Translations under genes and position numbers: made by a program
Shown here: positions 1 to 64,000 of the stretch, one piece after another
Layout: each line of letters begins with the position of its first letter
Numbering within the stretch: the stretch's first letter is position 1
The notes under the pieces: model-generated
The model's database searches: none
What the model was told of the DNA's origin: nothing
Seen by the model: only the letters and a program-made list of their open reading frames with translations
From: Fomitopsis serialis
Lineage: Eukaryota > Basidiomycota > Agaricomycetes > Polyporales > Fomitopsidaceae
Assembly (NCBI RefSeq): GCF_022376445.1
Contig: NW_025955025.1
Coordinates: 62,001-126,000, forward strand
Direction: 5' to 3'
Length of the DNA stretch: 64,000 bases

Positions 1-558
1 CTGTATATGCACATCTTATATGCTACAATAGGGATTAGATACATAATGTGACATGTGCTGAATGTATACAACAGATGAGTTGCTGTACAGCACGCAAGGC
101 ATTCTCGTGCACGGTAGGGATGCCTACCTACACTAATGTACTGGTTCTCCGAATCTTGAATCATCCACTTTGGGTGGATTGGCCATGCCAACTCTGTGTA
201 TTGATAGGCTATGCTCTTATGTAATACGACTCTACTAGATCCCTATATACTAAAGTATCTGCGTGCAGGGGCCAGTCGCCCTATGCACTTGCAGTTCGTG
301 TATGTTGCGCACACCTGTGCCCTCAGGCTGTGTTGCAGTCACCGGCTTTTGACTCATGCGCCTGCCTTCCGTTCGTTGGACGCGCATGCGTACTGGTCCT
401 CCGCCCTGCGCGCTCGTGGTCACCGTGCGTGTGGTCACGGTGCTGGTCCGCACTCTGTGTCTGTCCGCTTGCCCTCTCTCTGGCTTGCCCTCTCACTCGC
501 CCATCCTCTGAGCCGACTTCCCCTTCGCCCATTGACCCACCTGCTCACCTGATTGTGT

Positions 559-736
559 ATCTGCCCGCTCGTCCGCTAGTCCGCTAGTCCACTCTTCTGC
601 TCGTCTGCTCGTCTGCCCGTCCACTCGTTCGCCCGCTCGTCCGCCCATCTGCCCGTCCACTTGTCCGCCCGCTCGTCCGCCCATCTGCTGGTTCGCCTAC
701 CCTCCCGCTCGTCCATCCGCTCGTCCGCCAGCTCGC
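559..736. repeat. CT/CG-rich minisatellite
   Basis: The plus strand repeats variants of the words GCTCGTCCGCC, CATCTGCC and CGTCCAC for about 180 bp, including a nearly exact direct repeat of about two dozen bases. The minus strand would translate as Gly/Arg/Asp/Glu-rich nonsense in several frames, so I read this as a simple-sequence minisatellite and not a gene. Confidence 0.7.
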
Positions 737-924
737 CCAAGCAATACTGCTGCTTAGCATACCACGACGTGAACATCGCAGTCGCTGTATGCTTCGATGA
801 TGTGCCAGATGGCGGATCTGCTACAGGGGCCACTGACATTTTCATCTCGCAGTTCATAAAGTACTTAGGAGGTCCACAAGCTGTTTGATACTCTTATCCA
901 GCGCCGTCGGGCAACCAATGTTAC

Positions 925-976
925 TTCTTTGGTGCAGCGGTTATCGCCTTCCCTGGTGCGCAGGTTCAAGTCTCTC
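925..976 (+). other. tRNA-like A box/B box pair (possible SINE head)
   Basis: TGGTGCAGCGG at about 930-940 resembles a Pol III A box. GGTTCAAGTCT at 963-973 is a close match to the B box. The spacing is right for an internal promoter, but I cannot fold a full cloverleaf with an acceptor stem. This may be a tRNA-derived SINE head or a decayed tRNA; a chance match is also possible. Confidence 0.3.
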
Positions 977-1900
977 ATAATATCATTTTTGCAGATTTTG
1001 GGGTTTAACAACACGGTGACGTTGAGAATTTACAAAACATTTTATCACAGACAATCCCAACACTCCACCAGTACTAGTCCGGCATGGCTCGAGTGCTATG
1101 TACTCTGATCAAGGCCAAAAACCATACGCATTGTGAATCGCGCTGTCGACGCATGAGCGCCGAGCATTGTCCTGATTCGGATGACCGCGCGACGCCCGAG
1201 GCAATTCTCACGAGGCGGGGGTATGTCCCTTGGACAGAGCCACTGTCTCCTTTAGGCAGGTGCATCAGATGAGGATCTCTGATGCGACCGTTACTTTGGG
1301 CGCCTCACGGGCGTCTATTCAAAGGGGGGGTCGCCCTCACAAACTGCCCCAGATGTGTCGGAGCGGTGGTGGGGTGCGTCCACACGGATGGGTACAAGAC
1401 CAGAGAGTGCCAGCTGCAGATCACAATATTTATGTATCAGGCCTGGACTACAAGGGCAGTAATTGATGTATCAGTATGCCAGCTACAGGTGCCTGAGGCA
1501 TCCCCGAGGCTGTATTCCCTGGCTACATCCGTGAAAAATGGGCATGTCAGCAACAACGGGGAATGGGAAACAATACCTGAGTAATGGGAAAAATGGGCAG
1601 CAGCAGCCTGGGCGCCTTCCACCTGTACAATACTTGCCCAAGGTGTCCCCGAGGTGGGATTTCCCCGCAAAATGGGCATCCACAGGTGGGAGCACACATA
1701 GCTACGGGCAATAAACAAGCAACATGAGTAACGGGAAATACAATACAAGTCAGTACTGGGAGACCAGGATATGTCATTAACAGGAAACTATAAAGTACGT
1801 AGTCAGTACCAGGAAAATACTTACAAGACTACATAAACACCAGGACAACACACATCAATAATCACAAGAGTAACACACAGCATTGAACCAACCAAACGCC

Positions 1901-1929
1901 GCCAGCCCATGGCGAAGCCGCGGGCTGGC
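1901..1929. repeat. GC-rich hairpin with GCGAAGC apex
   Basis: The arms GCCAGCCC and GGGCTGGC pair perfectly, and GGC-GAA-GCC forms the tip, with a two-base mismatch between outer and inner stem. It is an isolated GC-rich fold in CpG-poor surroundings. Confidence 0.6.
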
Positions 1930-1985
1930 ATTGCATTAGCATGTAACCTTAGAAGTAACATGGTGCACAGAACAAAAGGACCGCT

Positions 1986-2015
1986 GCCAGACCTGTGGCG
2001 AAGCCCAGGTCTGGC
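1986..2015. repeat. GC-rich hairpin with GCGAAGC apex
   Basis: The arms GCCAGACCTG and CAGGTCTGGC pair over 10 bp. A single unpaired T leads into the same GGC-GAA-GCC tip as the hairpin 70 bp upstream, although the outer arms differ in sequence. Confidence 0.6.
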
Positions 2016-5000
2016 ATGCAATAGCATTGTAATATTATGGGCCAGGGCGACATGAAGCAGCGAATGAAGAACTGCCCCAGCAACCCATAGCGAAGCTCGT
2101 GAATGGAAGACAATGTTCATTAGACCATGTGGATCATTCTCTTCCTCAGTGGCGAGATGCAATAGGGAGCCATTGCCATCCTGGACATTGACTAAACTTC
2201 AGGCTTGAGACAAGCAAAGTTCAGCGCCACAGGCGCATCGCACCAGTCACGTGGGCGTAACTCACTTGCCTCTTGCTGGCTGCGATGCGCATCAAGAGTG
2301 TTTCCCAGGGTGTTTCGCGCATGTGGGAATTCTCAAGTGCATTGGTATGTTTTTTCTATGTGTGAGACAAGTATATCACACTGAAATCTGCTCTGGGAAC
2401 ATCATATATGCTATATGTCACAGGCTCAAACTGGCATGATACAATTGACCAAGCAGACAGCATTGGCTACTGACCACGTACTTGAAGGCAGCCAGAATGC
2501 ACTTAAAAGTATCATTGCATGGGCAATTGATGGGGTCATTATGGAACAGTCTCCAATTTGGCCCACTACATGATTGCGTCAAGGCGCACATTGTGATCCT
2601 CTTTGCCAACATCACATTCTGCAGCTCCACAGAGATGATGCCCACAATGTGCAGAACAAAGGCAACAGTGAGGAGCAAATTGGTTTTCAGGCTCACGATG
2701 TCCCAGAATCTGGGTGTATGCCATGAGACAAACAGGAAGAGCTTCAATGAAGAGCTGGTACACGCAATCAGCCTGAGGGGAAGGGATGGAGGTATGTAGA
2801 GCTCAGCAGACTAACCTTGTGTGAATCTACAGTGATGTTTTGAGTGCATTCAGAGCATTGCATATGCACATTCTGGCTCAGACTCTCCGTGGAAGGAGAA
2901 TGTGTTACTACTAGTAGTAGGGGCTTACAGGATGTGATCTTTGACAATACCTGTCATTTGCATATTCTCAAAGAGGCACACAAGCTGGACAGAAGTGGGC
3001 ACAAGGCTCTCCACTGCAAGAAGCAGGGCCAGTTTCCCAACATGCCAATACCAATGTTGCTAGACAAAGAGCTGCATGCCGAGGCTGCTGCATCAACAAA
3101 TGACTGGCACTGCTTTGAGTGATCAAGCTGGTTGGTGAGACAAGACTCACAAAACTCAGCAGACTGAGAGGAGAGATCAATGCTCAACTCAACGTACCCC
3201 AGCTTTTAATGACAATGAAGTCCCACAGGTCTGGCTGCCAATGAAGACGAATAACATCAAGAAAGCAGTGGCCCCACAGGAGCTCAAATAGACTTATTTT
3301 GTGTGCACATGTACTGGTCTGTCTGAGTCAATAGTGTCACTGCTCGCTCAATGCTTGAGATACTGGATCAGAGACTCAACTTAATCTTGACTGGAGGCAG
3401 TACTATACTAGCACCACTGTCCACTGATCCACCAGCAGAACCTGAGCCTGATTTGGAAGCAGATGAATTTCATGTTGCCGAGATGTTTTGTGCCTGTAGA
3501 GGCCAATGTGCAGACAAGACACAATTGAGAGTCTGACCACAATATTGGTGGTGCGTTGCTGACTAAGTGGACCAGGAGCAGTACTGGTGTTGCCCCTCTC
3601 CATTTTGTGCCCCGTGTAACTTCTAAGCTTACATGCTAATGCAATGCCAGCTGGGTGGTTCCACCACTGGCTGGCAGCATTTGGTTCTTTCAATGCTGTA
3701 TGTTACTCTTGTGAGGCATGTTTTCCTAGTGCTTATGCAGTCTTCCCATTACTGACATGTGTTTTCCTGGTACTGACTACATAATTGGTGGTTTCCTGTT
3801 ATTGATGCTTCCTGGTCTCCCAGTACTTAATTGTGTTGTGATTCCTGTTACTCATGTCATCTCCTTTAGCTATGGTGTATGCTCCTGCTGTGTGATGCCC
3901 ATAATCACCCATTAGAAATCCCACCTCAGGGGCGCCTCAGGCAAGTATTACTCAGGTGCAGGGGAGCAGATGGTGCCCCAGCTGTTGCTACCCATTTGTC
4001 CTGTTACACAGGTGCTGTTTCCCATGACTGTTCCCTTCCTGGGATTCTGGTTGTAGCTGACATGCCCATTTCACATGAATGTAGCCAGGAAATGCTGGCT
4101 CAGGGACACCCTGGGCTAGCATCACATAAGCGCCCACAGGCAGAAGGCACCAAGAGCTTAGGGGAGGAGGGCACACCACATGAGGCCACACAGCAAAAAT
4201 GGCTTGCCATGTGAGCAAGCTACACCACAGATCCAGGCTCCTAAAACCAGCTGTCCACAGTGTTCTTGTTCCTACATGTTGCTGGGGGAATATATGCTTT
4301 ATATTGAAACAGCATTTCATACTGAACCATGGTGGCAACAAGGGACCAAGGGTTCCTCAACAGCACTCAATAAGACTACTGAACAACATGTGCAGGGCCC
4401 CATGGAGTCACTGTGTACTTCACTAACGTGCCAGGCTGCCCACTTCCCCCACACAGCATCCCCCACACAGCATCAACAATAATCTCCCCAGTGGCCATGC
4501 AGGAGTTCTCTCTGCAGATACTCCAGTAAATAAGACCTACCATACGGGTACATCATTTTGATGAGTCAATAAGAGCCCTCTAGGGCATGCCTTGGTGACC
4601 AGTTGGGCCAGACATCCTACAGGGTTCTCTTTGTCTTAGTCAGCTAGGGGGTTCCATATATAGGAAGTAGAAAAAAATCCATTTTCTGATGCAGCATGAA
4701 ATCCTGTTTTGATATAAAGCTAGAAATCTCCCAGTGACATGTAAGAATGAGAACACTGTGGATGGCTGGTTTTAGGAGCCTGCCACAGATCCACCCTCAA
4801 TCACATTCCTTTTAGATGGAAAGTGGCAATGTGAGCATAGCAAGGGGTGTTCTCATCTGCCCTCATATTTGCAAGGTGACATGAGGGGGAGGTTTCTTGA
4901 GGAAGAGGCTAGAGGTTGGGCCCAGCATTAGCCAGGGACAGACATGGAGAGAGAGCCACTGGGTGGGCAGGCCTTCTCTAAAACAATTACCTTCCCTCAG

Positions 5001-5200
5001 AAGTGCATCTCACCCCTCTTGGCAAACTCAGTGCTGCAGCAATGGGGAGTGGTGGACAAGAGAAAATCACCCAATGGTGCTAAACACCAGAGTGAAGTGT
5101 TTGGGCTGTGCTCAGGCAGACACCAGGACTGCCCTTGCAAGCTCACCAGTCCTGCACTTCAGGTGTTGTCTGAAAACAAAATTTGGTTCCTTCATGATAC

Positions 5201-5450
5201 ACTGCACGGCATTTTTGTCAACATCAGTCATAACAGGGCTTGAGCTTCTAGTTGAGTTGGGGTGAAACTAAAGGGAAACTGAAGTGAAGGTTAATCCAAA
5301 GAGAAACATGAACTGCCAACAATGAACTTGACAGACTGAGTGGACCAGCAATCCTAGTAGCTGATTAAGTCCCAAACTTTATGTGCACTTCACTTCAGAT
5401 TTACAGCTCAACCCCTGTTATGACTGATGTTGACAAAAATTTGATACAGT
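5201..5450. mobile_element. MITE-like element, about 250 bp
   Basis: TTTTTGTCAACATCAGTCAT at about 5,212 recurs as its reverse complement near 5,421-5,440. The match continues to AACAGGG on the inside and, with CG/TG differences, to an ACTG end on the outside. The element has no coding capacity. A TA dinucleotide lies near each end, which fits a Tc1/mariner-like origin, but the target duplication is not clean. Confidence 0.55.
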
Positions 5451-5516
5451 ACGTCAGCCTTTCTCAAAGTGCTCTAGGTCATGGCTATCTCTTATCTCTT
5501 CATCATACCTAATAAA

Positions 5517-5718
5517 AGTTACTGGCTGGGGGCAGCCAGTAACTCCCCTAACCTTGCCAAGAGTGCCCAAATGTCTCCAGGAGCTCCCTTGTATTACAAG
5601 GCAAAGAATACACACAAGCACTCACTTAAAAATGCGCGAGGGGGTCTTGGATGTGGCCAGGAAGAGCGTGGGAAACAACCCAAAAAAGGAAATTTTACTG
5701 GCTGCCCCGGCCGGTAAT
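5517..5718. mobile_element. MITE-like element with palindromic ends
   Basis: The left end AGTTACTGGCTG-GGGG-CAGCCAGTAACT (5,517-5,544) is a hairpin in itself. The right end (5,695-5,718) is its inverted copy but reads CCGG where the left reads CTGG. The ends therefore form terminal inverted repeats of about 24 bp that differ mainly by CG-to-TG changes. The interior has no gene. Confidence 0.6.
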
Positions 5719-5720
5719 TA

Positions 5721-8700
5721 TTATATAGTTAGGGACGTCATGAGGACCTTGCCGCTGCCAGTGTATGCGTACGCAAGGCATCGCTCCAGAAGGGCCACCA
5801 GCTCAATTTGCGTGGGCGGGATGATGTTCCGCTCGCGCAAGAATTGGCTAAAGTCCTCGAAGAGCTCCACCAGCAGGGACGATATCGGGAAGGTGGTCCA
5901 ATGATACACAGCGGGAAATACCTGTCACTCACAGGTCAGACAGCAGCACCGTCAGACAACAGAAACGGAGACGTACTTTTGGCTCAAAGACCACAAGGTG
6001 CTCTCGCAGGGGCAGCTGGATGTCCGGGCTGAGCGTTCGTGCGATGAGCTGGATGATGATGTTCCGATACAACACCCTGGTGAACATTGAGGTCAGCCCA
6101 GTAAATCACAAAGTGCCGCATAACACGAACGTACTCTCCGGTTCGCATATCAGGTGGAAGGTTGTCGAAGTTGACCACGAACATGTTCTCCAGTCGTAGG
6201 TCCCGTGCGACGCTCTCATCCATCAGCAATGTCTTCAGGCGTTCGTGCGGAAGCTGCCCAGTGAGACGGCTGAGCAAGTTGGCGAGGACAGCCTGGGCAG
6301 GTTTTGAGCGGGCCCATGCACCGGTGAAGGCCTGGGTCATCATTCCCGTGCAGACCTCGTGGGAGCGAGCGGTGGGCCGCATCCTGTGTGAGAACGCGTT
6401 GTACATCTGTGACGACCATGCCTCGATGATCGGGCCCAGTCCACCGTGGGCGAGCACATACTCCAGCTCCGCTTCTTCTTGTTCAGACAGAGGTGGGACC
6501 CTTGGCCGTTTGCGAGACGACCCAGCATCCCCCGCAGCAGCCGCTGCCTCGTCCTCAAGCACGGCAAGGAACCGACGCATGACCTTTCGAGTCGTGAGAG
6601 ACTCCTTGGAAAATCCTGCCGGTGGGGGCGGGAGTCCCCTGCGAAGCTCTCGTTCGATGTCGAGGATGGTACTGTTGTACTGCTGGAACATGCGCGTGGA
6701 CTGCACGTTCCCGTATCTGCCGAGCAAAGCCTGTGGGTAGGAGTGCACAGCGAATGCCTTGCCACTTCCACGTTCCGCCTCCATCGCGTCCAGCTCTTTT
6801 GCCAGCCGTGTTTCCTCGTCGTCGACATCATCATCGCTGCCTTCAACACCTTGGTCCTCGTTGAACTGGGCCCGGAACTCTTTGTCTTCGCTGTTGTCCA
6901 CATCAGATCCATTGCCGTCTCCGCCATTGCCTGCAGCCTGCTGCCGTCGACGTCGGGCAGCTTGCCGAGCATTCGCCACAGTGTCGTACATGTCGTGGAT
7001 GCTCATCAAGTCGCAGAGCACACCACAGCTGAGCTTCGGGTCGTAGTCTTCGTTGGGCACCCGTCGAGCGATCCGCCGACCCTCGTAGGTGTAGATTGGA
7101 TTCTCCTTGCCGTCCTGGTCCAGAAGTGGATATGTGTACAGGTCCACGGGGTCATCGCTGTCGTAGCGGTCGTGAGTGTCATAGACATCACCGTGTTGGT
7201 CGAGAATGTCGTCCGGGTCAATGGGTGTCCAGTCATTGACCACCCGAGCTCTGTTGTCCAGGTGTCAGAGGCCACACAGCGGGATTATGTGAGATGCCAC
7301 TCACCCAATGTGTGTCGCAATGGCTAAACTCGCCGTTCGAATCCGAGACCAGTCACGTTCACCACCCCATCTATCCCGCTCATTGGCAAGAGAGTTCTGC
7401 ACGCCAATCTCCTCGTTCTGCCCATACCGAACTGACATGATGAGGGGTGTGTGATCCGTGAAGAACCTATCTTCCTTCCACGCAGCTGGCATCTCCCGGA
7501 CAAATCGCTTCCACACTCGCGGCATGCACTCGTCCAACGCCCTTGCCTGAGCGAGGGTCACGTTCATTGCGGGGCCCGAACTGTGCAAAGAATGTGCGTG
7601 TCAGTCAAGTCAAGTGCATCACCACCCATATCTTACCCGCACTCGCGCAGTCTGCGCCAATGCGGGTAAATACGAACAACAAAGGCCTGGAGAGATGACC
7701 CGTTTCGACAAGCATCTCTTCCCGCACTCGCGCTCGCTGCGCCAATGCGGGTAACCGGCCGGGCTACTACTATATGGGAACAGACCGACTCACAAGATGT
7801 TGCAGATATCGTCAAAGGACCACTTCTTCAGGTCCGTCCCTTTCCCATATCGGAGATGGTCGGCCAGAGAGATGTCCCGGTAGTGGATCTCAGCGAGCCA
7901 GTGCACGACAAAGAGCGTGTAAATCTTGAACCTCGTCGGGGTGAGACGCGAATCCCCTTTCTTCACGTTGTAGCCAGACGAAGGCGGAGCACGTCCAGGA
8001 TCGTACATGTCCGCAAAGAACACGTTCGGCGCAAAGACCATCCAGAGGTTCTCCAGACCGTACTTGCCAAAGTACGCGCACCGTCCATCCGTATCAAAAC
8101 CGGCCTTGCCCTTCGCTTTCATCTGGCTGTTCTGCTGCTGGATCTGCAGCACCAAGACATAGTTGTGCATCGAACGTGCCTTTGGCAATGCGACCGGAAG
8201 ACCCTGCGTGCGAGGTACGTACATCACAAAGTCAAGGTAGTGCGGGCCACCTCGCCAGTGCAGGCGCGGATCGTCCGGCTCGATGATCATGTTGTCGTCC
8301 ACCTCCACCTTCGTCCTCGTCTTCAGCAGCGACACCGCCTCCTTGATCGTCCGACGGTTGACCCCCTCGCTCATGCGCTTGAGTTCGGACAGCTTGATCC
8401 GCCGCTGCTTCATATTCGTCCACACCCGCTCTGTCTCATTTCGGTCCACCGCCGCGGTGTGCGCCTCAAACGTGTGACGACCCACATCATCCTGGCTCAT
8501 CGGTTCGTCAGTGGTGAGGCTCATCGGCACGTTGTCCAGATTGAAAGGCTCGTCCAAGCCAGTGAGCGCACGGTCAGCTCTTCGTGGTCTCTGCATCAAT
8601 TTGAAACGGTGAGTCACAGCAGTTGACGATGACGACGGACGGTAACTCACATGGCAGCATCTATGACCCTCTGGTGAGCTTCTGTCAGTTGGTCTTCGTC

Positions 8701-8879
8701 CCCCGGGTCCTCGTCACCGCTGCCACGCCCTTAGCATACTCGCACAACAGTCAGATTTGTAGGAGTACGCACAACTCGTAAAAGTCCCTGTTCCCATTTG
8801 CAGGAAGGGCCAGCGGTGCGTCGCGCGGGTCCAACGGAGCAGACCGGTCTTCCTGTGGTGCGTCATCGCTCCGGGGCAT
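5721..8879 (-). CDS. Gene B: large multi-exon protein of unknown function
   Basis: I do not recognise the family. The model runs from an ATG at 8,879 to a stop at 5,721. Main exons are about 7,794-8,590, 7,305-7,580, 5,977-7,250 and 5,721-5,921, with matching phases at the 7.6, 7.3 and 5.9 kb junctions. The protein is about 900 residues with a long acidic, Asp-rich linker followed by a helical C-terminal half. The intron at 7,581-7,793 is about four times the usual length because it holds two copies of the GC-rich palindrome. The frame breaks near 6,085 (one base extra or two missing) and reads well on both sides. It lies downstream of gene A on the same strand, and both carry the palindrome in introns, so they may belong to one element. 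The exons upstream of 8.6 kb are uncertain. Confidence 0.55.
7633..7754. repeat. Two copies of GC-rich palindrome in gene B intron
   Basis: Copies lie at 7,633-7,669 and 7,719-7,754. Each begins near CCCGCACTCGCGC and ends near GCGCCAATGCGGGTAA. Both sit in the long intron of gene B, and their right arms carry the variant CCAATGCGGG. Confidence 0.85.
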
Positions 8880-10818
8880 CGTTGCTGGCAGGCGGGCAAC
8901 AGGGACAGCAGCGGGCGACAAGGGGAGGGCAACACACACGCAGACTCAAGGAAGGAAGGACGGGGGAGAGAGAGAGAGAGAGAGACAAACGGACAGTGAG
9001 AAGGATGGGCACGGTCTAGGGTGAGCGGAGACAAATGCCATCAAATTCGAGACAGGGTCGCGTGGCAACAGCGGCGGGATGAGCCTGGAATAACATTTCC
9101 GGCTGTGAGCTTGTGCAACGACTCTTCGGGCGGAGGGACACCAAATTAGGCGACGCACTGTGGCTGTGAGATGCAACCGCACCTTCTTGATCGGCGCGTG
9201 TTGCGCTGAAACACTCCAAGCCGATCGAGCTGCTACAAATGGTCATGCCGCCGCAGCACCCTCGGGCAGTTCACAAGTCCCCGAAACCGCAGCCCGCGGA
9301 TGGCGGAATCCGACGTGTTTTGGGCTGAAGTCAGAGAATGAGGGACTGAGCATTGTCTCTGCACTTGACAAGTTAAGTTCAGCAACGGCGAACCACGTCC
9401 GATGCACCACATTTGTTTGACCGCGTTGCGTTCGAGCGAACAGAACGGTCAATTGACACACATACCCAGTTTGTTCCGTTTGGACCGTTCATCCTCCCTT
9501 GGCCGGTGTGTGCTCTTGTACGTTGATTACCACTGTAGATATACATGATGTTGTCACTGTGACTTAGTCATTCATTTTGTGCGTGTTCCCAACCGCTCTT
9601 GTTGCTGTTGCTCTGGTTAGTCACCGTTTATCATACCTCCGCAGAGTTGCTCTTTTGCAAGTTCAATCGCATCGCCTGTGCTGTTGGTGAATGATTACAG
9701 CTGTTTCCAAAACGATGGGCCCCGCATCAAGAAACCGCACTCAGGCGGAGTGTGTCGGTCTCCCTATTCCCATCAAGATTGGACCATAACCGGCACGTCG
9801 AGGGCGAGCCAGACTACGGCGGGTGGCTGAGGTCGACTGGCAGAAGGTGCGGATCACCTTGAAGGCAAGATCCGACGCTCTCCGCCCGTGTACGCATTTT
9901 TGATGAGGGGCCTATCGTTTTGGAAACAGCTGTAATAACGGTGGTGCTTCAGACGGGATTACTTATCTGTTGCGAGATGTGTTTGCATCGTGTAATGGCC
10001 ACGTTACACAAGCCCGCTTAGGGACACGATACAATGTGTCACGGACTATCTAGGACTTGACCGATGAGATAGCTAGGGACGACGGACATGTTGTTAGGGA
10101 CTTACCAGAAATGTCCTGGCCTATCCCGTACTCGCGCTCTCTGGGATGTATTCCCTTGTCTTGCCAATGGCAGTGTCTGGGGCTCGCGCCCTTCTTTGTT
10201 CATGAATTCGTGTGCGCTCGCTTGCTCTTGGTCATCCTCGTGCCTCGACCTCTCAACTGGACATAACAGTGATCAACCCGATCCGCGCGTTGCACATGGC
10301 ACTCACTGTTGTAAACTGGCGTGACATGAGCAAAGTCAACTTGGCCATGCATGCATGTTGTCATGCCAACACGAACAGGGATTCTCCACTTTGAGGCACA
10401 CACACGACTCGGCGAGATCAGTGTCATGAAATGTCATCACAGAGTCACAGCAGAGTATTGTACATGAAGGGCCACAGCGAGCGGGGAACGACGTGAGAGG
10501 CATAGATGGCGGCACTGTACACGAGAAGAGATGCTACTGAAACCAAGTCAGCAAAAGGATCACGTGCAGCCACGTGACACAAGGACGTACCGAGGATATT
10601 GATGAGTACACAGTACAAGTGCTGCGTGGTTGCTGCATGCGCGTGAGTAGGTGCGAAAAACGAATGAAAGCGGACTCACAACACGAGTCGCCAAGCAATG
10701 ACGGTCAGCACGAACAACGAGACGGGAGAACGAACGACACAGTACACCAGCACAGACACAACAGGACACGACGTACAGAAGACGGAGCGAACGTACCAAG
10801 GACACGCGCGTGCGACGG
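8880..10818. other. Intergenic stretch between genes A and B
   Basis: I see no gene here. It contains a GA dinucleotide run near 8,967-8,985 and a MITE-like element at 9,694-9,936. Frames of 60-90 codons exist on both strands but have no partner exons or known motifs. It may include regulatory sequence for gene B. Confidence 0.5.
9694..9936. mobile_element. MITE-like element, 243 bp
   Basis: ATTACAGCTGTTTCCAAAAC at 9,694 is repeated inverted at the right end (to 9,936). The match of about 30 bp extends to CGATRGGCCCC with one mismatch. It carries no open reading frame of note. I could not identify a clean target-site duplication, so the superfamily is open. Confidence 0.75.
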
Positions 10819-13800
10819 TCAGAGCGACTGACCAGGGAGGCCACCCTGAATGATAGCGTCGTCGCTCGTATCGGGCGGTTGACTGCCACGCCCTTGCTGA
10901 CCGCGAGGCCGTGGTTGACCACGAGCACGACGATTTCCAGGTCCACCGCGACCGCGAGGCTGGGGTACCGGCGGAAGAGACGGTCCACGGGTACCGCCGG
11001 AAGTGCTCGCGTGCGGCTGAGGTTCCGAGGTGACTGACCGGGAGGCTGCCGTTTTGCCAGCACCAGCTCCGGTCAATCGAGTCGAGCGACGGGGGCCAGC
11101 AAGTTGTTGCTGAGAACGATACGTCGTGAGATTGACCGGTTCTACAAGAGATCAGATCACGTACCTCTTCGACGGGTCGCATCGGCTCATCACCGTCCAT
11201 GTCGAGCGTTTGCTGAACGGGCTCGCTCTCGTCCTGAGCCGGTGCACCGGAGGTCACACCGCTTGGGTCCGTGCTCGGGTTCGCAGTGGCCGGTGGTCCG
11301 CGGCAACGCGTTAGCAAGGCCGTTGCAAAGCTGTCGTTCAACAGCGAGGACGCTGCGGGGCGTCGGACGGCTGGATCCTCGAGCCATTTAGTGAGCAGAG
11401 TGGCGAGAGACTCTGTACCACGCATGTGAGTGAGATGCTTCAACATTGCCTGGAACGACGCACCGGTATGCTCGGCGAGGTAGTCCGCGACTCCTTGAGG
11501 GCGATGTTGTCCGCGATCATGTCTCGAGCAACAGGAGGTAGTACACGCGCACAGTGAGCATGCCCATCTGCGTCGCGTGATACCAAATGTCCTTCTCGAT
11601 GTCTTCGGCATTGAACGTGGGCGCGATCGGAAAAGACGACAGGAGATCGGAACCTGTGAACCAGGTCGCAAACTCGGACTCGCTGGACGTCTGCTCCGCG
11701 ATCGCCTTGAACTCGTCGAGCGTGATGCGGATGTCCCAGCGAGGACACTCGGCTTGGGCCTTGGCGGGCTTTCTGCTCTCGAGAATGACCGGTTCCAGCA
11801 CAGGAGACGGATGATCTGTGGCAAAAGGCCCATAGCGATGACTGGAAGGTAACAGATCAGTGGTATGTTCGGTACAAAGATACCGATCCAACCCGCACTC
11901 GCGCCGGCTGCGCGAGTGCGGGTAATGTCAGTAATATCGATGCATCTACCCGCACTCGCGCCGTCGGCGCCAACGCGGGTAGCGACGTGTCAAATACGCT
12001 GCACGTTACCCGCATCCGCGCTGTCGACGCGAGTGCGGGTAGATTGCTGTAAAATACACGCACGTTACCCGCACTCGCGCCGACAGCGCCAATGCGGGTA
12101 GTGACGTGTCAAATGTATGGCACGTTACCCGCACTCGCGCTGGCGACGCGAGTGCGGGTAGATGCATCACAAATACGTGTACCGTTACCCGCACTCGCGC
12201 TCGCTGCGCGGATGCGGGTAATAGCAATACAACTTGACGAACGTTACCCGCACTCGCGCTGGCGACGCGAGTGCGGGTAGTAGCAATGAAAATAACGTAC
12301 CGTCCTTGACGTGGTCGGCCGTCACGTCCGTCGGGAGTACGAGCTTCGGCGGGTCCTCCTGACGGTTCTTCTTCCGGTTAGGCGAGGCCGTCGTCTCCGA
12401 ACGCGTGCTTTCGTCACTCCGGCGAGGACGCTTGGAGGTCTTCGCGGCGGCAGTCGCGTCGTCCATGGTCACATCCGGGTCGGCCGGTACAGGCGTGTTC
12501 GGTGCAGCGACACCGACGGGAGGCGTAGCAGGGCCGGCTTCCTGAGAAGGCAGCGGTGCCGGGGCCCCGGCCATAGCATCGTCCTCGGACTGGCCAGTCG
12601 TCTCGGCCGTCGTGTCGGCTGGCGCGCCGCCCGCCACGCGTGTCTGGTCGAACTGCGTGCGGAGGTGCTCGACATCCGCGTCCGCAGCATCTGGCTCAGG
12701 CTCCGCCTCGTTGCCGGTATCCATCGCATCGTCCGTCCGGCTGGCAGGACGCACGACCTTGGAGACGAGTTCAGCATCGCCGGCCGAGCTGGGCTCGTCC
12801 TCGCTGAACCGTCGCTCCAACCAAGCAATCTGGCTTGGAGACGGAAGCGAACGACCCGTCTTCTTCGAGACGCCCTCAGCCCAAGGGTCTGCGCGAGCGA
12901 CACTTGGGATCCTCTCGGCCGTACCCCTCGCCTTCTCGATGAAGAACGAGTGCGGACTGTCGACGAACATCCAGTTCGGCAAGCCCGACAGCTCCTCGTC
13001 TGGAGAGTCGACGAAACCGTCGAGCTTGCGAGGCCACGCGCCCAAGACATCCTCAAGCGTGATCCGTTCGAACGTGTACAGCTCGTCGTTCGGCTCGTAC
13101 ACCGCGTCAGCATCTCCGGCCTCCACACGGTACATCATTTGTGCAGCCTTGTACATCATCGTCTGCAAACACAGGTCAGTCTCATAACCGCTGATGGACG
13201 ATTCTGACGTACGTTTGCAAGGTGCACGGCTGACGACATGATGTGCGCATCGAGCGTCCTGTGCTGCAGGATGTACCGCTCGTTCTCCGTCACCGTCAGC
13301 CCGTACATCTGCGGCACCGTCATGACCTGCTGCACGATCGACAGAATGTCCGCGCGCATGTTCTGCAGAGGTACGAATTCATTCTTGACGTGCTTCCGGA
13401 ACGCTGCCGTCGCGACAGCAGTCGGATTCGGAGTTTTGCCGTCCGGATTGCCCTCGGTTTCGTCCTCTTTCGTCCTCGCCACCTGTGTCGACGATCCGCT
13501 CGCGACGGGCAGGTCATCAAACGCGTCAACGTCGATGGGCACGGATTTTGATGCGTGCGCGGGCTGCTTGCCCTTCTTGTTGACCGTGATCGCCGACGTA
13601 CTCGCGGCTGGCTGCTTCGTCGCGGCTCCAGGGAAGAACATGCTGATCCCCAGCATGGATCGCTGTTCCATGTAGTCGAGCGCCTCCGTCTTGTACCTCG
13701 CCTCCTCCGCCTTGATCGCCGCCTTACCTTTCCCCTTTCGCTTCTTCCCTTTCTTGCCCGCCTGCGCTGCCGACTCCTGCTCGCCCCCTTCAAGCGGTGT

Positions 13801-16748
13801 CCCGTCCGCACTCACCGGTCCCTTCCCAGATCCGAAGCCCGTCAGTCGCCGTATCGCTGGGTGCGTGAGCAACCCGCGAAATCGCCCAATGTCCGACAAC
13901 CGGCCCTTCGCATACCATTCCGGCCAGTTTTCCGGGTTCGCCGGCTGCTTCACGACGAGCGACCAGCGAGGCCAGAAGATGGCGTCGTGCGTTGGTATGG
14001 TCTGGAACTGTTTCATCAGCGTCGTGAGGTCCTTTAGGTACGTGACGATCGGCGGAAGCAAGAACGATTCGCGGGCCATGATGGTCTTGTGAGCCCACGC
14101 AGCGATGCACGCAAGCGCGACCGGAACATAGTTCCGCGTCCAACCTTTCTCCTTTGGCAGCGGAACGCCCGTCCGAGCAAACGCTAACGCGCCCGGTATG
14201 TCCCATGTCAAGTCAGGTAACGGATCGGCGGGCGCGACGGGCCTGCCTGCGCTACCGGAGCTTGGCCGCAGGCTTCGGCTTGTTCTTCGCCGCCGTGCGT
14301 CCAGGCTTCGGGGCAAGCACGACAGGCGGAGTTTCCGCAGTGACCGATGCCCGTGGACCACCGAGCACGTTGCGGTGGCCACAGAGATGGACCACCCACG
14401 TCAGGAAGCTGGGCTCCTTCGGGAACGCCTGCTTCAGCGAAGGAAAGAGCTGGCGGATCATGTCCTCCGCCTCTTTCTCCATGTCCGCCGGCTTACGTTC
14501 CTTGTTAGCAGAACCGCGCGCACTACCTGGGGCGATGTCCGTGACACCGGCCGCAATCGGCTTGTCCATCCCGGTACGTATGTGCTTGTACTCGGTGTCG
14601 AACTCGATCTGCTGAGCGGTCAGCCTCCCGTAACAGTAGGCCAGCAACGGCATGAACCGCGTCCGTTTTGCCCACGACAACATCACGATCTGACATCATC
14701 CGGTGAGCACGGTCTCCGATCTGTATGTTGTACCACTGACCTTCGCGGCCAGGCTCTCGCTCACCGGCCCAATGTGCTTCTTCAGACCGCCCATCAGCTC
14801 AAGCGCAGTCAACGCGCCCACCAAGGCACCGGCCGACTTGTAGCGCAGGTCGTTGCCGACCGCACAAGCAAACAGCGACATCGGCTCGAGCACGAACGCG
14901 AGCTGACACCGGTGAGTAACAATCACCAGAGCACGGAGCGATGTACTTACCCAGATCCATCCCAACTCGTGCGTCGCACGGTCAACCAACAGGCACGAAA
15001 TCAAGCCGTGCGTGATCAGCGGTGCGGCCGTGACAACCGCGGCGCCCTGCGCCTCCACACTCCACGGATGGTACACGAACCGGATCCGCGCGAGGACCGC
15101 TGCACGATGCGCAATCTCCGCATCCGTGTCGCATGGCAGGAGGTCAGCCATGGCAGCATGCAACGCATCACCGTACGCACGCATCTGCTTGCAAGCGTCA
15201 GTCGTCCGCAGGTACAGCAGGCGCGGATCGTCCTCGACGATGTGCTTCTGGTGCAAGATCTCCAGAGCCTCGAAGACTTCCGGAGTGTACATAGAGTAGT
15301 CGGGCACCGCACGCAGGAACGCTGACCGAAGCCGGTTCATCGTACCGTACTCCTTGATGGTGTCCAGCGCGGCACTCTCCTGGCCGTCCGCACCGTATAT
15401 CTTCTCGCCCTCCTTCGCATGGTGCGCGTGTACGAACTCGTCCCAGTCCGTACATGCTTGCGTAACCTTGTCGTCCGACAGCGGGAAATCCTGCTTCGAG
15501 CCGATCAGGCCCATCGTCCGGTGCAAGTCGAGGACGGGGTAGATGACCGCCTGTATGACGTAGATAGTTAGCCAGAATCAAAATGGATTAACCTGATACT
15601 CACTCCAAATGTCGTCGTCGCTTCCTGCTCGAGTTCTCGCCACCGCATGATGCCGGTATTCTCAAAGTGGGACCCGAGCGACGTCAGTGCGATGCAGAAT
15701 CGTGCGAGCGGAAGACAGTGCACGATGCGCGAGAACATCGTGTTCGCGTGGTGCCCGCCCTTGACCTGTCGTTCCGCCTGCTGAGCCTCCTTGTGGGTCT
15801 CCTGCTTATCGCGCAGGACTTGGACGAGTTGCGACGGTTTGATCTCACACAGCGACTTCATCTCCATCGTAAACTTCTCTTGATCCCCCTCCACCTTCTT
15901 CCGTGCGTCGCGGTTTCGCGCGAGCGTGTTGATCGCCGCAGGTGAGAGTTTATCTAAGGATGGTATGAGTGATCGTGCGAGATTTGTGAGAACGATACGA
16001 ACGCACCGCTATCGAAGACCTCCGCCAACCACCACGCCCGCTCGTGCATGTACGCATGCGCATTCTCCACGTCCTGTTCACGTTGCTTGAGTTCGGCCCT
16101 CCACGCCTCCGACGTCTTGAACGAGGCCTTCCAATCGTCCACGCGCTTCTCCGTGCGCACGATCGCATTCTCACCGTCCTGGTGCCAGTCGGCAGACGCG
16201 TGCAGGCGATGCTGCCCGGCGATCACGTCAAGCACGACCTTCGATTTCTCGTCCTCAATCGCCTGGGCTGCAAGCTGCAGCTTCGGCGTCTTCGAGCCCT
16301 TGTGACCTGATACGATGAACGACTGGGGCTGACCGATCCACCGGGTACGGCGAGCAGAAGCGCGTTCTCTTGAGTACGTTGCGAGGCTCGTGCTTCAGGT
16401 CTTTCACGATACCCTCGCGGTGGTGAGCATCGAGCGGGCGCGGGTTCCAACGTTGGTACAAATAATCGACCTGCATTGCTCTCATAAGCCAGGGCGATGC
16501 CGGCACGAGCGTGAAGCCGAGGCATGCTTCCGCCGCCTCTGCGAGAAGCTCAGCCTCCCGATCCTGTTCAGCGCCCTGACCGGCCGTCATGGGCATTGGG
16601 ATCCCCCGATCACGTCCAAGTCCGGTTGAATCTACATTGACAACTGTCAGTGTCGATCGGCCACTGATTTGATAATGGTACGTACCTCTTCATACTGCAG
16701 CGACTGATCCGAAGGGCCAGGCGACCGAGACGAGCCACGGTCAGACAT
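10819..16748 (-). CDS. Gene A: giant ParB/DGQHR-like protein with RG-rich tail
   Basis: The best model has ten exons from an ATG at 16,748 to a stop at 10,819, about 1,690 residues. The N-terminal 150 residues contain the motif VVLDVIAGQHRLHA (about 16.2 kb), which matches the core of ParB-like and DGQHR/DndB-like folds (consensus D/A-GQHR). A helical region follows, then Lys-rich and acidic Pro-rich linkers, and a C-terminus rich in RGG/RG dipeptides, typical of nucleic-acid binding. Exon ends include 16,378, 16,007, 15,604, 14,951, 14,741, 13,213, 12,301 and 11,165. The intron 11,842-12,300 is nine times normal length and holds seven palindromes. Frame breaks occur near 14,245, 11,527 and 11,490, and some junction phases near the ends are unresolved. 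Whether it is a nuclease, ATPase-like ParB or pure binding protein cannot be told; the family is unnamed to me. Confidence 0.55.
11890..12279. repeat. Seven-copy palindrome array inside gene A intron
   Basis: Copies start at about 11,890, 11,947, 12,006, 12,065, 12,125, 12,185 and 12,244, so the period is 57-60 bp. Each unit is about 36 bp with arms TACCCGCACTCGCG and CGCGAGTGCGGGTA around a variable tip. The spacers of about 24 bp are AT-richer and resemble each other (most end in CACGT or similar before the next unit). The array fills an enlarged intron and is not coding. Confidence 0.9.
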
Positions 16749-16895
16749 GGCACAGCACAGATGACAAGCAGAGTGAGATGAAGAGCGTAGAGATGTGCGC
16801 GAACGCACGATCGATCTGTGGGCGTATGTTTAACAAGGTAAGTGTGCCCCGAACGCATGGCTACGGATACGTCCGAAGCACATGATCGTGTGACA

Positions 16896-17263
16896 TTACC
16901 CGCACTCGCGCAGCCAGCGCGAGTGCGGGTAAAGATACCGATTAAGATCAATGGATCTGGTCTCTCGATGCTACCGGTCTATCGTTATTTACCCGCACTC
17001 GCGCCGGCGACACGAGTGCGGGTAACGGTACATCAAATTGTACTACAACTACCCGCACTCGCGTCGCCGGCGCGAGTGCGGGTACTGTTCATGTAATTCT
17101 ATCGTTATTTACCCGCACTCGCGCTGGCGACGCGAGTGCGGGTAACGTGTCACATAATTAGTGTGTCGTTACCCACATTGGCGCCGTCGGCGCGAGTGCG
17201 GGTAAATGACTGATTTGTAAGCTTCTTTACCCGCACTCGTGCCGGCAGCGCGAAAGGGGGTAA
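16896..17263. repeat. Six-copy palindrome array upstream of gene A
   Basis: Copies start at about 16,896, 16,989, 17,049, 17,109, 17,169 and 17,227. The last five are spaced 58-60 bp apart. The copy at 17,169 has ACCCACATTGGCG in its left arm and an intact right arm, and the copy at 17,227 is degenerate on the right. The array begins about 150 bp upstream of the gene A start codon. Confidence 0.9.
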
Positions 17264-17381
17264 AATACCCCTACAAAATGGGTATTCGGTAGTAAGTGTA
17301 TGAGTGACGCATGAATCATTGACGTAGCTATATTATTACTGTACTGTGTTAGTGTGTTGTGTAGAGTAATGATCCGTCTAT

Positions 17382-17474
17382 TCACCCGCATCTGCGCTGT
17401 AGCGCGAGTGCGGGTAACTGTCTTGGACAGTGGTCGTTTACCCGCAATGGCGCATGTAGCGTGAGTGCGGGTAG
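17382..17474. repeat. Two palindrome copies
   Basis: Copies at about 17,382-17,418 and 17,438-17,474 keep the right arm GAGTGCGGGTA and have altered left arms (CCGCATCTGCG, CCGCAATGGCG). They are 56 bp apart, continuing the spacing of the preceding array after a gap. Confidence 0.85.
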
Positions 17475-17527
17475 GGAAATGGGAAATTGATGGGTGTTCC
17501 TCATGTGCAGAGGTCCAGTTTTTTGTG

Positions 17528-17590
17528 AAAACCTCGCCCTGACCCCGCCCTGACCCCGAACATTGGTCGAAAATCCCCTATAATAGCGAT
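17528..17590 (+). promoter_or_regulatory. Promoter-like module, copy 1
   Basis: CCCTGACCCCG occurs in tandem twice, then ATTGGTCGAAAA (an inverted CCAAT core) and CCCCTATAATAG (TATA-like). The same order of elements recurs at 21.19-21.26 kb. It points rightward toward the gene starting at 18,014. Promoter function is inferred. Confidence 0.4.
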
Positions 17591-17746
17591 GCGAGCGACA
17601 GAGGGATCGATAACAGGCAGCGCGAGTCAAAGTGACACGCGCGTTGCGTGCGTCCGGCTGCATCCGTGACAACACGTGCGAGCCAGTCGTGACCGCACGT
17701 GCACAACGCGACGCGCGATCACGTTCGCCGGACGACTTGCTCACGT

Positions 17747-17846
17747 GTATCCGCATTCGCGCCACAGCGCGAGTGCGGGTAACAGCCCTACACCAATGTA
17801 GACCGTAATTTTACCCGCACTCGCGCCGTGGCGCGAGTGCGGGTAA
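17747..17846. repeat. Two palindrome copies
   Basis: Copies lie at about 17,747-17,782 and 17,811-17,846. The second is a perfect inverted repeat of 17-bp arms (TTACCCGCACTCGCGCC) around a minimal tip. The first has TATCCGCATTCGCG in its left arm. Confidence 0.9.
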
Positions 17847-18013
17847 GCGTACAGTTCACGTACAGTCTCGCGCGGATGAGTTGGACCCCATAGTACTAAT
17901 CCAGTATTAAACACGATCTTGCTTAATCGGGCAGCGGTCTACCGCGCGGATCAGCTGATCGGCCTCGCGAGGCCTGCACTTCCCGCACATCTAATCATCA
18001 CTCACCACAGAGC

Positions 18014-19257
18014 ATGGAACCAAATGTGCCAGACGAGACGTCCGGTATGTAATGCACTCCTGTGTTGCGCGATCATGGATCTTATAATAGACGTAGGGCG
18101 CGGTACGGTCAACGCGTCTAGAGGCCCCAGCGCGACGGATGACTTCGTTGCAATTGTGAGAGGAACGCCTTGATACTTGCCGATGTATTTTGCTGACCGT
18201 CGCACATGCCAGTTGACCGGTGACCTCCGGTGCGCATGCTGCAAGAAAGACAACCTCCAGCAGTGCAAGATACGCGCAAGGAGTGTAAGGTGTCAGTATT
18301 GCCAAGACACGCGCAAGCGGAAGTGTACCTAAGTGTGAGTTGGTCAACAATCACGCGTTCACACCGGCCGACATCACATCGTTTCACTCGTAGAACTACA
18401 TTCGCCTGGGCCTCATCACCGTGGCCGAAGATGGTACCGCGACGTACGCGCCAAATGAAGAAACCGAGAACATGGAGGTTCCGGCAGGCATGCGCAAGAA
18501 GTGGCTCAGCGTCCCCAAGAAAGCTCCACAGACCGGGAGGCGCGGATCCACGCACAAGGGGAAAGCCGTTGCGTCGCGGGCCCAACGCAGCTCGCGTGAC
18601 GAGAGTGAGAGGTCTGACACGTCGCTGCATGCGGGGCCCAGCCGCAAGCGCCGTCGGCGCACCTCTGATGCTACGTCTTTCGTACCGGTACGTCGATTTA
18701 CACTCGCTACTTCCTCTCACTCACCTTCCGATTCAGTCCGATGCTTCGCGCTCGCCCGCGAGCGTTCGGCCCACCAGTAGGAATGAAAGTGTCGACGAGT
18801 TGGACGAGGATGCGGACGGGGGCACAGGTGCGGTAGGAGTCACCGCCACGGACGAGGAGAGATCGACGGTGAAGACGATAGTGCCGAGGATGACACGGAG
18901 GATAGCGAAGCGGAGAAAGAGGCAAATGATCGCGAGGTTAGGGCCGAGCCGGAGCTCACTCGCAAATGGCTCAGCAAGCCGCGAAGGAGCACGGGGATGG
19001 ACCGGTACGAGCTCGCGGCTGAAGAAGCCAGTCTCGCGACAGACCGCAGCAAGCTCGCCTTGGAGATTGCGAAGGCCGGCGGGGACAATGCGCATTACGC
19101 CGCCAACAAGGTAGAGGCGGCAGAGCGCAGGGTCGCTATTCTCGAGCGCAAGGTCGCAAAGCTCGAGAGCGACCTTGAGGACAGCAACCAGCGCACCGCG
19201 ACGCTCGAGTCCCGCCTCGCGAAGCTCTCGAAGGACGTCAGGAAGATGCGGAAGTGA
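18014..19257 (+). CDS. Cys-rich (Zn-cluster-like) protein with C-terminal coiled coil
   Basis: An ATG at 18,014 and short exons lead to a Cys-rich segment at about 18.2-18.33 kb with spacing C-x-C-C-x8-C-x9-C-x2-C-x7-C, reminiscent of fungal binuclear zinc clusters in its C-x2-C half. A basic Ser-rich linker follows (exon ending 18,690), then an acidic stretch, and an 86-residue heptad-rich coiled coil ending in a stop at 19,255-19,257. The exon joint at 18.34-18.39 kb is not resolved, and the frame slips by one base near 18,858, in a G-rich run, between the linker and the acidic part. The layout matches the gene at 19.7-20.6 kb on the other strand. A DNA-binding regulator is the likeliest role, by inference. 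Confidence 0.5.
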
Positions 19258-19280
19258 CTTGTATTGAAAACGGTGCAACT

Positions 19281-19375
19281 ACCCGCACTCGCGCCACGGC
19301 GCGAACGCGGGTAACACCATCGCATCCCTTCACATTGTCGTTACCCGCGTTCGCGCCGTGGCGCGAACGCGGGTA
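19281..19375. repeat. Two palindrome copies, one with compensated arms
   Basis: Copies lie at 19,281-19,315 and 19,341-19,375, just past the stop codon of the coiled-coil gene. The second reads CCGCGTTCGCG on the left and CGCGAACGCGG on the right, so both arms changed together compared with the usual CACTCGCG/CGCGAGTG. Confidence 0.9.
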
Positions 19376-19525
19376 GATCGATTCACTCGTGACACTGCGC
19401 GTAACTACTGTAAATGTATTTGTTGACTGTGGGAGGTCGTAGTATCGCTCGCTAAAATGAATGAATTGACGTGATCGTACCTGCCGTTTGGAACCATCAA
19501 AATCCGTCGAGCTGCCGCAGATTTG

Positions 19526-19559
19526 TACCTGCATTCGCGCTACGGCGCGAGTGCGGGTA
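19526..19559. repeat. Single palindrome copy
   Basis: TACCTGCATTCGCGC and GCGCGAGTGCGGGTA flank a TACG tip. The left arm has two changes that are not compensated on the right. Confidence 0.8.
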
Positions 19560-19718
19560 GCATGTGTGTTAATTAATTATTTGCACGTCTCAGATCGTCG
19601 ATCGAGTGCATAGTTCGGTGGTCAGATTGAACAGACATATGTCGAGCATGCTCCAGAAGTGGTAGTACATGTGGTTTACATACATGCACGATGCGATACA
19701 CTATCCCGACCTTCCTAC

Positions 19719-20585
19719 TCAATCATCTTCATCACCCCCATACCGAGCACGTTTCTTCTTCGTCGCCTGAAGGGCACCCCGCAATCTCGCGACCTCGTTG
19801 ATGAGCCGCGCGATCACCCCCTGATGGACGTTCAATCGTTCGGCCATAGGGAGATCCGATGATCGCTTGACATCGCGGATGATCGCACTGGTGTCGAGCT
19901 CGTTGAGTTTGCCTGTACCAGCATGAGTGTTCCGTTTCTCAATCAAAGAATGAACACTTACGTCTCGCGACACGATGGGCTCCAAAGTTCGAAGGCCCAG
20001 CACCCGCGTCAACACTGCTTGATGTTCCTGGCGACACAGGATCCACGTCCATCATCTGCCCACTGAGACGGTCGATGGGCTTGCAGAAGAAGCGGGCGAG
20101 TGCGACTGTGCAGATGCGATACGCCCGGCCGGCAGCGGGGATGATGAGTCGGATACAACGTTGGGCGGCGATGCGGGCGTCGAGCGAGTGACAGAACGCG
20201 AGGGCGAATGCGATGGAGAAGGCGCGGGCGAACGCGATGACGAGCGTGCACGTGGTAGAGAGTCGGGTGCGGAATTATTCTGCAGCACAGGTGCCAGGGA
20301 CGCGCGCGGCGAGTCAACCGCCTCAGAGGCTCGTTGGTCCTGTAGCGAGTGAGCGCGTCAAGAGAAAGACAGAAATACAACATGACTTACCGTGAGCGAG
20401 CAGTTGACCTTCCTCCTCATACAGCGGTGACAGCACGTCTTCGCGAAGGGCACCCTACACTCATCTCGCCCGTCATTCACACACCGCTTGCACCGCGCGG
20501 CCTCGACCAGCTTACAAGTCAGTAAGCTGCGATTGAGATAAAAAAGGAACCCACGTACCACGGTGTTTCGCACTCACAGAGGTCA
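19719..20585 (-). CDS. Cys-rich (Zn-cluster-like) protein with C-terminal coiled coil
   Basis: The Cys-rich exon (about 20.4-20.53 kb) reads RCKRC-x8-C-x6-CC-x2-C-x6-C, the pattern of a basidiomycete binuclear-cluster-like domain, and is followed by a GTAAGT donor. The middle exon is Ser/Pro-rich (about 20.05-20.29 kb). The last exon ends in a helical segment with a Lys/Arg-rich, acidic tail and a stop at 19,719. The frame slips by one base near 20,058 at a run of C on the plus strand (G on the coding strand). The start at 20,585 is tentative. It is the architectural partner of the gene at 18.0-19.26 kb, arranged tail to tail, so the two may be diverged duplicates. The predicted role is DNA binding with dimerisation through the coil. 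Confidence 0.5.
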
Positions 20586-20975
20586 TCTTGCGTGCACCTA
20601 CCTTACGCGCACACAATCTCCGTGTCGGCTGTCTTCATGCGCAGGTACGCACATCACCCCAGGGCGCGGTGGGCTTGCTGGATGTAAAAGAGAGGGAGAC
20701 AGGAGGCAGGAGAGGCGGGAGATGTGGTTGTGGGCAGGAGATCGTGTGAGCGCCCGTCGGTGGCTGAGCAGGTGGCTGACGTGATCTCGCCTCCCCTGTC
20801 ACTGCACATCACTGACGCACAACATGGAATGGACGCCGCATGCGGAGGGTGTAATGGATGATGTGGTACACCACAGATGCATGCCCTCTGTGCACCAGGG
20901 CACACGAACAAGTCGGTGCCTCTGAGATCGGGCGGGCGCTCGGACTTGCCAAACAAGGCAATGGATGTGTGGACT
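20586..20975. other. Short intergenic stretch
   Basis: No gene or clear repeat is visible between the start of the Cys-rich gene and the next palindromes. It is probably its 5' region. Confidence 0.4.
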
Positions 20976-21137
20976 CATCCGCAATCGCGCCATGGCGCGA
21001 TTGCGGGTAAGGGTGACTGGCAGAAGGCAGTCGCAGACTCAAATGGAGACTGCATGTTACCCGCGTTCGCGTCATGGCGCGAACGCGGGTAAGAGTACCT
21101 CGCATCCGCAGTCGCGCCATGGCGCGAACGCGGGTTA
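20976..21137. repeat. Three palindrome copies near the CpG boundary
   Basis: Copies lie at about 20,976-21,010, 21,057-21,092 and 21,103-21,137. The first pairs CCGCAATCGCG with CGCGATTGCGG, a compensated change. The second pairs CCGCGTTCGCG with CGCGAACGCGG. All three have a CATGG tip. They are the last copies in the window, and the CpG-poor domain begins just after them. Confidence 0.9.
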
Positions 21138-21186
21138 TGCACGCTGAGATTCATGCTGCGAGGGTGAGACGTTTAATGCTCAGAAC

Positions 21187-21256
21187 GTGAAAATGCCTTC
21201 CTCACCCATCCTCACCCCATCCTCACCCTAAGGATTGGTCAAAAAGCCCCTATAAT
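21187..21256 (+). promoter_or_regulatory. Promoter-like module, copy 2
   Basis: Three CCTCACCC-type words, then GATTGGTCAAAAAGCCCC and CTATAAT, match the order of the module at 17.53 kb. Several positions read CA or TG where the first copy reads CG. No gene follows closely on the right, so it may be a detached or dead copy. Confidence 0.35.
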
Positions 21257-22666
21257 GCTCTACAGTCCGGTCCAGTACGGTACAAGAAGACGTGGTTGTC
21301 CTTGGCATAGAATGCACAGTGACAATGCTCCTGTGCTGGCACTCTATGGAGCAATATGGGAATATGTGACTATCTTTGGCATAGAATGCTCAATACAGCC
21401 CTCAGCTATGTGCATTTGCTTGACAATAAACAAGTCAGCAATTTTCCAAATAAAAAAGAAAGATGCTGAAAAGCAACATTTGCATGCAAGAGACAAGTTT
21501 GGATGAGCTGCACATGGTGATAAGAGGCCATCACAGTAAAGGAGGAATAGAGCCAACAGAAACTCACACACAACAGCAAATAATATTGCACAGATCGGGA
21601 GACAATATAAATAAATATATGTGCAAAGAGATGAAACCATACAGTAAAGAACAAATAGACAGGCTTGGTCAGAGACTGATGTGGATGAATACACAAGGTG
21701 AGAAGTTCTCATAAAATGGACAGCAATAAAAATGCTTATGTATTGCTTCTTGAATGTGGAGCGGACAAAATTCAACTATCAGTACACTCCACGATCAGCA
21801 CAATATGCGTCATCTAATGCAACTGAGTGACAGACAAAAGAAGCCTCCACAAAAAAGAAACTCTATTCTATTATCAAAAACATCCAAACTCAAATCATTG
21901 TCAATACTGACTCTGGAGCACTCCTAAGTATGGCTCAATGGACACCTATATGCTAGGCCACCATTGTGACCTGCCCATTTGAGCTGTGAGCATTTTTTTA
22001 AAAGAACAAGTCAGCAATTTCTTTGTAAAAGATTACTGTGCATGCTGAAGTGATACTTGCACATGAGAGACAGGGTGCACAAGCAGCACTTGTGATCAGA
22101 GTCTGTGGCAAGAAACAATAGAGCCAACACACTCTCACGCACAATGGGAAGTATATAACACCAGACAAGCCATCAGGGGCAGTTTCACAATTTAATTGCC
22201 AGCTAGTCAATCCACAACACTCAAATCCAATTAAATCACTCCTAACCTAGCATGGACACAGCATCCAAAATTTCCGCAATGCATTCCCTACACGTTCACA
22301 ATAACATGCCAATTTTGTAGGCACAGTGCCTATTTCTACCATAGTGATAAATGGCTGGTTCTAGTTCCCATGTGAGTATTGTCAAAGCAAATGTATTTGC
22401 TATGTGACATCCTGAGAATTGTTAAGCCCCAAAAATTCAATGATCATAGCAATGCACAAGCAATGAGCAACAATTCCCAGCGCTTTGTCATGAATTGCTC
22501 ATGAAACATTCAAACAATATACACAATGAGCAAATTGGCATGTGTATTCATCCAGTGCATGTCTCAGAGAATATGGTAGTAGTATTGAGCTGAGTGGGTT
22601 CACATGGTATACACCTGATATGTAGATTGTTATAAAAGTGGAATAACAGGATATATATACTAGGAG
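21257..22666. other. CpG-poor region with a diverged direct repeat
   Basis: No gene is recognised. Segments 21,405-21,592 and 21,982-22,157 are similar (ACAAGTCAGCAATTT at the start, AATAGAGCCAACA toward the end), a direct repeat about 577 bp apart. CpG is nearly absent. It lies beyond the 3' end of the TET/JBP gene. Confidence 0.5.
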
Positions 22667-24448
22667 TTACATAAACAGCTGTCTATCTATGGGGAGTTCA
22701 GATAAAGTGGAAAATAGTTCAAGTGAATGGAGCCATCTGTTCTCTCTCTCCTCCATCATTTGAGCATACACAGAGGGATTATTGCTCTGGAGCTGTTCTT
22801 CAGTTTGAAATCCATAACTGACCCATCTGAATAAGCCCCCAGCAGCATACTGTGTGAAGGAAAATCTTGTTTCATCCTCTTGAACAGGCACATTGCCATG
22901 TTCTACAAGGGCTGAGGGCAATAATATTGCAGAGCCTGTATAGAAATGGTAATCAGTGCTAGTTTGAAATAAGACAAATGACTAACCTGAAGGGAATTGT
23001 ATAGCTTTCTTGAGTGGCCATAGAATGAGATGACCACCCTTGGTGTGATCAAATGCCCAAAAGCCACAACAGCACACCATCCACCAGGTAGGTTGGCTGA
23101 ATCTAAATGCAGTTAGTACAGACTTGAGGGCCTAAATTGAGGTTGAATGCTGGGAAAATGCTCCTCTTGAATGGAGGAGAGAGTTGATGCTTGTTGTACA
23201 GAGCTTGCAAGATCTCTGTGTAGTATTTGCACATTTTGGGGGCATAGAAGGTAAAACAACCTATGATTCATGAGATAAAACAGACACAGAGACAAATGAA
23301 AATACATACTTTGAACAAAGTTGACTACTCTGTTGACATGGTTGTTACCAGCAAAATGCTCCATGGCTCTCCGGATGCCTGGAGGAAGGGCCAAGGGCTG
23401 AGGAGACTATGCAAAAGTCAGTAAACAGCATTAGAAATTTATTACAGTAACTCACCCTTTGCCCTCCGCCATATGAAACTCCCATCGCAACTGTTGGGTA
23501 AGTGCCGCGGCGGTGAGACCATGTACGCTTGTACAAGCCTGTGTCGACGGCAACCTTCTTCGCAGCCTCTGTCAAACCCTCGATTGCGTCACTCCACGTC
23601 GGATCCCCTACCGGTCGACCAGCAAGCGCAATGACGATACGGCCCTCCTGGTCAGTAATGACTTGAGGGTCACTGCAAAGGATAGGTGATTAATAGCCAC
23701 GATTTCGAATGAGTGAGTACGTACATGCCGTTCCACGATACAAACTCAAAATTGAGCTTGCGAACCTCTTCCAAGGTGAGTGTCTTCCCGCCCGAACTGT
23801 GTCTCGCGCCAATCCATGCGCCCTTTGAATGCTTCAAGAGCCTTGCGTTGGTCGTAGTCGGCACGGAGGGAGGGATCGGGTGGTGTTTCGCTACAGATGA
23901 CCTGATTTTGTGAGCGAACGACGCCTGCTCATCCCTCGCCTCACGGGCGAGAAGACGCTTCGTAGCACGCCTTTTCGCCTTACCGGCTTTTGCATGAGCC
24001 TTGCGGCCTGAAGAGCGGTACGGAGCCGGCGAGACGGAGGTTTGCTGAGATGGCAATGATAGGGGCTCCGAGACCGCTGCCATCCGAGCCTCAGCGAGTT
24101 CGACGTGCTCGTGATGGCCACGGAGCAGCACGGAATGAGACGGGGGCGGGGAGGACGGCGGAGAGCTGAGAGGCGAGAGAGACACGTCCGACACGTACGG
24201 TGGGTCGGAAGTTTCTTCCTGGTCGCTATAGCCCAAGATCCCTACGTCGACCTCGGCGACAGTGCGCGACGCACGAAACATCCCGTCCTCTGCTTCAATC
24301 GCCCGGCCCAAAGACGCCTGCAGCGGGAACACAGTGGGGATGATCGACCATGGCGAGAATTCGCGCCCGGAACGCGTCTTGACCGAGATAAATGAGAACA
24401 GATGTAGTAAAACGAGGACACACTTACTGTACGAGTAGATAGCGACAT
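22667..24448 (-). CDS. TET/JBP-family 2-oxoglutarate/Fe(II) dioxygenase
   Basis: This family oxidises 5-methylcytosine (or thymine) in DNA using Fe(II) and 2-oxoglutarate. Six exons fit: 24,428-24,448, 23,725-24,377, 23,456-23,672, 23,310-23,406, 22,987-23,260 and 22,667-22,935, about 510 residues. The N-terminal third is a Ser/Pro/Lys-rich linker. The catalytic part shows the iron-binding HLDSANLP (HxD at 23,101-23,109), the element KGGHLILW, the distal His in VEHGN (22,898-22,900) and the 2-oxoglutarate Arg in ETRFSFTQY (22,865-22,867). This matches the large agaricomycete expansion of TET/JBP proteins. The frame slips by one base just before the HxD and again about 54 bp later, so as assembled the gene is broken exactly at the active site. 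Exons 3-6 are CpG-poor while exons 1-2 are CpG-rich. It is divergent from the 24,845 gene. Confidence 0.8.
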
Positions 24449-24844
24449 GACAGGGTGACCACCTGTCAAAGGATGGTCAGTAAAAGAGGCGAGCCAGCGA
24501 GGCGTCGGGCGCGTCCCTAAGCACGCGCCATAGGGCCTCGGTTAGACCCAGCGGTCGCGCGACAGGAAGGCACAAGACACCAAAACAACGCGACATACCT
24601 ACAGATACAGAGAATGAAAGTACGGCCAAGAGTTGCGACGTACCAGTGCCCGCCAGTCGCGCTCGCCACGAAGTCGCGTCCGGCACAAGAACATGTGATC
24701 GCGGGACAACGCCTGGCAAGCGAGTGCCCAAGTCCGCGACCTGGGCGTAAAGCGTGCAGTAACTATCGACCAACCTGACTCTGCGACACGGGGTGAGTCG
24801 TCTGCCGTGCCGTCGTGTGACTAACTACATGATCTGCATTTCAG
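24449..24844. promoter_or_regulatory. Divergent promoter region, duplicated at 28.8-29.2 kb
   Basis: This 396-bp gap separates the TET/JBP start (leftward) from the acidic gene start (rightward). A 28-bp core at 24,527-24,554 (contains GGGCCTCGGTTAGACCCAG) is identical to 28,913-28,940. Flanking matches mark it as part of a segmental duplication. No clear TATA box was seen. Confidence 0.5.
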
Positions 24845-25502
24845 ATGCCTTCAGTACAACCTACCGACGAGAACGCGGACTTGCGCGCGGTCGAAGACGG
24901 GCGCAGCGACTCAGAAAGTACGCGCGTGGGGACGGACACGGCGTCGGAGGATGGCGAAGGACGGGCGGGGTCAGAGGGCGAGGACGAGGGCGAGGGCGAG
25001 GGCCGCGAGGCGAGCGTAGGCGTTGAAGGTGCGCGAGCGAGGACGCCAGCTGGGTGCGACAGACGGGCCGGGGAACTGGCGCAAGACGAGGGCGAGGGGG
25101 AGCGAGAGCACGACGACGAGGTCGGAGACAAGGCGAAGGTCGGGCGCAACGATGATGCGCAGACCAGGTACGTGGTCATCAGGTAGTGGCGTAGGGGAGT
25201 GTTGACGAGGAGCTCGACGGCGTCGCAGGCCGGACGCGCCGTCAGGCTCGGCGCAGAATCCAATCGAGGTGGACGACGGGTCGACGGACGACGAGCTCGA
25301 GTTCACTGGGTTCCGCCTGGAGCGAGTACCTCGCAATGCGGCGAGCGAGGCGCAGTGGGAGACCGAGGGCGTCGTTATCACGGGGTATAGGTTCAGTCGG
25401 AGGGCGGCGCGAGGACGACGAGTTCAACGTCGAGTGCAGCGTGCGGAGACCGGAGAGGAGGAACAGGAGGAGGGCCACAGCGCGAAGCGCATGCGGAAGT
25501 AG
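24845..25502 (+). CDS. Acidic 198-residue protein with SIM-like motif
   Basis: Two exons (24,845-25,167 and 25,229-25,502) join in frame across a GTACGT...GCAG intron to give 198 residues. The first half is a long Glu/Gly/Asp-rich run, disordered by composition. The second begins with NPIEVDDGSTDDELEF, which resembles a SUMO-interacting motif (hydrophobic core followed by acidic and Ser residues), and ends in a basic Arg/Lys-rich tail. No family is recognised. It is divergent from the TET/JBP gene, and a decayed relative lies at 29.16-29.78 kb with the same promoter core, so gene and promoter were duplicated together. An acidic adaptor or chromatin role is conceivable but unproven. Confidence 0.6.
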
Positions 25503-25986
25503 CAGGACATAACGGTTTCTCGCATTCTAATCACTACGTACAATGGCGTATCTACAAGAACAATACCACCGCTTACGCGCAATAAGAGAACTGGACCATG
25601 TCTTTGCAGTGGTGGAACAGGGCGGTCAGCACACGGTGAACAAGCGTGGATGACGCTTATTCGTCCTGGGCACCGAAGCAGTAACGTGGGCGTGAGCGGG
25701 AACCGCAATCGGCGGTATGATTTGGCAGGCTACGATATACAACACCGCCACCAGTGAACGGCGGGGACTAACGCGTGACATGCAAGAACGTTTGCGGAAC
25801 AAAGGGGGGAGACAGGACACTGCGAAAGAACAAAGAGACATGCTACGGGCAACACAATGACAGCGACAGCGAAGCCAACACGGCTGAGGCTCAAAAGCGA
25901 GCGTTCAGGATGATGCGAACGAGTACGAGGAACTGGTGATAGACAATTTGAAGGCAGGCAGAACGTGAAACCATATGGACCGCAAT
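25503..25986. other. Intergenic stretch
   Basis: Nothing recognisable lies between the converging ends of the acidic gene and the first OB/winged-helix paralogue. Short frames have no supporting exons. Confidence 0.4.
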
Positions 25987-27514
25987 TTAAAAGTAGATAC
26001 GGTCACCGTCGGGGTTCACGGCTTCCTTGAGAACGCGGGAGCGAACGAGGATGCTCATAGCCCTGCTGATGGGGGGTGAGCGCATGTACATAGACGTTAC
26101 GAGAGATGTCTTACCAGAGGACAGACAGAGTGTCCTCCCACTCACATATGAGGACAGGCCGAGCAACATCCCGTAGGAGCCGCGCGAGCGTGACAGGATC
26201 ACCGGGAGCCCTGAAGTGACGGTCGAGGAACGCTTTGTAAAGTATATCGGCACAGATGTCGCGGTGGGGTGCAATGCTGTCCAGCGATGGGACCGTAGTG
26301 ACATCGTCGGACACCGCGTGATCGCCGATTTCGATAAGGGCGTTGAGGGTGTCCATACTTGGAACGTGAAGTTGGTGTATCAATGCATGGCGAGCCTATG
26401 GACGAAGATGGATGAGTACGACGGGAGTGGAAGAAACAAAACATACCGTGCAAGCTGAGAGAACATGAGCATCGTAGGCCCGATTGGACTGCATGTTGTG
26501 GATGAACATTTGCGGCGCACCGCTCTGGGCATCGAAACACGAGCCCTCAAGCCAGGCGTACCGTATGACGAAAAGCTTGTAAGGCTGGTCGTCGTGTAAT
26601 CCGTAACGTGGGGGTGGCGTAACGAGCTTGAGGGAGCCTCGCACGCGGATGATATCATCCCGCCTGTGTGGAGAATGAGTCAATTATAGCGTGAAGAAGC
26701 GGATGTGCTCACTGAGCAGGAGGAGCAAGGACCTCATAAGAGTCCATGTCCCAAGTGGCAGTGATTTGCCTACCGTACCTGTCTTCAATGACAGCCTCAA
26801 GGGCGTCAGGCGTAAGACGCCATTCAAGAACGCGGACGATCGTTTCAATCTGAGGGAGGGTGTAAGTTGGCGGTCAAAGAACGCAGACGAGTTGTAAGAC
26901 TCACCTCAGGCAGCTGAGCCCCATAAAGCCACCACGTCGCGGTGCCGTCCTCGTCAATTAACTGGTAAGCGTAGCGTAGGTGGCTAATGGTCAGCTTGAT
27001 GAAGGCCTTATCGGGGGCGAGAAGCTAGACGGGGAGTTAGCGGACCGTACGCATCGGCGCATGTGCGGGAAGTTCACCAAACCCCAGGCGGAGACGAAAC
27101 CCGGCGGGATGGAGAGAACATCGAGCGGCGGTAAGCGAACATCATCGTCTGGCGAGATGAGTGTCTGAACGCCTGATAGAACAGGCGCACCTACCGAGCT
27201 CGTTCTCCAAGGCTTCCAAACCATGGAGTCTGACGATTCTGCGTGCAATTTCGATGGCGTGACGGGGGATGTCGAACTGACCCCAGTCAACTGAGAACGA
27301 CGTGAGGAGAGGTGGTACATAGACGAGACAGAGTGACTTACACGTGTCGTCTGGGGATAGGAAAGTTCGAGGTGAGGAGGCATTGCGACGAAATAACGAC
27401 CGATGTGTTCGATACAAAGCATTCAGGTACGAAGTGAGAGAGGGAGATAGCAGACTGACCATGAGCGTGCTTCGGTAGAGCGGCCCAGAGGCGGTCGAAG
27501 GCTGGCAAGACCAT
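25987..27514 (-). CDS. OB-fold/winged-helix protein, RPA32/STN1-like paralogue 1
   Basis: Order of segments: a start MVLPAFDRLW, the block FDWGQF...LEALENEL (exon 27,195-27,291), a Pro-rich linker, then IKLTISHLRYAY...WWLYGAQLPE and IETIVRVLEWRLTPDALEAV, which look like strands 1-3 of an OB fold. DDIIRVRGSLK continues the barrel. The C-terminal half has a helical block (ILYKAFLDRHF...LARLLRDVARPVL) and a last exon with ILVRSRVLKEAV...DRIYF, both shaped like winged helices. RPA32 and STN1 share this order (OB, then wH). The same blocks recur in three other genes and one fragment within 10 kb. The paralogy is clear; the RPA32/STN1 comparison is my inference from pattern. Inner exon borders are approximate. 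Confidence 0.5.
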
Positions 27515-28327
27515 GGCGAGTGCGGATAGAGAGGCGTCCGTTCACGAAAAGGGGGGAGTAGCTGGAATGGGGAGCCCAGAAGAACGGACGGGAGGGTATA
27601 AAAGGTAACCAAATCGGGAGAACCGAGCGTACGGATACGCGTGTGTGGAACGGAGGACAGTCCGTAGAAGGAAGGCGGCCGATGTATGACGCAGAGGTTG
27701 ACAAGGCGAAGAACAGAGTTTGACCGGGCAATTTTTGCCGTCAAACCACGGAGGACAGGCTGTCACGCCCTCGAAGGGTGCGCTACCGAAACATTGGCTA
27801 CCTCTGAGTTGGCGGAGTGACCATTTGGGCGGGTTGCGTTAAGATCGCAGTCCGACATACGAGCCGATTGTGCAACCCGCCCCGTACGTGTGGCAGTCTT
27901 GCCTGTGGATGAGTTGCGAGCGAGAGAACTTTGCTGAACGGCCAACCTGGAAATCAGGCCGTGGCGACATGGGCTGCGTTGGGTTGCTGCTCATTTGGGT
28001 ACAGGGAGCGGTAGTTGGTGGGCAGGCGTGGCTGGTGCGGCCCTTCGACGCTGACGTCGGACACGCGAAGAGCAGACAGTAGGATGCCCAGGATGGTCTT
28101 CGACGCAACGCAGAATGACACGAACGGACCGTTTGAGGGATGGAGGAGACAGCAGCCGGGCGCTGATCATTCGCAGGAAGAGCGAACCCTAAGCCAGGAG
28201 TTCGGGCTCAGAAGCGTCACCGAGCGCCTTCTGTCTTAGAAAAGAAGCCAAAGAAGAGTTTGCAGGGAAATGTCACTTCTTGACAGAGAAGACGTTTACA
28301 ATCGGGCCGTGCTACGGTGACGTCAGC
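27515..28327. other. Intergenic stretch
   Basis: No gene is recognised on either strand. It is CpG-rich and may hold the 5' region of paralogue 1. Confidence 0.4.
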
Positions 28328-28760
28328 AGGCTACTGAAAGCGATGCCGGAGGGCGACGGGCGTAAAAGGGCTGCCCCGAAAAGGAAATAAGTATTCGCGA
28401 GGCGGAATGAGACGGGAATGCGCCGAACTGGAATAGTATCCCTCGTTTGAGCGAAACTTGGATGGCGTTGGATAAGGGGCAGTGAGGTTGACCAGGTCGC
28501 GGAACCTGTGGAAAGTCTCTTGGGTATTGCAAGTGCGGCTACGTACCTCGGGACAAGGTCGCTCAACGCCGGAAGGGAGGTGTCATCGCCTTGCGTGGTA
28601 CGGAAGAGACCAGTGTCATGGACGATGAGGGCGTGTATGAATCCGCCGGCGTATGCCCAGCGCTTGAGACGGACGACGAGAACGCACTTGGGCAGCGGTC
28701 GCAGCAGCGATGCAAAGGGCGGGGATGGCCGACCACGGCGAGAATTCGTACCCAAAACAG
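28328..28760 (-). pseudogene. Fragment of OB/winged-helix paralogue fused to a TET/JBP N-terminal relic
   Basis: The minus strand encodes CVLVVRLKRWAYAGGFIHAL and IVHDTGLFRTT, collinear with CVARITEWTYRDGSIHAV and IVDDTRTFRAL of the paralogue at 34.4-36.0 kb. An intron and FRDLVNLTA follow (compare YGDLVLFTA), with a stop soon after, so the winged-helix part is missing. Just upstream, EFSPWSAIPAL in another frame matches EFSPWSIIPTV of the TET/JBP gene N-terminus. The piece is therefore a scar joining two duplicated genes. It may be non-functional. Confidence 0.45.
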
Positions 28761-28840
28761 TGATTGAGCAAACGGAGTGAGCGCAGGACTAGTTAAGATG
28801 GAAAAGCACCTACTGTACGCAAGCAGATGGCGAACCGAAC

Positions 28841-29161
28841 TACCTGTCAACGGGCAGTCAGAAAAGCAGCCATAGAAACAAGCGACAAGTCGTGCGCGAC
28901 CCTGACGCACCCGCCATAGGGCCTCGGTTAGACCCAGCGGCGTCGCACGGAAGGGACGCACAAGACGAGACGATGATGGAACGTACCTTCACAGAACACG
29001 AAATGCGCAGAGGCCTGTGACGTGCCACGCAGACTCCCGAAGCGGACGAGCGGGCACCAAGCCGCGCAGCACTCACTGTATATACTAGACAGTCTGAGCG
29101 ACCTAAGGTAAGTGGTCAGTGTCGCATTCCTTTGACCAACCATAGAGGGTGGTACTTACAG
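28841..29161. promoter_or_regulatory. Second copy of the divergent promoter
   Basis: The 28-bp core at 28,913-28,940 and its flanks, including TACTGTACG near 28,813 and the spacing to the rightward start codon, match 24.42-24.84 kb. Here it sits between the fragment at 28.3-28.8 kb and the decayed acidic gene. Confidence 0.45.
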
Positions 29162-29780
29162 ATGTCTAGAAGAAACCAGCCAGAGCTTGCGCGAACAGAT
29201 GAAGACTTGGGCGAGCCCGTGAACGGACGGAGCTCCGAGAACACCCCTGTACGGACGGACAGGGCGTCGGAGGATGGCGAGAACAGTGCGGGTCAGAGGG
29301 GGAGGGTAACGCCCGCAAGACGGAGTTGAAACGCGCGGGGCGGGGTGTAAGCCGGGATGAGACACAGGCCGGGCACGCGACAGAACGAGGGCCCAAAGCC
29401 GCAGGAGGGCACGACGGCGAAGTCGGGGACTAGGGGTTGGAAGGCACAAGCACGAGGCGACGAATAGACGCGTGCCAAACTGGAGTAGCGGACGACGAGC
29501 GTTGGACATCGCAGAGGGAACACGCGGTCAGGCCCTGCGGAGAAGCAGGTCGACGTGGACGGCCTATCGACGGATGACAGGCGCGAGTTCTCGGGCTTCC
29601 GCCTGTTGAAAGTGCTTCGCACCGCAGTGAAGGATCAGTTATGAGAGACTGAGAGACTCGTGATGACTGCCTAGTGGGTCTGCACGATAGTGGTGCGAGG
29701 GCGAGTGCAACGCCCGATGCAGCGTGCCGAGACCGATGGGGCAGGAGGGCCCCAGCGCGAGGCGCATGCGCCGGCAGTAG
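29162..29780 (+). pseudogene. Decayed copy of the acidic gene
   Basis: It begins with an ATG and shares TDRASEDGE with TDTASEDGE of the 24,845 gene. Later VDVDGLSTDDRREFSGFRL matches VDDGSTDDELEFTGFRL, and the end keeps the basic GPQREAHAPAV-type tail region. The frame is interrupted by a stop about 55 codons in and shifts afterwards. It is a diverged, apparently non-coding duplicate. Confidence 0.55.
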
Positions 29781-30196
29781 GGGATAACATTTGGAACTAC
29801 CTACTGGGCGCCGAGGTGTTCGAGTGCATCTTGAAGTTCTAATTTATTTACAACGACGCGTAGCCACCGTGCGCTAGGCCCGTTCAATTTCGGCGCGATT
29901 GGTGTTCACTGGTCGACGAAGAAGGCCTGAGTGCTTCCTTAACTTGGAGCACAGGGCGACGCTGGCCACGTCAATGACGACTACCGTACAGACTATAAAA
30001 CATAATTTGATCGGTGATGAAAGCTATTTGAATTTGAAGGGGACGCTATACGCAAGAAATTGGAAGCTCCGGATGACCCGTCACCGTTTGTAGAAGACAG
30101 TATGCTTGACGAAGGAAGGGACAGATTAACGACGCTGATTGAGCTGAGAAGAGACAGCTCAAGTTACGAAACATAGCTATACAAATAAACCGCACC

Positions 30197-31998
30197 TTAA
30201 AAGTACATCCTGACGCCGTGTTTGTTGATAGCTTCGCGGACAACGCCATCGTGAATGAGGCGGGTCAAAGCCTGGCTGAGAGGGTGTGAGGGAGAGGATG
30301 AACAGATAAGGCACATGGCAACATACCATACAGCGTGCGTTCGCTGTGAAAATTGATGAAGGAGGAGGGGCTTTGCAATGTCGCGAAGGATTGTACGCAA
30401 GGACAGTGGCGTTCCCTGGGAGTGTTTGCGACGCCAGTTGAACGCAGAACGAATTAGATCTGAGGCGATCTCTTGCGGCGTAAGCATATCCAGCGAGGGT
30501 ACGGTGACGACATCATCATATGTTCCGTGCTCATTGGTGCGAATGAGGGCCTTCAGTGATTCCATGTCGCCGACGATATGCTCATTGATGGCTTCGTAGC
30601 GGGCCTGAAGGCGAACGTTAGTGAAGAGGAAAGAGACTATCCGGGGAAGATGTACGAACCTTCACAGCAGACATGCAATGGGCCTCAAACTCACGCTTAG
30701 CGCACATACCGTGAACGAACATTTTCGGCGTCCCGCTCAGGACATCGTCGCAAGATCCCTCCAGCCACGCATAGCGAATGACGAAGGTCACCTGCGTGGG
30801 CGTGGCCGTCGAAGAACCAGGACGACACTTAGCGATTTGGAGGCGACCACGGAGTCGTACTATGTCGTTGTGGCTGCTCAGGTCAGGGATGGTTCGAACT
30901 GGACAGGCAGGAGAAGAACGTACTGGTAGGTGGGCATGAGCGTTGGGTATGTCGACGACGCCCAAGTAGCTCGCATGTTCGAATGGTATCGATCTTGTAC
31001 CACGGCATTGAGGCGCTCTGGAGTGGGTGTCCAGAACACAATGCGAACGATCGTTTCTATCTAAAACGGGCGCGTTAACAACGCAGTCAAAACGGCATAG
31101 TTGTGGAAGCAAACTTCAGGGAGTGCGGCACCATACAGCCACCAGACAGGGCGGCGACAGTGCGTACCAAACGAATACGCTTCCTTTATGCGTGTAACAC
31201 TCAGCTTGATGACGGCGTCTTGAGAGCAATCCAGCTGCAGGAACACATTGGCGTCGCCGTAGAGGAGTGTAAGACGAGACTTACAAGAGAACGGGCTGAA
31301 CAAAAGTCCGAATCCATCGCGAAGCCGACATCTGAGATTGGATGAGATGCGAAAATATGTAAGGGGTAGGTAAAAAAACTCACTGCGATGCGACGTATCA
31401 CGCGGAGAGCTCGGCGACTTCAGGATGGGCCGTGGGCTAGTGGTCGGAGAGGTCGAAGTTGAGCGCGGCGAGCGAGTGGAAGAGGGAGGAGCGTCCAAGT
31501 CAGCGAGGATGACAGAGGACGGGTAGACCGGCGAACGAGCCGAAGGAGAGGAATCTTTCTGTACAAAGGTGCGCGGATTGATGGCTATGCCGATAGCCAG
31601 CGTGGGGTCTGGTGGGTGATCGTCACCAACTAGAACACGTCAGCGCGGGTGTGTAGAGCATGGGTGTTAAAAATATACCTAGGAGATACTCCAAGGCTTC
31701 AATGCCCGATGCTTTAACGATGCGGCGGAGGTTGGCAAGGGTGTCGGGCAACAGGCCGAACTGGGCCCAATCGTCTTCGAGGGCATGATCAGGGGCAGGA
31801 CTGTGTTTCAGCAACCAAACTTACAGGTATCGTCTTCAGGCCAAAGGTGTGATACAGGAGGACATTGGCATGTCGTGAGCAGGTGCGAAGGGAAGACGAG
31901 CGCAACAAGAAGTCAGACAGGAATCACGAGAAGAGATGGTACGTACCATGTGCGTAGTCGATGAGGGCGTCCCAGAGCCGCTCAATTGCTGATACCAT
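30197..31998 (-). CDS. OB-fold/winged-helix protein, RPA32/STN1-like paralogue 2
   Basis: It starts MVSAIERLWDALIDYAHG (31,998), parallel to paralogue 1. YDWAQF...IEALEYLL follows, then a Ser/Pro linker, IKLSVTRIKEAY...WWLYGAALPE, IETIVRIVFWTPTPERLNAV and HNDIVRLRGRLQ as the OB-like core. RYAWLEGSC is shared almost exactly with paralogue 1. The C-terminus has SDLIRSAFNW...LRTILRDIAKPLL and LTRLIHDGVVREAINKHG, ending in a RMYF tail (stop at 30,197), consistent with two winged helices. The last exon encodes an uninterrupted C-terminal half. It lies in tandem, same strand, with the other copies. Function is inferred: single-stranded nucleic acid binding. Confidence is high for paralogy and low for the family name. 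Confidence 0.5.
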
Positions 31999-32470
31999 GG
32001 CGTAGTAGAGGAGCGAAAAGGTGAGAAGGTTGAGGGTGGTTGGGAGAAGAGGACAGGACGCAGCAGCTAAAGTACGGGGCCGCGTTGTATGACATGACGA
32101 GACTGGCGGGGCGAGACGGCGTGGGGAGACCGAACATCGAAGGGCGACCATAGAAGGAAAGCGAGCGACGTATGACAGGGGACTGGTGCTTGGAAGGGTT
32201 GTGCGGAATGGGGTGCTTCATGTGGTATTCATAGCGGCGGACAACATGTCGGAATCGACTCGTCGGTGTTACCGAGGGACCGGTACCCGGCCGTACCAAA
32301 TAAGACCGGTACGGTGGCGAGGAGAATGCGTGAGATTGTACAGGACGGCGTGCGTTCGGGGTAGGTATGGAGTGAACGGAGGCATGTGTACTTATACATA
32401 TGGAAGACTCTATTGAAGTCTAATGCGATGAAAGTAGGACGTGGGGCGAGCGTAGAGCGTGAAGAAAGCG

Positions 32471-32541
32471 TAGAACGACGGCACACGGAACGACAGTACG
32501 CAGAACAACAAGACGCGGAACGACAGCGCGCGGAACAACAG
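32471..32541. repeat. 15-bp tandem repeat
   Basis: Variants of GCGGAACRACARNRC repeat about four to five times just beyond the 3' end of paralogue 3. It is a minor minisatellite. Confidence 0.6.
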
Positions 32542-32585
32542 CTTATGTGCAATGCGAGAAGTACAGTGTATGCTAGCATTACGTA

Positions 32586-34277
32586 TCAAAAATAGAACGC
32601 AAATTCACGACCGACAATGATTTCGCGAATGTCTCCTCGACCGACAAGGGTATCGAAGGCGTCGCTGAAGACGCCGTTAGTTCGGTGGTTGTACTGCAAG
32701 GCGAACGCGTACTTGAGACTATCGACAAGATTCGGAAGTTTAGTGTCCAGAAGGGGCACAGCGAGGTCGCGCAACACGCGTTCCATTGGTATGGCGCGGC
32801 GCGCCCGAGTGTTGCAGGAGTACCAGCTCTGAATGAGGCGAGCGCAAGCCTCGACCGGCGGGTGTTGCTGAAAGTAGGTCACTCGAACGCGATCGAACAA
32901 TCCTTGTTGATTGTAACATTGGTTCGCTGAGCGGATGAGCCAGTTGAATATAAGGTCGCTGCGTATCTTTGCGAAGCCAGCACGAGGTGAGCGCCGCTGT
33001 CCAGAAACACAGAGACGTATTACACACCTTCAGCGTGGCAAGGCGGCTCGCAGAACGCTGTTTGTCGGCTTCGCGAAGATGGTCTTGGAGCGTGGTGAGG
33101 TGACGAGCGAGGGGTGCGGTCACCGGGGTCAGAACGACAACGGTGAATGGTCGGATATGCGTCTTCTGGTCCCATGATATCTTCAGCGAGCCATTGATGG
33201 ACACGATGTCGCCAGGCCTGGGATGGGGTTAGCTTTACACGCATACAATGGAAGCAAGGCTGACCGAACGCGAGGATACATGTCGTCCGGCAGGTTAGGA
33301 TCCACATTGAGCAACTGTATGGTGTTGTTGGATAGGTCCTCGACATCGGCTAATAGACCGTCCGAATCTAGGTCCCAGAAGAGTACTCGAGCGACGACAA
33401 CGAACTGGGGTATGGTGAGGACAAGAGAAGGCCCCAGACCGACTGAGAACTCACGTCAGTGACTTCCCGACCGTAATACGACCAACGCACGGCTGTCTCG
33501 TGATTGACGAAGACATGATGAGCGTCGCGTAGATGTTGCAGTGAATACTTGGGAAATAGAGCCTTGCATGCCGTTGGATCGTGCGCAGACGTTAAGGGAA
33601 CTTGGACTCACGTCTGAGGGAGGCGGTGCAAAACGAACAGAACGCGAAGCAGCGCGGGCATGCACGGAAGCCGTCTAGAGAGGATTGGGATGCGCAAACA
33701 GGGAGATGTATGCATACGGCACCTGAGGCGGAGGACGGGATGGCGTCGCTGCGCGGGTGTGCGAGGCAGATTGATCCTGTCGAGGCATGCCTGCAAGGAT
33801 TGCGACCGACGTTGAGTAGAGGCATACAGAGCAAGCCGCATGCGAAGGCCGGACGATAGTGCGAGGTGGAGTGCGAGAGTTGTTGAAGACTCACTGCGTG
33901 TTGGGAGGGGGTCTGTTGACGGCGAACGCGTGCAACGGAAGAGGTGTACGGAAGGGAAAGTTGACGCGGATACTGGGTGAACGGACGCGCTCGACGACGG
34001 GGTTTGTCGAGGGCCGGAAAGCAGCGCGAATACGAGGAACCGAATCGACATGTCCGGAAACGGGACAGTGTGCGCATCGAGACGCGGCGGGTGGCTCAAA
34101 AGATTCCAAATACAGTACAAGGTTTGACACATCGAAGAGCGCGAGACGAATAGGGTCTAGTTCTACGGAGCTGTCATGTTTTGACAGGAACACTCGGGAC
34201 GAGGAAGCGCGGCGATCTAAGCCTGCTGTGACGTCGGTGTGCAGCTCAGAGAGTGGTCCAGGGAAGTGACCGGCCAT
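32586..34277 (-). CDS. OB-fold/winged-helix protein, RPA32/STN1-like paralogue 3
   Basis: The start is set tentatively at 34,277. Visible blocks: ALFPKYSLQHLRDAHH followed by VRWSYYGREVT (33.45-33.56 kb), VVVARVLFWDLDSDGLLADV, RPGDIVSINGSLKISWD followed by FTVVVLTPVTAPLARHL, then RLIQSWYSCN...MERVLRDLAVPLL and FDTLVGRGDIREIIVG, ending AFYF (stop at 32,586). The stretch from GDIVSINGSLK to LTTLQDHL lines up well in order with the RPA32 OB-fold end (glycine turn, strand, helix), the clearest RPA32-like stretch of the set. The N-terminal exon (33.9-34.28 kb) differs from the other copies. Frames are uninterrupted in the parts I could join. Confidence 0.5.
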
Positions 34278-34436
34278 GGCAAGCGACCAAGGAGAAGGAG
34301 AGGGTTCCAGGGCTTGAATGCGATACCACCGCCGCGTTCAAATTGACATACGAGCCGGCGATTGAGAAGGAGTGCGAACGCATTGCTACAGGCAGTGAGC
34401 CACATACGTCCACATGCGCTAAGAAAACCGGAAGAC

Positions 34437-35964
34437 TCACTTGACAGACGTGGGGCTGTACATGTCAACGTGAGCTAGGGCACACCAAACGTCCCGGAGG
34501 ATGTCAAGGAGCCGGACGAAAGCTTGACAGCGGCGGGTCAGCCGGTAAACCATGCTGATCTTGATGGCGACAAGGCTTGCGTCGTCGACCAGGAGGCCGG
34601 CGATTGCCCATTTGATGTCCCGGTCCAGGGACCACGTGAACTCGGAGATAGGGTGCAGGGGGCCCGGAACGAAGCCCTGGATGGCTACGAGACGTTGCTG
34701 TAGAAATAGAAGATGTGTCAGAATAGGGTTTGACGAGACAAGAAGGCGCCACACTGACATGGTCAACGTCGAGGGACGACCAGCTGTCATAATGAGCGAG
34801 AAGATCGCTGTACGCCTGTAGGTCTGCTTCGATTTGAGGTCTAGAGGACTTCCGCTGAAGGATTTTGAAATCGAGGATGACCAAATGGAGCCACTCCCGA
34901 GCGCCGTCGTCCGCTGGTTCGTAGTTGAAGCCCTCGGGGGAATACTCGATTCGAGCGGTGAAGAGGACGAGGTCGCCATAACTAGAGGTCGTGTTTAGAG
35001 ACCGTCGGACCGGGCAAGGTGAGACTTACCTTGGCTGAGGAGCTGTGAAGGAAGGGAGGGGCACGTCTTCGCCCCACAAGGCACGGAACGTTCGAGTGTC
35101 GTCGACGATCACGGCGTGTATAGAGCCGTCCCGGTAGGTCCATTCCGTGATGCGTGCGACACAAACAAACTGCTGTGAGTGTCAGTGAAGCCAACATGGA
35201 GTGAATGTCAGCATACCTGGTCTATCTTGCAACCGTCAAGCCACCAAATGGGGGCACCGTCGTACTCGCCGGCGATCTGAGCACGGCAAACGGATTCCAA
35301 CGAGAGCGGTCGAAGGTTGGAGACCATGATGTCCTGTGAAGGAACGCGACGTGAGCGAAAGCAGCCGAGGAGACGACCCGACATACCCTTGAGACACCGG
35401 GTGTCATAGCGAAAGGGGAGCTGTCCCAATCGGTGGGAGTCTGGGTTTTGCCGTGAGCAGCCGTGTCACCGTTCATCGAGGTACTGTTAACGACGTCATG
35501 CGCCTTCTGAGACGGGACGATCGCAGAACCTCCCAAGAGTTCTGCGAAAGCCTGATAAGTGTCTAGAGATGTTCCAGAAGAATGAAAATCACCCTGCAAA
35601 GGAGACGCTGTGTCATGCTCTTGCCATTTGACGACGAGCGACGTGTCAACGTCGGGCGGGTCACTGGGAAGTGGGGCGGCGTCGCCGGGAGCGGGTGTCG
35701 CCCTGTCGTGAACGTTGCTCAGGACGTACGCAGGCGACGGGGTCCGGCGTGCGGCGACAGGAGGCGGGTCGAGTGCTTCAGCCGCTTGGAGGAGGGCTGG
35801 ATCGTCGCCTTACGAATCTTGAGTCGAATAACGCGTAATGGCAAAGGTAGACATACTGTAGTACTGGAAGTAATCTGTTGTCAGAAAGCACGCCCTCAGC
35901 AAGTCGCGAATGAGTGGCAAGGTCATTGAGACTCACCGTCAGAGGGTGGGTCAGAGGCAGGCAT
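34437..35964 (-). CDS. OB-fold/winged-helix protein, RPA32/STN1-like paralogue 4
   Basis: A 28-bp first exon (35,937-35,964) starts MPASDPPSD. A Pro/Ala-rich exon follows, then LRPLSLESVC...IWWLDGCKIDQ, FVCVARITEWTYRDGSIHAV and YGDLVLFTARIEYS (OB-like core), a helix-rich block, and WAIAGLLVDDASLVAIKISM ending MVYRLT as a single winged-helix-like unit, with the stop at 34,437. The C-terminal half is shorter than in paralogues 1-3: the first winged-helix block is weak or missing, so this copy may be the RPA32-like version and the others STN1-like. It is divergent from the 36,190 gene, with about 225 bp between starts. Confidence 0.5.
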
Positions 35965-36189
35965 GTTTGGACGAGTACGATGATGGAAGGAAGCAAGTTT
36001 TGTGGATGTATGCGCGGATCGCTTCAACGAGGAAAGCTGGACAATGTGAAGGGATGTGATAATGACCGCAGGACACCATAAATGGATGTCTGACGTTACA
36101 GCCAACGCACAAAAGTCGTCAACTACCAACGTACCTTCAACGGCTCGAGGTCCTGTCAGACGTAGGTCTTCGGTCAGCCCTGAACAACG

Positions 36190-37418
36190 ATGAGACGCTA
36201 TAGAACTTACCGAACTGGTACAGAGATGCCTGGACAAACGACTATGCCTGGTGCCGAGCGGTGGACCGGTGCTGACGGAGCAGCCAACGCTCAAGTAACG
36301 AGACGGATTCAAGGGTTGACTGAGAGGCTGCAACAGGGAGATAGGATGGACTTCAAGGTGAGCTGCGCAGCGTACACGAAGGACCAGAGACTTACAGAGG
36401 GAAGGTGTGGGACCTGAGGTTGCAGAAATCGCTGCTGGACGTACAACGCGAAAAGACTGCCTTGACCAGTGGAACGTACGAGGCTTCGGCGTGGAGAAAC
36501 GCGAGCGATGCAGCGAGACAGTACGTGCTGAAAAGCCTAGCAGCCGTGCTAAGCAGCAAGGAACGGCTGGAAATGACGTTGGCGAGAGAGTATTCCGCGA
36601 CGCAAGCAGAATGTCAGGATTTTCTAGCGAGTTGCGTGAGTGGAGAGTTGGAGACGGATACCATGACAAGGGAGGTGGTGGAGCGATACAAGAGAGATTC
36701 GAGAGAATGGGATGAGATAGCCGCAGTGATGGCGAGGTCACACATAAGCCAGAGGAAGAACGGTTGGGCTGTGTCCGCGGCCGAAGAAAGCAACCCGGCG
36801 CGTGGGTGGGTGTACTTCGCTTGCGCGAACGGAATACTGGGGAGGGAGCTGCGGGCGTGTGGCAGGCGGTGGCGAGAGAAGGCTGGCTGCAAGGACTTGG
36901 ACAACTCGGGCGTTGGATGTGTAGGCATGGCGACCTCGGGGTGGACATGGCAAGCGTCATGCTCTCGCGTATGGACAGCCCGTTGCCTGTGGAATGGGTG
37001 CAGGGAGTTGTGTACGAAGCCATTCAACTCGAAAAGCGTGCGCTGGAAGGTACGGGTCTGACATGTTCCTGGGGACGTAGCACTGACGACGAAGACAGAG
37101 GACCTGGGACGCGATCACCTAGGCATATCCGTTGAACGCGTTCACGGATACGTCGACTACCTAGGCAACACTGTACTCCGCGCACTGGGCGTAGGCTCCG
37201 CGAGCGTTGAGCGGCTGAACAACCCGTTCTATCCATACGGTGGTGTCGCGTCGCATGCCGAGAGCCGGCTCTTCGCGTCGAAGGATAGCCCGCACTCGTT
37301 TTCATTCATGCTGTTGCAGTGGTCGATCGGGGTGTGGGAAGGGTTGGGATTGAATGTCCATAGAGCTGGGTACGCTCGAGACGGTGAAGACGACCCAGGT
37401 TCGCGAAAGCTCCATTGA
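36190..37418 (+). CDS. Unknown 357-residue protein
   Basis: Four exons join with consistent phases: 36,190-36,294, 36,345-36,809, 36,866-37,049 and 37,099-37,418, for 357 residues and a TGA stop. The middle is strongly helical and charged (LRLQKSLLDVQREKTA, ERLEMTLAREY), probably coiled coil. The C-terminal part has a Gly/Tyr-rich patch (NNPFYPYGGVASHAE) and hydrophobic stretches. I do not recognise the family. It is divergent from paralogue 4 and converges with the 676-residue gene, whose stop is 142 bp away. A long antisense frame covers it but has Ser/Pro-biased composition typical of shadows. Confidence 0.55.
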
Positions 37419-37559
37419 TGGATTCGACTAATGTGTACAGTAGAAGCGATGAGGTACATGATTAACACTGAGGCTGACTACGTAGATTGGACGACAGACC
37501 CGATATCCAAAGTCACTAGATGGTACTGTATTAGCAATTTAGACGAAGAGACCGAAACC

Positions 37560-39689
37560 TCAGGCGGACGGGAGGCGGTGGGGAACGACAGCCGCACGCC
37601 CGGTGACGTCGTAAAACGTCTGGCAATAAAAGGAAACTACGTCGTGCTCAATCTCGACGACGAGTTGAGGATGATCTTCGGGACGGAGGTGCCGCTGCAT
37701 AGAGTGGGAGTTTGGCCAATGCAACACAACACGTCGAAGGCACTCCACAAACACGGCGAGGTTTTGGCGATGCAGCGACGCAAGGCCCACGTTACTTTGA
37801 GGATAATGCGTTGGAACGAGCTGGCGATCGGCGAAGCAAGCGGAGAGGAGCGCAAGACGGTCATTGCGAAGAACAGGCGGTTTGGACGCCATCCCGGAGA
37901 GCTTGAAGTCGACCGCGGATAACTCCAGTCGAAATGATAGCTCGTAGAGCTCCCAAACCACTTGACGCACGAAGCTGGGTGCCGGGTTGCGTATGGGAGT
38001 GGCGACGGAGAATTCGTGCCATCTGACGGAGGACGGCGTGCGGAAGTCGGAAGTGGGGAAGAACTGACCAAACGCGCTCATGGCTTCCATACGGGCCTTT
38101 GCGGAGGCACTCAATTTCGATGTGGCATCATGCTGCGACGCAGCAGAACGGCGCTGTTCATCAGTCATGACGAGCAGTGCGTTCCATACCTGTTTGTTGA
38201 AAGGCACCACAGCTGCAGTGTACACGACCTTCTTCATGTGAGCGAGCCAAGCCGGACGGATCGTGAGCCAAGTCTCGAGGAAACGGGTGAGGCTACTGGC
38301 GGTGGCGAACGAAGCTGGGTTTGGGCAATAGTAGCCCCCGGGAATACGATCCCTCTGCAAACGTGTAGGATCGTTCTGGACGCGTGTAAGAGTGTTCGCC
38401 CACTGGGATATGGGAGGCGGTATCAACGGATGCTCTGGATCGACAAAGTGGTCGCGCCCTGCCTTCGCCTTCGGAGGAGTGTGTTTGGCATCTGAGGAGC
38501 ATTAGTGAGTCAAAACGAAAGGAAGAAGCGAAGGTCTTACCTGTTGGGGGCGGCGCGGTGTGAGACGACTTGCCTTTCTTCGGAGGTGTAAGGGAAGTCG
38601 CCGTCTCCGGATCAGGGCTCAGTGGCCGCCGCCTCGAACCAGAACCGGACGCAGCTTGTGGGAGGAGCGGCGGAGCATCCGGTATGCCGGGAGTGTATTG
38701 GAACCTCCCAAACAGGTGGGTAGCCGTGAGGTGCACACGACCGGGAGGACCAGAATAATAGGTGGGGTATGAGGGATCGTACTCCTGCAAGGTGACTTGC
38801 CGTTCCTCCGGTTGCACGAGGTCGACAACGTCTGTGATCTTCAACTCCGGGAGGAGGTGCCGATAGGGACGAATGAACCACACCGGGATGCCAGCACGGA
38901 ATAGTCGTTGAACGATGACGGGGTCATCGGAAATCGCCCCCATGAGACGAGTGTCGGCCGAATGACGCCTCGCGTCCACCATACGATGCGTGAATGTCCT
39001 CGCAAACTCCATGTACGCGGTGGCCTCGGAGTAGTATCGCTGGTACTCTCGATTCTCCCAGACGAATTGTTGCAAGGTCATGGGAACGCTCTTCATACGC
39101 TCGACCGCGTCGAACGCCGAAAGCACGTAGTTCTTCAAAGGTGCGTGTATATTAGGGGGGATGCCGCCAGTGAAGTCCGACGTCGCCGCATCCTCCCGGA
39201 TGAACACCTCCATCTGGTTCTTCAGGTCCTCGAGATCACGGGCTAGGATCGGAGATCGATCGTAGTGAACGACGACGAGGCGTTCGTCATTCTCACCGAC
39301 CGTGCTTGTGAAACGATAGTGGTCGGACATGACGTTGTCCATAACAGACGCAGGCATCTCAGAGGACCCGGGGTAGAATGGGTCAGGGAGTATACAGAGG
39401 TGTGTGAATTTCGAGTCGAAAAGTTGTGGCCAACGATGAGGATCCGCGGATCCGTACCAACCATCTCGACGTCCACGGACCTCGACCTTGTCGGTCGAAA
39501 TTGCGGGGATCCACTCCGCATTCGGGGTTGAGATCCAGCGCGTGTCGTCCAGGCGAGCGGCACAGATCGCGTCGGTGAAGTACCAAATGTCTACAATGGT
39601 TGAGCCATTGCGTGTAAATTACTTCGCGAACGCAACTTACTATCTAAACGCCCAGTTTGAGACCGTACGACAGGGGTGGTGGACTGCAT
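37560..39689 (-). CDS. 676-residue unnamed basidiomycete family protein
   Basis: Three exons (39,641-39,689, 38,541-39,590, 37,560-38,491) give an unbroken 676-residue protein. It begins MQSTTPVV and includes IWYFTDAICAARLDDTRW, LMGAISDDPVIVQRLF, RAGIPVWFIRP and, near the C-terminal part, FLETWLTIRPAWL. I know the AGIPVWFIRP and WLTIRPAWL signatures from a widespread but unnamed family of agaricomycete proteins. No catalytic motif is visible. A Ser/Pro/Lys linker (about residue 360) separates two helical halves. The start is fixed by the short first exon and its GTAAGT donor. It lies directly downstream of the RecQ-type gene on the same strand; such families are often found near repeats, but its role is unknown. 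Confidence 0.75.
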
Positions 39690-39924
39690 GGAGAGGATGT
39701 ATATGTATACGAGTGGAGAAACGCGCAAGGGCGCCGAAAGTGGCTGCGAGGACTCGTGCAAACGAACATAAACCATGTGACCGACAACTGAAAAGGTAAC
39801 ATATGACTAATTGGCGTGAGGTAATGTAAAGGAACGCGACAGGAATGGAACAATATTGCAGGAGCGAGCAGTGAGCGTTGTAGGAAACGAAGAGATCCTA
39901 CGAAAAATGAGCGGGGAAATGCAC

Positions 39925-42900
39925 TCACGGCAAGCATGACTTACAATTCGTGATCAGACCACGGGCAGTGCAAATCCAGTGGAAGAGGCGGATTTGGTTG
40001 CCCAACTTGTCCTCGGTCTGTGCCAACCACGACATGAAAGTTTCTACTGTTTGAGGCAGTTCATGTCCGTGGTCCTTGCTGTAGAGCCTACGACAATTGC
40101 GGTCGGCAAAGACGACGTAGAGGGCAGGCTTGATGATGTCGAAGAACTCGCAATCGGTGGGGGACCCCGGCCCATGCCACCCGAAGTGTGTAGCCTTATT
40201 GCGCTGCGCCAGAAACTAAGGAGGCCATAGAAGTGAAGTCGGATGGAACACTGACCTGAGGACGAAAACATTTAAAACAATTGCCGTTGGGTAGTCGCAC
40301 CTGCTCCTTGAACTTCTGCCATACGGTATCAGTTGCCGAGCAAAGGCGGTCGGGGCACGAGGTGCTGGCGTGGTCGTACGGGAGAGCCCGAACCGCGCAT
40401 TTGGAGCACTTGTTGAAGAGGAAATGGGACAACACATCGTCAACGTTGCGGGCAATTGACTTCAGTACGTCCTGCTCGGCTGTCGCTCGCATTGAATCCA
40501 ACGTGACTCTCGTACCAACGGAGTTCGACGAATCGTCGAGTCCACTGGTTTCAACGCCAGGGAGTTGTCGCCGGGTGAGGGAAGGTTCGAGAGGACGGCG
40601 TGAAGTGGAAGGGGCATTATATGAGGCAGACGAGTACCGGATAGTGGGAGCTGAGGGACGCATCGAAGGGCGACCGGAGACCTGAGACGGCAAGGACGTT
40701 GACGGTAGGGACGGCGTCCTTGTTGTCGCTGATCCACGCGATGCGCTGGAGGACGAGCCGGGCGTAGCTAACGAATTGAATGACCGTGCGGTCAGCATTG
40801 GCGGTGATTGACGGGTGGAATGGCGCGCGTTAGGCCGAGCACGGTCGACGAAAGACTGGGTAGGAGAAATAACAGGCGAAGGAGCAGGCGTTTGGTCAAA
40901 GTGGACACGCCGCCGCTTGGTGGTGGTAGGTGTCGGCAAGTGGGTAAAATCCCCAAAGGGTTGCCACACAGTGTGAGACATCATTCGGTCCTCGAAACCA
41001 GGAGACGGTGATCGCTCAAACTCGTGCACATCGCCACCGTAATCGTCGCGAGACCGGCGGAGTGGGACTAAGCTCGACGTGAGGCGCGACTTCGAGATGT
41101 ACTCAGGGACTAGAACCATTTGCATGTCGTCGCGTCTGCGAAAATTGTGAGAGGAATTTGTAGAAGACAGGGAGGCCACATACGATTTGGCATGAGGAGT
41201 GCGCGGGGCAGGGTCTCTGGGAGGAGCAGGCACGGTGAGTCTTGTCGAGGGATGGTATCGAGACGGTACGTACAGTTCATCGTGAGGTGTTATGCCAATA
41301 TCACCACGGAGCGACTGTTCCTCTTGAACGGCGCGACGTTGTACGACGCCACGACTGTAGGGAATTGAGTGAAGGGTTGACGAAGGCGAGAAACGAACGC
41401 ACGGTGAGGGAGATGGGGAAATCTGGTCATCGAGCTGGTTGGTAGGCGAATGGAAAGTGGGCAGGACGGAAGGAGCCTCCGGTGCAAGGAAATTGTACCT
41501 GCGGAAAGATGATATAAGTCACGAGAGCACGAATACTAGGAGATTAGAAGACGTACGCGTCAGGAAGATCCTCGTGAGTAATCTCGAAAGTCGGAGACTG
41601 TGGCAGAGGGACATCTGGGAAGTCGACGTTGGAAAAGTCGTGAGGGGCAACGATAGGATCAGGGAACATGGCGAGGGGAGGTGGGTTGGGATTATCCATC
41701 TCGCGAGCGCAGACGTCGCACAAGTTAGGATTAATGAGTACGCTACATTGGGTCGGCGCGCCGTCGAGGAATTCAGCGAGACGGATTCGACGGCAGATGT
41801 CATCTTCGTTACACCAGGTTTTGATGACCCCAGCGCCGATCGTGTCAGGATCAGCAACGCGGACTTGCTCGGATTGCAGGAAGTATACAGCGGAAGTGCC
41901 AAATCGACGATCCCTGCACATGCGCCCAGATTCTTGGTAATAGCTTGAGGGGTCGCGCGGAAGACCCCAGTGGAATACGAAACGGATGGAGGAGAGATCG
42001 AGGCCTTCACCGAGGACGCTAGTGGAGACAAGAACTTGAAGGTCGCCTCGGACAAACTGGCGCAGGAGCATGGTCTTGGTGTCGGGCTCGAGCTTGGAGT
42101 GAAAGGCGTCGACGCCCAGTTGTCGCGCCACTATCTCTACCTCGGCGACAGTCTTGCAAAATATGAGACCACGTTCATGTGGCTCCAGACGCAGAATGCT
42201 GTCCTTGACCTCGGGAATGAAAGCGTCGTTCATGGCCGCCTTGGTGCGAAACGATTTCAATTGAATGCTGATTTCTGGACGAACTGAGGGGAGACGGAAC
42301 ACGACGATATCACTAACGTTCAGCTTATGGAAGAGCGGGGTTTCCAGGTGGGGGGCGAGAGTGGCAGTTAGCAGGATGAATGGGACACCGACCTCACGAA
42401 GGTGACGCATGTCGTCAAAACACTCGCGGAAGGACGCTTGAGTGATCATGAGATGTGCTTCGTCGAAGACGAGACGGAGCAGACGCTGATTTTGATGCAG
42501 CTGGTTGATGAAGTCGACGAAAGGTTTGGTGTTCAAGTGCTCAGGCGATACCAACACGAGTGGAACAAAACAGGACTCCAGGGTGTCACTTGGCTGCCAT
42601 CGGCGGGTTCGGATGCCATGCTCCCCGGCGCGCCGAGTAAAGTCTGCGTGGAGAGATAGAAGAGGGACGATGACGACGGTGGTCCGCTCGGACTCGTACA
42701 TCTTCGCTGGAAGGAAGAAGAGCAACGACTTGCCATGGCCGGTAGGGAGACAGACGAGCATGTTGACCTTGCGACTGAGATAAGCCACGAGCGCCTGACC
42801 TTGCAGTGGTGAGCTGAACGACGCAGTGTTATCCTTGAGAAAGTCGCGCAGCGCTTTGAGAACCCCAGAGGTAACCGCGTACTGACTTGTTGATGCTGGA

Positions 42901-45900
42901 GTGACAGTTACAGCGCTCGGCCGATGATCCAGAGTCAATACAGCAGCGATGCGATGCATGGACCGCTCGAGCGTGGGCAGGACGCCAGACGTTATGGGGC
43001 CAGGAAGGTGCCGTCCGAGGTATGGAAGGAGTCGGGCGGCGATTTGGTCTGCAAAGGCCTCGGGATCGATGGCTGGAGCAGCCGAAGCGGTTGGCGCATC
43101 AGCGGCGGGAACGATTGTGTAGCTACCCTTGCCGTTGGGGTCATACTTCTTGCCCATACCGATCTCGAAATGGAAATAGGTACTGGCACAAATTTGGGCT
43201 ATGACGCGCTGGGGATCCTCGCCGGGGAGCATGCCGTTGCTGATTCCATAATGCGAATCGTAAACACGCCTCCTGTGACCACGCTGGAGCTCGTACGGGT
43301 GCGTTGTGTCGTCTGAATAATCAACGGGACGAGCATACCGGCTGAGCGCAGACACAAGCTGTCTGTGGTCGCGCAGGCCAATCTCGCAGCGCAGGTACAT
43401 GGCGGTGTCAGCGCGGAGGCACGCAGATACATCCTGCCCACCTAGGGGCCTATGAAGGCCAGGAAAGAGGTAATGCGTGAAGCGTTGCACGACTGCTTCG
43501 TCGTAGAACACCTTTGCGAAAGCGATCTGGACGGGGCGTACGAAGGCGAGATAGAAGAGGAGTCGTTGAGCAACTTCGGGAGCTGGCACGCGAACGATGA
43601 TCTTGTCGCGGCCAGTCTGTGGACGAGCTGAAATGAGCAAGGCAGACGGTCAAAGATCATATAAACGACTAACCTGATCTGCGCACTTCCAATACCCTGT
43701 GAGGATGACGAGGAAGCCATGCATGACGTAGAGGTTGCGAGCAGAACCACCCCGAATGTTGCGGACGGTGACGGTTGCCAGCTCCTCGCCACGGGCGGGC
43801 TGGCCATACGAGAGGTGTATCATCGTGCAGAGGCGCTGCTCGGCCTCATACGCGTCGCGCAAGAACTGCTGGCAGCGAAGGGACTTCCACACAACTTGGT
43901 CGCCGTGGACATAGTGGAAGGATCCCGCCAAGTCAGAGTTGTTTAAGATGAGGCGAAGAAGAGCATGCTGAACGTCGCCCATCTTATTACGAGGATCATC
44001 GAAGAAATTGAAGTCTGCATCGAAGTTTCGCGGTTGATCGTATATCGAGGAGATGAGCTCGGGTAGAGTGAAAGCAGGGTCGTCTTGCGGAATGCCACAC
44101 AAAAGCTTGGACGACAAGATTGCGTCAAACTCGGCCATGGCGCCTCTGACGACGGACGCAATGGAGCTATGGGTGAACTCGATATCCTCGTGCAGGATGG
44201 TGGTACACTCGACATCCTTAAACTGGACGCGGGCCATGCTGTCGTCCTGATTCTCCATTGCGTGTAGGATACCAGCGAGCGCAGCAGAATACGCATACGG
44301 TGTCTCGGCGTCGGAGATGAGGTACGTACGAAGTTGAGTATAGACTCTGTGAACGAAACTGAGTAGAGAGGGGAGGGAGGCGTGAGAGATACGTACGGAT
44401 AGAAGTTGCTGTCTTGCGATTGAATGCGAGACAGGATCTCGGTGAACATAGTTGCGCGCATGATGTAGATTAACTGCGCGTTGAGTCTGCGAATGTCATT
44501 CGTTTTGATGAAGTCGCCGTCGGTCGCGACCGCGCTGAGGACCTGGAAGCGAGTGATTGGAGAGAAATATCTGTCGATTGTTGAACTGGGTGACGAATGG
44601 GCGACGAGGGAATATAAGACGTCATGTACGAGAGTCTGTAAACTAGTATCTGAGAGCAGACCGGCTAGCGCGTCAGCCAGACTTCGGCACGCAACCCGCT
44701 GGTATTCAGTCAAGGGTACGTGGTAGGGCTCGTCTGGCAATTCGAGAACGCGCAGAGCGAACAGAAGGAGCTGCGCGAGGTATCTTGAATACTGCAATAA
44801 CGACGGCCGGCTGAGGGGAATAAATGCACCGGAGGAAGGGTCGCTACAAGACATGAATGCGCATACAAAGTGAAACAACGCGAAGACTTACTCGCTGAAC
44901 TGGGCCATGCGACGCTTGATCTGCGGGGGGGTTGTCTCCAAGGCTGACACCACCTTCTCCAAGTAGGAAAGGGCACAGGCGCGAACGGCGGCGGCGTCAG
45001 AATCGCCGTCCTGAATGTCCACCAAGGAATGAATGAAAGAAGGTTGGAGGCCAAGGACATGGGACAACCACTTCTCCTTCGCTATGAATCGGCTAAGCGA
45101 ACGCTCGTTGGCAGGCGCAGCGATGGGCTCGGCAGACGGGTCAGGGGGAATGACGGCTCGGAGGTAGAGATCAAAAGGCGTGGCTGAGTCGGGTTGGGAC
45201 GGCAAGGACGGAAGAGTAACAGGAAAGACACGTCGACGATTGTTGGTGAAGAATGTCTGGCCTGGGCAACGATAGTACGAGCGGGCAGGATTACAACTAG
45301 TCTTCGAGAAGTGGTTCTTGGTCAGCGAATACTCGGAGCCGTATCCGCGGTGGCAGCGCGAGCAGAAGTAGGAATCGACGATGTTGAGGCCAAAAACGGC
45401 AGACGGAAAAGCATTAGCTGATAAGGCGGGGACAAAAGACTCGCGAGTCTGCACCAAGTCATACGGAGACAGGGCAGTTGTCACGGCGGCATCCTTCACG
45501 GTGACATGACCATGACTTCGCAGATGGGTGGTAAGGTGAACGGGCGCGACACAGCACTTGCAACCAACGCATATAACAACGCGGTGAGTGGTATTGACCA
45601 CTATGCCCCAGCGTTGAAAGTCAGCGGTGACAACTGTCTCCGGTCCAGGAGCGATGCTGGATTGCATAGAAGGGTGGGGGTCCTCCTGAGGTTCCAAGGC
45701 GGCGTCAGCATCTTCGTGGTTCGGCGGATCAGACAGGTCGATGGGAGCAGAAAACGGCGAGGACGCGCGAGAGGAAGCCACGGGAACTTCCTGAGACAGG
45801 CGAGCATCTTGGGGCTCAGGGAAGGAAGGAGAAGACGAACGGAGCATGTCATTGAAATGCGAAGGAGAAGGCGGAGACGAGGCCGGAAGGTGAGACTCAG

Positions 45901-46553
45901 GCTGTTGCGGGTTCGAGCGAGGGAGCGGGTCGTGGGACGGACGGGTGGCGAAGGCGGATCGGAGAAACGATGGAACCTCGCCCGCTGGTGCACGTTCTGC
46001 AAAACTAGGACCTGGGCTGCTATGGGAGCGACGATTGTTCTCGCTGTGGGGGGTGGAGCTGACGGGAGGGGGGAGTGTGGACGGCAGGGTAGGCAGGCAA
46101 CGTTTCGAACGCGTCGGGAAGGGCGGCGGCTGGCTCAGAAGTGGTCCAAAGCCATCCTCTTGAGGATCGAAGTCGGACGGACGCCCCGCATCGTCTTCAT
46201 CGAGTTCTGGTGCAGTGGCAAGGGCGTGACAACCTGATGTATGGGTCTGAGAGGAGAATCAGTATAACAAGCGCATGGACATTCAGGAAAAACGTACGGA
46301 GATGTCCCGGGACTTCACGGTAAAGAAATTGCACCTTTCACAGTGCCACTTCTGGGTCTCGGCGTTACGAGGAATGAGCGCGCGGGCGCCATCGGGGTAC
46401 ACGCAGTTTGCAGCGGACTGATGAACCGCACGGCGGTGCGCGTCCACGCTTGTAGCCCAGACGAGGCCCTGGCAAGACTTGCAGTAGAGATGCCTGAAGG
46501 ACAGTTAGTGGGCGCATGAAACATTGAAAGACGCGTGCGTACCGTTTAGCCAT
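39925..46553 (-). CDS. OrsD/RecQ-type helicase, 2,076 residues
   Basis: Nine exons join with perfect phases: 46,543-46,553, 46,298-46,493, 44,892-46,246, 44,397-44,843, 43,674-44,358, 41,557-43,616, 41,274-41,498, 40,256-41,216 and 39,925-40,215. The N-terminus has a C2H2-like finger (YCKSC...HRRAVH) and an OrsD-type segment (VVICVGCKCCVAPVHLTTHL, then CSRCHRGYG). The helicase core has PTGHGKS (motif I), VFDEAHLM (II), LTATL (III) and YYQESGRMCRD (VI), as in RecQ-like superfamily 2 proteins. The C-terminus is Ser/Pro-rich and then Cys-rich (CSKC, CFKCFRP). This is the architecture of fungal telomere-linked or repeat-associated RecQ-like helicases. It is intact over 6.2 kb of coding sequence, unlike ADE2 nearby. 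A GTAAGT just before the stop leaves a further 3' exon possible. Confidence 0.85.
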
Positions 46554-48774
46554 GGCTGAGGGGGCGAGGGGAAAGGATACACGGAGGATGAAACGCGCTA
46601 CGCGGGCGTGGCATTAAAGGGCGGTGGCCAGTCGAAAAAACGTGAAGGGAGGTCGAGAAGGAGCGTCCGAGACATCACATTTGGCACGGCGGGAACGAGA
46701 GCGACTGGGGTGTGTGTAAGGACGGTGCGATGGAATGTTTTGACGTGGAGTTGGCGCAACGACGGGAGTGAGATTTGAAGCTCGCTGAATTATCGATGAG
46801 GGACGTAGGATTGGGCCTGGAGGGTAGTCGGGCCGATGGCCAGAATTGGCTGCCGACGGTGACGCAAACGGGGAAGAAATTCAAAGACGACGTGGAGTGA
46901 CGGGGGCAGGACGAGTGTGGCATGGCGCATCCCCAAAAGGAGGCTTATTGCGATGCATGGGCGGCGGCAACAGCGTGTCTGAGGCCCTTCCTTGACAGGG
47001 AAGGAGTACGCCTGTCCCGCAAGGCGGGGATCTGATATGACGTTGAATCCGCATGGAGACGACGGGGAAGGACGTCCCATTTTTTTTTCTGTGGCATACT
47101 GAGGGACGGCGTGATTCGCGCGGCGGACACAGGCGTAGTTGGAAATGAATACGGCTTCGGCGAGCAGAGGGTCTCAACGCATGAAGCGGTGGTAGGACGA
47201 CAGCTGGTAATGGACTCGACGTCGTGCCCGCGCGCAATGTAAAGCGTGGACAGGTATTCTACAGCGGTCACGGCAAGATTAATTGAAACGAACGGTACAG
47301 GTGCTACGGTAACGAAGTGAACTCCGTGGTAGAGGAAACGAGTGCGTGTGGTGATGGATCGATAGAAAGCGTGCGTTGACAACGCCCTGCGAGAGTTCAA
47401 TGAGAATGCTGGAATGCAACGACGATAGGTCAAAACTTACTTGGGGTATGGGGGAGTTGACGACTGGAGAAGAAAAGGCCGTGCGGTGCGCCAGTACGGG
47501 ATGCCAATGCGTACGTCGAATTGCACCGGCGGCGGCGGGATTGCGTGAGTGAGGGAGACAGCGTCGAAGACAGCAGGCGGCGGTGGGTAACTGCGTCGAT
47601 GGGGTGATAGAACGCGAGGCGAGGTTAGCATCCCGCCGAGGCCATGACGAATGTACAATGCTGCATGAGCGGGCAAACACGAGCAAGGCGTGAAGGCCTA
47701 GAAGAGCAACTACGGAGCGAGAGAGTGGCGGGGATCATGGAAACGGGAAGAGGAAAGGGGGAGGGGCAGATGTGGTTTACAGCGATGAGATAGGGTGCGA
47801 TTTGCAGTTCCTGGGTCCGGGTCCAGGACGACAGTTGGGGGCAAGAGTCGTCCACGTCGGGGGCAAGAGTCGTCCACGTCGGGGGCAGGGTCGTCCGAAG
47901 GGAGAACATGTGGAACGTAGTAATCAACGCAATGCCACAGAGGTCGTGCAACGACGCGCCCGAAGGCTAACGCAGAGGAAGGGGCACCGTATCCGTTCGA
48001 GAACAGGACGGCACCCCTTACCGACCAGGGCGGACGAGTCCAGCCCTCATCGGCCACGACATGAGGGAACAGATAACAAAAGAGAAGACTTACCTTACAA
48101 TGTCAACCCAGCACGAATCCCCTGATCCTATCCTTCAAGGCGATCGACCGGGTCGAGGACGCGACAGAACGACGGGACCTGGAAGATGGGCGCTGAGTAC
48201 ATACGATGGGAGGGCACATGGACGGTACTTACCATGAGCGCGAGGCAGGGGCCAACCCGGAGAACGACAAGCCAAAGCGACGAGAGGAACCGGCGGCAAC
48301 GACGACGACGACGAAGGACTGGACGGCAGCGAGGAAAGAGGAGAGGTTGGCGAGCACGGACGTGAGCGAGGTGGGAAGACGAACAAGGCGCCGCGAGACG
48401 AACACTGTGGCGCTGTTTGGCACGCCTGCCCGAAATGGAAAGCGCACACGTGCGGTCAGCCACAGATCACATGCAGCGGCTGCAAGGCGCTCTACAGAAG
48501 GGAAATTAACCGTTTCGACGGTAGGGGAGACGAGCACAGTCGTTTCGAAAGGCAGACAAGACGGAATAATAGGGTGGCAAGGAGGAAATGACTGGATAGG
48601 AGGGCATGAACAGTACAAGCAGTGAATGTACAGATGGAATGGATGGGGTTACCGTAAGTAATGAAATAAATGCTCAAAAACACACCTGAGCGGGGTGATA
48701 AGGGATGTGCAATGGGTTTATCAACAAAGGGAAGATGGATAAAGATGAATGAAGATGCCAGGAAAGCCATTACG
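46554..48774. other. Intergenic stretch upstream of the helicase gene
   Basis: No convincing gene is seen. Frames of 100-160 codons on the minus strand are Ser/Pro/Arg-biased and lack domain motifs. A 21-bp unit (contains GTCGTCCACGTCGGGGGCAA) is repeated about 2.5 times at 47.84-47.90 kb. A C-x2-C word on the plus strand near 48.45 kb could be a zinc-finger relic. CpG content falls sharply after about 48.6 kb. Confidence 0.5.
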
Positions 48775-50490
48775 AATATATTTTGATTTAATATGGGCTG
48801 GGCTGAGCACATCTATTGAACTGTAGGAAGAGCTTACTTGTCCAGTGCTCTGAGGATATTAGGCATGTATCATAGACAATAGACCATCATTTTGGACACT
48901 GTGAGACCATCGACTCATGGCCTTGCTCAGCCATAACAGGCAGTTTGAATATATTTCCATTTAATCTGGGCTGGGCTGAGCACATCTATTGAACTGGAGG
49001 AAGAACTTACTTGTCCAGTGCTCTGAGGATATTGGGCATGTATCATAGACAATAGACCATCATTTTGGACACTGTGAGACCATAGACTCATGGCCTTGCT
49101 CAGCCATAACAGGCAGTTTGAATATATTTCCATTTAATCTGGGCTGGGCTGAGCACATCTATTGAACTGTAGGAAGAACTTACTTGTCCACTGCTCTGGG
49201 GATATTAGGCATGTATCATAGGCACTAGACCATCATTTTGGACACTGTGCGACCATCGACTCATGGCCTTGCTCAGCCATAACAGGCAGTTTGAATATAT
49301 TTCCATTTAATCTGGGCTGGGCTGAGCACATCTATTGAACTGTAGGAAGAACTTACTTGTCCACTGCTCTGGGGATATTAGGCATGTATCATAGGCACTA
49401 GACCATCATTTTGGACACTGTGCGACCATCGACTCATGGCCTTGCTCAGCCATAACAGGCAGTTTGAATATATTTCCATTTAATCTGGGCTGGGCTGAGC
49501 ACATCTATTGAACTGGAGGAAGAACTTACTTGTCCACTGCTCTGGGGATATTAGGCATGTATCATAGGCACTAGACCATCATTTTGGACACTGTGCGACC
49601 ATCGACTCATGGCCTTGCCCAGCCATAACAGGCAGTTTGAATATATTTCCATTTAATCTGGGCTGGGCTGAGCACATCTATTGAACTGTAGGAAGAACTT
49701 ACTTGTGCAGTGCTCTGAGGATATTAGGCATGTATCATAGACAATAGACCATCATTTTGGACACTGTGAGACCATCGACTCATGGCCTTGCCCAGCCATA
49801 ACAGGCAGTTTGAATATATTTCCATTTAATCTGGCCTGGGCTGAGCACATCTATTGAACTGTAGGAAGAACTTACTTGTCCACTGCTCTGGGATATTAGG
49901 CATGTATTATAGACAATAGACCATCATTTTGGACACTGTGAGACCATCGACTCATGGCCTTGCCCAGCCATAACAGGCAGTTTGAATATATTTCCATTTA
50001 ATCTGGCCTGGGCTGAGCACATCTATTGAACTGTAGGAAGAACTTACTTGTCCACTGCTCTGGGGATATCAGGCATGTATCATAGGCACTAGACCATCAT
50101 TTTGGACACTGTGCGACCATCGACTCATGGCCTTGCTCAGCCATAACAGGCAGTTTGAATATATTTCCATTTAATCTGGGCTGGGCTGAGCACATCTATT
50201 GAACTGGAGGAAGAACTTACTTGTCCACTGCTCTGGGGATATTAGGCATGTATCATAGGCACTAGACCATCATTTTGGACACTGTGCGACCATCGACTCA
50301 TGGCCTTGCCCAGCCATAACAGGCAGTTTGAATATATTTCCATTTAATCTGGCCTGGGCTGAGCACATCTATTGAACTGTAGGAAGAACTTACTTGTGCA
50401 GTGCTCTGAGGATATTAGGCATGTATCATAGACAATAGGCCATCATTTTGGACACTGTGAGACCATCAACTCATGAGCCCGCTCAGACAT
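48775..50490. repeat. 173-bp satellite, about ten tandem copies
   Basis: The word GGGCTGGGCTGAGCAC (or CCTGGGCTGAG) recurs near 48,795, 48,968, 49,141, 49,314, 49,487, 49,660, 49,833, 50,005, 50,178 and 50,351. The period is 173 bp, with one 1-bp contraction. Copies are highly similar and fall into variants, such as CACTGCTCTGGGG versus CAGTGCTCTGAGG and GAACTGTAG versus GAACTGGAG. The unit is non-coding and CpG-poor. Confidence 0.95.
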
Positions 50491-51010
50491 AGCCCCGACC
50501 ACTTTATAGTCCTGTGCAGCCATGTTGCATAATTGTTGAGTTACTTGTCACTCACAGCTCAATGTCGATTTCCCCATGTGCATGAAGAGGACCTGCCATT
50601 CCCGTGCCCTCCCCTCCCTCGCGCGCTCGGGGGGTCCCCCTAACCGGGCCCGCTCAGGCAGGCACACTAAAGCCTCGTTCATGCGAGGGTCACGTTCCGG
50701 GCGCGCTCGCCAACAGGGTGTTCCTGCAACACACTTGTGGGGATTATTGACATGAATGGCAGTTTGTATCACTCAGCATTTCATGTACACTTCAGCCCTT
50801 GCACCAAACAAGGCTGCATGATCCGTATAGCTGCACATATATTGGCCAGCCTGCTGGCTCACACACTTTCTGATCCAACAATGTAACTGTATTGATGTTC
50901 TATACTCACTGATATAATGACATTGGTCACTGTAATTTATCTCTACCAAACCACAATTTTATGCTCCTGCATGACAAGCTGAAATACACAGCAACATTGT
51001 ACACCAACAT

Positions 51011-51482
51011 GGATACTCTTCAATTAAAACTGGCCCACACATACTACTTCTACTCAAACACAGTCTTAAATACCACTAGCAGTGTCCCCATACTTTGTAC
51101 CATACATATGACATATTAGACGGAATTTCTGAGCTATGTGAGAGTATGGGGATGTGGGGTTCTTCAAGCTGTAGAGCCAAATATGAATATTCTTTGATTA
51201 AAACTGGCCCACACATACTACTTCTACTCAAACACAGTCCTAAATACCACTAGCAGTGCCCCCATACTTTGTACCATACATATGACATATTAGACGGAAT
51301 TTCTGAGCTATGTGAGAGTATGGGGATGTGGGGTTCTTCAAGCTGTAGAGCCAAATATGAATATTCTTTGATTAAAACTGGCCCACACATACTACTTCTA
51401 CTCAAACACAGTCCTAAATACCACTAGCAGTGCCCCCATACTTTGTACCATACATATGACATATTAGACGGAATTTCTGAGA
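51011..51482. repeat. 174-bp tandem repeat, about 2.7 copies
   Basis: ATTAAAACTGGCCCACACAT starts near 51,023, 51,197 and 51,371, so the period is 174 bp. Copies two and three are almost identical until the third diverges near 51,480. The sequence is unrelated to the 173-bp satellite 0.5 kb away. Confidence 0.9.
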
Positions 51483-53108
51483 TATCTAAGCATATCGGGA
51501 TGGGCACTATTCCTGGCTGTGCAGAATATCCTTTGATTCTTTATGCATTTTGTGGTCAATCTATTCATTGTGGCTTAACTTACTGGTTAAATAATCTGGA
51601 AATATTTATACTGGGGTTTCCAATTATGGAGAATTTGATGAGATTGTTCGCGACATGGGGATCAGGATTGGAATCATAGTGCCATAGGGTTTGGGAACGG
51701 AGGGGGGTCGGTACTGCTGACTATTTTTTTTTTCTTTTTGAAATAAGGTTTGATGGGTTCCCACGCTCGTTCTGAGCACGCCGGTGGTCATTTCATGCCC
51801 ATCCACCAAGTCTTTGTCTCTCTGTGGCTGTGTCTCTGCTGCTGGGGTGCGCACCACAGTGGGTGTGCAGCAAGACCTGTGTCCTGGCAGTGCGGTGGGT
51901 GTCATATAAGGTTTGATGGATTCCCATGATGTTTCTGAGCGCACTGGCAGTCTTATTTCACCTGTCTGCCCAGTTCCTTGCCTCCCTACACCTCACTGTG
52001 TGCGCTGTGTTGGAACATGTTAGGCATGAGCTCGTAAGCTCAGCCAAGATTAGTTCCTGGATGAAGATAAGGGGGATCAGAGTATATATAGGAAGTCTTC
52101 CAATGTAACATACCTCACGTGATTTCCCTTTGGGCATTGTCTGCACCCGGGACACTCGCACCTGTTTGCTGTTATTCTGCTTCAAGTTGTTCTCACACAC
52201 TGGTTGGCAGTGTGTACCAAGTGTTGCTGTGGCTTGTAACCTGGAATTGGGTTACTGGGGCATGACTCATTAGAACACACTGGCAAGTCACAGGGCACTG
52301 GGCATCCATTCAGCTGCTCACTGCACAATGTCACAGGACATTGCAGGGTAACTAGTACCGGTAACACTCACCTAAAAATGTATTTCAAGCCTTGTAGTGC
52401 CTTTTGATTGAGTCATATGAGACCTTTCCATGTGTTTTTCTGGATGTCCCAAGGTCCTCCAATTTATTGGGGATTTTGAGTGTATTTTCTTGAGTCCCAA
52501 CGAATATTCTGCACATTTTGGACTGCTTTTTCAGAGTCACATGACCACAGGCCAAGGGGTCTCACATGATGACCAGCCACATGACTGGCAAATGTGGGTG
52601 GTCTTGTGTGGCATGGGTCATGTGACTGGCTAAACACAGTGCTTTTTTTGGTGCATGTGTGCAAAGTGACTGACATGCTGATATCCAAGGGGGGATTGCC
52701 CCATATAGTCCAAATCCAGCAATTTGTGGTGCTTCATAAATTGTAGATATGGAAGGTAGGCCATGTCCAAGCATGACACTGGCTGCCTTATTGCACCCAA
52801 GAGTTGGGGATGGAGCTGTCAGGGATAAGGCTTTGTTAAGCCTTGTTACTAGAAACTGGTCAGAAGCAATCTTTGAATGGGATAAGCAGCAGTAAGTAGG
52901 AATTGTTACTGATCATTCATTGCCTTTGAACAGACTTTATTGTAGTCCTTACAATGCATCCTTACCGAGGCTAAGTAATCTTCTTTGCCGATTTTTGTGT
53001 GCTTTGTAGCACCTAGTTATGTATCTACTGATTGGACTATTACCGAGTTTCTAGTACTTTTCTTAGGCTAAACTCGGAATACATTGACACACTGCACTTA
53101 CCGCAGTG

Positions 53109-53129
53109 GTACAGTGCTTCGCACTGTAC
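53109..53129. repeat. Perfect 9-bp hairpin with TTC/GAA tip
   Basis: GTACAGTGC-TTC-GCACTGTAC is a perfect inverted repeat. Its minus strand has a GCGAAGC apex like the hairpins at 1.9, 2.0 and 57.2 kb. Confidence 0.6.
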
Positions 53130-53916
53130 ATTAGCCTGTTACTATTGACTGAGTCATAGCTATGCGCTGAGCTTCAATTAAGTAATGGACCCTTTATAGT
53201 ATTGCTTTGTGCTACTAGTAAGAGTCCAATAATTGATAATGGTTCATTGAGCTGTACAAAGGATCTGAGTAGGCTTGACAGTCTCCTGTTGTATCTCTTG
53301 TGTGACACTTTGATTACGGAAAGGCCTTCTTTCGGAATTGCTTACTGGTATACTATTCTCTGTATGCGGGTATCATCCTCCACTCTTAATCTGCTTTGAC
53401 TCGGAAAAGTGCAGTAAACAATCCAATAGAAACACTCTATTGAAGGACATCTTTACCGAGATCAGAGGTTCTCTCTGATCAAGGGCTGGTTCTGTGTACT
53501 TGTACATAAGCACTGGGTGGAAAGTCCCAATTTGATTGTTGCCATTGTGATCTGTAATCACCACTAGTGCTCCCCCTTTCCTTGAGTTCTAGTTGAGCTG
53601 GAGGCAAACCATTTTCCTAATATTTCCCAGTTATTCACTCTTTGTTACTATCAATAAAAACTGCTACTATCACTCATTAGTATCTCGGTAATGTTGGTAT
53701 TAACTCGGAAATCAACCAAATAAGAAACAGATCCATACCAGGAGCTTGCACTGCCACAATTACATCACTGTGACATCAATTGATTGATGTCATTGAAGCC
53801 CTGGTGCTGCTGGCTAGGTCACATGACATGTTCACCACTTTCCAAATCAGGCTTCAAGCCTAGACAGCCCAAGCAGGGAGTTGGCCACATCAGCCACAGT
53901 GTTTTGTTTGCATGTG

Positions 53917-53926
53917 TGTGTATGTA

Positions 53927-53957
<31 letters not shown>

Positions 53958-53958
53958 T
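53917..53958. repeat. GT microsatellite
   Basis: A run of TG dinucleotides, interrupted by TATG and ATC early on, covers about 40 bp. Confidence 0.85.
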
Positions 53959-56900
53959 GGTGCAAGTCACATTGTCTGCAGAGTCTAGAAATTGGAGCTC
54001 AACTAATGATTAGCTAGTCATAAGAATGGATTCCCTTCTTGGTCCATGCACATGGTGACTACCTAAACACTTAATATTCTATTCTCATACTAATTGAGAG
54101 ATTTTCTGGTTCTGGGCTGTGTTTATATTGAAGCCAGGCTCTTTAGTGGCACTGAGCCTCCAAAAATGGTAAAATCACCCCAAGTACTCTCTATCATATG
54201 ATGTCATAGAGCTTACAATGGTCTTGTCTGCAGCTGGACTGTGACTCCTGTCATGGATATAACTGAAGTATTGTTGCTTTATATATGCCTTGATACTGAC
54301 CAGTCTATTCTGAAGACAATATTGAGCTCAGAAATGCTATTGTTTGGCATCATGTGAATGTGGCTCAATGACCATTTCTGGGAAAATAGGCTGTGGAAAT
54401 ACCAAACCAAGGCTGAGGTTACATAAGCTAAGTCCTAGAAGTGGCAATGACTGAAGCTACTCTGAGTGAGGCAGAGCTGTAACCTCGGGCAGACCCTTGG
54501 GCATGAGGTTTGAAGGAGGAATGCTATGCAATGTGTATAGCCTTGTAGTATGTGTATATTACAAGTCAAGTAGTTTACCAAGGATCCCTCTGTATATAAA
54601 GACACTGTCTCTGCTCCAGAAATCTATTTCTCTCTCACTGCTAAACTTGACTTGTACACCACTCAAACTTGTGCTCAGCACAGTAGGTACTTGTACTTAT
54701 TGTTGCTATAGTACATTCATTGCCTTGGGGCTGAACATTCTAGTAACTGTTTCCTTACTTAGTATAGCTTCACACTACTAGTAAGGTAGTGACTTAGTTC
54801 AATCTTGAGTAAGTGGTAGAGTTGAACTTAGACTAGAGAGTAACTTTCTTACCTTCGTATACTAAACCTCTGTATAAGGACTTCATTCTCAACTCCGAAA
54901 TTCTTAACCAAAAGTATTGGAATAGTACAATAGTATTCTGAAATAAGTGCCATTAAGTAACCTGACACCAGTCTCTAACAACTCTGGACAAGTCATCCTT
55001 CACCCTCCTCATGCAATGTGTCACCACTCAGTGATTTCCTCTAAGTCCTAGCCCCACTAATTCAAATGATCCATCATTCTTAGCACTGCCTGCTTGAGTT
55101 AATTCTGAGTGTTAGGTAATCCTCAGCCCCTGCACCACCTCAGGCTGCCACTGCTATACTACCACCAGGCTACAGACAAGCCTTCTCCTCCCAGTACACT
55201 TACTGAGGTCCATGCCAAGACCACAAACACAACCACAAAGGCCAATTGTTGTGCCCCTTTTTCTGCCTCAAAACTTGCTGGGGAGTGGGCTATGTATGGC
55301 AATACAATCTCAGTTGTACTGTCTGTGTATTTTGTCTTCTGGCTCATGAAATCATTGCTCAAATCTCACTTATCAAATGCATTGATATATACCAGTCTAT
55401 AACACTAAATTCTGTGCTTTATCAGACCAAACTGTTGTCAAGCTGTGACAATAACATTGACCTTGCACAAGGAGTATCATAGTAGGAACAGAGAAGCTTA
55501 TATTTGTGTGGCTCAGTCCATCATACTTACAGTGATATTGCAAGGGCACTGGATTCTGAATCTTAAGTATCTTAGAGAATCCACAGTGTGCATACTTCTT
55601 TGCCAGAAAATCTTGTTGATCCTTGCCAGGCAGCCTTTACCCAATGACATGTGTGGTTGCACAATTGTTCTTGCCCAGCTGTAGCTAAGCTGTCCTGTTT
55701 CATAATGTCTGGAATATTATGTACTGTCTCAAAACACTGAATAATATTACTACTTCCAAACTGGCAGGCTTTTGTATCAAATTTTATAGGGAGTGATAAT
55801 TAACTCAATAATGGCAATGCTCAAAATTTATTGTATCCTTTGAACTGAGTAGGTCATATACCTCCCTACAGATCTGAGCCTGGTACACTCATGATACCTC
55901 TTTGTGAATTGTGGCTCAGGTTGTGGAAAAACAGTAAGTCACATGCACCATGTGTAGCTGCAACCTTCTAGATACACTATACTGAAATGCTTATCCACAT
56001 CATTCTCCTCATCCCTTAGCCTGGCATGATTACATAGCATGTTATGGTCTTTTCCTCAGCCTACAAGGAGGTTATGTGGCCTCAGAATGAATATCCTGCA
56101 CATGTTCAGGCATTGTTCCATACCTACGGAACTATGAAGACTAGGGAAATTATGAGAGGGTCTGTGAAGCAGGAGCTATCACACATTACTACAATATGGC
56201 AGGCAATCTCACACTGGGCAACTCTTTGTGGGCCTAATAAATACTGGATAAATGATGTAATGTTCAGAGGGCATGGTTGCATCAGTTCAAGCAACTGGCA
56301 TATGGTGAATCATTAACCAGCATACATGCACTATATATGTACTGTTTCCCATTCTTGTAGTGCTATTGTGAGACATCAAGAGTTGCTGATGCTTCTGCTC
56401 ATGAATACATGGGTTATATCAGTGTTTATGTGACCCAATCTGCATCTTCTCAAAGCTAATAGGCATTTGTGATTTTCTCCATCATTGACTTTGTCTGCTC
56501 TGTGCTTGTATCAAAGGACAATTAGAACAGTATACACTCCTACACTCATTCTACCAACACAGATCTAAAAATCCAGTGAGTATTTTGAAGGTCCTATCAC
56601 TGCTGGTAATAAGTAGCAGTGGCTATGTGTCCAACACCATAGGCATCCTACTGTACTGCATATTAGGCAAGAAAATGAGCAAGAATTAGGCAAAATACAT
56701 AGCCTACATGTTCATATCACGACACTAGCAATGCATTAGCCACTATGCCAGATGACCCAACACATTCATGTGAGCACAAGATGCTCTTTATTTGCATTGC
56801 ACCCCAGATTTGATTTGGTCTGCTGTACCTGACCACAAAAATGACAGATAATTGAATGGCATACACTTAGGCAAATGCTGTCTCTTTTAAGTGCTGGTGC

Positions 56901-57194
56901 TTGGGAGCACAATCACCGACTCCGACCAGAGGGAGAGAGGAGGGCTTTGTCCACCATAAGTTGTTCGCAGCCGGCGATGCCGCTCCCTCCGTGGGAAACA
57001 CGTGACTTATAATTCCCATAAACGCCAATGCTCGAGTGTCCTTACCAGGCAGCTCGAGAGAGCTCGAGGCCTCTCAAGGCAGTTGGATCCTTCCGTGTGT
57101 GTGGCTGTGTCTGGACACCTGGAACTTCAACCATTGAGTGACTCCTCCCAATTATGTATCGCAGTAAGTAAGTCAGTGGTGTGAATCACACTCA

Positions 57195-57247
57195 TGGAAG
57201 CCCGAGACGCCCAGGCGGCGAAGCCGCCGCGGGCGTGAGGGCTTCCA
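57195..57247. repeat. Long GC-rich hairpin with GCGAAGC apex
   Basis: TGGAAGCCC pairs with GGGCTTCCA, ACGCCC with GGGCGT and GCGGC with GCCGC around a GAA triloop, leaving small internal loops. It is a CpG-rich island of about 50 bp inside CpG-poor DNA, about 300 bp beyond the 3' end of ADE2. Confidence 0.7.
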
Positions 57248-57553
57248 CTTGAGTCTCAATACCATTCCGATGGTACTATATCATGATACATAATATATCC
57301 TATGGTTCCGCTGTGACATGCTGAGCAGCTGTGTGCCATGCAGGAGTTGGGGATCGGTGCTTGCGCTGCTACGATATAATTGTGGGAGGCTTACAGGTGG
57401 GCCAAGTCATCAAGTGAACATATGCAGTCACATGAGCAGCTATGTAGTAATATCACATGTTGCCACTGAACACAAGTTTTGACCAAATGCACAAATGGCA
57501 GTTGAGACTTGGTTGAGACTGGCAGAAAATATCATTCCCAAATCTACCATACA

Positions 57554-59505
57554 TCAACTGACATATCTTTCCCACCCAGTCACCTCAAGCTTCTGCACCT
57601 TCTCTTGTACTTCACATGCTTGCTCTGTTAGATAGTCATCCATCTTATGGACAAGATCTGGCATGCCACTGGCTAGTATCCTGACAGCCAGCAAGCCAGC
57701 ATTCATGCTGTTGTTGATGGCTACTGTTGCCACAGGCACACCTCTCTGGAGTCAGTGTGCCAATCAGATGCCATACCCACTGAAACAACAATGCACGAAC
57801 ATACCGGCATCTGCACAATGCTATGCAAGGAGTCAACACCATCCAGGGTGCTGCCCTTCACAGGAACACCGACAACCGGGAGACTCGTCATCGCAGCAAC
57901 CATACCTGGCAAGTGCGCAGCTCCTCCCGCCCCAGCTATGATCACTCGGAGACCCCTTGATACAGCGGATCGTGCATACATAGTCATCCGATCCGGCGTG
58001 CGGTGAGCAGACACAATCGTGAGCTCGTAAGGGATCCCGAAGCGATCGAGAATACGCGCAGACGGAACCATCACGGGCAGGTCCGAATCCGAGCCCATGA
58101 TGATGCCTACGAGCGGCTGGCGGTGCGAAAACCCAGAGCCAGGTTCAGGTGCGAGGGGAGCGTGCAGCGCGAGCTCTGCAGCGCTGCTCGGAGAAGGGAG
58201 CCGTTCCAACAAGGGACGCAGTCGACGGCTCCGTTCAGCGTCGGAGGGTGCGACAACGGTGATGTGGCCCATCTTGCGGCCCTTCCGGCACTCAGACTTG
58301 CCATACAGATGCGCCGCGGCGCCAGGCACCTTGAGCGCATGCTCGACGACGGCACTGATCTCGGTCACGTCGCCGGAAGCCCCGAGCAGGTTCAGCATGG
58401 CCGCAGACGGCACCTTCAGAGCGGTAGATCCTAGAGGAAGCGAGAGGATCGCGCGGAGATGGTTTCGTATTGGGACGTCTCACACGCTTCGATGGTGTAG
58501 TGTCCCGAGTTGTGCGGCCGCGGAGCAATTTCGTTGACGACGACCGAGCCTGCACACCAATCAACATCCGTCCGACACACTGCACGATCGACGCACCATC
58601 CTCCACCAGGAACATCTCCACGCCGAACACACCAGCTCCCTCCAACGTCTTCACCGATGCTTCTGCGACGTCGCGAGCACGACCGGAAAGCGTACCGTCA
58701 CTACTCCGCAGAGGTGCGAACACCAAATGGCAGATGTTGTCCCTGTGGACGGTCTCCACGACCGGATACGAAGCGATTTCGCCAGTGGCGGATCTGACCA
58801 CCATGACCGCGATCTCTTTCACGAAGGGCACCCACTTCTCGGCGTAGAGCGGTCTCCCCCCCAACGCGGCGATGGCCTCGGGATCTGGGTCAATCGCGCA
58901 CCACGTAGTTGCCCCTACCGTCGTAGGCAAGCGTTCGGCTCTTCAGCATCAAGGGCAAGCCCAACGTCTCGGAGGCCGAGGTGACGGATGCCACGGTGGA
59001 TTCGACCTGCAGGAACTGCGAGACTGGGCAACCGGAGGCCACGAGGTGTTCCTTCTGGACGAGTTTGTCTTGGATGACTCGGATGGTAGAGGGGCTGGGG
59101 TGCACTCCGAGGGGCACGGCTCCCTGTACGGACTGCAGCACGTCGACGTCGACGTGCTCGATCTCGACGGTGAGTACATCGACCTTGGCGGCCAGCTCGC
59201 GTATTTTGGCAGGGTCGGTGAACGAGCCGTCAATGTGGGCGAGGTCGCAGACCGAGGGAGACAACCTGCTTTGCCGGGGCGTGGTCACCGACGTCGAGGA
59301 TACGACGTCGATGTTGAGCAGCGAGGCGGCCTGGGCAAGCATGCGCCCGAGCTGGCCGCCGCCTGGTGGGTGAGGACGGGCGGATGAGCACCACCGTCCG
59401 ACAGAGGCGATGGAGAGACTGGCGGGTGTGTGAGTGCGGCTGCAGAGGGCGGGACGTGGAGGACACGCGACGCACCGCACCTAGGATTCCGACGACCTTG
59501 TTCAT
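57554..59505 (-). CDS. ADE2: ADE2: phosphoribosylaminoimidazole carboxylase
   Basis: This purine-pathway enzyme converts AIR to CAIR in the cytosol. The N-terminal ATP-grasp (PurK-like) part starts MNKVVGILG, is split by a first intron, and continues [32 protein letters not shown] and [18 protein letters not shown]. The C-terminal PurE-like part has [30 protein letters not shown] and [14 protein letters not shown]. Introns interrupt after MNKVVGILG, in VEDG and after QMP. As read, the frame slips near 59,310, 59,265, 58,905 and 58,463, each fixed by one or two bases next to a short run. An essential gene should not look like this, so assembly error is likely. The last exon (57,554-57,75x) has no CpG, and the usual NNSTN reads NNSMN there. 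It is divergent from the RSA3-like gene. Confidence 0.93.
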
Positions 59506-59682
59506 CGCTGTCTGCAGGGAACGCTCGCACGACGAACTTGAAGACGACGGCGACGGAGGCGAGGACGTCCCAAAGATCGACTAGGCGCCCGTGCAACTTG
59601 TTTTCGTCTCTCACGTGCAGCGTCCACAGCGAGCACGACGCACCGCACGACGGCGACGGCACACTGCACGACGAGCACGACC
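59506..59682. promoter_or_regulatory. Divergent ADE2/RSA3-like promoter
   Basis: Only 177 bp separate the two start codons, so regulatory sites are probably shared. I see no clear TATA box; the sequence is CpG-rich. Confidence 0.45.
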
Positions 59683-60291
59683 ATGGCCGCGCCAGCGAGA
59701 CCACCGCCCACGAGGAGGCGCACCCGGAAGCGCAAGCGACGCGCCGCCTCCAGCTCGTCTTCGGACGCGGACTCGTCGTCCTCGGACAGCGACGCCCCCG
59801 CTGCTGCTCGTCCTCCGAGCCCGGTCGCAGCAGCCTCACCCGACGCGGCGCAGTCCTCCGAGTCCTCAGACACGGAGTCCCAGTCGTCCTCGGAGGACGA
59901 GTCTCCCCGTCGCGCCCAGCAGAACACCCCGTGCGCCCTCTCCACCGCCCGCTCGCCGCTCGCCACGCCTGAACCCCGTCCCACTCCCGTACCGTCGTTT
60001 CTTGGAGACACCGAAGATCAAGACCACCTCAGGCAACGCTTCAGGAAGTTTTGGATGGCTTCCGTTGTCGATGCCTTCAGCGACGATCTGGGGAGATTCG
60101 TAAGGTGCGCCCGCTCTCCGTCTCTCGACATGTCTTGGTCGGTGACCGCCCTCTAGGAGGCCAATCTGTCGATACCTCGCCTTGCGCTCCTTATTGACTC
60201 TTTGGCTGCTGGAGCGGACGTCTTCTCATCCTCGCATGGTGCCGATAACGGGGGCATCGACGAGACGGATGTCGCGATGCGCGACCCATGA
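59683..60291 (+). CDS. RSA3: RSA3-like ribosome assembly protein
   Basis: Two exons (59,683-60,099 and 60,157-60,291) join in phase to 183 residues. RSA3 is a nucleolar factor in early 60S ribosomal subunit assembly. The N-terminal two thirds is basic, then a Ser/Asp-rich acidic disordered run. The C-terminal part carries FRKFWMASVVDAFSDDL and, after the intron, RLALLIDSLAAGADVFSS, the hallmark of the RSA3 C-terminal domain. The link between the two (EANLSIP) is a little shorter than the usual KIRKEP-type segment. The frame is intact. It lies head to head with ADE2. Confidence 0.85.
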
Positions 60292-61792
60292 ACATTAGCC
60301 TCACGGTGAGCATACTGTCGTACCGCATGATATCGAACCTATCTGAAGGTTGTCGCGGTCATACAGTTTGGACGACTTCCTCCGCGCGAGCCGTTAACAA
60401 CTCCCAGCCTCGAGGATGAGCACTTCAGTTGAGGATGGCCACCTGATGGGGCTCTTTCCTCAAGGCGTTGCCACGCTAGCATCGCCGTAAAGGCGCTGTC
60501 TCGCCGCTGCACGAATTTCATCCCTCTTCGTCGACGAATCCGGCGTGTAGAAGCAGGTGCGCTTGAGCAGGTAGTCAAGAGATGTATCTTTTGAGTGGGA
60601 CTCTCGTCCTGGCGCATTCTTTTTGCCTTGCCGTAGTCTCTTCATGCTCATGTATGTTATACGGTAGAGTCGAGCCAAGGGGGATTGGATGTATCTCGTG
60701 TGTTATACTTACAGCGAGAGTGATTCGTGACGCCATCCTCATGGCTTCATTAGTCAAATGGTAAAGTTGCGCATGTACGAACACGACATTTATTGACTTC
60801 TTTGTGGAGTACTGGACCATACGAAGGACGTTCGTCGGACTACGCTTCTCAGTCTGTGGTCGATCAGCCATGCTTGTAGACGAAAAAATGTGCCTAGCGG
60901 ACTCGTTGACTTCACATATGTAAGGCGGCGAGTGAGGGCCTGGTTCAATATCTGTAATCAGGCTTGCTGTGCCATAAGGGCGGCGATACTTAGAGGTAAA
61001 GGACGCACGGAGCACTGCGACTAGTTCTTCCATGTCGAACTGTCCATATAACAGCGAGGGCCGACAACGCGTGCATGCTGCATGCATGCCTGGTCGGATT
61101 CATTCAATTCCGCACGTTTAACGTGGAATTCCGCAGACGACGCAACAGTGGCAATGGGAAGTTCACGTTAGGCATGTACGTCTTCGAGATTGTCGCAATA
61201 ACATTTGCACACCGAGCGAATGTCAAACTGAACGTTGTCGTCTGGGTAGATGCGCATTCAGTGGATTTTCACGGATCAATTTTTTAACATCCTGTTTGAG
61301 GTGGAAGACTATCGGACGTTCAACGGCGGTGTCAAAGTTGTCATCCAATGCGGCCAAGTACTTGTACTTGATGCATGATGGTTGAGGCTCGATCAATGCG
61401 ACGCAGAAAGGTTATACTGTATGATGCAGTTGCAGCCATGGGGACGTGCTGAGGGAAGGCCGCGTCACAGCCACGTTCAGTGAGAGAGAATACAGGGGAA
61501 ACGTCTGGCGCGGTGGTCTCCGTTGCAGACCATATTAGCCGGCAAGGGTCGCACTAAGTGACCGAAGGACGTTCGAGTATCGCTGTCTCATCAAACAGGG
61601 ATGCAACGAATATGATATGCGAGTGTACAACCTAACGTGAGGACGAAACAATGTCAAAACAAGCGACGACTGGGCAGAATATTAACAAAGAGAGTGGTAG
61701 AGGAGCGAACATGACGTGTTTAGCAGCTATCTGTGAGTAGGTATGGCGAGATGGAGTAGTTGCTCGAGAGTCTATGAAGTGAAGTCAACATA
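60292..61792. other. Intergenic stretch with one doubtful reading frame
   Basis: A minus-strand frame at 60,575-61,087 (170 codons) is the longest. It has mixed composition without motifs I recognise and no obvious exon partners, so I do not list it as a gene. The rest shows no repeat. Confidence 0.4.
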
Positions 61793-64000
61793 CTACCGTT
61801 TCCGTAGAGATATGCCGTCGCTTACCTGATCCATCTCTTCGAGTTGCTTGAAGGTACTGGAGTAGATATCGCGAATATCTTTATGTAGCACGTTCGCATC
61901 GTGAGGCTTGCCGAACAAAAGTTCATCAACCCGATCCTGCGGTATTGACTCTGGCACTTTCTTCTGCTGAGATGCTCTGAGCTCAATGATCGCCATCATC
62001 TGTGCGAGCCCGAAGTCGTCCTTGGGCAGCACGAGGCGGGGAGTGGGTATAGGTGTCTGATATCGCCCGGCAGAGGTCACAGAAGGGGAGGTAGTGGCTG
62101 CCGTGCGATAGGCAGATTCCGAGAAAGCAGAACCTTGTCGTTCGTGGGGCAGAGCGCGTCGCTGATTTGCGTTGGGAGTGACACTCCTCTTGCCATGGCT
62201 GTCCGAAGATTCGCCAGGACTGGCCGTTCGGTAGCTCGAGATGCGAGACAAGGATGACGGTACGCGCTGAGCCACAGCACTTGAAGAAGCTCTGCCACTC
62301 GTAGTTGGTGTGGCCGTGGCCGACCGCGAAGACGACCTCTCGTCTGCTGTGGAGTACAGAGACGGCGAATGAGAAGCTGCGGCACCGAGAGAATCCACAA
62401 GCGCGTCCGAGCCCGATCGCGACATGGCCACACGGGCGGCGTCCTTCTCGTGCTTGATCTTGCTTAAGACACGATCTATTTTGCCCCGAGCCCATCTTTC
62501 CCTCTGGCGAGAACGCCATGCAACAGGTCATCTGCAGTAGTATCAGTTCTCGTTGAGGGGCCCACCTCGCCTCTCCATTCCTCCTCAACGATGTTGCTGA
62601 TGTCGTACGTCTCGCCGTCAGGCTCGACGTAGGAGTAGCGCATCCTGTTATCAACCTCGCCTCGCAAACTGCGAACGATAGCACCGCCTGGAAGTGCGAC
62701 GTCCAATCCCTGCGCCTCGTTAGCTTGGGTTGACAGTACTGCGCGTTGACTAGCACGAGTTGCGGCGCGCTGCGCTGCAATGATCGCCTGCTTCGACGTT
62801 TGCGAGGTCTGTGACTTGGCGTCATCAGTCGGGCCAACCGTAGAATCAGAACCTGCGCTCGAGCTAGCTGCAGAGTTTCGCTGCATATGCTGGAGAGCGA
62901 TCTCGTCCAGAGGTGCCGACATTCTATGGCGAGACGTTACACGATATGCTATCGCACGGCGCAAGATGAAGACAGGATCATCCGGCGAGACGTCCTCGGG
63001 GCTTCCCAGGAGCTGAGCAGAATCCACGGAGCGACGCTTGCTGTTAGCGAATTGCATGGCACGATAAGTCGGAGGACGTGGGAAGGCGTCTATGACCTTG
63101 CTCGACGGGGGCAACTCGCGTTCTGCAGTGTCTACTAAGCGATGTCGCTCTACACCAGGACATGAATACTTGCCTTTGCCACCCACGTCGACCGCCAGCC
63201 CATAACGGACGCGTGACGAACTCCTGCGTCTCGTGAGCTTGTCCTCTATCTCGTCACCACCGTCGACGACGCCTTCCAATATACCAAATCGCTCCAGCCC
63301 AAGTTCGATGACTTCGGCCACAGTGACATTCCTTGGGAATACGAACACTTTTTTGCGCATGTTCTGGGGCACTCCGGGTGACGGCGTTACCTGAGGACGA
63401 TCGCGTAGCGTATTCTTGAAAACGATGGCTTCGGTTTGCGGGTCGAACACCATGTCTTCAGGGAGATCGTCCGGAAATATGACGAGCTGTAAGGGGAACC
63501 TGTAAGACGGTGAGCTGAACCGTTCCGCGGTGACCGTATTCGTCGGACTGGTTGGGGTGACCGTGAGGTACTGTGGCTTGGATCTGGGCGATTCGATGTC
63601 TTCTCCCTGAAGGCTCTCCGCAAGCAACGTCTCGTCGCCCTCCCCATCCATGCTCTGGTCGTGGTCGCCTCCACGGCGGTTGAGATAGAACTTGACGCCG
63701 AATCGTCCGTGAAGTCATTCATGGACAACTTCTTGATCGCGGGGTGCATCGACAGATTGCTGGCAACCGAACTGATACTGCCGACACTGCTCCGCTTTAC
63801 CTTGGGGAGCTCCAGGGCCGCCTCAACGAGCGACTCAAAGACGCCGAGAGGCTTCTCATGCGGGCGCAAGTCGGCTGAAGAGCCTTCGACTTGCTTGATG
63901 GTGAGGTAGTAGTCCTTCTCGTCTTCGCCCGCCGGCAACCGGAAACGCTGGATGGCCTGGCGCACGAGGTCCTGTGCGGTCGTCGAAGCGTTGAGTAGGA
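61793..64000 (-). CDS. Ras-association domain protein (5' end outside window)
   Basis: The gene runs off the right edge. The first visible part (63.7-64.0 kb) is a Ras-association (RA) domain: AQDLVRQAIQRFRL, DYYLTIKQVEG and EKPLGVFESL. A second RA-like segment follows (LVIFPDDLPEDMVF, VFVFPRNVTVAEVIELGLER), then Ser/Thr-rich regions and a helical C-terminus ending ISLRKR at 61,793. A 51-bp GC-AG type intron (GCAAGT donor, 63,12x-63,17x) is possible but also reads through in frame. The frame slips by one G near 63,697 and near 62,485, both in G runs. It is likely a scaffold binding Ras-type GTPases at membranes, in the general style of fungal RA proteins; I cannot name the orthologue. Confidence 0.7.

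Follow-up and report, generated by a model that had tools for sequence, protein, structure and literature searches.

What are the palindromes that crowd one block of a polypore genome, and what do they belong to? The block lies in a 64,000-nucleotide stretch of Fomitopsis serialis (the window; contig NW_025955025.1, positions 62,001 to 126,000). A sequence-only reading had noted about 25 copies there, between 7.6 and 21.1 kb, and had placed them in introns and intergenic DNA.

Palindromes of the window and of the assembly

An arm search of the window, allowing up to three mismatches, gave 54 arm matches against 6.85 expected from shuffles. Pairing and recounting these matches yields 25 palindromes at 7,633–21,137, in line with the earlier count. 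One left arm, at 17,383, misses the three-mismatch limit and was taken from a separate reading of the palindromes; five of the 54 matches are single arms without a mirror partner (10,123, 27,058, 27,515, 28,528, and 50,610). The palindromes form two classes, sixteen with a tip of 7 nt and nine with a tip of 6 nt; three (17,170, 17,228, and 19,526) have a damaged CCGC core. A scan for palindromes across the entire window recovered ten, each a member of this family, and showed that some centres are perfect palindromes lacking a loop. An inverted-repeat scan of 21–64 kb returned two short pairs, both unrelated, and no further palindromes of the family. The settings are upstream regions, gaps between genes, and two putative introns that hold 9 of the 25; the intron and intergenic placing agrees with the predicted reading frames. 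The block as a whole is made up of two repeated elements, E1 (from about 5,731) and E2 (Table 1).

Table 1. Features of the palindrome block, in window coordinates.
Feature	Position	Strand	Setting or description	Basis
E1 copy	5731..17584		Distal (left) end cut off; fixed terminus right at 17,584	Identity to other contigs
Gene B exons	5984..8713	-	Family unassigned; Cwf15 match sub-threshold	
2 palindromes, 7-nt tip	7633..7754		Putative intron of gene B	Arm matches and frames
Gene A	11520..16748	-	Multi-exon model; ParB/DGQHR-like stretch VLDVIAGQHRLHAS	Inferred from frames
7 palindromes, 7-nt tip, ~60 bp spacing	11889..12280		Putative intron of gene A	Arm matches and frames
8 palindromes (7-nt tip x7, 6-nt tip x1)	16896..17474		Upstream of gene A; ~110–690 bp from E1 terminus	
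E1 fixed terminus ATTGGTCGAAAATCCCCTATAAT	17562..17584	+	C-rich repeats before	
E2 copy	17585..21256		Distal (left) end cut off, adjoins E1 terminus; fixed terminus right at 21,256	
2 palindromes, 6-nt tip	17747..17846		E2	Arm matches
Open frame, coiled-coil-like end	18787..19257	+	E2; coiled-coil matches weak, sub-threshold	
3 palindromes, 6-nt tip	19279..19560		E2, behind coiled-coil-like frame	Arm matches
3 palindromes, 6-nt tip	20975..21137		~120–280 bp from E2 terminus	Arm matches
E2 fixed terminus ATTGGTCAAAAAGCCCCTATAAT	21234..21256	+	TCACCC-type C-rich repeats before	

Confinement to one block, as first proposed, holds for the window and fails genome-wide. A strict two-arm pattern, run on the whole assembly, finds 149 palindromes against none in the reversed control. 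The 50 of these 149 that were listed lie on ten contigs, all ten of which bear an element terminus, and on the eight contigs read the palindromes sit within or beside element copies. The expectation that palindromes track gene A homologues is borne out in part: they accompany E1/gene A copies across contigs, but two diverged gene A remnants, on contigs C448 and C778, lack palindromes of these words in the 2–3 kb examined. The E1/E2 two-arm pattern gave no match in viral contigs and one palindrome apiece in six contigs of a bacterial and archaeal collection, which we take to be chance matches.

Arm agreement and the change of word between sister families

The two tip classes differ in how their arms agree. 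Among 34 unique palindromes of the 6-nt-tip class, 151 of 170 inner places match between the arms, where shuffles give 121.9 ± 4.3 and none of 5,000 reaches the observed value; eight different inner words occur, each matched between the arms. Independent half-sites fail to account for this matching at otherwise free letters. In the 7-nt-tip class (33 unique), agreement is at chance level (126 of 165 against 126.5 ± 3.8): TACCCGC and GCG are mostly retained, and the inner letters of both arms vary independently, the pattern that a pair of protein half-sites, and not a paired hairpin, would be expected to give. These tests took in 22 of the window's 25 palindromes, the CCGC-core filter leaving out the three damaged ones. 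The earlier claim of arm covariation thus stands for the copies it quoted (CAATCGCG, CGTTCGCG) and for the 6-nt-tip class, but not for the 7-nt-tip class, to which 16 of the 25 belong. Copies unconnected with gene A, together with arm changes at chance level, had been named as what would refute the earlier reading; that combination is not seen as a whole, the link to gene A being present and chance-level changes being found in the 7-nt-tip class.

Two sister families of elements, E4a and E4b, carry most of their palindromes at aligned places and in different words. Of 13 E4a sites in the alignments, nine are intact in E4a and E4b alike, the E4b rows coming from two copies (C186 and C46). The other four are degenerate, already different in E4a, or, at one site in the second cluster, without an E4b palindrome; in that cluster E4b has a nearby palindrome that aligns to no E4a site. 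Across the nine intact pairs, both arms changed with pairing kept at position 4 in 9/9, at position 6 in 9/9, and at position 7 in 6/9, the arms at position 7 not being both matched at the remaining three sites. Among the 117 base pairs of these sites, 24 show changes in both arms that preserve pairing, six lost pairing, and one gained it. Most sites thus hold their position between the sister families, and the new word is mostly matched in both arms. The E4a family holds its own GQHR-type protein and its own palindrome word; on the E4b side (C46 and C590), similarity to E4a ends shortly past the start of the GQHR gene.

On balance, we favor the reading that the palindromes are dyad recognition sites of related chromosome-end mobile elements (E1, E2, E4a, and E4b). 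An element-encoded protein would bind them as a dimer, and a change in its specificity would carry all of the sites over to a new word. Those close to the fixed end would serve maintenance, movement, or gene control of the element, and may be likened to subterminal transposase sites or to parS sites.

The palindromes could instead act as RNA or single-stranded DNA hairpins, as signals for replication, processing, or packaging in which the pairing itself is maintained; the sequence-only reading had likewise named cruciform or replication elements among its candidates. The far-above-chance agreement of the 6-nt-tip arms in eight matched words, the surplus of kept over lost pairs between E4a and E4b, and the share of window palindromes in putative introns would all suit such hairpins, which nonetheless strike us as unlikely. 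The variable letters of the 7-nt-tip arms agree only by chance, the sharing of one word by every site in a family exceeds what pairing needs, and some centres have no loop. In addition, a scan of the window from 5 to 22 kb with Rfam (E up to 1) returned 16 matches, none of which reached its own threshold and none of which was a hammerhead.

Palindromes are also classic sites of template switching, and copying errors might mend them while conversion homogenises the sites, all without function. The number of palindromes in the gene A intron varies between copies (seven in the window, five on C186, six on C279, and six on C474), so exchange between units occurs, and the one E4a/E4b base pair gained would fit as well. 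Such an origin is nevertheless unlikely. Outside the first-cluster palindromes, E4a and E4b differ at 146 of 568 aligned positions, yet in each arm the switch hits the same three positions; the sites for the most part have not moved, and random changes should have left a larger number of them half-changed.

Fixed inward ends near telomeres

Both elements recur on other contigs. The window copy of E1 is 97–99% identical in nucleotides to C186, C192, C279, C368, C474, and C547, with a piece on C100 at 95%; that of E2 is 95–99% identical to pieces on C100, C186, C279, and C474, and ~80% identical over 557 bp to C547. The left breakpoint of E1 was seen by comparison with C279, where gene B continues; the window copy of gene B stops at this breakpoint. 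A complete unit's distal end was seen in none of the copies compared. The sequence-only reading recognised neither the block as two subtelomeric elements nor the lack of covariation in most of the window's palindromes.

The common fixed end, ATTGGTCRAAAANCCCCTATAAT, is present in 39 copies spread over 24 contigs (31 of them exact and eight with one mismatch). This fixed inward end (CTATAA/T, the slash marking the joint) abuts many different sequences, and the cut-off of the opposite side varies. In several places the fixed end is joined directly to a cut-off unit: in the window at 17,584, on C279/C474, C192, C806, and C100, and twice on C186. Ordinary subtelomeric duplication, in which a host repeat spreads by recombination between chromosome ends and no mobile element is involved, would fit the subtelomeric setting and the 99% identity of C279 and C474 across 22 kb. 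We consider it very improbable, because end-copying recombination gives a variable inward breakpoint, and an inward end fixed on many different sequences, with the variation on the other side, is the reverse of that expectation.

The units are also polarised. Orientation agrees in 14 of 15 neighbouring terminus pairs, and for 20 termini the median distance to the contig end is 21 kb on the gene side versus 203 kb on the opposite side. Of the 13 contigs that are at least 90 kb long, 11 have the gene side of every unit pointing to the nearer contig end, a count inflated by contig breaks, which often fall in repeats. The exceptions to this polarity are C789 and C412, which are reversed, and C279, with one oppositely oriented unit. 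Telomere repeats of the form (TTAGG)n close exactly four contigs, and all four carry units within ~22 kb of the end; a search for four copies of TTAGGG gave no match, the telomere unit being TTAGG. E2 termini lie ~11.7 kb (C14), ~2.1 kb (C63), and ~22 kb (C490) inward of the telomere, and C805 has E4b palindromes 9 kb inward of its (TTAGG)n end. On C63 the order is a cut-off E2, one TTAGG unit, 394 bp of a reverse-transcriptase element, a further 170 bp, and finally the telomere. On the contigs read, the palindromes belong to elements, and the elements lie near TTAGG telomeres where telomeres are assembled.

That the palindromes are independently mobile mini-hairpins of the bacterial REP or yeast mitochondrial GC-cluster type, invading the elements, is scarcely credible, despite their short unit, many copies, and variable number between element copies: a terminus stands on every contig of the 50 listed palindromes, and sister families keep most palindromes at the same positions, which likewise leaves the minimal mobile hairpins once proposed here unsupported.

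The candidate binder and comparison with known elements

For dyad recognition sites, the leading candidate binder is the ParB/DGQHR-like product of gene A, a role that is unproven; the ParB-like assignment is a motif reading of the letters. The frame of the ParB/DGQHR-like stretch is broken in the window and open in copies on C186, C192 (two), and C279. The product of a C192 copy matches the DGQHR profile TIGR03187 below threshold (E 0.061, 13 of 58.85 bits), in E1 only. Pfam ParB has no match at E up to 5 among E1 and E4a frames, and gene A has no Pfam match. Of 7,996 candidates scored in a search with the joined gene A protein, none was a homologue at E 0.001; one gene A exon found no match in viral contigs, and a PDB sequence search with the two GQHR proteins (E1 and E4a) gave nothing better than E 0.14. 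These two proteins are ~21% alike, and the palindrome words of their families differ. The original suggestion of ParB-like gene A sites keeps its place as the best-fitting one, with palindromes accompanying gene A and a sister GQHR protein having its own word, but profile matches are weak or absent. In E2 we saw no ParB/DGQHR-like frame, but its palindrome word is that of E1 and its terminus nearly so; E2 would be a dependent partner that makes use of the E1 protein.

Pfam scans that covered some of the frames of E1, E2, and E4 found no transposase, polymerase, reverse transcriptase, gag, or Rep/helicase. A reverse-transcriptase frame on C279 was considered as part of E1 and dropped, because it has a separate 3' end that lies at telomere-type repeats; separate copies or pieces of this element lie on C805, C100, and C63. 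A hammerhead-like core read by eye beside it received no support from Rfam and is not claimed.

Several known systems share part of this organization. Passages of PMC6431247 describe terminons, the Athena-type telomeric Penelope-like elements of rotifers, as large head-to-tail units at chromosome ends with a telomere-side cut-off, several open frames, and C-rich repeats near the 3' end. Like terminons and fungal telomeric Penelope-like elements, E1/E2-type units are stacked head-to-tail, cut off on the telomere side, and have C-rich repeats near the fixed end. Unlike them, they end in CCCCTATAA(T/A) with no CCTAA repeats at the very 3' end, have no hammerhead in the part of the window scanned with Rfam, show no reverse transcriptase among the scanned frames (no unit being delimited at both ends), join arbitrary rather than telomeric sequence at the fixed end, and carry palindrome arrays, with genes A and B reading away from that end and apparently bearing introns. 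MoTeR of Magnaporthe are telomeric retrotransposons, often truncated. The FoTeR elements of Fusarium, in the parts of PMC12857005 that treat them, are chromosome-end elements, often truncated, beside telomere-linked helicase genes, with canonical telomere repeats at their 3' ends and an encoded reverse transcriptase. Both are, as here, fungal chromosome-end elements; the terminus flanks here have no canonical telomere repeats after the 3' end, and no reverse transcriptase was seen among the frames scanned. The Drosophila elements HeT-A, TART, and TAHRE form head-to-tail chains with the fixed inward end on arbitrary end sequence; here there is no oligo(A) tail, no gag or reverse transcriptase among the frames scanned, and palindrome arrays are present.

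The pairing of a GQHR-motif protein with clustered palindromic sites on one element recalls ParB-parS and DGQHR systems, from which the profile results above set it apart; a typical parS is about half as long as the element palindromes. DNA transposons such as En/Spm have subterminal transposase-binding repeats, and the palindrome cluster near the E1 end resembles these, but palindromes also lie deep inside the element, and the frames scanned hold no transposase; none of the copies compared shows the distal end at which terminal inverted repeats and a target-site duplication would be read. Helitrons differ in their end, which is CTRR + T and not CTATAA/T, and in the Rep/helicase domain, absent from the E1/E2/E4 frames scanned.

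A wider reading, which we offer tentatively and think somewhat doubtful, is of a new fungal superfamily of chromosome-end elements, each self-sufficient family with a private word and a matching ParB/DGQHR-like protein, in which a specificity change rewrites the sites symmetrically in place, here over sites spread across ~4.7 kb of element with nine intact pairs compared.

Mobile elements stacked at chromosome ends are already known. A literature search found no chromosome-end mobile element with long-palindrome arrays in which sister families differ concertedly in their word, and to our knowledge no chromosome-end element has a palindrome word that differs in this way. Here, two sister kinds of element use different words at matching sites, as though each word served as an address label for the element's own protein. 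If an element protein does bind the sites, the elements would add a chromosome-end class for which neither a reverse transcriptase nor a transposase has so far been recognised, and the E4a/E4b pair would make it directly testable how a DNA-binding protein and its many sites change specificity in concert without loss of function. If the superfamily reading is true, these elements would offer a natural system in which a DNA-binding specificity and its entire site set switch together, and selfish DNA might here carry a partition-like or end-tethering complex of a eukaryotic kind.

Repeated elements carrying the palindromes

The palindromes of the window are very probably parts of repeated elements that lie near chromosome ends. 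After arm matches had been paired and recounted, twenty-five palindromes were found between 7,633 and 21,137, and inverted-repeat and palindrome scans detected no further ones of this kind in the rest of the 64-kb window, which bears out the sequence-only reading of about 25 copies in one block; the window also has five mirrorless single arms. The window is C612:62,001-126,000 of a 66.2-Mb, 806-contig assembly, and its elements, E1 and E2, were recognised as repeats when its DNA was compared with parts of seven other contigs. All units read are partial, none with both ends together. Longer copies are 95-99% identical, and an E2-type unit on contig C547 is more distant (~80% identity across 557 bp). 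Both elements end on the right in ATTGGTCRAAAANCCCCTATAAT, preceded by C-rich repeats; beyond this fixed end the sequence differs in each copy, and the left ends are variable. A genome search found 39 fixed termini on 24 contigs (31 exact, eight with one mismatch) and no match with the reversed control.

Repeated elements and putative genes of the window; introns and gene models were inferred from reading frames
Feature	Coordinates	Description	Direction	Basis
E1	5,731-17,584	repeated element, incomplete unit		DNA comparison
E2	17,585-21,256	repeated element, incomplete unit		DNA comparison
Gene A	16,748 to about 11,520	putative exons, in E1	away from fixed end	model inferred from frames
Gene B	8,713 down to 5,984	gene in E1	away from fixed end	model inferred from frames

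The E1/E2 half-site reads TACCCGC-nnTn-GCG and is followed by a tip and then its mirror. Tips of 7 nt occur in sixteen window palindromes, every one in E1, and tips of 6 nt in nine, eight in E2 and one in E1. Spacing inside clusters is ~60 bp in E1 and ~72 bp in the E2-type units on C547, and some of the palindromes stand close to the fixed end, their distances from it being roughly 110-690 bp for E1, 120-280 bp for E2 and 150-610 bp for the sister families, E4. Strict E1/E2 palindromes number 149 genome-wide, with position established for 50.

Three stretches merit separate mention. The long E2-type unit at C547:1-15,900 (L038, L039) holds ~20 palindromes with many matched arm types, and its long frames are mostly of low complexity. 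A 173-bp tandem repeat array adjoins an E1 copy at C192:48,239-51,325 (L022-L024 stretch). Window positions 1-5,731, distal of the cut-off E1, contain a 198-bp match (82%) to C192 and otherwise no likeness of at least 150 bp to the other stretches compared.

Covariation of the palindrome arms

The arms had been said to change together, and this is true of one tip class and not of the other. In the 6-nt-tip class, the inner letters of the two arms match at 151 of 170 places where shuffles give 121.9 +/- 4.3 (34 unique of 60 palindromes), whereas the 7-nt-tip class is indistinguishable from its shuffles (126/165 against 126.5 +/- 3.8; 33 unique of 85), both counts including related, hence non-independent, copies. 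The underlying catalogue spans eight contigs and admits only palindromes whose arms both have a CCGC core and match at 10 or more of 14 positions, a filter that leaves out three of the window's palindromes and gives matched arms a slight advantage in either tip class.

Sister families E4a and E4b: on C186, the neighbours of the cut-off E1 and E2 are units whose end reads GTCACTATAA before a T and which carry other palindrome words, AGGTGATCGCGCG...CGCGCGATCACCT in E4a and TAGGAGGGCGCGCG...CGCGCGCCCTCCTA in E4b. Strict patterns find 41 E4a and 39 E4b palindromes in the genome, and none with the reversed controls. The two families align at ~81% over 1,562 bp on C186, and their end-nearest genes share 134 of 159 residues. 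Thirteen E4a sites were aligned with E4b rows from C186 (first cluster) and C46 (second, some 4 kb further in); outside the palindromes, the first cluster differs at 146 of 568 positions. Nine sites are intact in both families; of the other four, two are degenerate, one was already different in E4a and one has no aligned E4b palindrome, although an E4b palindrome matching no E4a site by alignment lies nearby. The nine intact site pairs comprise 117 base pairs. In 24 of these both arms changed and still pair, at positions 4 and 6 in all nine sites and at position 7 in six of them; pairing was lost in six base pairs (position 7 three times, position 10 twice, position 12 once) and gained in one.

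The independently varying inner letters of the 7-nt-tip class point to two protein half-sites, while the letters that match in the E4 and 6-nt-tip sites could also reflect pairing or template-switch repair. That the palindromes act as hairpins is compatible with those matched letters but runs against the independence of the 7-nt-tip arms, and we regard it as unlikely. Passive symmetry arising through copying errors, with which the same matched letters agree by way of template-switch repair, is marginally less likely still. Host duplication is improbable, and mobile hairpins are the most improbable origin of all.

Probable placement near chromosome ends

Neighbouring termini on a contig are co-oriented in 14 of 15 pairs (one-sided sign test 0.0005), pairs that are not fully independent, C279 being a near-copy of C474. 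Among 13 contigs of 90 kb or more, 11 have the gene side of all their units facing the nearer contig end (median distance 21 kb, versus 203 kb to the other end), a polarity that is weak by itself because assembly contigs often end in repeats. Telomere-closed contigs are better evidence. The telomere repeat is TTAGG, four consecutive TTAGGG units occurring nowhere in the genome, and (TTAGG)n closes exactly four contigs: an E2 terminus lies inward of the telomere by about 11.7 kb on C14, 2.1 kb on C63 and 22 kb on C490, and E4b palindromes lie 9 kb inward on C805. At least about 30 of the 806 contigs carry any such unit, a lower bound from strict patterns.

Reading outwards on C63, the chromosome is followed by a cut-off E2, a single TTAGG unit, 394 bp of a reverse-transcriptase element and then about 170 bp before the telomere. 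At several other joints a fixed end directly abuts a cut-off unit: E1 abuts E2 (window position 17,584 and C279/C474), E1 another E1 (C192 and C806), and E4 both E1 and E2 (C186). On C100 the fixed end of E2 directly abuts a retroelement piece. We infer that units join chromosome ends, or sites nearby, with the fixed end inward.

These stacks resemble Terminons (PMC6431247) and fungal telomeric retrotransposons (PMC12857005). Unlike either, E1, E2 and E4 have no telomere-repeat 3' end; no hammerhead was detected in E1/E2 of the window and no reverse transcriptase among the E1/E2/E4 frames scanned, and for these reasons the elements are not classed with them. A literature search of incomplete coverage found no description of the E1/E2/E4 palindromes.

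A separate element on C279 (L032:5257-8382; C279:225,257-228,382, minus) has a 1,042-aa reverse-transcriptase-like frame that matches the Drt3a model at E 9e-8, under the model cut-off, and has 38 homologues, one with RVT_1 at E 6e-6. Its 3' end adjoins TTAGG-type repeats, a copy on C805 is cut off by the telomere, and it is probably a telomeric Penelope-like element; a hammerhead-like core read in it by eye found no support in Rfam. Within the window, frames with DEAD/Helicase_C and OrsD domains at 41,544-46,258 (minus) possibly belong to a subtelomeric RecQ-type helicase gene, and a strong G-over-C and A-over-T skew extends over 24 kb (24,000-48,000).

Gene A and the possible role of the palindromes

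One gene A exon has 13 genome matches: eight, spread over seven contigs, are 98-100% identical, one on C778 is at 65% and four on C448 are at 26-52%. For the diverged remnants on the last two contigs, the 2-3 kb examined contain no palindromes with E1/E2/E4 words. Stretches of ParB/DGQHR appearance occur in the gene A product (VLDVIAGQHRLHAS) and in an E4a protein (VYVITGQHRIAAS), which are 21% identical overall. Pfam ParB has no match in the E1 and E4a frames, and the DGQHR profile matches weakly, in E1 only (E 0.061). Across this stretch the gene A frame is broken in the window and open on C186, C192 (two copies) and C279; copies on C368, C474 and C547 use another reading frame just upstream of it. 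The E2 stretches examined have no GQHR frame, and because E2 shares the E1 word and a near-E1 terminus, its sequence suggests that it relies on E1.

The gene A product is a tentative candidate for the binder of the palindromes. On balance we favour, by a modest degree, the reading in which an element-encoded protein would recognise the palindromes as dyad sites, those near the fixed end perhaps serving element upkeep, movement or gene control.
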